Virus record (IMG/VR): IMGVR_UViG_3300021368_001979
Location: 1-26,924 of that record
From: a virus
Direction: 5' to 3' (one strand)
Length of the DNA stretch: 26,924 nucleotides
Below the pieces are notes generated by a model. It did no database searches, was not told where the DNA came from, and saw nothing but the letters and a program-made list of their open reading frames with translations. A program made the position numbers and the translations under genes. Below are positions 1 to 26,924 of the stretch, one piece after another; position 1 is the stretch's first letter; each line of letters opens with the position of its first letter.

Positions 1-1
1 C

Positions 2-118
2 ACCATGGCACCTGCTGGCCTGGCGGTTGACTGGTTCTGCGAACGGTTTGACTGCTCTGCCACTGACGACGTGATCGACTTTGTGGTTGATGCCCGGTTC
101 GCATTCTTCGGGGAGTGA
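2..118 (+). CDS. 3' end of a GC-rich small gene (partial)
   Basis: This frame is open from the first bases of the window and ends with TGA at 116-118. It encodes about 38 residues ending in VVDARFAFFGE. An ATG occurs at position 5, but I cannot tell whether it is the start or an internal Met, because the upstream sequence is missing. Base composition is GC-rich, like the three genes that follow. The spacer after the stop begins with the CCACTAA element that recurs after the next gene, which suggests this gene belongs to the same series of single-gene units. I recognise no domain. Confidence 0.55.
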   Translation, partial: TMAPAGLAVDWFCERFDCSATDDVIDFVVDARFAFFGE

Positions 119-122
119 CACC

Positions 123-177
123 CCACTAATCGTCACACAAGACAGGCACGGGGCACCGGATGCCCTACAATAAGCAC
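123..177 (+). promoter_or_regulatory. Promoter P1 of the signal-peptide gene, with repeated element and hairpin
   Basis: A -10-like hexamer TACAAT lies at 166-171, 24 nt before the ATG at 196. No good TTGACA box is present at the -35 distance. Instead, 123-150 matches 569-596 at 24 of 28 positions and ends in AGGCACG in both copies. A perfect 5-bp inverted repeat, GGGCA (151-155) and TGCCC (161-165), directly abuts the -10 box. The -10 and early leader (165-187) also recur at 1039-1061 with 21 of 23 identities. The repetition supports a regulatory role; which polymerase or activator reads it is unknown. Confidence 0.55.
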
Positions 178-195
178 ATCAAACAAAGACACCCC

Positions 196-558
196 ATGAA
201 CCTCAAAGCACTGGCACTCGCCACCATCGCCACCCTGACCCCTGCTGCTGCTATTGCGAACCCCTTGCAACAGGCGGTGAGCAACGATCCTCAGATTTTT
301 ATGAGCGGATGTACCAAAGAGTTCCGCAAGGGTCTGGGATACACCGCCACCGTCACCTTGCGACGCGCCGGCATGAGCCCCGAAAAACTTGGCGTTGAAA
401 CCTGCCAGGTAATGATGGGGTCCATCATGACCGGCGACAGCATGAGCACCGCCATTCAACTGGGAGAAGACTACGTTGAGCAACGCATGAAGACGTACTT
501 CTCCCACTCCTACGATCGCCCCATGAAAGCCCGCGACCTTCACACCCTGATCTACTGA
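196..558 (+). CDS. Putative exported small protein with signal peptide
   Basis: The 120-residue product starts with a textbook Sec signal peptide. Lys4 is followed by a hydrophobic Ala/Leu-rich stretch to about residue 21, with an AIA cleavage motif before Asn22. The mature part of about 99 residues contains two cysteines (39 and 70), which could form a disulfide in the periplasm. I start at 196 rather than at the in-frame ATG at 160, because 160 lies upstream of the -10 box and the signal peptide begins cleanly at 196. The gene is GC-rich, unlike the structural genes downstream, and is flanked by its own promoter and the next one. I recognise no family. The export signal suggests action in the host envelope or periplasm, which is inference. 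Confidence 0.75.
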   Translation: MNLKALALATIATLTPAAAIANPLQQAVSNDPQIFMSGCTKEFRKGLGYTATVTLRRAGMSPEKLGVETCQVMMGSIMTGDSMSTAIQLGEDYVEQRMKTYFSHSYDRPMKARDLHTLIY

Positions 559-568
559 TTGTGCCAAT

Positions 569-624
569 CCACTAAGCGGCACACAAAATAGGCACGCCCC
601 CTCCATGGGCGCTATATTGAACTT
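569..624 (+). promoter_or_regulatory. Promoter P2, second copy of the repeated spacer element
   Basis: The -10-like hexamer TATATT lies at 613-618, 31 nt before the ATG at 650. Positions 569-596 repeat the 28-nt element seen at 123-150. A perfect 5-bp inverted repeat, CGCCC (595-599) and GGGCG (607-611), ends 1 nt before the -10 box, at the same relative place as the hairpin in P1 although its sequence differs. The leader downstream is not conserved with P1. Confidence 0.55.
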
Positions 625-649
625 GTTCAACCAAACCACCGAACACCCC

Positions 650-997
650 ATGCGTAAGATCGAATCCCAAATGATCCAGGCAATCCAACAGGGTCGCAAC
701 TGGGCAAGCGGGAACACCACCGTGACCATCGACACTGAAACCAACGTTTCATCAGTCTACCTTCACGGCAATCTGATCGCCACCGTCACCGACAACGACA
801 TGACCATCATGGATGGTGGTTGGCAGTCCGTCACCACCAAATCCCGACTCAATGCCCTGTGTGATGCGTTCTGCATCGCCGGGGAGGGCGTCTTCCAAAA
901 AGCGCACACCTGGTATGTTCGCCAGTTCGTCGGTGCGATCAACGGGGAGAGCAAATTCCAAAACCTCCCCTTCTCCGGCGAGTTCGTGTTCGCCTGA
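650..997 (+). CDS. Uncharacterised phage protein of the VYLHGN / TTKSRLNAL type
   Basis: The 115-residue product has a charged N-terminus, a Gly-Asn-Thr-Thr segment near residue 21, then SVYLHGNLIATV, a GGW turn and VTTKSRLNALCDAF near residues 60-75. That combination (VYLHGNxIA, then GW, then TTxSRLNAL) is one I recognise from small uncharacterised proteins in many phages, including cyanophages; no function is established to my knowledge. The start at 650 is preferred to the in-frame ATG at 605, because 605 lies upstream of the -10 box at 613. The gene stands alone, with its own promoter and a strong terminator right after it. Confidence 0.75.
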   Translation: MRKIESQMIQAIQQGRNWASGNTTVTIDTETNVSSVYLHGNLIATVTDNDMTIMDGGWQSVTTKSRLNALCDAFCIAGEGVFQKAHTWYVRQFVGAINGESKFQNLPFSGEFVFA

Positions 998-1004
998 GCA
1001 ACCG

Positions 1005-1035
1005 GCACTCCCCATCCGGGGGGTGCTCTTTTTTT
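1005..1035 (+). terminator. Intrinsic terminator after the 115-residue gene
   Basis: A 9-bp stem, GCACTCCCC at 1005-1013 with GGGGGGTGC at 1018-1026 (one G-U pair), encloses a 4-nt loop and is followed by TCTTTTTTT. It starts 8 nt after the stop codon. The -10 box of the next gene begins only 5 nt after the T run, so terminator and promoter are packed back to back. Confidence 0.88.
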
Positions 1036-1061
1036 GGACTATACTAAGCACATCAAACAAA
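1036..1061 (+). promoter_or_regulatory. Promoter P3 of the 77-residue gene, sharing -10 and leader with P1
   Basis: The hexamer TATACT is at 1040-1045, 24 nt before the ATG at 1070. This is the same spacing as P1. Positions 1039-1061 match 165-187 at 21 of 23 positions, including all of TAAGCACATCAAACAAA. Any -35 contact would fall inside the arm of the preceding terminator, so a conventional -35 box is unlikely. Confidence 0.55.
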
Positions 1062-1069
1062 ACGACCTC

Positions 1070-1303
1070 ATGCTGACCCTCAACACTCAAGACCAATCGA
1101 CCGCCGTCGAGACCATCACCCTCAACCCCATCCGTGGCACCGTTGCCATCGACTGGAAATCTGGGATGCCCTGGGCATATGAGTATCGCGCCCGTCGCCG
1201 GGAGATGCTTCGCGCATTCGCTGCCTATGTGTTCTGCCAGCCCTTCTCCTACGGTGAGTGGGCGAACTGGGTCAAGAACGCCGACGCCTTCGCGCTGTTC
1301 TGA
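1070..1303 (+). CDS. Hypothetical 77-residue protein
   Basis: The start at 1070 follows the shared P1/P3 leader; the in-frame ATG at 1034 would lie upstream of the -10 box and is rejected. The product has a polar N-terminus, then a segment with a DWKSG turn and aromatic residues (MPWAYEY), a basic ARRREML helix near residues 42-48, and a C-terminal YGEWANWVKNADAF. The order 'SG turn, YxY, helix, SxG' faintly resembles KTSC-type small proteins, but the match is too weak for a call. It is GC-rich and monocistronic, with a strong terminator about 20 nt after its stop. Confidence 0.65.
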   Translation: MLTLNTQDQSTAVETITLNPIRGTVAIDWKSGMPWAYEYRARRREMLRAFAAYVFCQPFSYGEWANWVKNADAFALF

Positions 1304-1325
1304 CCAGTCGGCAGGTGTTCGTAGC

Positions 1326-1351
1326 CGGGGGGCAGGTCCCCCCGTTTTTTT
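1326..1351 (+). terminator. Intrinsic terminator closing the GC-rich block
   Basis: CGGGGGG (1326-1332) pairs with CCCCCCG (1338-1344) around a 5-nt loop and is followed by seven T residues (1345-1351). It marks the end of the GC-rich small-gene block; sequence beyond it is much richer in A and T. Confidence 0.9.
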
Positions 1352-1363
1352 ATGCGCCCCCCG

Positions 1364-1446
1364 TATATAAAAGGCATGGGTCCCTTTAAGCTATAAAGTC
1401 TTGCTTTTGCCAGCTCTCTATAACCCTCAAACTTTCTATATAAAAC
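1364..1446 (+). promoter_or_regulatory. AT-rich leader with several TATA-like boxes
   Basis: Between the terminator and the next ATG there are several candidate -10 elements (TATATAAAA near 1365, CTATAAAG near 1391, CTATAAC near 1418 and CTATATAAAA near 1436). None has a convincing -35 partner at 16-18 nt, and none is an exact late-promoter octamer. A promoter for the AbrB-like gene is likely somewhere here, but I cannot choose one. Confidence 0.3.
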
Positions 1447-1465
1447 CATAAGACAAAAACATCAT

Positions 1466-1636
1466 ATGCAAAAAAATCGCGGAAAAAATTTTAGCACTGT
1501 AGAGGTCGATCCTGTAACAGGCGAATATGTTGTAAAGGTGCCCGAGTTGATCATCTCAGAGTTTGGGTGGTATGAGGGCACAGAGATTAATATGGAAGTC
1601 GATAGTGACTGTATTATGATACAGGAACTTGACTAA
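1466..1636 (+). CDS. AbrB/MazE-like small DNA-binding protein
   Basis: This 56-residue ORF reads from ATG to TAA. Its centre and C-terminus follow the SpoVT/AbrB (swapped-hairpin) pattern: EYVVKVPELIISEFGWYEGT, then INMEVD and CIMIQEL. The family hallmarks are a 'VPxxI...LGxxxGxxI' segment followed by an acidic beta strand and an 'I-x-I' strand. Family members usually dimerise to bind DNA, as antitoxins or transition-state regulators. Here it would be a free-standing minimal domain of typical length. The next gene is not toxin-like, so an antitoxin role has no support from context. Its stop codon overlaps the -35 box of the following promoter. Confidence 0.7.
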   Translation: MQKNRGKNFSTVEVDPVTGEYVVKVPELIISEFGWYEGTEINMEVDSDCIMIQELD

Positions 1637-1657
1637 CGGGTAGTATTCTAGTATAAT
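1629..1657 (+). promoter_or_regulatory. Near-consensus sigma-70 promoter (phage early type)
   Basis: TTGACT at 1629-1634 and TATAAT at 1652-1657 are separated by exactly 17 nt. The -35 box overlaps the stop codon of the preceding small gene. Transcription should start near 1664, giving a leader of about 30 nt for the glycosyltransferase-like gene. It is the best host-type promoter in the window. Confidence 0.8.
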
Positions 1658-1694
1658 TACTTTGAATGCATTCACACTAAAAATTGACTAAGTT

Positions 1695-2456
1695 ATGGCA
1701 AAAGGATTTACAGTAAAAGCAAAGAAGCCGCCCACAGGAGATTCTAGTGCTCCTCAGTATGACTATGAGAAAGCACGGGAGATGATTCGTGGGAAGTCGG
1801 TAGTTTTTTGTCTCCCAGGTCGTGGGGTGTCTTACACCTACCTGAAGAACTTCGTGCAACTTTGTTTTGACATTGTGCAGATGGGAGGGAGTATTCAGAT
1901 CTCCCAGGACTACTCATCAATGGTCAACTTCGCACGTTGTAAGTGTCTGGGAGCTAATGTTCTCCGAGGACCCGACCAGATTCCCTGGGATGGAAAATTA
2001 AAATATGATTATCAGCTGTGGATTGACAGTGATATTGTATTCAACACGGAGAAGTTCCTCCAGCTCGTATTGATGGACCAGGACATCGCCAGTGGTTGGT
2101 ATTGCACCGAAGACGGGCAAACGACCTCTGTTGCTCACTGGATGGAAGAGGATGACTTCAGGAACAATGGTGGAGTCATGAATCATGAGACTATTGAAAC
2201 GATCACCAAGCGTAAGAAGCCTTTCACAGTTGATTATGCTGGTTTCGGATGGTTGCTGATCAAGCATGGAGTCTTTGAGAATGAGAAGATTAAGTATCCT
2301 TGGTTTGCTCCAAAGATGCAAGTCTTTGAGTCTGGTGAAGTTCAGGATATGTGCGGGGAGGATGTCTCGTTCTGTTTGGACGCCATTGATGCAGGTTATG
2401 AGATCTGGTGTGATCCTAATATTCGTGTTGGGCACGAAAAGACTCGTATTATCTGA
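1695..2456 (+). CDS. Glycosyltransferase-like protein (GT-A fold, GT2-like)
   Basis: The 253-residue product has the landmarks of a GT-A glycosyltransferase. An N-terminal beta-alpha unit (SVVFCLPGRG, residues 35-44) is followed by a metal/nucleotide-sugar binding DSD in LWIDSDIVF (DSD at 111-113). A C-terminal GEDVSFCLDAIDAGYEIW (221-238) and a conserved-type His247 in VGHEK complete the pattern. Such enzymes move a sugar from a nucleotide donor to an acceptor; in phages the acceptor may be DNA, a virion protein or host envelope glycan, and the sequence does not say which. The first 25 residues are low-complexity and Lys-rich. The gene follows the sigma-70 promoter and overlaps the next ORF as TGATG, so it probably heads a short early operon. 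Confidence 0.75.
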   Translation: MAKGFTVKAKKPPTGDSSAPQYDYEKAREMIRGKSVVFCLPGRGVSYTYLKNFVQLCFDIVQMGGSIQISQDYSSMVNFARCKCLGANVLRGPDQIPWDGKLKYDYQLWIDSDIVFNTEKFLQLVLMDQDIASGWYCTEDGQTTSVAHWMEEDDFRNNGGVMNHETIETITKRKKPFTVDYAGFGWLLIKHGVFENEKIKYPWFAPKMQVFESGEVQDMCGEDVSFCLDAIDAGYEIWCDPNIRVGHEKTRII

Positions 2457-2641
2457 TGGGGAATAAAGTGAATAAGGATTCCTACACAGTTTTAGTTAAA
2501 GGTGTAGTCAAGTATAAGAACTTGACGGAATCTGAGTATTTTGATATTATGGATGACTTGGCGATAGAGTATTATCAGTCAGGTCATCCGCGCCCCTCGG
2601 ATATTAAAACTATTATAAAAGGAGATTATTATGGCAGTTAG
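2456..2641 (+). CDS. Conserved cyanophage hypothetical protein, 61 residues
   Basis: The ATG at 2456 shares its A with the TGA of the glycosyltransferase-like gene, indicating translational coupling. The product contains VLVKGVVKYKNLTESEYFDIMDDLAIEYY in its middle. I recognise this pattern from small uncharacterised proteins of cyanomyoviruses, but no function is known. There is no signal peptide or membrane segment. Its 3' end overlaps the next gene by 11 nt and contains that gene's ribosome binding site. Confidence 0.75.
   Translation: MGNKVNKDSYTVLVKGVVKYKNLTESEYFDIMDDLAIEYYQSGHPRPSDIKTIIKGDYYGS
2617..2624 (+). promoter_or_regulatory. Strong Shine-Dalgarno inside the upstream gene
   Basis: AAAAGGAG at 2617-2624 lies 6 nt before the ATG at 2631. 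It is one of the best ribosome binding sites in the window and supports the start of the 49-residue basic protein, which overlaps the preceding gene. Confidence 0.75.
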
Positions 2642-2780
2642 ATCTAAAGTTGGTTTAAGTGGTGGTGCTTTTATTGAAGCGAAACCGAAAAAGACTCGTC
2701 AGGGAAGTGGTCAGCACACTAAGTATGCTGCTTCCTCTCGTAATGGGAAGAAGAAGATGTATCGCGGTCAAGGTCGATAA
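2631..2780 (+). CDS. Small basic conserved cyanophage protein, 49 residues
   Basis: ATG to TAA encodes a very basic 49-residue protein with many Lys/Arg and Gly/Ser residues, beginning MAVRSKVGLSGGAFIEAKPK and ending MYRGQGR. The start is fixed by the strong upstream Shine-Dalgarno. The composition suggests nucleic-acid or ribosome binding, but no domain can be named. I recall closely similar small proteins in other T4-like cyanophages, annotated only as hypothetical. It overlaps the previous gene by 11 nt and completes the compact early operon. Confidence 0.7.
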   Translation: MAVRSKVGLSGGAFIEAKPKKTRQGSGQHTKYAASSRNGKKKMYRGQGR

Positions 2781-2807
2781 TACATAGTATAGATTTGTAA
2801 AAATGCT

Positions 2808-3518
2808 ATGGCATGTTTGATTGCTAATCTTCCTTCGCAGGAAGTATGGGTTCGTAAAGAATACCTAACGGATCATCAAAGTGGTCATGGCGAGTTTGTA
2901 AAAGGCGTCTGGGTGTCAGTTAAGTCGATACCTGGGCGTGCTTTTTACTTTGAGACTTACTTACCAGAGTATGCGGCAATGTATGATAAGTTGCCGATTG
3001 CTGCCTTTGTAAGTGAACCAAAGACGCCAGAACCTGATATGAACCTTCCGAATCTACAGTTCTGGAATTGTATGGATTATGGGGTTGTATCAGTCGATAA
3101 GAAGTTTATTGGGTCAATGGACTTTGAGTGTTATACACGCGATCATGGCGCTCAGAAGGGCACGTATGTGTGTACAATCGATAACTATCATCATGACCCC
3201 GATTACGTTGACTGGGCGACCAGTGAGAACCCTGCAGAGCATAAGTCTCATAACCTGATTGAACTGGAGAATGGGCAATATGCACTCTATCCTAATAACA
3301 GACTACGGATTTTTGACAATAGTCTTACTCCTGTTGATCCTAAGATACCTGACTTTAAGGTATCTACTCAATATTATCAGGTAGAAAACGGATTTGACCG
3401 TCTTGGTATGGGTCGTGAAGACGAATACCACTGGAAGACTGCTAAAGAGCGTGAGGAAGAGATTGTAGCAGACGTTGATGATCAGTATCATCACCATTTT
3501 GACGGCAACAATAAATAG
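2808..3518 (+). CDS. Conserved cyanophage hypothetical protein, 236 residues
   Basis: The product is soluble and rich in Tyr, Trp, His and acidic residues, with no signal peptide or membrane segment. It opens with a WVRKEYL motif, has FYFETYLPEYAAMYDKLPI near residues 46-64, and a central FWNCMDYGVVSVDKKFI. It ends in a charged helix (TAKEREEEIV) followed by a DDQYHHHFDGNNK tail. I recall this as a conserved T4-like cyanophage protein of unknown function, and a role cannot be inferred. The start at 2808 is the first in-frame ATG. No good Shine-Dalgarno precedes it, and only a weak TATAGA-like -10 lies upstream. Its TAG stop is embedded in the late promoter of the structural module. Confidence 0.75.
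   Translation: MACLIANLPSQEVWVRKEYLTDHQSGHGEFVKGVWVSVKSIPGRAFYFETYLPEYAAMYDKLPIAAFVSEPKTPEPDMNLPNLQFWNCMDYGVVSVDKKFIGSMDFECYTRDHGAQKGTYVCTIDNYHHDPDYVDWATSENPAEHKSHNLIELENGQYALYPNNRLRIFDNSLTPVDPKIPDFKVSTQYYQVENGFDRLGMGREDEYHWKTAKEREEEIVADVDDQYHHHFDGNNK
3510..3517 (+). promoter_or_regulatory. T4-type late promoter AATAAATA
   Basis: AATAAATA at 3510-3517 fits the NATAAATA form of T4-like late promoters, which are read by host polymerase with the phage late sigma factor gp55. It overlaps the TAG stop of the preceding gene and stands about 58 nt before the ATG at 3575. It is the first late-type signal at the border of the baseplate module. Confidence 0.6.
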
Positions 3519-3522
3519 ACGC

Positions 3523-3542
3523 TAAGGGATGGAAACCCCTTT
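3523..3542 (+). other. Small hairpin in the late leader
   Basis: AAGGG (3524-3528) can pair with CCCTT (3537-3541) around an 8-nt loop, close to the expected 5' end of the late transcript. It could protect the RNA end or be incidental. It lacks the T run of a terminator. Confidence 0.3.
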
Positions 3543-3574
3543 AAAAGTTCTACTAAACCCTAATTAAGAGGACA

Positions 3575-3793
3575 ATGGGACTTTCACCTGTAGATAGAAA
3601 CAAAGATTATATGAAGGAGATGTGGGGCACATCAAGTTTGATTACTGATTATTGGTCAGAACCTAAAAAAACAACAGATCCAGAAGAAAGAGTGATTCAA
3701 GAGGTTTATGGAGACCCTGCCCCCATAAATAAAGTCAAGAAAACTACTGACCAATGGCAATTTCACGGGAGTCAAGAGCATTTAGAGACATAA
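3575..3793 (+). CDS. Hypothetical 72-residue protein overlapping gp25
   Basis: GAGG at 3568-3571 sits just before the ATG. The protein is hydrophilic, begins MGLSPVDRNKDYMKEMWG and continues with Lys/Glu-rich segments and an Asp-Pro-Ala-Pro-Ile stretch; no domain is recognised. Its last 40 nt overlap the first codons of gp25 in another frame. Placement directly behind a late promoter and ahead of gp25 suggests late expression with the baseplate genes. It could be a small structural or assembly protein, but this is positional inference only. Confidence 0.6.
   Translation: MGLSPVDRNKDYMKEMWGTSSLITDYWSEPKKTTDPEERVIQEVYGDPAPINKVKKTTDQWQFHGSQEHLET
3724..3731 (+). promoter_or_regulatory. Possible late promoter CATAAATA just before gp25
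   Basis: CATAAATA lies inside the 72-residue gene, 22 nt before the gp25 ATG, so it would give a very short leader. It matches the late-promoter form but is also coding sequence (Ile-Asn-Lys), and such an octamer can occur by chance in AT-rich DNA. Confidence 0.4.
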
Positions 3794-4155
3794 GTCTGTC
3801 TTTTGAACCACATCCTGTGACCAAAGACTTGCCTATTCTGAAGAATGCTAGAGCAATCACACGTTCAGTTCAGAATTTAGTAGAGACGATTCCTACAGAA
3901 AGGTTTTTTCAACCTCTTTTAGGGTCTGATGTACGGGCAAGTCTTTTTGATTTTGTTGATTTTGCTACTGCAAGTGTTATTGAAGAGCAAATCATAACAA
4001 CTGTCAATAACTTTGAGCCTAGAGTTGATAATGTTAGTGTTGAAGTAGATCCTCAACCAGACAATAACACATTTGCTGTTACTGTCTTTTATGATATTGT
4101 TGGTCAAGACTTTCCCACACAAGAATTTACATTCCTGCTAGAGGCAACAAGGTAA
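3754..4155 (+). CDS. 25: Baseplate wedge / sheath initiator gp25
   Basis: The 133-residue product belongs to the GPW/gp25 family and matches T4 gp25 in length (about 132). It has a typical N-terminus, RSVQNLVETIPTERFFQPLLGSDVR (residues 37-61), the conserved EPR motif at 88-90 within NNFEPRVDNV, and a closing strand (EFTFLLEATR). gp25 sits at the junction of wedge and tube and nucleates sheath polymerisation; the EPR motif contributes to its contact with the gp6/gp7 wedge core. The start at 3754 agrees with the MAISR N-terminus I recall for cyanophage gp25 and forces a 40-nt overlap with the upstream gene. gp6 begins 4 nt after its stop. Confidence 0.95.
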   Translation: MAISRESRAFRDISLSFEPHPVTKDLPILKNARAITRSVQNLVETIPTERFFQPLLGSDVRASLFDFVDFATASVIEEQIITTVNNFEPRVDNVSVEVDPQPDNNTFAVTVFYDIVGQDFPTQEFTFLLEATR

Positions 4156-4159
4156 TAAT

Positions 4160-6040
4160 ATGCCTTTTACTAAATTTACAAATCTAGATTTTGACCAAAT
4201 TAGGTCCTCAATCAAAGACTATCTCCGTGCTAACTCTACATTTACGGATTTTGACTTTGAAGGATCTAATTTTTCTATTTTAATTGACACGCTAGCATAT
4301 AACACATATATTACTGCCTACAACTCTAATATGGTTGTTAATGAATCCTTCTTGGATTCGGCAACTTTAAGAGAAAATGTCGTTTCTTTGGCAAGAAACA
4401 TTGGTTATGTACCACGCTCTAGAAGCGCTGCTAAGGCGCAGGTATCATTGGAGATACCAACTACCAGCACATCCCCTACAATGACCTTAAAAGCGGGTCT
4501 GGTGTGTGTAGGGAGCGTCAATGATAGTCAATATGTTTTTTCAACTCCAGAAGATATTACAACAACCATTAATTCTGGTGTAGGAAAGTTTGAAGATGTC
4601 ATAGTTTGCCAAGGAACCTTCCTGAAGAAGCAATTTACTGTTGATGGTTCTTTAGATCAACGCTTTATTTTACAAAATCCTTATATTGATACTTCTACAA
4701 TCGTTGTTTATGTAAAAGGTTCATCTGATGATGGTAAAGGTAGGGAATATGAACTTGCTGACAACATTTTAAACTTAAATAAAGACTCTGAAATCTATCT
4801 TTTACAAGAAGTTCAGGATGAGAAGTATGAACTTCTCTTTGGAGATGGATATTTTGGCAAAAAACTGGAAAATGGCGCTGTTATCACTGTTACTTACATC
4901 GTCACTGACGGAATTGATGGAAACGGAGCAACAAATTTCTCATATTCTGGCAGAATAACTGATAATCTTGATAATGTCATTGTCCCAAGCAATAATGTCA
5001 CTCTCACAACGGTAAGTAAGGCGCAAAATGGTGGTGCAATTGAAAGTATTGACTCAATTAAGTACTTTGCACCAAGAATTTACTCTTCTCAGTACCGTGC
5101 AGTCACTGCTAGGGACTATGAAGCGATAATTCAGTCAATTTACCCCAATACAGAGTCGGTTGCAGTCGTTGGTGGTGAAGAATTAGACCCACCACAGTTT
5201 GGAAACGTCATTATTAGCATAAAACCAAAAAATGGTGACTATGTTTCCGACTTTGACAAGCAAAATATTGCCTCAAAACTGAAAAATTACTCTCTGTCTG
5301 GCATAAATCAGCAAATTATTGATCTGAAGGTACTTTTTGTTGAAATTGAGTCTTCAGTTTATTACAATAATGCAAAAGTATCCAATGTTAATGATTTGAA
5401 GACACAAGTGTCCTCTGTATTGAATTCTTTTGCTACTGCAAACATTAATCAGTTTGGAGGTCGTTTCAAATATAGTAAATTGTGTCAAACCATCGATGGT
5501 GCCGATACTTCAATCACATCTAATATCACAAAAGTCAGAATTAGACGTAACTTGAAGACTTTAGTTAATCAGGCAGCACAATATGAACTTTGCTATGGAA
5601 ACCAGTTCCATATGAACAAAGATGGATTTAATATCAAGAGTACTGGTTTTGGACTGTCTGGAAGGAATGGAACGTTCTACTTTACAGACACTCCAGGAAC
5701 TAATGGTAAGGGTGTTATCGCTGTAGTTAAGGATGTTAATGATAATGGTGAATATGAGGTTGTAATCAAGTCTGCTGGCACTGTAGATTATATAAAAGGT
5801 GAAATAATTCTGAATACTATCACATTCTCTTCAACAGAGAAGGAAAACGACATTATTGAGATTCAAGCAGTACCAGAATCCAATGATGTTATTGGTCTGA
5901 AGGACCTTTATCTCTCATTCTCAGTTGCAGATAGTGAGATAAATATGGTTAAAGATACTATTACATCTGGCGAACAGATTTCTGGCGTCGGTTATAAAGT
6001 TACTTCAAGTTATCTAAACGGAGAGCTAACGAGAGGATAG
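4160..6040 (+). CDS. 6: Baseplate wedge protein gp6 (Baseplate_J type)
   Basis: The 626-residue product compares with about 660 in T4 gp6. The central block at about residues 303-365 reads YFAPRIYSSQYRAVTARDYE, then YPNTESV, a GGEELDPPQFG motif and IKPKNG. This is the signature of gp6 and the wider Baseplate_J family. The N-terminus (DFDQIRSSIKDYLRANSTF, then the YNTYITAYNSNMVVNESFLD helix) is also typical. Two gp6 copies per wedge form the inner ring that clamps gp25 and gp7. The C-terminal fifth (NIKSTGFGLSGRNGTFYF onwards) is beta-rich. It starts 4 nt after gp25 and ends 1 nt before the gp7-type gene, so the three are surely cotranscribed. Confidence 0.95.
   Translation: MPFTKFTNLDFDQIRSSIKDYLRANSTFTDFDFEGSNFSILIDTLAYNTYITAYNSNMVVNESFLDSATLRENVVSLARNIGYVPRSRSAAKAQVSLEIPTTSTSPTMTLKAGLVCVGSVNDSQYVFSTPEDITTTINSGVGKFEDVIVCQGTFLKKQFTVDGSLDQRFILQNPYIDTSTIVVYVKGSSDDGKGREYELADNILNLNKDSEIYLLQEVQDEKYELLFGDGYFGKKLENGAVITVTYIVTDGIDGNGATNFSYSGRITDNLDNVIVPSNNVTLTTVSKAQNGGAIESIDSIKYFAPRIYSSQYRAVTARDYEAIIQSIYPNTESVAVVGGEELDPPQFGNVIISIKPKNGDYVSDFDKQNIASKLKNYSLSGINQQIIDLKVLFVEIESSVYYNNAKVSNVNDLKTQVSSVLNSFATANINQFGGRFKYSKLCQTIDGADTSITSNITKVRIRRNLKTLVNQAAQYELCYGNQFHMNKDGFNIKSTGFGLSGRNGTFYFTDTPGTNGKGVIAVVKDVNDNGEYEVVIKSAGTVDYIKGEIILNTITFSSTEKENDIIEIQAVPESNDVIGLKDLYLSFSVADSEINMVKDTITSGEQISGVGYKVTSSYLNGELTRG
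5938..5945 (+). promoter_or_regulatory. Weak late-promoter candidate GATAAATA inside gene 6
   Basis: GATAAATA occurs 96 nt before the ATG of the gp7-type gene. A second GATAAATA lies at almost the same distance before the DUF4815 gene. Both are coding sequence in an AT-rich genome, so chance is a serious alternative. Confidence 0.25.
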
Positions 6041-6041
6041 A

Positions 6042-9000
6042 ATGATACAAACCGGGTTTGAAAGAAGGGTCAAGATTCAGCAGGTCATTGCTAATCAACT
6101 TCCAGAATTTCTGAGAGCTGAAAGTCCCAAATCTATTGACTTCTTCAAACAATACTACGTTTCGCAGGAATATCAGAGTGGTCCAACAGATCTTGTTGAG
6201 AATTTAGACCAATATCTGAAACTTGACAACCTTACACCAGAAGTTGTAAGTGGATATACTAGTTTGTCTGCTGGTATTTCTGCTACTGCTGATACTGTTG
6301 AAGTAGAATCTACCAAGGGTTTCCCTAATGAGTACGGTCTCTTCAAGATTAATGATGAAATTATAACATATACTGGCATTACCACCAACTCTTTTACGGG
6401 ATGTATTAGAGGTTTTAGTGGTATTACCTCTTATCGTTCTTCCCTAAATCCAGAAGAACTAGTTTTTGAAGATACCAATCAGGCATCTCATGGTGCTGGT
6501 ACTGTAGTTCAAAACCTTAGTTCTCTCTTCTTAAAAGAATTCTACAAGAAATTAAAATATTCTTTTGCTCCTGGTCTAGAAGATGTTGATTTTGTAGATA
6601 ATTTAGACGTTAATAACTTTATCAAAGAGATAAGAAGTCTCTACGAAGCAAAAGGAACAGAAGATTCTTTCAAAATTTTATTCAAAGTTCTATATGGTGT
6701 TGATCCAAAGGTAATTGATTTAGAAGATTACTTAATCAAACCATCTACAGCAACCTATACAAGAAGAGAAGAAGTTGTTGTTGAAAGGATTTCTGGAGAT
6801 CCAAATAAGTTAATTGGTCAAACTATTACAAAATCTAGTGATAGTGCTACTAATGCTGCAGTATCTGAAGTAGAAATCTTCACTCGTTCTGGTATTAGCA
6901 CCTACTACAAACTTAAATTATTTGTTGGATTTGATGATAGAGATCTTATTGAAGGAACTTTTGATGTTCAGGCATCTACAAAGGTCATTAATCCAGTTAG
7001 TGTTGGTGCATCTGTTATTACCGTAGACTCTACGATTGGTTTTGGACAAACTGGCACGGTTATTTCTGGAAGAAATACTATTGAATATACTGATAAGACT
7101 GTAAATCAGTTTCTTGGATGTACTGGTATTGGAACTGCTATCCCAACTGCTACTGAACTAAGAACTGATGAGTATTATATTGGATATGAAAATGGTGATA
7201 CCACAAAACCAGTTAAGATCCGTATTGGAGGAGTTCTTTCAGAATTCAATCAAATTGGAGATGTTCTGCTTTCTAGTGAAGGTCAGAAAATCTACGTTAA
7301 GAATATTGGTAAGAAAATAAAAAATCCCGAACTTAATAAGACTGATGAGCAAATATTTGCAAATAGTTGGATTTATAACACAAGTTGTAGATTTGAAGTA
7401 AAAAGCGTCTCTGGTGCTACATTCCAGTTGAAGAGCAATATTGATAAATCTAGTCTAAAGATTGGAGATACTGTAGATATTCTCAATGGTAGCACAGAAA
7501 CTGTAGAGCATAGCAATGCAACTGTTTCTATTGTTGATGTTACCAATAAGCAAATTACACTTGATAATCTTGCCGGATTTACTGAAGATCCTGCTATCAA
7601 CTATACAATCCGAAGAAAACTGAATACCGCTACCAGTAGCGGTGCTGCTCTGTTCTATGGCGATGATAACATTACCACTGATGTTCAGAACTTGTATGTT
7701 GATGACGATTTTGCCTATGTTGCATCTAACTCTTTACCATCCTATGATATTGTTGAAGACACTTTAAGTTCTACTCTGGCAAATGCTAGCGGAAGTTCTC
7801 TTCAAGACTTTGATAATTCTACTTTAAAATATAATATTATTTCTTTTAGTAGTGATGTTCCTTTCATAACTGGTGATGAAGTCTCCTATAAAGCAGGCGC
7901 AGACACCCTTGTAGGCGTCTCTGAGGGCACTTATTATGTGGAAGTTCTCGGTATCCCCAATCAGATTAAACTATACGCTTCTAGGTCATTAGTTGGAAGT
8001 GGCACTAATTTACAGTTCACTGCTCCCGATAACGACGGCACTCACAAATTTACCATTGAGAGTCAGAAGAGTGAAAAGATTTATCCTTCACAGTCTCTGA
8101 AAAAGTTCCCACTTGTAAGAAATATTGCTGATGGGAATGCAACTCCTACTATTCCAGGATCTACTGGGATGTTAGTTAATGGTGTTGAAATCATTAACTA
8201 TAAAACACCAGATAAGATTTACTATGGTCCTATTAAGAAAGCGAATTTGTTCAATGGTGGTACTGGATATGATGTAATCAATCCACCAACTATTGAGATT
8301 ACTGCTGCCGCTAGTGGATTTACAACTGCTTTAGTAAGACCTGTTGTTAAAGGTCAAGTAAATAATGTTCAGGTTGATCCACAAGATTTTGACCTGCTTG
8401 ATGTTACTTCTATCACTATTACTGGTGGTAATGGTTCTGGTGCTGTTTTAGAACCAATTGTAGAGACAAGATATCGTGAAATTGAGTTTGATGCTCGTTT
8501 AGATGTAGTAGGTGGTGGTCTTAACATCAATAGCGAGACTATTACTTTTACTACACAACATAATCTTAGAAATGGTGATCGTGTTGTTTATAGTAGAAAT
8601 GGAAATCCTGCTCTTGGTATAGGAACTTTTGGTGGTTCTAATGCACACCAAGATAGGGCACTTTCAAGCGGTTCAGTCTATTATGCTGAAGTTGTCAATA
8701 GCACTAGCATTAAAATCTTTGATTCCCAGGATGACTTTAACGCTGGAATCAATACTGTAGGATTTACTACATCATCTAGTGGTCTTCATAAGTTTAGGTT
8801 GTTTGATGGAAAGAAAACGTTAAGTTCCATTAAAGTGATTGACTCTGGTAGTGGATATGAAAACAGATTACTGAAGGTTAAACCTGTAAATATCTCCACT
8901 GTAGAAGATACTATTACATTTAAGAACCACGGATTCTCTGATGGTGATAAGATTGTCTATTCTAGTGATGGCGACTCCGTATTGAATCCTGCAGTCCAAT

Positions 9001-12000
9001 ATCAGGTTATTAAACTTGATGACGATACTTTCAAACTTGCTAACGCTGGTGTTGGTGGAACAATCACCACAAACTACATCAAAAAGAATTATGTAAGTCT
9101 CCATGCGTTCAACAGCTCTAGTGGTACTTTCCAAAACTTTGCATATCCTCCAATTACAATAACCGTAAATGCTGAGTTTGATGGTGTATCTGGAGTTATC
9201 ACAGCAACTCCTTCTATTAGAGGTGAGATTGTTGACCTTTATCTGTATGAAACTGGAACGGGATATGGTTCTACTATTCTAAACTTCCACAAGAAACCAG
9301 ATATTCTTGTTAAGACTGGTAAGAATGCTGAACTAAAACCAATTATATCTGAAGGTAGCGTAAGTTCCGTTCAAGTAACTAGTGGTGGTAGTGAGTATTC
9401 ATCTGCTCCAGATATAGAAGTTAGGGGAGATGGTGTTGGTGCTAAGGTGAGAGCGATCGTAAGTAATGGGAAAATAATTAATACTGTTGTATTGAATGGA
9501 GGTGTTGGATATACTCAGAACAATACTACTATCGCTGTTACTTCTGCAGGTGCTCGCGCTGTTCTTGGATTAGAAGTCAGAGATCTTACACTCAATGGTC
9601 ATGATAGATTTGGTGATGAGATTTTACTTGAATCTGGCGACAAACTCCAATATGGTATGGTTGGTTATTCAACTGCCATTGGTCTTAATAATTTTGACGA
9701 CGATGGTCAATCACATTCCCCAATCATTGGATGGGCATATGATGGAAACCCCATATATGGTGGTTATTCTTACACTGACCCCTCAGATATAGACTCTGAT
9801 ATTAAGATTCTTGATAGTGGGTATGAGTTATTATCTTCCGATGTTATTGATAGACCATCTGGATTTGCTGATGGTTTCTTTGTTGAAGACTATAAGTTCA
9901 CCGCTTCTGGTGATTTGGATGAGCATAATGGTAGATACTCTAAGACTCCAGAGTTTCCAAATGGTGTCTATGCCTATCATGCTGCCATCACTTCAGATGG
10001 TAAGAATAGTAAGTTCCCATTCTTTGTAGGTAATACTTACACTTCTATCCCTTGCAGACAAGATGTTGATCAAACATTCGATTTCAATTCTTCTAGTCTC
10101 AGAAGAAATACTCTGCCATATGTTGCAGGCGATAAGTATGCTAATAATGACTTTACATCAGAACCTAATGAGGTAATTGCACAATCTGCAGTTATTGATT
10201 CTATCACACAAGGTTCTGTTGATGGATTTAATATTAATGTTGCTGGTTCTGATTATAGAGTTGGTGAATTAGTTTCTTTTGATAATGATGAAACTAATGG
10301 TGGTGGTCTGAGTGCTTATGTAAGTAAAGTTACTGGTAAATCTATCGTTGATGTTGTAACAACTACTTTATCTTATGATAATACCATTTTAGTTTGGAAC
10401 GATAACAATGTATCTGTTACTGTAGACCCATCACATGAATATCTTGATAATGAACAAGTTGAGATATCTGGTCTGTCTACATTTGTTTCTGGACTGATTA
10501 AATCTCACATAATTGGTGTAACTTCTGAGAGAACTCGTCTTTCTATTGAAGCACCAGCAAACTCCACTGTTGGTTTTGTAACCGATATTTTCGTTAATCG
10601 AATTGTTGATTCAATCTCTGTAGGAAGCACTCTGCGCATCGGTACAGAGGTTCTTTCAGTATTAGGTACATTCCCTAACAATAAGGTTTTAAGGGTAATC
10701 AGAGGCACAGCAGGCACCGCACAGACTGCAACAAGTGAAGTGTTTGTATCTCCCAGATCTTTTACGCTTCCAGTAAGTGTACCATACTTTGAATCTTCTA
10801 TAAACGATAAGGTATTCTTCAATCCTCAACAGTCTGTTGGTATTGGAACAACTACAGGATTGTCGTTACTCAAGAAATATTTTATTGGTTCCCGAGATTA
10901 TGATGTCTCTGTTCCTATTCAGGGAATATACATTCCAGATCATCCATTCATCACTGGTCAGGAAGTTACATTTGAAAGATTGACTGGTGCGAATAATATT
11001 ACAGTGTCTGATTTGGCAACTGGTAGTGCTACATTCAATATACCAGCATCTGGAGATAGTCAAACCTTATTTGTAATTAACAAGGGTGAGAACATAATCG
11101 GTCTCTGCACACAAGTTGGTCTTACTACAAATACCAATGGTCTCTATTTCAGATCAGCTCCAACTAATGGTGATAGTTCTGATTTTAGATATTCTTTGAC
11201 TTCAAACAAAACTCAAGTAACTGCTAGAGCAGAACGTATTAAGGCAAGAGTTGCCGTCTCTACTGCACACGGTCTTAATAATGGAGATATTGTTGATCTA
11301 ACAGTCAATCCTAACCAATCAGTAGGTATTGGAACTTCTGTATCGGTATATCTTAAGTATAACTCTACTCATGACAAATTACTGATCAATCCTATTGGAT
11401 TTACTTCTGAGTCAGTTTCTACTACTACAGATACTATTACGATCACGAATCATGGATTTAAAACTGGCGATAAAGTCTTCTATGAATCTGATCTGAATAT
11501 AACTGGTCTTTCTGAAGGTTCATATTTTGTTTATAGACTTGATGATGATAATTTTAATCTTACGAATACGAAGTATGATGCAGTTTCTTTTCCTCCAACT
11601 GTTGTAAGTCTTGGTTCTACTGGTGGTGCTGCTCAAGAACTATCTTTAATCAATCCTAATCTTGATGTTATTAGAAATAATAATCTTGTATTTAATACTT
11701 CTGATACTTCATTAAGTGGATATAACTTTAACTTATACTATGATAAAGAATTCAAGAACCCACTTGTTTCTGTTGGAAGCTCAACTACATTCAGCACCGT
11801 TGGTTTAGGAACTGTTGGTGTAACATCAACTGCAACCTTTACTTTAAACTATGAGAAGAGTCTTCCTTCTAAGATTTACTATCAGATAGACAAAGGTAAT
11901 TACATTAGTACTGCCGATACTGAAGTAACTAATTACTCTGAAATATCTTTTTCTGATAGCGCATATACAGGACAATATTCTATTACTGGTGCCGGCGGAA

Positions 12001-15000
12001 CAGTTTTTACTGTTTCCTTAAAAGATAATCCAGAAACTCTTGAATATACTCAAAATAACACAAGCACTCTGAAGTATGAAACTTCATCTGAAAGAGCAGT
12101 GGGTGGTGTTGCAGATCTTGCAATTACTTTTGGTGGAGCAAACTATAAAAAACTTCCTAAGTTTGTAAGTATTGCTTCTACTGCAGGAATTAATGCAGAT
12201 ATTATTCCAACTTCCAATACTATCGGTAGAATTAATCAGGTCACAATCAAAGATACTGGATTTGATTTTTCGGCAGATAAAACTCTAAATCCAGAAGTTT
12301 ATATCTCTCCAAATGTCAATATTATTAATAGGAACACTATTAGTGATATTGAAGTTACAGATGGTGGCAGAAATTATACTTCTGCTCCAGATCTTGTTCT
12401 TGTTGATCCAAATACAGGTTCTGTGTATACAAATGGTAATCTTATTGCCAAAATGCAGGGTTCTTCAATTATTAGTGTGAATATATTGGAATCTCCAAAA
12501 GGAGTTTCTGATACTGTATCTAAAGTATATTCAGTTAATAATAGTAATGGCGTTGGTATTAGTAGTGTATTCAGTTCTGCTTCTGGTATTGTGACATGTG
12601 TTCTTAACACACCAATTACTACAGGATTTACTAGCGCACCATTTTCTCCTGGAGATTTTGTGTTCTCTGAAAATATTGGTCTAGCATCTTCTGAAGGAAC
12701 TGGATTTAACTCTGCAGATTACAAATATAATTTCTTTAGAGTTACTGCATATAGAAATACTAACCCTGCTGAGGTTGAGTTTGATCTTGATACAACTAAT
12801 GCTGGAATCGCTGTAACTGATGCTTCAAGCACATTTGGTTTACTTGTTAATAAGAAAAACTATCCAATATTCAATGTAATTCAAACACCATTAGATTTTA
12901 TTATTGGAGAACCTCTACTCATTAAATCTGGTGGCGATTATACAGAAATTGATTTGATTGTCACTGAAAATCTTAATGACTCAATCAAAGTTTATGGATC
13001 TTATGATCTTGTTGCTAATGATTGTATTGTTGGTCAAAATTCTGGAACAGTAGCAACTGTCAATACTATTACAGAAAATGAGGGTGTTTTTAAGATTGAT
13101 TATTCTTTGACTACAGAGAACGGTTGGTCTGATGATATTGGCAAACTCAATGAAGACTATCAGGTCACCCCAGATAATGATTACTATCAAAATCTTTCTT
13201 ACAGTATCAAGAGTCCTATTGAGTTTGAAGATTGGGTAAATCCTGTTAATAGAGTTATTCACTCTTCTGGTCTGAAGAACTTTGCAGATACTGGTATTAC
13301 TTCAACCGCTAAAGTTTCTACCGCTCAAACAGCATCTAGTTCTAGTGATGCTCTCCTCGATATTATTAATGTAAACGATTCTGGTGAAGTTATGAGAGTT
13401 GATACTATCAACTTCTTTGACTTTGGTATTGATGTAGATACTTCAAACGAAAAATCTAAATTTATCAAATTCCGAAATAAGAGACTTTCAGATTATATTG
13501 AGTGTAGAACTAACAGAGTTCTTACGATTGATAACTTTAATAATCTGTTCTCCAATCAAGAAAATGCAAACAGCACTTTATATAAGGATATTGATATCTT
13601 TAACCCCAATGATGGACTTAGTAGATATTTCCTTCAGATAATCAAACCCGATGGTACAGAAGTTCAAGCAACTGAAGTTATCATTATCAATTCTCCAAAT
13701 GATGACTTAATTACTGTTGAAAGAGCAAGTTCTCATAGTACAGATGATGATCTTGCAAGTATTCAAGCAATAACTGATAGTTTTGGTTCTTCTTCTCTCA
13801 GACTTACTCCAGCAGATCCATATAATAAAGATTTGGATGTTAAGTTTATCAAGAATAACTTCAATACAACTCTTGCCGGTATTGGTACACAATCTGTCGG
13901 TTTTGTAAATCTGATTGGTGGTAATGTTTCTGTTTCTACGGCATCAACAAGCACTGTTTATGCAAGCCCTGTTGGTGCAGTGGAGTCTATCTTTGCTACC
14001 GTTGAACTTACGGATACGATCACAAAGGATAAGACGGTTGTTGATATGTTCATTGATCATAATGGAACAGATACATTTAAGTCTGACTTCTTCTTTGATA
14101 ACAGTCCTAAGACTGGTTCTTCCGATAAATTTATTGGAACATTCACTAGCAATATTGATTCTGGTATTCTGAAGTTAGATTTTGAGAATACAGAATCTAA
14201 TCCTGTTTTAGTTCGCTCTAGAATTGTTGGATTTGGAACTACTGCTACCGGTATTGGTACTCATACCTTCAAAGCATCTGGTCAACCAGATGATTCTGTA
14301 AGAGAGGGTAGATTGGAATCATCTTTCTCCAAAATCCCAAATACTGGAATTTCTACAATTAGAACTTATGATCTTTCTGATGTAACTACTGTAAAATCTA
14401 CTGCTAAAGTTTCTTACGGAAATACTTCTGCTTTGCATCAAGTATTGTACAATCATGATCAAACGGATGCTTTCGCGATGCAGTATCCATTCCTTTCCAA
14501 TAATGATGTTATTGGTATTGGAACATTTGGTGCAGACATTGATGGTACTGAATTTAATCTTATATTCTATCCAGATGCAAATATTAATGAAGAAATCACA
14601 GTTCAATTGTATAGTGAACTAATACAAACCGAAAAAGATCTTAACAACGTACCTGCAGTATTGACCTATGGATCGATAAATGAGCAACTGAAGACATCGC
14701 AATTTGATGCTGTAAATGGAGACAGAACTAACATCTTTGACTTTGATGTTAAGCATAACGGTATTCCTATCTTTGAGAAGCAGTTTAATCCAGCAGACTC
14801 TACTGCTGTAGACCTCGCCACTGGTACATTCTCAATCTCAGATCACTTCTTCAGCAATCAAGAAAAACTAATCTATACTCCAAGATCCACATTTATTAAT
14901 AGTGGTTTTGGTTCTATGGTTATGACTGGTGGCGATCCACTTCCTCGCGAAGTATTTGCTATCAAGGTAAACAATGACCAGTTTAGAGTTTCTCTAACTG

Positions 15001-17912
15001 CTGGTGGTTCTGCTATTACATTTGAAGGTGATGGTGATGGAAATGGTCATACCTTTGAAATGGAGAAGAAGTTAGAGAAGTCTTTAATTACGATTGATGG
15101 TATCACCAGATCACCTCTGGCATTTAGTCCCGTCAATCATACGATTGATAATGAAGCAAATGTTTCCATAGCAGATACTTATATTGGTTTATCTGGCATT
15201 TCTTCCATTCTTCCAGGCGATGTTCTAAAAATTGATAATGAGTTTGCTAAAGTTGATGCTGTTGGTCTTGGAACAACTACTGCTGGACCTATCATTGGAG
15301 TTGGTTCTGTAAATCTTGTTAAACTTGAAAGGGGTTATGTAGGAACCTCAGCATCGACACATGATGATGGTGCTTCTGTCAGAGTATTCAGAGGTTCTTA
15401 CAATATGACTAGAAGTAAGATTCACTTTACTGAAGCACCTAGAGGTAATACTCAGGAATTGGTTGATAATAGCAATATCCCATACTTCAAGTCTACTTTC
15501 AATGGTAGAGTATATTTGAGAGATGATTACAGCACCAACCAAATCTATGATAGTATTACTCAGCAGTTTACTGGTATTGGTGCTACTTATAGATTGACTG
15601 TTGGTGGTATTAATACAACTGGTATTGAAACTGGTAGTGGTGTTCTGTTTATTAATAATATCTTCCAGACACCAACAACTGATAATAACACTGGTGGAAA
15701 TTATTCGTTTACTGAAAGTGCTGGAATTTCTAGTGTTGTATTCAGTGGAGTTGTAGATGATAGTGGCGATTTGGTTATCTCTGAAGAAGATGTGAACAAG
15801 AATCAACTACCAAGAGGTGGTATGATTGTTTCCCTTGGTTCTACTCAGGGTCTTGGTATTGCTCCTCTGGTTGGTGCCGCTGTAACTGCTGTAGTTGCTG
15901 GTGGTGTTATTACTGGAGTTGGAATTGGAACAACTGACATTGTTGGTTCTGGATATCGTGGAACAGTTTCCATTGGTGTTACAGATCCAAACCACTCTGG
16001 AAACGCAGCAACTATCACTGCTACTGTTGGTGCTGGTGGAACACTATCCTTTACTGTAAGTGATGGTGGTTCTGGTTATAGTGCCAACCCACAAATCAAT
16101 ATTCCTTCACCATCTTACGAAAATCTGCCTATCACAGGTGTTTCTCGTCTTGGTATTGGTGCTACAACTGATACTGGTAATGGTCTCCTTCTGAATGTTG
16201 AAGTTGGTGCTGCAATCACTGCTGTTGGTATTGGATCCACACTCTTTGAAGTCAAGAACTTCAAGATTACTAGAAATGGTTATGGTTTCCAAAAGGGCGA
16301 TAAATTCAAGGTGGTTGGTCTTGTAACTGATAGATATCTAACTTCTATGGTCAGTGAACCAGAATTTGAAGTTCTGGAAATCTTTAATGATAAATTTGCT
16401 GCCTGGCAATTTGGTGAACTTGACTATATTGACTCAGTTAATAGTCTGGTTGATGGTAGTCGCACAAGATTCCCACTCATCTATAAAGGTGAGTTAGTAA
16501 GTTTTGAAGTCAATTTGGATAATCCAGATTCTGCTGAAATAGATCTTGAAGCAGTTCTCCTTGTTTATGTAAATGGTGTTGTTCAGGAACCTAATGTTCA
16601 CTACAACTTTGTTGGTGGCACATCAATCGTATTTACAACTGCACCATCATCTAATGATAATATTGACATCTTCTTCTACAGAGGTACAAGAGGAACAGAT
16701 AGTGTATTTGTAGATACTGATCCTAGCATCAAAGTTGGAGATTTGATTAAACTGAAGAAGATTGAGCAGAGTGTTGAACAGGATGCTAGAACGGTTTATA
16801 ACCTAAATTCTTCCGACAAAGTAGAGACTAACATTTATACTGGATTTGGTATTGATGAAGTCAACTACAAACCAATTAGTTGGACTAAGCAGAAAGTTGA
16901 TAAGATTATTGGTGGCGAATTTACGTCAAAAGATAGAGATTCTATTGAAGCTCTGGTTTATCCAACTGCAAAAGTTATTGGTAATATTACGAATAGTGCA
17001 ACTGAAATCTTTGTTGATGACGCACAGTTCTTTAATTATGAAGAAAATGAATCTGCTATTGTGATTGATGATTTTGACGCAATACTAGTGAACACCTCAA
17101 CTGAACCAGTTTCTGCTGCTGTAACTGCTGTAGTTTCTGTTGCAGGAACTATTAGTTCCTTAGATATTACTGCAGGTGGATCTGGTTATTCGGGTTCTGC
17201 AACTATTAAGATTGCTTCTCCTAAAGAAGTTGGAGTTGGTGTTGGTACTACTGCTACTGCAACGGCAACTATTACAAATGGCACTATTTCTGCAGTAACA
17301 TTAACAAATGCAGGTTTAGGTTATACAACTTCTGCTCCTCCACAAGTTCTGGTTTCGGCACCGGCAATTTCTTATGAGAACTTGAGCGAGATTACCACTG
17401 TAATTGGTTATGCTGCAACTATTACTGGAATTTCAACGGTTGAAGGTATTGGAACTCCATTAGGACTTGAGTTCAGTTTTACCACGGCTAACTCTGCTGA
17501 TCTTGCAGTAGGATTCCCAATCGTGGTTAAGAATACTGGTGTTGGTCTCCCCGGCGATGGCATCATTTCTATTGATGGTTCTGATACAGAAACGGTAGGA
17601 ATTGGAACAAACTTCCTTAATAATATTTACATTGTTGCTGCTGTTCATATGCCAAGTGGAAATACTGGAATTGCTACATGCAATATTCTTTCTACAACCG
17701 ACCATGTTGGTTTAGGAACTACAGGAAGCGTCACTGATCCACGCGGTGAGTTGTCTTGGGGTAGACTTTCTGGATTCTCCAGAGCAAGTTCTCCAATTTC
17801 TATCGGTGTTACAGGTCTCACGGTTGATTCTGGATTGTCAACATTCCCAACAATTCAGAGACGTGGATTTGGATTAAGAGAGAATGGTTCACTCAGAAAG
17901 GACCTGGGATAA
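6042..17912 (+). CDS. 7: Giant gp7-type baseplate wedge protein with modular expansion
   Basis: The ORF encodes 3956 residues, about four times T4 gp7 (about 1030). The first roughly 240 residues carry the gp7 signature found near the C-terminal part of T4 gp7: a helical FFKQYYVSQEYQSGPTD block and GTEDSFKILFKVLYGVDPKV near 205-224. Most of the rest is beta-rich repeats. HG(F/L)xxGDxV modules ending in a 'LDDDxFxL' strand lie near residues 600-676, 832-921, 953-1027, 1456-1520, 1620-1721, 1733-1790, 1792-1867 and 2929-3013. GGxGY modules lie near 739, 933, 1068-1176, 2026-2168, 3292-3428 and 3705-3774. A YHYH-type domain spans about 1195-1335. A tail-fibre-like segment (VYVNGVVQEPNVHYNF) lies at about 3465-3554. 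No catalytic triad was seen. It probably keeps the wedge-core role of gp7 and adds surface-exposed modules. The start at 6042 follows the gp6 stop by 1 nt. Confidence 0.85.
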   Translation: MIQTGFERRVKIQQVIANQLPEFLRAESPKSIDFFKQYYVSQEYQSGPTDLVENLDQYLKLDNLTPEVVSGYTSLSAGISATADTVEVESTKGFPNEYGLFKINDEIITYTGITTNSFTGCIRGFSGITSYRSSLNPEELVFEDTNQASHGAGTVVQNLSSLFLKEFYKKLKYSFAPGLEDVDFVDNLDVNNFIKEIRSLYEAKGTEDSFKILFKVLYGVDPKVIDLEDYLIKPSTATYTRREEVVVERISGDPNKLIGQTITKSSDSATNAAVSEVEIFTRSGISTYYKLKLFVGFDDRDLIEGTFDVQASTKVINPVSVGASVITVDSTIGFGQTGTVISGRNTIEYTDKTVNQFLGCTGIGTAIPTATELRTDEYYIGYENGDTTKPVKIRIGGVLSEFNQIGDVLLSSEGQKIYVKNIGKKIKNPELNKTDEQIFANSWIYNTSCRFEVKSVSGATFQLKSNIDKSSLKIGDTVDILNGSTETVEHSNATVSIVDVTNKQITLDNLAGFTEDPAINYTIRRKLNTATSSGAALFYGDDNITTDVQNLYVDDDFAYVASNSLPSYDIVEDTLSSTLANASGSSLQDFDNSTLKYNIISFSSDVPFITGDEVSYKAGADTLVGVSEGTYYVEVLGIPNQIKLYASRSLVGSGTNLQFTAPDNDGTHKFTIESQKSEKIYPSQSLKKFPLVRNIADGNATPTIPGSTGMLVNGVEIINYKTPDKIYYGPIKKANLFNGGTGYDVINPPTIEITAAASGFTTALVRPVVKGQVNNVQVDPQDFDLLDVTSITITGGNGSGAVLEPIVETRYREIEFDARLDVVGGGLNINSETITFTTQHNLRNGDRVVYSRNGNPALGIGTFGGSNAHQDRALSSGSVYYAEVVNSTSIKIFDSQDDFNAGINTVGFTTSSSGLHKFRLFDGKKTLSSIKVIDSGSGYENRLLKVKPVNISTVEDTITFKNHGFSDGDKIVYSSDGDSVLNPAVQYQVIKLDDDTFKLANAGVGGTITTNYIKKNYVSLHAFNSSSGTFQNFAYPPITITVNAEFDGVSGVITATPSIRGEIVDLYLYETGTGYGSTILNFHKKPDILVKTGKNAELKPIISEGSVSSVQVTSGGSEYSSAPDIEVRGDGVGAKVRAIVSNGKIINTVVLNGGVGYTQNNTTIAVTSAGARAVLGLEVRDLTLNGHDRFGDEILLESGDKLQYGMVGYSTAIGLNNFDDDGQSHSPIIGWAYDGNPIYGGYSYTDPSDIDSDIKILDSGYELLSSDVIDRPSGFADGFFVEDYKFTASGDLDEHNGRYSKTPEFPNGVYAYHAAITSDGKNSKFPFFVGNTYTSIPCRQDVDQTFDFNSSSLRRNTLPYVAGDKYANNDFTSEPNEVIAQSAVIDSITQGSVDGFNINVAGSDYRVGELVSFDNDETNGGGLSAYVSKVTGKSIVDVVTTTLSYDNTILVWNDNNVSVTVDPSHEYLDNEQVEISGLSTFVSGLIKSHIIGVTSERTRLSIEAPANSTVGFVTDIFVNRIVDSISVGSTLRIGTEVLSVLGTFPNNKVLRVIRGTAGTAQTATSEVFVSPRSFTLPVSVPYFESSINDKVFFNPQQSVGIGTTTGLSLLKKYFIGSRDYDVSVPIQGIYIPDHPFITGQEVTFERLTGANNITVSDLATGSATFNIPASGDSQTLFVINKGENIIGLCTQVGLTTNTNGLYFRSAPTNGDSSDFRYSLTSNKTQVTARAERIKARVAVSTAHGLNNGDIVDLTVNPNQSVGIGTSVSVYLKYNSTHDKLLINPIGFTSESVSTTTDTITITNHGFKTGDKVFYESDLNITGLSEGSYFVYRLDDDNFNLTNTKYDAVSFPPTVVSLGSTGGAAQELSLINPNLDVIRNNNLVFNTSDTSLSGYNFNLYYDKEFKNPLVSVGSSTTFSTVGLGTVGVTSTATFTLNYEKSLPSKIYYQIDKGNYISTADTEVTNYSEISFSDSAYTGQYSITGAGGTVFTVSLKDNPETLEYTQNNTSTLKYETSSERAVGGVADLAITFGGANYKKLPKFVSIASTAGINADIIPTSNTIGRINQVTIKDTGFDFSADKTLNPEVYISPNVNIINRNTISDIEVTDGGRNYTSAPDLVLVDPNTGSVYTNGNLIAKMQGSSIISVNILESPKGVSDTVSKVYSVNNSNGVGISSVFSSASGIVTCVLNTPITTGFTSAPFSPGDFVFSENIGLASSEGTGFNSADYKYNFFRVTAYRNTNPAEVEFDLDTTNAGIAVTDASSTFGLLVNKKNYPIFNVIQTPLDFIIGEPLLIKSGGDYTEIDLIVTENLNDSIKVYGSYDLVANDCIVGQNSGTVATVNTITENEGVFKIDYSLTTENGWSDDIGKLNEDYQVTPDNDYYQNLSYSIKSPIEFEDWVNPVNRVIHSSGLKNFADTGITSTAKVSTAQTASSSSDALLDIINVNDSGEVMRVDTINFFDFGIDVDTSNEKSKFIKFRNKRLSDYIECRTNRVLTIDNFNNLFSNQENANSTLYKDIDIFNPNDGLSRYFLQIIKPDGTEVQATEVIIINSPNDDLITVERASSHSTDDDLASIQAITDSFGSSSLRLTPADPYNKDLDVKFIKNNFNTTLAGIGTQSVGFVNLIGGNVSVSTASTSTVYASPVGAVESIFATVELTDTITKDKTVVDMFIDHNGTDTFKSDFFFDNSPKTGSSDKFIGTFTSNIDSGILKLDFENTESNPVLVRSRIVGFGTTATGIGTHTFKASGQPDDSVREGRLESSFSKIPNTGISTIRTYDLSDVTTVKSTAKVSYGNTSALHQVLYNHDQTDAFAMQYPFLSNNDVIGIGTFGADIDGTEFNLIFYPDANINEEITVQLYSELIQTEKDLNNVPAVLTYGSINEQLKTSQFDAVNGDRTNIFDFDVKHNGIPIFEKQFNPADSTAVDLATGTFSISDHFFSNQEKLIYTPRSTFINSGFGSMVMTGGDPLPREVFAIKVNNDQFRVSLTAGGSAITFEGDGDGNGHTFEMEKKLEKSLITIDGITRSPLAFSPVNHTIDNEANVSIADTYIGLSGISSILPGDVLKIDNEFAKVDAVGLGTTTAGPIIGVGSVNLVKLERGYVGTSASTHDDGASVRVFRGSYNMTRSKIHFTEAPRGNTQELVDNSNIPYFKSTFNGRVYLRDDYSTNQIYDSITQQFTGIGATYRLTVGGINTTGIETGSGVLFINNIFQTPTTDNNTGGNYSFTESAGISSVVFSGVVDDSGDLVISEEDVNKNQLPRGGMIVSLGSTQGLGIAPLVGAAVTAVVAGGVITGVGIGTTDIVGSGYRGTVSIGVTDPNHSGNAATITATVGAGGTLSFTVSDGGSGYSANPQINIPSPSYENLPITGVSRLGIGATTDTGNGLLLNVEVGAAITAVGIGSTLFEVKNFKITRNGYGFQKGDKFKVVGLVTDRYLTSMVSEPEFEVLEIFNDKFAAWQFGELDYIDSVNSLVDGSRTRFPLIYKGELVSFEVNLDNPDSAEIDLEAVLLVYVNGVVQEPNVHYNFVGGTSIVFTTAPSSNDNIDIFFYRGTRGTDSVFVDTDPSIKVGDLIKLKKIEQSVEQDARTVYNLNSSDKVETNIYTGFGIDEVNYKPISWTKQKVDKIIGGEFTSKDRDSIEALVYPTAKVIGNITNSATEIFVDDAQFFNYEENESAIVIDDFDAILVNTSTEPVSAAVTAVVSVAGTISSLDITAGGSGYSGSATIKIASPKEVGVGVGTTATATATITNGTISAVTLTNAGLGYTTSAPPQVLVSAPAISYENLSEITTVIGYAATITGISTVEGIGTPLGLEFSFTTANSADLAVGFPIVVKNTGVGLPGDGIISIDGSDTETVGIGTNFLNNIYIVAAVHMPSGNTGIATCNILSTTDHVGLGTTGSVTDPRGELSWGRLSGFSRASSPISIGVTGLTVDSGLSTFPTIQRRGFGLRENGSLRKDLG
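7839..11640 (+). repeat. Array of HG(F/L)xxGDxV beta modules in the gp7-type protein
   Basis: At least seven degenerate protein modules recur here. Each starts with a strand such as ITFKNHGF, ITFTTQHNL, ITITNHGF or VAVSTAHGL, then a GDxV turn and an aromatic strand, and closes with a 'Y.V..LDDD.F.L' type strand. The pattern resembles modules in phage tail proteins that are often matched by the E1 FCCH-domain profile. They are interrupted by GGxGY modules and a YHYH-type domain. The repeats are conserved as protein, not as DNA. Confidence 0.6.
9625..10041 (+). other. YHYH-type domain embedded in the gp7-type protein
   Basis: Residues about 1195-1335 of the giant protein read SHSPIIGWAYDGNPIYGGY, later a DEHNGRYSKTPEFPNGVYAYH motif and FPFFVGNTY. 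This order (HSPIIGWAxDGxPIYG, xxNGR, TPEYPxGxYAYH, FPYxxG) is the signature of the YHYH family, otherwise seen in secreted bacterial and algal proteins. Function of the family is poorly defined; metal or glycan contact through the His/Tyr cluster is a reasonable guess. The motif His is present (YAYH), so the site looks intact. Confidence 0.75.
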
Positions 17913-17914
17913 GT

Positions 17915-17922
17915 TATAAATA
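17915..17922 (+). promoter_or_regulatory. Late promoter TATAAATA upstream of gene 8
   Basis: A perfect T4 late consensus TATAAATA lies in the only real intergenic gap of the structural module (28 nt), 18 nt before the gp8 ATG. The location outside coding sequence and the exact match make this the most credible late promoter in the window. It would give gp8 and the following genes their own transcript, separate from the 12-kb gene upstream. Confidence 0.85.
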
Positions 17923-17940
17923 TAGAAAAACGCTAGCACG

Positions 17941-19488
17941 ATGGCTGCAATTGTAACAGATCAGTTTAGAATATTAAACGCGGGAAACTTTGTAGATTCC
18001 GTCACTAGTACTTCAAACTCTTACTATGTTTTTGTTGGTCTATCCAATCCTTCAGTAGTTGGATATGGTAGAACAACAGATTGGGATACGGATACTCCAG
18101 CTCCCACTGACAACTTTGATTATATGAGTTTTATCGGTGATAATATGTCTTTTGGTAAGAAGGTTTCTTCTGCCAATATTAGACGACTTGTAAGAAGAGT
18201 TGATTGGACTAGAGGAACAAAATATGAGATGTATCGTCAAGATTATAGTTTGGAGAATTTAACTCCTACTACAAAATCTGCGCGTCTTTACGATGCAAAT
18301 TACTATGTGATGAATAGTGAATTTAAGGTTTATATTTGTATTGAGAATGGTTCTTCTGGAATCAATACAACAGGAAATGCTTCCCTTGACGAACCAACAT
18401 TTACTGACTTAGAACCATCAAAGGCAGGTGTTAGTGGTGATGGATATGTTTGGAAGTATCTGTTTACGGTTTCTCCTAGCGATATAATCAAGTTTGACTC
18501 AACTGAGTATGTTTCATTACCATCTGACTGGGCAACATCAACTGACGCTCAGGTAGTTGCCGTTAGAGATAATGGAGATTCTAGTGTTAATGAAAATCAA
18601 ATAAAAACGATTTACATTCAGAATCAAGGATTGGGATATTCTCAAGGTTCTCATGAATGTAATATTTTAGGTGATGGTACAGGTGCTAAAGCTATCGTTG
18701 AGGTAGACGTAAACGGTAGAATTACTGATACTGTTATTTCTGCTGGTGGTAAGGATTATTCTTACGGTATTGTTGATCTTGGTTCAATCAATGGTAGTTC
18801 TACAACCAAAGCAAACCTTATTCCTATCATCCCACCTTCAAAGGGTCATGGGTATGATATTTACAAAGAACTTGGTGCTGATAAAGTTCTTGTTTATGCA
18901 AGATTTGATGATTCTAACAACGATTTCCCAACCGATGCAACTTTTGCCCAGATTGGTATCGTAAAGAATCCAACTTCCTTCGGTTCTACTACAGTATTTG
19001 CCGAAAATCAATATTCTTCTTTGGGTGCTCTGAAGTTTACAACCACTAGCGGCACTGTTGCTGTTGGAGACAAAATTACTCAAACTGTAGATGCTGGAAA
19101 AGCAGTTGGATATGTTGCTTCATATGATTCTGAAACTAAGGTTCTTAAGTATTTCCAAGACAGGAATGCTTTCTTAAATCAGACAACTTTTGATAATACT
19201 GACTATGTTGGAGTTTCAACCAATGGTCAATTGTATGAATTTGCTTCAAATGCAAATGCAGTTACATCATCTGGAAATTTCTCAGGTTCTATTGATACCG
19301 GATTTACTGGTGTTTCTACAAACCCAACTGGATCAAAAATAATCTCCTTCGGTGTTCAAATAACAAACGGCATCGGCAATCCTGAGATAAATAAAAAGTC
19401 AGGAGATATTGTCTATATCGACAACCGTCCAGCAATCTCCAGAAATTCTAGACAAAAAGAAGACGTTAAAATCATCCTGGAATTCTAA
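17941..19488 (+). CDS. 8: Baseplate wedge protein gp8
   Basis: The product is 515 residues, against 334 for T4 gp8. The N-terminus (AIVTDQFRILNAGNFVDS), the DGYVWKYLFTV motif at 167-177, the QIGIVKNP strand at 337-344 and the C-terminus (DIVYIDNRPAI at 489-499, closing with KIILEF) align by eye with T4 gp8 landmarks. gp8 is a dimer that binds the outer part of the gp6/gp7 wedge. The extra length lies mainly in two blocks: a GGxGY-type insertion at about 222-306, and a second block at about 350-480 with the phrase TSGTVAVGDKI. It has its own late promoter, and the next gene begins 3 nt after its stop. Confidence 0.93.
   Translation: MAAIVTDQFRILNAGNFVDSVTSTSNSYYVFVGLSNPSVVGYGRTTDWDTDTPAPTDNFDYMSFIGDNMSFGKKVSSANIRRLVRRVDWTRGTKYEMYRQDYSLENLTPTTKSARLYDANYYVMNSEFKVYICIENGSSGINTTGNASLDEPTFTDLEPSKAGVSGDGYVWKYLFTVSPSDIIKFDSTEYVSLPSDWATSTDAQVVAVRDNGDSSVNENQIKTIYIQNQGLGYSQGSHECNILGDGTGAKAIVEVDVNGRITDTVISAGGKDYSYGIVDLGSINGSSTTKANLIPIIPPSKGHGYDIYKELGADKVLVYARFDDSNNDFPTDATFAQIGIVKNPTSFGSTTVFAENQYSSLGALKFTTTSGTVAVGDKITQTVDAGKAVGYVASYDSETKVLKYFQDRNAFLNQTTFDNTDYVGVSTNGQLYEFASNANAVTSSGNFSGSIDTGFTGVSTNPTGSKIISFGVQITNGIGNPEINKKSGDIVYIDNRPAISRNSRQKEDVKIILEF
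19385..19392 (+). promoter_or_regulatory. Weak late-promoter candidate GATAAATA inside gene 8
   Basis: GATAAATA is 99 nt before the ATG of the DUF4815 gene, mirroring the copy near the end of gene 6. It is coding sequence (Glu-Ile-Asn-Lys), and chance occurrence cannot be excluded. Confidence 0.25.
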
Positions 19489-19491
19489 ACA

Positions 19492-22400
19492 ATGCCACAG
19501 AAAACAAATTTAAATATTAATCCTTATTTTGACGATTTCGATAAGGATAAGAACTTCTATAAAGTTCTTTTCAAACCAGGATTTCCAGTTCAAGCAAGAG
19601 AACTAACGACTCTACAGTCTATACTACAGAACCAGATAGAATCGTTCGGTAGTCATATGTTCAAAGAGGGATCAATGGTGATCCCTGGAAATATCACTTA
19701 TGATTCGCAATATTCGGCAGTTAAGTTAAATGCAGATCATCTTGGCATTGATATTTCCGTATATGCTAATAACCTTGTAGGTTTAAGAGTAAAGGGACAA
19801 AATTCTGGTATTGTTGCTAAAGTTGATAAGTTTGAGAATACATCAGAATCTGGGGGGATTACTAATCCAACACTCTTTGTTAAGTATATTCAGTCTGGGG
19901 ATAATAATGAAATTAAACCATTTGAAGATGGTGAAGTTCTCATAACTGAAGATTCTTTTACTTATGGTAATACCTCCATCAACGCTGGTGAAACTGTAGC
20001 ATCTCTTATTAGCGAAGATGCCACAGGTGTAGGTAGTGCTTTTAGTATTGAACCTGGGGTATATTTTATCAGAGGAACATTTGTAGATGTTGGTTCTGAT
20101 ACGATTATTTTAGATCCATATACAAATACTCCATCTTATAGAGTTGGTTTGACCATTCTTGAAGATATTGTCACTGCTAAGGATGATTCTTCTCTTTATG
20201 ATAATGCTAAAGGATTTTCAAACTATGCTGCTCCAGGAGCGGATAGATTTAGAATTACTCTTAGTCTGTCTAAAAAACTCTTAAGTGATAATGATGATAA
20301 GACTTTCGTCGAATTGATGAGAGTTGATAATGGTGAAATCAAGAAACTTCAAGATGGGTCAACATACAATCTGATTAGAGATTATCTTGCAGAAAGAACT
20401 TATGATGAGTCTGGTAACTATTCTCTCAATGCTTTCGATATTGAGGTCAGAGAATCCTTAAATGATAGACTTGGTAATGAGGGCGTATATTTTTCTGGGC
20501 AAGAAACAGATCAAGGAAATACTCCTAGTGAAGACTTGATGGGTGTGTCTGTCTCTCCAGGCAAGGCATACGTCAAGGGATTTGATGTAGAAAATATTTC
20601 TACCACTATCGTTGATGTTGAGAAACCAAGAGATACAAAGTCGATTACAAACTCTCTTGTTCCATTTGAAATGGGCACGCTAATGCGTGTTAATAATGTT
20701 CAAGGAACTCCATTTTTAGGTATAAACAATAATAGCAACACTGTAAGACTTCAAAATCAGAGAAGAGGAACTTCTACAAACGGTGCTACTGGTACTGAAA
20801 TTGGTATAGCAAGAGTTTATAACTTTAGTCTTACTGATAGTGCTCAAACAAATTTATCCACTTCTTGGGATCTGTATTTGTTTGATATTCAAACATATAC
20901 CTCCATTACTTTAAATGAAATTACATTTACTGCTGATGTTCCAGTTAGTTCTTATGTTAGAGGCGTAAGCAGTGGTGCTACTGGTTATGTTCAAACTGCT
21001 CCAGGTGGTGGTATCAATCTTGTTTTAAGACAGACTTCTGGAACTTTCATTGCTGGTGAACAACTTATTTTTAATGAAAATCCAGAACTTTCCCGTTCTA
21101 TTAAAGATGTTGTTAACCATACTATTAATGATGTTAAATCAGTATATCAGGACTGTACTGCTATTACTGGAGAACTAAAACAAGATTTTATTGCCGATCT
21201 GATTCTCGATAAGGTACACCCAACTGGTTTTGGTATTGCTGATCAAGTTGAAATCACCAATGCCGGTGTAATGAAATGTCCTGGTAAATTCTTTAATAGT
21301 TTAAAAGTTGGTGATATAGTCATATATCAACTTACAGGCAGACCTGTTGAAACTTTTAATAGAGTTTCTACTATTAGTGCAGATTTACTAACAGTTCAAC
21401 TTTCTGAGGTTGAAGATATAGCAAATGTCTGTGATGGTAATTTTCCAGGTGCCGATGCTGTCGTTCCTTTCACTGTAGGCAGACCTTTTGTTAGAGACCG
21501 TGGCGGATTGTACGCCCCTCTTGAAGAAACTAGCGTTTCTTCTGTAGAACTTGCAGATTCTAATCTTTTAGTTTCAGTTCAACTTAGACAACGAACTACA
21601 GATTCTGTAGGAGGTCTTCAGATAAATGTAAGTGATACCAATATCGCTAACGCCAGATTTGAAGCGTTTGATCAAGAAAGGTATAGTATTCATTATACTG
21701 ATGGCACTATTGAAACTTTGTCTTCAGATCAGGTAACTATTAGTACTAACGGACAGGTTTTAACTTTTACAGGATTGACTGCAGGTCAGTCTAGCAATGT
21801 AACGGTTAATGTTACTGTAAAGAAAATTGGAATTACTAATAAATCTAAAAATCTTACCAGAAGTACAAAACTAGAATTAACCAAGTCTGCTACTGGTATA
21901 TCAACTTCAATTTCTTCAACAACTCAAGGAGATTTCTACGGAACTAGAATTCAAGATAGAGAAATCTCTCTGAATGTTCCCGATGCTGTAAATGTCGTTG
22001 CAGTTTATGAGTCTTTAGGAACTTCTACCCCAACATTAGATTCTCTCGAATTCCCTGCTGGACTGGCACTCAATACAGAATCTATCCTTGGCGAAAAAGT
22101 TATTGGTCAAACTAGCAATTCTATTGCACAGGTAGTTACTAGATCTTCTTCCACAAAAGTGGAGATTGTTTATCTGAGTCAAGATAAGTTTATTGCTGGA
22201 GAGAATGTATCTTTTGAAGAGTCTGGAATTGTTGCTCCACTTCAAGTTATTGGTCTTGGAAATTATCTTGATGTAACTAGAAACTATACTCTTAACAAAG
22301 CTGTGAGAGAGCAGTTCTATGATTATTCCAGAATTGAAAGAAAGGATAATATAAATTATGTTCCATCCAGAAAACTTTTAATTATCTTCAATCATTATGA

Positions 22401-25400
22401 AATTCCTTCTAATGATACTGGTGATGTTTACACTGTAAATTCTTATACCTCTGAAAGATATAATACTGATATTCCTAGTGCAGGTACTCTTAGAGCATCT
22501 GATACACTAGACTTTAGACCTAGAGTTGCTAATTTCACATCTGGCACATTGTCACCATTTGACTATGATGCTAGAAACTTTGCAACAGCAGGAGTCAACC
22601 CAACACTGTTGGTTGCACCTAATGAAAGTTCTCTTGTTGGTATAAGTTATTACTTACCAAGAATTGATAAAGTAGTCTTTACTACTCAAGGTAATATAGC
22701 AGTAATCAAAGGTAGCAGTTCTGAAAATCCAACAGCACCAAATATTGGTTCTGATACGATGGAATTAGCAACCATTGCACTGCCTGCATACTTGTTTAAT
22801 CCTTCCGATGCAACCATTACATTGGTTGACAATAGAAGATATACAATGAGAGATATTGGAAAACTGGAGGATAGGGTTGAAAATTTAGAATCTCTTACTT
22901 CACTTTCTCTCCTAGAACTTGATACTAGAACTTTCCAGGTAAGAGATGCTGATGGTCTTGATAGATTCAAGTCTGGTTTCTTTGTTGATGACTTTACAGA
23001 CAATCAAAGAATGTCCAGTTCTTCTCAATCTGGCGTCAAAGATAATGAACTTGGAACTCCTGTTGATTATGCTTCGTTTAGACCTGAAATTGCTGCTGAA
23101 ACTCCAGAAATCATTCCACAGTTTGATTTAGACTTTGGTTTAGTTGATCCAGGAGTACAAAAAACTGGTGACTTAATTACTCTTAAGTATACCAAAAAGC
23201 AGTGGATTACACAACCCCTTGCTTCTAGAGTTGAGAACGTCAACCCATTTAATATGGTTGATTATGTTGGACAAGTAACTCTTTCTCCTGCTCAGGATAC
23301 TTGGACAAGAACCGTTACTATTAATGGCGGAACCAGATTCCAGACTGTTGGTACAACAGGTGCTGGTGGTACATTTGTTTCCTTTAGCACTACGTTGGAA
23401 TCTAGACTGCCAGATACCCATATCAGATCTAGAAATGTTGCGTTTAGTGTGGTTACTTTGAGACCACTAGCAAGATACTATTCTTTCTTTGATAGCAGTT
23501 CCAATCTGGATATCATTCCAAAACTGACTGAAATCACAATGACTTCTGGTGTATTCCAAGCAGGTGAAACTGTCAAGGGATTCATTGGTTCTGATGAACT
23601 ATTCTCTGCTAGAATTGCTGTTCCTAACCATAAGAGTGGTTCTATTTTAACTCCAAGCACTACTTATAGCCTTAATCCATATAATAGATCTGTAACTTTA
23701 CCAGATGTTTATTCTGCTTCTTCAACAGTTCTGAATATTGATATCAATTCTCTGATGGAAGATGTTCTGGGAGAATTTAATGGGCGTACTGTTCAAGGTA
23801 TGGTCCTTGTTGGCGAAACTAGCGGTGCTCAAGCATCTGTTTCTGATATCAAATTAGTTGCCGATACTTTCGGAGATCTGCAAGGTTCGTTCTTCTTTAG
23901 AGACCCACTTTCTGATCCACCTCCTGCCGTAAGATTTACCACAGGAGAAAAGACATTTAAAGTTACAACAAGTTCTACTAACGCAACACCACTTCCAGGT
24001 AGTCTTCTGATTAGTAGCGGTGAAGCAACATATATTGCTACTGGTATTGTTGAGACATTCCGTAGAACTAGGATTGTTACTCAATTTGTAAGAGTTGACC
24101 CTCTAGCACAGTCGTTTACGTCCGATGAGACAGGAGCATTCCTCACCAGTCTTGATGTATTCTTTGCTAACAAAGATGAAAACGCAAAAGTAACTTGTCA
24201 GATTAGAACGATGGAATTGGGTATTCCAACTAGTACTTTAGTTGCCGACTTTGCACAAGCAACTCTTGAACCATCTCAAATCACGACCTCCGCAGATGCC
24301 TCCGTTGCAACCACATTTACCTTCCCATCACCAATATATCTGGAACCAGACCGTGAGTATTGCTTTGTGCTTCTCGCGCCAACTTCTAATCTATATGAAG
24401 TCTGGATAGCAAGAATGGGTGAGAAGACTGTTAATCTCTCCACATTACCAGATGCCGAAAGCGTTGTTGTAACTAAGCAATATGTTGGTGGTAGTTTGTT
24501 CAAGTCTCAAAATGGCACTATCTGGACTCCAAGTCAGTTTGAAGATATTAAGTTCTCTTTGAAAAAAGCAGAATTTAGTACAGAACCTGGAATTGCTTAT
24601 CTGCATAACCCATCTTTAGAGTCTAGAAGCGATTTATCTCAGAAACTGATTAATAATCCCGTAAAAACTCTTCCAAGAAAACTGAAGGTTGGTATTACAA
24701 CAACCACCGCTAATATGAATAGTATACTTACGATTGGCAAGAAGGTCAGTGATTCTACTGATTCTACTGCTATCAGTGGTAATATTGAACAAGTTGGCGG
24801 ACAACTTACAAACACTACCAATAATCAAGTTGGTACTGGATATAGTAACGGCACTTACACTGGCGTAAACTTCTATAATATCACTGGCAGTGGTTCTGGT
24901 GCTATTGGTATTGTAACTGTTGCTGCTGGTATTGTTACTGGCGAACCAGCAATCACTCAGGTAGGAAATGGATATGTTGTTGGTGATGTCCTTGGTATCA
25001 CTACAGCAGACGTTGTTAGAGGACGTGGTGCAACAATTTCTGTTAAGACTATTGGTGGTAGAGACACCCTTTATCTAACAAATGTTCAGGGCGAAGAATT
25101 TACTGTTGGTCAAGACTTGGTTGTATACAATGATGGCATCACTGGAGTTGCTTATGCAAACACTGATATTAGATCTTCCAATCTAATATCTACTCTTTAT
25201 GATGGTAGAGTTCTTGAAGTTCAGCAAACTAATCATGGTCTTCAGGCAGATAACAATATTGTTATTCTTGCTGATATTGCCCCAGATAGAATTCCAACTA
25301 CACTGGATGCAGCACTTGGTTTGAGTGATACCACGATTTCGGTTGCTAATACCTCAATATTCGCTTCCTTTGAGGGTATTTCTACTTCTAAGGGATATTG

Positions 25401-26541
25401 TAAGGTCAATAACGAAATCATCTACTACAACGGCATTACTGCTGGTAGTGGAGGTGCAGGAACTCTGGGTATTGGAACCAGAGGTATTGACAACTCTCTC
25501 AAGAGATCTCATGATATTAATACTCAGATCTTCCCATATGAACTGAATGGTATCTCACTCCACAGAATCAATACTCAACATAATATGCCTACTGATGCTA
25601 CTATCAAGGCTGCTAGAGACTATGACACATATCATGTTCAAATAGATCGTGGAGGTAGAAATACTGGAGATTCTCAACTCAGCTTTACTGATGAGAATAC
25701 TCTAGGTGGTAATCAAGTTTACTCTTCTGCCAATATTCAGTTTAATGAAATTGCTCCTTTACTGAATACTTTTGTACCTGCAGAAACAACCACGCTCGAT
25801 TCTCAAATCAGAACAGTTAGTGGTACTAGTGTTGGTGGTAATGAAATATCTTTCCTCGATCAAGGTTATGAAAATATCTCTCTGAATAATGATAACTTCT
25901 TGACTACACCAAGAATGGTTGCTTCTAGAGTAAATGAAACAAATAGATTAACTACGCTCCCTAATAGTAAGTCTTTCACTATTGCTCTTAATATGCAGAC
26001 TAGTGATCCTAATCTATCTCCAGTATTAGACGTTCAGGGTTCTGAAGTTGTCTTTGGTAGAAATAGATTGAACAATCCCGTCTCGGATTATGCTAATGAT
26101 GGTAGAGTTAATTCTCTGACTGAAGATCCACACACCGGATATTACATCTCACAGAGAACAGATCTTGCACAACCAGCGACTTCACTTAAAGTAATCGTTT
26201 CTGCGTATCGACATTCTTCTGCTGACTTTAGAGTTCTTTATGAACTTTACAGAGTTGACTCTAATGGTATTGAACAGGCATTTGAACTGTTCCCAGGATA
26301 TGATAATATGACTGATACAAATGGTGATGGATTCGGTGATAAAGTAATCGATCCTATTTTGAATAATGGTAAACCAGATGCATTTACTCCCTCTAGTGCT
26401 GACGGAGAATATATAGATTATCAGTTTAGTGCTGATAATCTTGCACAATTCACTGGATTTAGAATTAAGATTGACATGAGTGGTACTAATGAAGCAAGAG
26501 CACCTAGATTCAAAGACTTCAGAGTGATTGCTCTTGCATGA
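19492..26541 (+). CDS. DUF4815 virion structural protein in the gp9/gp10 position
   Basis: The 2349-residue product opens with the DUF4815 signature (NINPYFDDFDKDKNFYKVLF, then PVQARELTTLQSILQNQIE, residues about 6-50), typical of large peripheral baseplate proteins in T4-like cyanophages. A coiled-coil-like stretch (DIGKLEDRVENLESLTSLSL) lies near 1121-1140. Three 'VGxTSGAxA...FxxGE' modules lie near 490-525, 866-910 and 1436-1490. A block with VDPLAQSFTSDETGAFLTSL and YLEPDREYCFVLLAP lies at about 1534-1650. GGxGY-type and HGLxxxNxV modules lie at 1778-1990. The C-terminus ends in APRFKDFRVIALA. Gene order puts it where T4 has genes 9 and 10, which link tail fibres to the wedge; that equivalence is inferred from position. 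The last codons overlap the next gene as ATGA. Confidence 0.82.
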   Translation: MPQKTNLNINPYFDDFDKDKNFYKVLFKPGFPVQARELTTLQSILQNQIESFGSHMFKEGSMVIPGNITYDSQYSAVKLNADHLGIDISVYANNLVGLRVKGQNSGIVAKVDKFENTSESGGITNPTLFVKYIQSGDNNEIKPFEDGEVLITEDSFTYGNTSINAGETVASLISEDATGVGSAFSIEPGVYFIRGTFVDVGSDTIILDPYTNTPSYRVGLTILEDIVTAKDDSSLYDNAKGFSNYAAPGADRFRITLSLSKKLLSDNDDKTFVELMRVDNGEIKKLQDGSTYNLIRDYLAERTYDESGNYSLNAFDIEVRESLNDRLGNEGVYFSGQETDQGNTPSEDLMGVSVSPGKAYVKGFDVENISTTIVDVEKPRDTKSITNSLVPFEMGTLMRVNNVQGTPFLGINNNSNTVRLQNQRRGTSTNGATGTEIGIARVYNFSLTDSAQTNLSTSWDLYLFDIQTYTSITLNEITFTADVPVSSYVRGVSSGATGYVQTAPGGGINLVLRQTSGTFIAGEQLIFNENPELSRSIKDVVNHTINDVKSVYQDCTAITGELKQDFIADLILDKVHPTGFGIADQVEITNAGVMKCPGKFFNSLKVGDIVIYQLTGRPVETFNRVSTISADLLTVQLSEVEDIANVCDGNFPGADAVVPFTVGRPFVRDRGGLYAPLEETSVSSVELADSNLLVSVQLRQRTTDSVGGLQINVSDTNIANARFEAFDQERYSIHYTDGTIETLSSDQVTISTNGQVLTFTGLTAGQSSNVTVNVTVKKIGITNKSKNLTRSTKLELTKSATGISTSISSTTQGDFYGTRIQDREISLNVPDAVNVVAVYESLGTSTPTLDSLEFPAGLALNTESILGEKVIGQTSNSIAQVVTRSSSTKVEIVYLSQDKFIAGENVSFEESGIVAPLQVIGLGNYLDVTRNYTLNKAVREQFYDYSRIERKDNINYVPSRKLLIIFNHYEIPSNDTGDVYTVNSYTSERYNTDIPSAGTLRASDTLDFRPRVANFTSGTLSPFDYDARNFATAGVNPTLLVAPNESSLVGISYYLPRIDKVVFTTQGNIAVIKGSSSENPTAPNIGSDTMELATIALPAYLFNPSDATITLVDNRRYTMRDIGKLEDRVENLESLTSLSLLELDTRTFQVRDADGLDRFKSGFFVDDFTDNQRMSSSSQSGVKDNELGTPVDYASFRPEIAAETPEIIPQFDLDFGLVDPGVQKTGDLITLKYTKKQWITQPLASRVENVNPFNMVDYVGQVTLSPAQDTWTRTVTINGGTRFQTVGTTGAGGTFVSFSTTLESRLPDTHIRSRNVAFSVVTLRPLARYYSFFDSSSNLDIIPKLTEITMTSGVFQAGETVKGFIGSDELFSARIAVPNHKSGSILTPSTTYSLNPYNRSVTLPDVYSASSTVLNIDINSLMEDVLGEFNGRTVQGMVLVGETSGAQASVSDIKLVADTFGDLQGSFFFRDPLSDPPPAVRFTTGEKTFKVTTSSTNATPLPGSLLISSGEATYIATGIVETFRRTRIVTQFVRVDPLAQSFTSDETGAFLTSLDVFFANKDENAKVTCQIRTMELGIPTSTLVADFAQATLEPSQITTSADASVATTFTFPSPIYLEPDREYCFVLLAPTSNLYEVWIARMGEKTVNLSTLPDAESVVVTKQYVGGSLFKSQNGTIWTPSQFEDIKFSLKKAEFSTEPGIAYLHNPSLESRSDLSQKLINNPVKTLPRKLKVGITTTTANMNSILTIGKKVSDSTDSTAISGNIEQVGGQLTNTTNNQVGTGYSNGTYTGVNFYNITGSGSGAIGIVTVAAGIVTGEPAITQVGNGYVVGDVLGITTADVVRGRGATISVKTIGGRDTLYLTNVQGEEFTVGQDLVVYNDGITGVAYANTDIRSSNLISTLYDGRVLEVQQTNHGLQADNNIVILADIAPDRIPTTLDAALGLSDTTISVANTSIFASFEGISTSKGYCKVNNEIIYYNGITAGSGGAGTLGIGTRGIDNSLKRSHDINTQIFPYELNGISLHRINTQHNMPTDATIKAARDYDTYHVQIDRGGRNTGDSQLSFTDENTLGGNQVYSSANIQFNEIAPLLNTFVPAETTTLDSQIRTVSGTSVGGNEISFLDQGYENISLNNDNFLTTPRMVASRVNETNRLTTLPNSKSFTIALNMQTSDPNLSPVLDVQGSEVVFGRNRLNNPVSDYANDGRVNSLTEDPHTGYYISQRTDLAQPATSLKVIVSAYRHSSADFRVLYELYRVDSNGIEQAFELFPGYDNMTDTNGDGFGDKVIDPILNNGKPDAFTPSSADGEYIDYQFSADNLAQFTGFRIKIDMSGTNEARAPRFKDFRVIALA

Positions 26542-26750
26542 TGAAAAAAGTTAAAGATCATAAGAATCTATATCGTACTGATACTGGTGCTATTGTTAAT
26601 ACCGATACTGTCGGATATAACGATTATGTTAAGATGAAGTCTAGGCGTAATCGCGAAAAACAAGAAATTAGCGAGATGCGTAAAGAGATTGACGAACTTA
26701 AGTCCCTTCTTACGGAGTTTATTAATGGATCCAAATCAAATCCAACTTGA
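26538..26750 (+). CDS. Small coiled-coil protein, probably virion associated
   Basis: ATG at 26538 overlaps the preceding stop (ATGA); an alternative ATG at 26541 would remove one Met. The 70-residue product has a basic N-terminus with NLYRTDTGAIVNTDTVGYND. This is followed by a charged helix from about residue 32 to 62 (RRNREKQEISEMRKEIDELK) that has a heptad pattern suited to a coiled coil. I recall proteins with this 'KKVKDHxNLxRD...AIxNTD' start in T4-like phages near baseplate genes, usually annotated as hypothetical or structural. Translational coupling to the DUF4815 gene supports late expression. Confidence 0.75.
   Translation: MMKKVKDHKNLYRTDTGAIVNTDTVGYNDYVKMKSRRNREKQEISEMRKEIDELKSLLTEFINGSKSNPT
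26714..26717 (+). promoter_or_regulatory. Shine-Dalgarno fixing the start of the last gene
   Basis: GGAG at 26714-26717 lies 7 nt before the ATG at 26725. This favours that start over the longer in-frame ATG at 26689, which would overlap the previous gene by 62 nt. Confidence 0.65.
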
Positions 26751-26904
26751 GTCTATGTCTAAGTTGTTTGAGTATGAACGACAAGCACGACTTATTGATG
26801 AATGCAGAGATATTGATGAATTGCAAAATGTATGTAAGTCATACGCAAAACTTTATTTCAAACAACAAGAAGTTATGAAGTCAATAGGTCTTCCTTCTTC
26901 ATAA
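26725..26904 (+). CDS. Small conserved cyanophage protein, 59 residues
   Basis: From the chosen start the product begins MDPNQIQLESMSKLFEYERQ and continues as an amphipathic, mostly helical chain (ARLIDECRDIDELQNVCKSY, then AKLYFKQQEVMKSIG). I recall similar 'FEYERxxRxIDxC...LKLYxKQQE' proteins in T4-like cyanophages, with no assigned function. It overlaps the previous gene by 26 nt and is probably translated by coupling. The stop codon is part of the CATAAATA late promoter for whatever follows the window. Confidence 0.75.
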   Translation: MDPNQIQLESMSKLFEYERQARLIDECRDIDELQNVCKSYAKLYFKQQEVMKSIGLPSS

Positions 26905-26907
26905 ATA
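26900..26907 (+). promoter_or_regulatory. Late promoter CATAAATA at the window end
   Basis: CATAAATA overlaps the TAA stop of the last gene and is followed by non-coding AT-rich sequence to the window edge. It probably drives the next late gene, outside the window. The arrangement copies the one at 3510. Confidence 0.6.
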
Positions 26908-26924
26908 CTTAAAATACCTTTGAA

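Follow-up and report, generated by a model that had tools for sequence, protein, structure and literature searches.

The closest described systems are the baseplate wedge proteins gp7 of phage T4 and gp17 of phage XM1. T4 gp7 is a monomer with six copies per tail, and one of its domains is bound by gp9 (PMC3004832, in excerpt). The association of gp7 with two gp6 chains in a wedge, six per baseplate, is known for both T4 (PMC3004832, in excerpt) and XM1 (PMC10457771, in excerpt). In XM1 the ortholog gp17 has 242 aa, and its inner loop (residues 80-106) and C-terminal tail (201-242) form the attachment place that holds 12 spikes (PMC10457771, in excerpt). Compact gp7s of the Pfam family PF23786 (Baseplate_wedge) include those of Ochrobactrum phage OC (631 aa), BUCT-ZZ01 (607 aa), Mosig (874 aa) and Melnitz-3 (896 aa).

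For cyanophages, the giant gene and the name gp7 are already known from GenBank records (S-SM2, P-HM2), and the proteins called gp7 or 'baseplate wedge initiator' in S-SM2, P-HM2, S-SSM7 and Bellamy (phrog_2885) belong to the same family as the giant protein described here. A 2020 comparative study nevertheless states, in the excerpt available, that VrlC takes the place of a missing gp7 in cyano- and pelagimyophages (PMC7029224). The present analysis contradicts this statement: gp7 is present in these phages, in split or shortened form. The Pelagibacter phage Mosig, for example, encodes a PF23786 protein (44 bits, cut-off 27) beside a gp6-like gene and upstream of gp8. What appears to be new is the splitting of the gp7 core by insertion, of which no description was found in the excerpts of open-licence PMC literature searched.

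The giant gene and its neighbours

The window, that is, the whole 26,924-nt stretch of viral DNA analysed, is a 26.9-kb fragment of its virus genome, and the single-copy counts given below come from the genomes of relatives. One open frame takes up 11,871 nt or 44% of it, as the first-pass annotation had stated, and lies between gp6 and gp8 in a cluster of wedge genes, which is the position of gp7 (Table 1). In the wedge core, of composition (gp6)2-gp7, the giant protein would be expected to pair with gp6. The giant protein scores 3,742 bits against phrog_2885 ('baseplate wedge subunit'), its residues 1-240 match 471 phage records, and core blocks A, B and D fall within a single open frame in 43 IMG/VR contigs; motif and frame are therefore not a product of chance. 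With the phrog_2885 match, the core blocks and the gp6-gp8 position, the earlier reading of an enlarged gp7-type wedge protein stands, and the giant ORF is identified from its sequence as an ortholog of T4 gp7.

Table 1. Features of the window, with nucleotide positions in the 26,924-nt stretch; residue ranges of core blocks, inserts and domains refer to the giant protein.
Feature	Residues or length	Position	Strand	Evidence
gp25 wedge protein	133 aa	3754..4155	+	PF04965 E 1.5e-12; phrog_261 E 9e-53
gp6 wedge protein	626 aa	4160..6040	+	PF21379 E 4e-17; phrog_219 E 1.7e-206
Giant gp7-type wedge protein	3,956 aa	6042..17912	+	ATG start; 424 kDa computed; without internal stop
Core block A, helical	11-63	6072..6230	+	Leave-out HMM E 3.3e-4 at Z 100,000; helices in model
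Site 1 insert, holding 'GFP'-type beta module (73-129)	64-165	6231..6536	+	Gap comparison; repeat profile; model
Core block B, helical, with GTEDSFKILFKVLYGVDPKV	166-233	6537..6740	+	Leave-out HMM E 5.9e-7; PDB match to T4-type gp7; alignment
Domain V, first part	238-310	6753..6971	+	Model aligns with T4 gp7
Second 'GFP'-type beta module, apparently nested in domain V	311-377	6972..7172	+	Repeat profile; model; structural match
Domain V, last strand region, boundary uncertain	378-405	7173..7256	+	Extent of T4 gp7 structural match
Main insertion, beta-module chain, about 1,960 aa	about 406-2365	7257..13136	+	B-D gap; repeat profiles; beta structure in modelled part
YHYH domain (PF14240), degenerate motif YAYH	1220-1317	9699..9992	+	89.6 bits, cut-off 25
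Core block D, containing DNDYYQNLSYSIKSPIEFEDWVNPVNRVIHSSGLKNF	2367-2420	13140..13301	+	Leave-out HMM E 9.4e-8; alignment
C-terminal part, 1,536 aa	2421-3956	13302..17909	+	Gap series; relatives search
Beta domain, tentatively similar to C-terminal domain of the fibre connector T4 gp9	2619-2735	13896..14246	+	VIA; Foldseek
gp8 wedge protein, GGxGY module at 215-274	515 aa	17941..19488	+	PF09215 E 1.8e-12; phrog_438 E 1e-156

The nearest named relatives for residues 1-240 are S-SKS1 and S-SRM01 (64%), and nt 1464-3700 of the window are 74% identical to S-SKS1; the window virus is therefore Synechococcus-phage-like. The match to S-SKS1 starts right after a G+C-rich stretch at 1-1460 (G+C 0.49-0.58 compared with about 0.34-0.46 elsewhere), which has negative GC skew and only small ORFs; these features suggest a recently acquired stretch or a junction.

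Core blocks and the insertions between them

Residues 2340-2462, deep inside the giant protein, are among its most widely kept parts (439 phage records at E<=1), and it was this region, with the block D that the first-pass annotation had missed, that pointed to the compact gp7s. In these, A, B and D all lie within a few hundred residues; in OC gp7, A occupies residues 6-58, B 62-126 and D 226-278. Aligned directly, T4 gp7 and the window gave weak matches (BLASTP E 0.003; phmmer to the Klebsiella phage gp7, PDB 9f4a, E 0.086), and a shallow profile-profile comparison yielded P 1.2e-5 at the N-terminus but no reliable match for the middle. The compact gp7s therefore served as a bridge between the two.

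Leave-out HMMs were built from compact gp7s alone, with T4 and the window family excluded to guard against circularity and E-values given for 100,000 sequences. In the window they recover A, B and D in conserved order at 23.1, 31.8 and 34.0 bits, against 6.8, 5.6 and 4.6 bits for the best of 3,270 reversed or shuffled decoys. In T4 gp7 the same test finds B (29.9 bits, E 2.4e-6), whereas A (8.0 bits) and D (4.6 bits) are not significant in the strictest leave-out, D doing no better than decoys. Since D of T4 stands at decoy level there, its assignment rests on the matches of T4-like phages and on a less strict profile. With the window family added, T4 D reaches 11.2 bits (best decoy 5.1), T4 A falls to 1.9 bits, and D exceeds 8 bits in 22 of 110 T4-set frames.

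Searches from the compact side lead to the same T4 protein. When run against the whole PDB, a compact A+B profile (33 rows, T4 excluded) returned T4 gp7 as its top match (aa 647-758, E 8.5e-9), and a whole-core profile (8 rows) aligned unbroken, D included, to aa 650-897 of the Klebsiella phage gp7 (E 2.1e-7). A tblastn search with OC gp7 matched 1,175 phage records, in which T4-like gp7s were contiguous over residues 3-273 (E 4e-5). With A and B present in the window, the profile searches confirm the wedge signature that had been proposed for the first 240 residues: the GTEDSFKILFKVLYGVDPKV motif lies at aa 205-224 of the giant ORF, and the T4 counterpart of its block is C-terminal, near aa 732-758 of 1,032.

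PF23786 alone gives the intact window protein 13.6 bits, below the cut-off of 27, and on a profile of nine compact gp7s the window core scores 91.4 bits without inserts versus 64.9 intact. Random 23-aa fillers reach 92.9 bits compared with 91.4, and the junction near domain V is not resolvable from sequence; the insertion border was set at about 406, and the module at 311-377 was taken as nested in V, because the structural match stops near aa 399-405. That match comes from an AlphaFold model of residues 1-1200 (mean pLDDT 73.8, core helices near 50-58), in which domain V (238-405) aligns with T4 gp7 (5iv5_BJ, 760-849) at Z 8.6 (rmsd 3.5, 85 residues) and with the 9f4a_A0 gp7 at Z 8.2. Foldseek alone is weak for domain V (9f4a_A0, E 0.062), and with the model of residues 1-1200 it retrieved nothing at E<=0.001. 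Block D modelled outside its context has low confidence. Domain V, on predicted structure, and block D are nonetheless counterparts of T4 gp7 in the remainder of the protein, for which the first-pass annotation had seen none. Taken together, profiles and models make it nearly certain that the protein has a split core, in which A, B, V and D are interrupted by insertions and to which a separate C-terminal part is added.

It has also to be asked whether the frame is gp7 at all. A fibre or tape-like protein with a borrowed motif would fit the lack of sequence relatives in the PDB for the greater part of the chain (searches of the PDB with residues 301-1090, 1041-1480 and 2421-3956 gave nothing at E<=0.1), as well as the published view that VrlC stands in for a missing gp7 (PMC7029224, in excerpt). 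This explanation is scarcely credible in the face of three ordered core blocks, the domain V match, the gene order and the single copy per genome; VrlC, moreover, is encoded by separate genes that lie beside gp7, after gp8. Another gene with core blocks, which the first-pass annotation had named as a refuting find, was seen in none of the 16 relatives' genomes, the window itself being a 26.9-kb fragment.

Accepting the protein as a gp7, its likeness to the T4 form (PDB 5HX2, 5IV5) consists in the A-B-V-D core, the order gp6-gp7-gp8 and the single copy. In T4 gp7, by contrast, about 640 residues precede the core, B and D are separated by a short gap, D is followed by 135 aa, and YHYH and repeat modules are missing. 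The window protein has no match to the T4 Pfam domains Gp7_helical, Gp7_5th and Gp7_6th (for Gp7_6th none at E<=1); it starts at block A, without the domains of N-terminal aa 1-640 and without Gp7_6th, and so falls outside the narrow Straboviridae form of gp7. The compact gp7s also start at block A and represent the undivided form of the giant's core, from which they differ in lacking both the giant insertion and YHYH. Since these compact forms likewise do without the 640-residue N-terminal part of T4, the loss of that part proposed in the first-pass annotation is not implied, and the XM1 ortholog has a mere 242 aa (PMC10457771, in excerpt). The N-terminal 640 aa of T4 gp7 are more simply explained as a gain of the T4 lineage.

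Length series, copy number and history

Gap lengths were compared in 207 frames with A, B and D each above 10 bits. At site 1, the A-B gap, 78 OC-like frames have 3-5 aa, 66 Melnitz-like frames 107-113 aa and 43 window-like frames 102-104 aa, and P-RSM4 and S-RIM8 reach 608-610 aa. The B-D gap measures 97-437 aa in OC-like, 389-458 aa in Melnitz-like and 2,116-2,197 aa in all 43 window-like frames (2,133 aa in the window), with 1,799-2,720 aa in the remaining giants and 1,615 aa in MC09. Complete compact ORFs have 400-1,032 aa (69 OC-like) or 896-1,061 aa (57 Melnitz-like), and expanded gp7s extend from MC09 (1,942 aa) through S-CAM1 (3,032), S-SRM01 (3,895), S-SM2 (4,156) and P-HM2 (4,454) to S-RIM8 (6,395) and P-RSM4 (6,603 aa). 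This graded series of 400 to 6,603 aa offers material for studying how thousands of residues can be accommodated within a single core fold of a symmetric machine.

MC09 has the large insertion and just 49 aa beyond D, so that the insertion and the C-terminal part are separate additions. The huge C-terminal extension described earlier is therefore partly right: 1,536 aa do follow D in the window, but about half of the extra length is an insertion inside the core. Among the gp7s tested, the C-terminal part is common only to those of S-SRM01, S-SM2 and P-SSM5, the clear relatives being found with residues 2500-3140.

Repeat profiles find 10 GGxGY repeats (one at E 0.35), six 'HGL' and two 'GFP' repeats in the window protein; the labels are our own, and 'GFP' stands for a GFP-x-x-I-x-x-EII repeat, not for the fluorescent protein. 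GGxGY repeats number 21 in S-RIM8, 18 in P-RSM4, 15 in P-HM2, 13 in S-SM2, 8 each in S-CAM1 and MC09, and 7 in S-SRM01. Smaller gp7s have three each (Melnitz, Mosig, DLP6) or two (RHph), and the profiles detect none in OC, BUCT, Cr30 and T4. In an alignment, contigs L152 and L161 carry two GGxGY repeats, about 80 aa in all, at a point where L115-L119 have none, a small step of the same expansion process.

A single B and a single D were found in each of the 16 relatives' genomes, 10 of which had contributed rows to the block profiles, and they share one frame in all but S-SKS1. The deposited gp7 gene of S-SKS1 (L006:20001-32387) is broken, with tblastn pieces in frames 1, 3, 2 and 1 and an unannotated start, owing either to sequencing error or to real decay. 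A second gp7 gene in P-HM2 was considered and ruled out: PHM2_094 (L279:551-7822), annotated as 'gp7 baseplate wedge subunit', matches neither B nor D. It shares GGxGY and HGL modules only, and was likely named gp7 through this module similarity.

In a gp6 tree, with S-SKS1 counted through its broken gene and P-SSM5 through an open-ended frame, the 10 phages with a gp7 of >1,900 aa form one side of one branch (93/97), adjoining Melnitz and Mosig (874-896 aa). A single origin of the expansion is thus favoured by the gp6 sequences, though not proven, because the support of 93/97 narrowly misses the tool's star. BUCT-ZZ01 infects Synechococcus elongatus and has a gp7 of 607 aa, which weakens the idea that expansion tracks cyanobacterial hosts as such.

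Predicted role of the added modules

Overall, we consider it probable that the giant is a split-core gp7, present once per wedge, with a modular rim for fibre docking or host contact; for the added parts by themselves, a role in a baseplate rim and in docking has about an even chance. The compact core of A, B, V and D would, like its counterparts in T4 and XM1, link two gp6 chains and so form the core of the wedge. The chain would then exit the wedge, extend outwards through successive beta modules and return, such that D closes the core. Six copies could form a rim surrounding the baseplate, and this rim, together with the C-terminal part, may dock tail fibres or contact the cell surface. Expanded gp7 might in this way do the work of the separate T4 peripheral proteins gp9, gp10 and gp11. 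The XM1 loop and tail that hold spikes offer a precedent for enlarging such places in gp7, with the difference that short loops hold separate spikes there, whereas the giant has thousands of built-in residues (likened by description; PMC10457771, in excerpt). A baseplate corona or appendages made of the added parts are plausible as a candidate structure. The presence of a gp7, split or shortened, provides a wedge model for abundant marine viruses, and for structural work it singles out 280 residues, in a chain of 4,000, as those that belong beside gp6.

A chain of this giant size could be cleaved after translation, a short gp7 staying in the wedge and the remainder forming a separate structure, and cleavage of several tail proteins is known in other phages. 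In expanded forms, however, block D sits beyond the insertion, and the chain must come back to complete the core. In the sibling S-CREM2, ORF122 (1,937 aa by its coordinates) is found in virions with 91 unique peptides; the excerpted proteomics table lists a single ORF, with peptides counted for the whole of it (PMC10665884, Table 3). Both points make cleavage improbable.

One tentative elaboration is that in this cyanophage clade gp7 would form a one-chain baseplate rim with a built-in gp9-like fibre-docking domain, fibres sitting on gp7 itself and the T4-type connector having been dropped. In a model of residues 2150-3349 (mean pLDDT 69.4), the beta domain in the C-terminal part aligns with residues 169-285 of 1qex at VIA Z 7.6 (rmsd 2.6, 113 residues), a Z range that the tool calls common, and with 9f4a_LA at Z 6.4; Foldseek gives probability 1.00 and E 2.7e-3. 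The same model matches predicted viral structures that include cyanophage tail fibres and the gp9plus10 protein of Aeromonas phage 65. The remaining VIA matches, to ubiquitin E1, EF-Tu and ATPase barrels, were discarded as small beta barrels of a common kind. Searched by sequence, gp9 proteins had no match in the gp9-like region of the window gp7. The gp9-like fold suggested by the model is thus a lead, not proof.

The distribution of the region across phages can be set beside this lead. The gp9-like region occurs in gp7 of the window, S-SRM01, S-SM2 and P-SSM5, and the T4-type gp9/gp10 N-terminus was looked for and not found in S-SRM01, S-SM2, S-SKS1 and P-SSM5. S-RIM8 and P-RSM4 have the gp9/gp10-type N-terminus and lack the gp9-like region. 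P-HM2, S-CAM1 and MC09 have neither, so that the pattern is only suggestive. In Melnitz and Mosig, the genes directly after compact gp7 (L108:7328-7459, L109:6716-6847) begin with a T4 gp9/gp10-type N-terminus, which is common to the gp9 of S-RIM8 and P-RSM4.

Alternatively, the modules themselves may be a receptor-binding adhesin, with gp7 binding the cyanobacterial surface directly and setting host range. The string of beta modules, the YHYH domain and the fibre-like predicted folds speak for such an adhesin. We hold it to be unlikely, given that the insertion is not hypervariable: the B-D gap stays within 2,116-2,197 aa in 43 of 43 loci, and against five relatives the insertion shows 67-72% identity. 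In the same comparisons dN/dS is 0.13-0.21 in the added parts and 0.08-0.11 in residues 1-310, rough values because dS is close to 1 or above it. Such constancy of length, together with moderate conservation, points to a scaffold or dock rather than to a fast-changing adhesin.

The YHYH domain raises the further question of enzymatic activity. YHYH domains of jumbo phages are predicted metal hydrolases, with a His triad and Asp described (PMC7824862, in excerpt), and by this comparison gp7 could serve at the tail as a metal hydrolase for opening the cell wall. Within the gp7 frame, PF14240 exceeds its cut-off in the window and in all 9 expanded genomes (for S-SKS1, in a piece of the broken gene), and in none of the eight non-expanded genomes. 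In an alignment of 155 rows D1234, D1283 and D1293 are invariant and H1225 is kept in 151. The first motif His is nevertheless replaced in all 155 rows (position 1311: A 148, S 6, V 1), and the second is present in 56 (position 1313: F 90, H 56, Y 9); HYH occurs in 0 of 190 six-frame motif matches at the collected loci. Since the motif His is lost in most rows, the predicted His triad is not kept, and a hydrolase is highly improbable here.

Modules of the kinds seen in gp7 also occur in the genes downstream of it. The window gp8 has 515 aa compared with 334 in T4 and holds one GGxGY module, so that the same repeat has entered a second wedge protein. It is followed at 19492-26541 by a gene for a DUF4815 protein (phrog_358, 2,349 aa), whose position corresponds to that of the VrlC genes after gp8 and which contains a single 'GFP' module at aa 1936-1984.

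Follow-up and report, generated by a model that had tools for sequence, protein, structure and literature searches.

A probably split YHYH domain lacking the family's histidine triad in the gp7-type baseplate wedge protein of T4-like cyanophages

The window is the whole stretch of DNA analysed in this study, 26,924 nucleotides covering positions 1 to 26,924 of the IMG/VR virus record IMGVR_UViG_3300021368_001979. The YHYH domain lies in an ORF of 3956 aa, which matched phrog_2885 (baseplate wedge subunit) with 3741.7 bits. The gene order gp25-gp6-3956-aa ORF-gp8 in the window is the same in S-RSM4, and the order gp25-gp6-gp7 is common to P-SSM2 and P-HM2. Genes annotated as gp7 "baseplate wedge initiator" hold the equivalent position in the phages P-SSM2, P-HM2, S-B05, and Bellamy. 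Both marks of a T4-type gp7, namely the order gp25-gp6-gp7-gp8 and a wedge family profile, were found for the 3956-aa ORF. A solved gp7 structure was sought in the PDB, and no sequence there matched the window protein at E 0.1. The features of the locus are listed in Table 1.

Table 1. Positions of the gp7-type ORF and of the YHYH pieces, inserts and motifs within it.
Feature	Residues	Window position (nt)	Strand	Basis
gp7-position baseplate wedge protein (YHYH host)	3956 aa	6042..17912	+	ORF, PHROG match, gene order
YHYH piece N1, DVQNLYVDDDFAYVASNSLPSYDI	540-572	~7659..7757	+	cellular N-half HMM; hhalign
Insert 1 in the N half	~110 residues	7758..8087	+	N1/N2 contiguous in S-CAM8; low conservation
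YHYH piece N2, includes KKFPLVRNIADGNATPTIPGSTGMLVNGVEIINYKT	683-730	~8088..8231	+	cellular N-half HMM; hhalign
Insert 2, separating the N half from the C half, GxGY beta-repeats	~435 residues	8232..9536	+	sequence; S-CAM8 equivalent
YHYH middle part, YGMVGYSTAIG	1166-1218	9537..9695	+	hhalign; residue table
YHYH C half: HSPIIGWAYDGNPIYG, LDEHNGR, TPEFPNGVYAYH, FPFFVG	1219-1332	9696..10037	+	PF14240 E 3.3e-25; hhalign vs cells E 3e-43
HSPIIGWAYDGNPIYG motif	1225-1240	9714-9761	+	sequence
NGR motif	1296-1298	9927-9935	+	sequence
TPEFPNGVYAYH motif	1302-1313	9945-9980	+	sequence
FPFFVG motif	1325-1330	10014-10031	+	sequence

Two other genes of the window were noted upstream. The gene at 1695-2456, upstream of the baseplate genes, encodes a phrog_1574 protein with a weak glycosyltransferase match. 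The best PHROG of the gene at 2808-3518 is phrog_3704, whose label is ferredoxin, and a "ferredoxin" occurs in a similar place in Bellamy. This label looks doubtful because cysteines are not abundant in the 236-aa product and Pfam gave no match to it.

The profile search of the segment against the YHYH family was significant. PF14240 matched residues 1220-1317 of the window protein (E 3.3e-25, 89.6 bits against a curated cut-off of 25 bits), and the segment alone scored 96.8 bits. The match is so far over the cut-off that it is not due to chance. An earlier note on this DNA had placed a YHYH-type domain with the full order of family motifs at 9625-10041, inside a phage baseplate protein. Family membership inside such a protein was borne out by the PF14240 and phrog_2885 matches and by the relatives of the segment in phage records. 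The four quoted motifs are all present between residues 1225 and 1330 and the interval covers them. Its first position, 9625, does not fall on a codon boundary in the ORF at 6042-17912. The order of motifs is not full, since the match covers only profile positions 88-183 of 193, whereas that of a cellular member covers 1-184, and since the histidines of the eponymous motif GH(P)...Y-H-x-H are missing. The interval is also not the whole domain, because it misses the N-terminal pieces at about 7659-7757 and 8088-8231.

Relatives of the YHYH segment were found in 463 of 50,697 phage records, which by record name are nearly all Synechococcus or Prochlorococcus phages. The segment match always lay inside the ORF at the gp7 position in the first eight relative regions inspected. 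These counts show that the YHYH domain is a standard component of cyanomyovirus gp7 and not special to the window. The window protein carries a YHYH-family domain, its family match is ordinary, and its host protein is common among phages. The gp7 baseplate wedge initiator of P-SSM2 resembles the window protein in gene order and in domain position, with 48% identity over the segment; it differs in that its N pieces are barely detectable with the cellular profile. Three contigs assigned to MAGs of Euryarchaeota, Planctomycetaceae, and Woesearchaeota (L090, L091, and L092) encode a gp7 of cyanophage type; they probably represent phage DNA that was binned wrongly. The gp7-position protein of S-BM3 (L251, 1-10551) has two YHYH-like match sets in one ORF, at residues 379-600 and 1981-2361.

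The cellular relatives were mostly Bacteroidota, and the PF14240 members compared also included Planctomycetota, Deinococcus, and Alphaproteobacteria. Their domain runs in the order N half, eponymous motif, and then the motifs HSP..DG.PIYG and LD..NGR. The C half of the window protein is 39% identical to theirs over 120 columns in a profile comparison, and both share the motif order HSP..DG.PIYG, LD..NGR, TP..P.G.Y.Y as well as a recognisable N half. The framework motifs DG.PIYG, LD..NGR, and TP..P.G.Y.Y are all retained in the window protein. The residues D178, D242, D253, N256, G257, and R258 were kept in about 99-100% of every class in the joint alignment. The cellular members differ from gp7 in that they are secreted-type proteins whose domain is continuous and retains the GH(P)..YHxH triad, whereas the gp7 domain is split and triad-less. 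Two Rhodobacterales plasmids (L254 and L258) carry a YHYH gene after a PEBP-family gene.

The N half of the domain was traced upstream in the same ORF as two pieces, N1 and N2, which the profile of the cellular N half hit at residues 540-570 and 688-730. Against the HMM of the cellular N half, N2 scored 9.6 bits, higher than all 300 shuffled sequences (maximum 7.3), and N1 alone scored 6.1 bits, which the shuffles exceed. Each piece is thus weak when compared singly with cells, and the case for a split domain rests on profile bridging and on the order of the pieces. The hhalign comparison of the cellular N half with that of other gp7 proteins gave E 5.5e-17, and these other cyanophage gp7 proteins matched the window clade with E 9.3e-15 for N2 and E 5e-9 for N1. 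The direct comparison of cells with the window clade gave E 1.2e-6 for N2 and E 1.7e-4 for N1. The middle and C part was bridged in the same manner, at E 8e-65 between the window clade and other gp7 and at E 2.4e-53 between other gp7 and cells.

The gp7 proteins of S-CAM8, ACG-2014d, and P-HM2 carry the cellular-type N half uninterrupted (iE 6e-19 to 3e-16), with about 290-370 residues between it and the C half downstream. N1 and N2 form one contiguous match in the gp7 of S-CAM8 (residues 1037-1114) and others. Insert 1 is present in the clade of the window and absent from S-CAM8-type gp7, and the equivalent of insert 2 in S-CAM8 is a run of tandem GGxGY repeats. The N half, as N2 or whole, was detected in 83 of the 90 gp7 relatives covering the region, and both pieces were detected in 74. 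The mean identity across relatives was 0.61 for N1, 0.65 for N2, and 0.67 for the C half, compared with 0.57 for insert 2 and 0.48 for insert 1, the least conserved of all segments. The higher conservation of the three pieces is as expected for one core. Detection of the N half in S-CAM8-type gp7 overturned an early view that gp7 has the C half only. A related explanation is that the N1 and N2 similarities are spurious, gp7 having captured only a C-half fragment. The low single-sequence scores against cells and the invisibility of N1 and N2 to Pfam speak for it, but the bridging E-values, the correct order of the pieces and the uninterrupted N half of S-CAM8-type gp7 make it very improbable. 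GxGY beta-repeats occur in the window at 8232-9536 and 16065-17400 (both gp7) and at 17941-19488 (gp8, by its phrog_460 match), and this repeat module seems to recur among cyanophage virion proteins.

The eponymous motif in cells, GHP...YHHH or GHP...YHYH, lies N-terminal to the HSP motif. It contributes the triad H142/H150/H152 (numbered on the Planctomycetota member L150), which was invariant in the joint alignment in all 35 cellular rows and in all 11 stand-alone phage YHYH proteins. The triad is missing in 38/38 rows of the window clade; the window sequence YGMVGYSTAIG occupies the place of the cellular YHxHxxPxxL with the histidines gone, and the three positions are a gap, G, and V. Among the 83 rows from other long ORFs it is likewise missing almost throughout; about ten of these rows are long proteins that are not gp7, and the three rows with the motif (L172, L193, and L242) are among these non-gp7 proteins. 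In a wider family sample with Deinococcus, Bradyrhizobium, and Rhodobacterales, the triad accounts for all invariant histidines and H169 is not conserved; this sample is small, and the main cellular sample came from a phage-derived query and is biased to the nearest relatives. The close cellular set has four invariant histidines, of which gp7 retains only H169, and this residue is replaced in one relative (L077).

YHYH domains fused to tail or baseplate proteins of jumbo phages were reported in 2021 as predicted Zn-dependent hydrolases, with a predicted Zn site made of a histidine triad and an aspartate (PMC7824862). The receptor-binding or host-recognition reading of phage YHYH was published in 2020 (PMC7029224), and a diatom census lists the family only. 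A view of the family as unexplored in phages is out of date, and the YHYH-baseplate fusion is not new but known in outline since 2021 (PMC7824862). The jumbo-phage proteins show the same type of fusion as the window; gp7 differs from them by the absence of the His triad, and a domain split goes unmentioned in the accessible part of PMC7824862. The domain split and the triad loss in gp7 appear undescribed in the searchable literature on YHYH/PF14240.

Four histidines are invariant in the closer family, and gp7 has no more than one of them to offer for the published Zn site, whichever three that site comprises. The metal-binding reading is not supported by the sequence of the gp7 form, because the family-wide histidine triad is lost. 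The TPEFPNGVYAYH motif quoted earlier corresponds to a later motif that is YAYF in cellular members. Every cellular and every clade-B homologue has F in place of the terminal H of the YAYH in this motif, and 24 of 38 close relatives have F or Y there, so this H was ruled out as a family ligand. The proposal of metal binding in the earlier note loses its footing on both counts. The gp7 form might still be a metal-dependent envelope hydrolase in which other His and Asp residues kept in the C half act as ligands, in line with the role predicted in PMC7824862 and with the retention of H169 and the acidic D178, D242, and D253. We consider this improbable, as the wide family keeps no histidines invariant other than the lost triad, and H169 is unconserved there and replaced in L077. 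A different active or binding site could still be made up of the conserved Asp, Asn, Arg, and His of the C half.

Another explanation is that the domain is a receptor- or glycan-binding module, whose conserved C-half surface (DG.PIYG, NGR, and TP..P.G.Y.Y) touches the host envelope. The secreted type of the cellular relatives, one of which has a Pfam-recognised secretion sorting domain, is consistent with this. Sorting signals of its own, as in cellular relatives, were not found for the window domain, which starts at about residue 540 of the baseplate ORF. Conservation across relatives is higher in the domain pieces than in neighbouring segments, unlike in variable receptor-binding tips, and the retained residues are identical to those of non-phage members, which points to fold maintenance. 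A binding role is thus rather unlikely. AlphaFold models were of low confidence for both the segment (38 rows, mean pLDDT 60.6) and a cellular member (36 rows, mean pLDDT 62.6). Foldseek searches of these low-confidence models against the PDB gave no fold match (best E 2 to 4), and PDB sequence searches found no relative.

Some relatives encode a further YHYH protein. ACG-2014d (AIX26151) and S-WAM1 (YP_009325075) have a separate gene of about 534-587 residues directly downstream of gp7, between gp7 and gp9. These stand-alone cyanophage proteins match phrog_2576 and phrog_25852 and have an uninterrupted domain with an intact triad. They resemble the window in carrying a YHYH domain in the virion-gene cluster at gp7; they differ from the gp7 form in being a separate gene, uninterrupted, with the triad intact and on a separate branch. 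The C-half tree placed them apart from the gp7 and cellular sequences (SH-aLRT 96) and the window gp7 clade in one group (98), in a quick-method tree of 117 columns with many forks unresolved and with root and transfer direction unsettled. Stand-alone cyanophage genes with an intact YHYH motif lie directly after gp7 at L250 8899-10662 and L252 5527-7131, annotated as hypothetical or virion structural protein.

We consider that the gp7 segment is probably the C-terminal half of a YHYH domain split by inserts, and that the triad-less fold survives as a structural part of the wedge. The domain belongs to the gp7-type wedge protein in T4-like cyanophages, and profile comparison places its N half upstream in the same protein. 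The packing of N1, N2, and the C half into one unit is inferred; the pieces would fold together into one core from which the inserts would project as arms. This core would no longer bind metal at the family's site. A structural role can be argued from the loss of the triad together with the conservation of the domain. The family's metal site, where it is used, may reside in the separate intact YHYH protein encoded downstream of gp7 in some relatives. We speculate more tentatively that T4-like cyanophages captured the YHYH fold, one of a secreted metalloprotein type, more than once, as a triad-less split core in gp7 and as an intact neighbour. The virion may in that case hold both dead and live forms, the live one acting on the envelope and the dead one serving as a wedge or docking element; this scenario is doubtful.

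Pfam detects only half of the YHYH domain in this widespread marine phage protein. The published prediction of phage YHYH function rests on a histidine site that is missing from the common gp7 form, and the distinction between split triad-less gp7 and intact stand-alone proteins tells which protein to assay. The triad-less and intact relatives are a natural pair for probing the function of the YHYH site.
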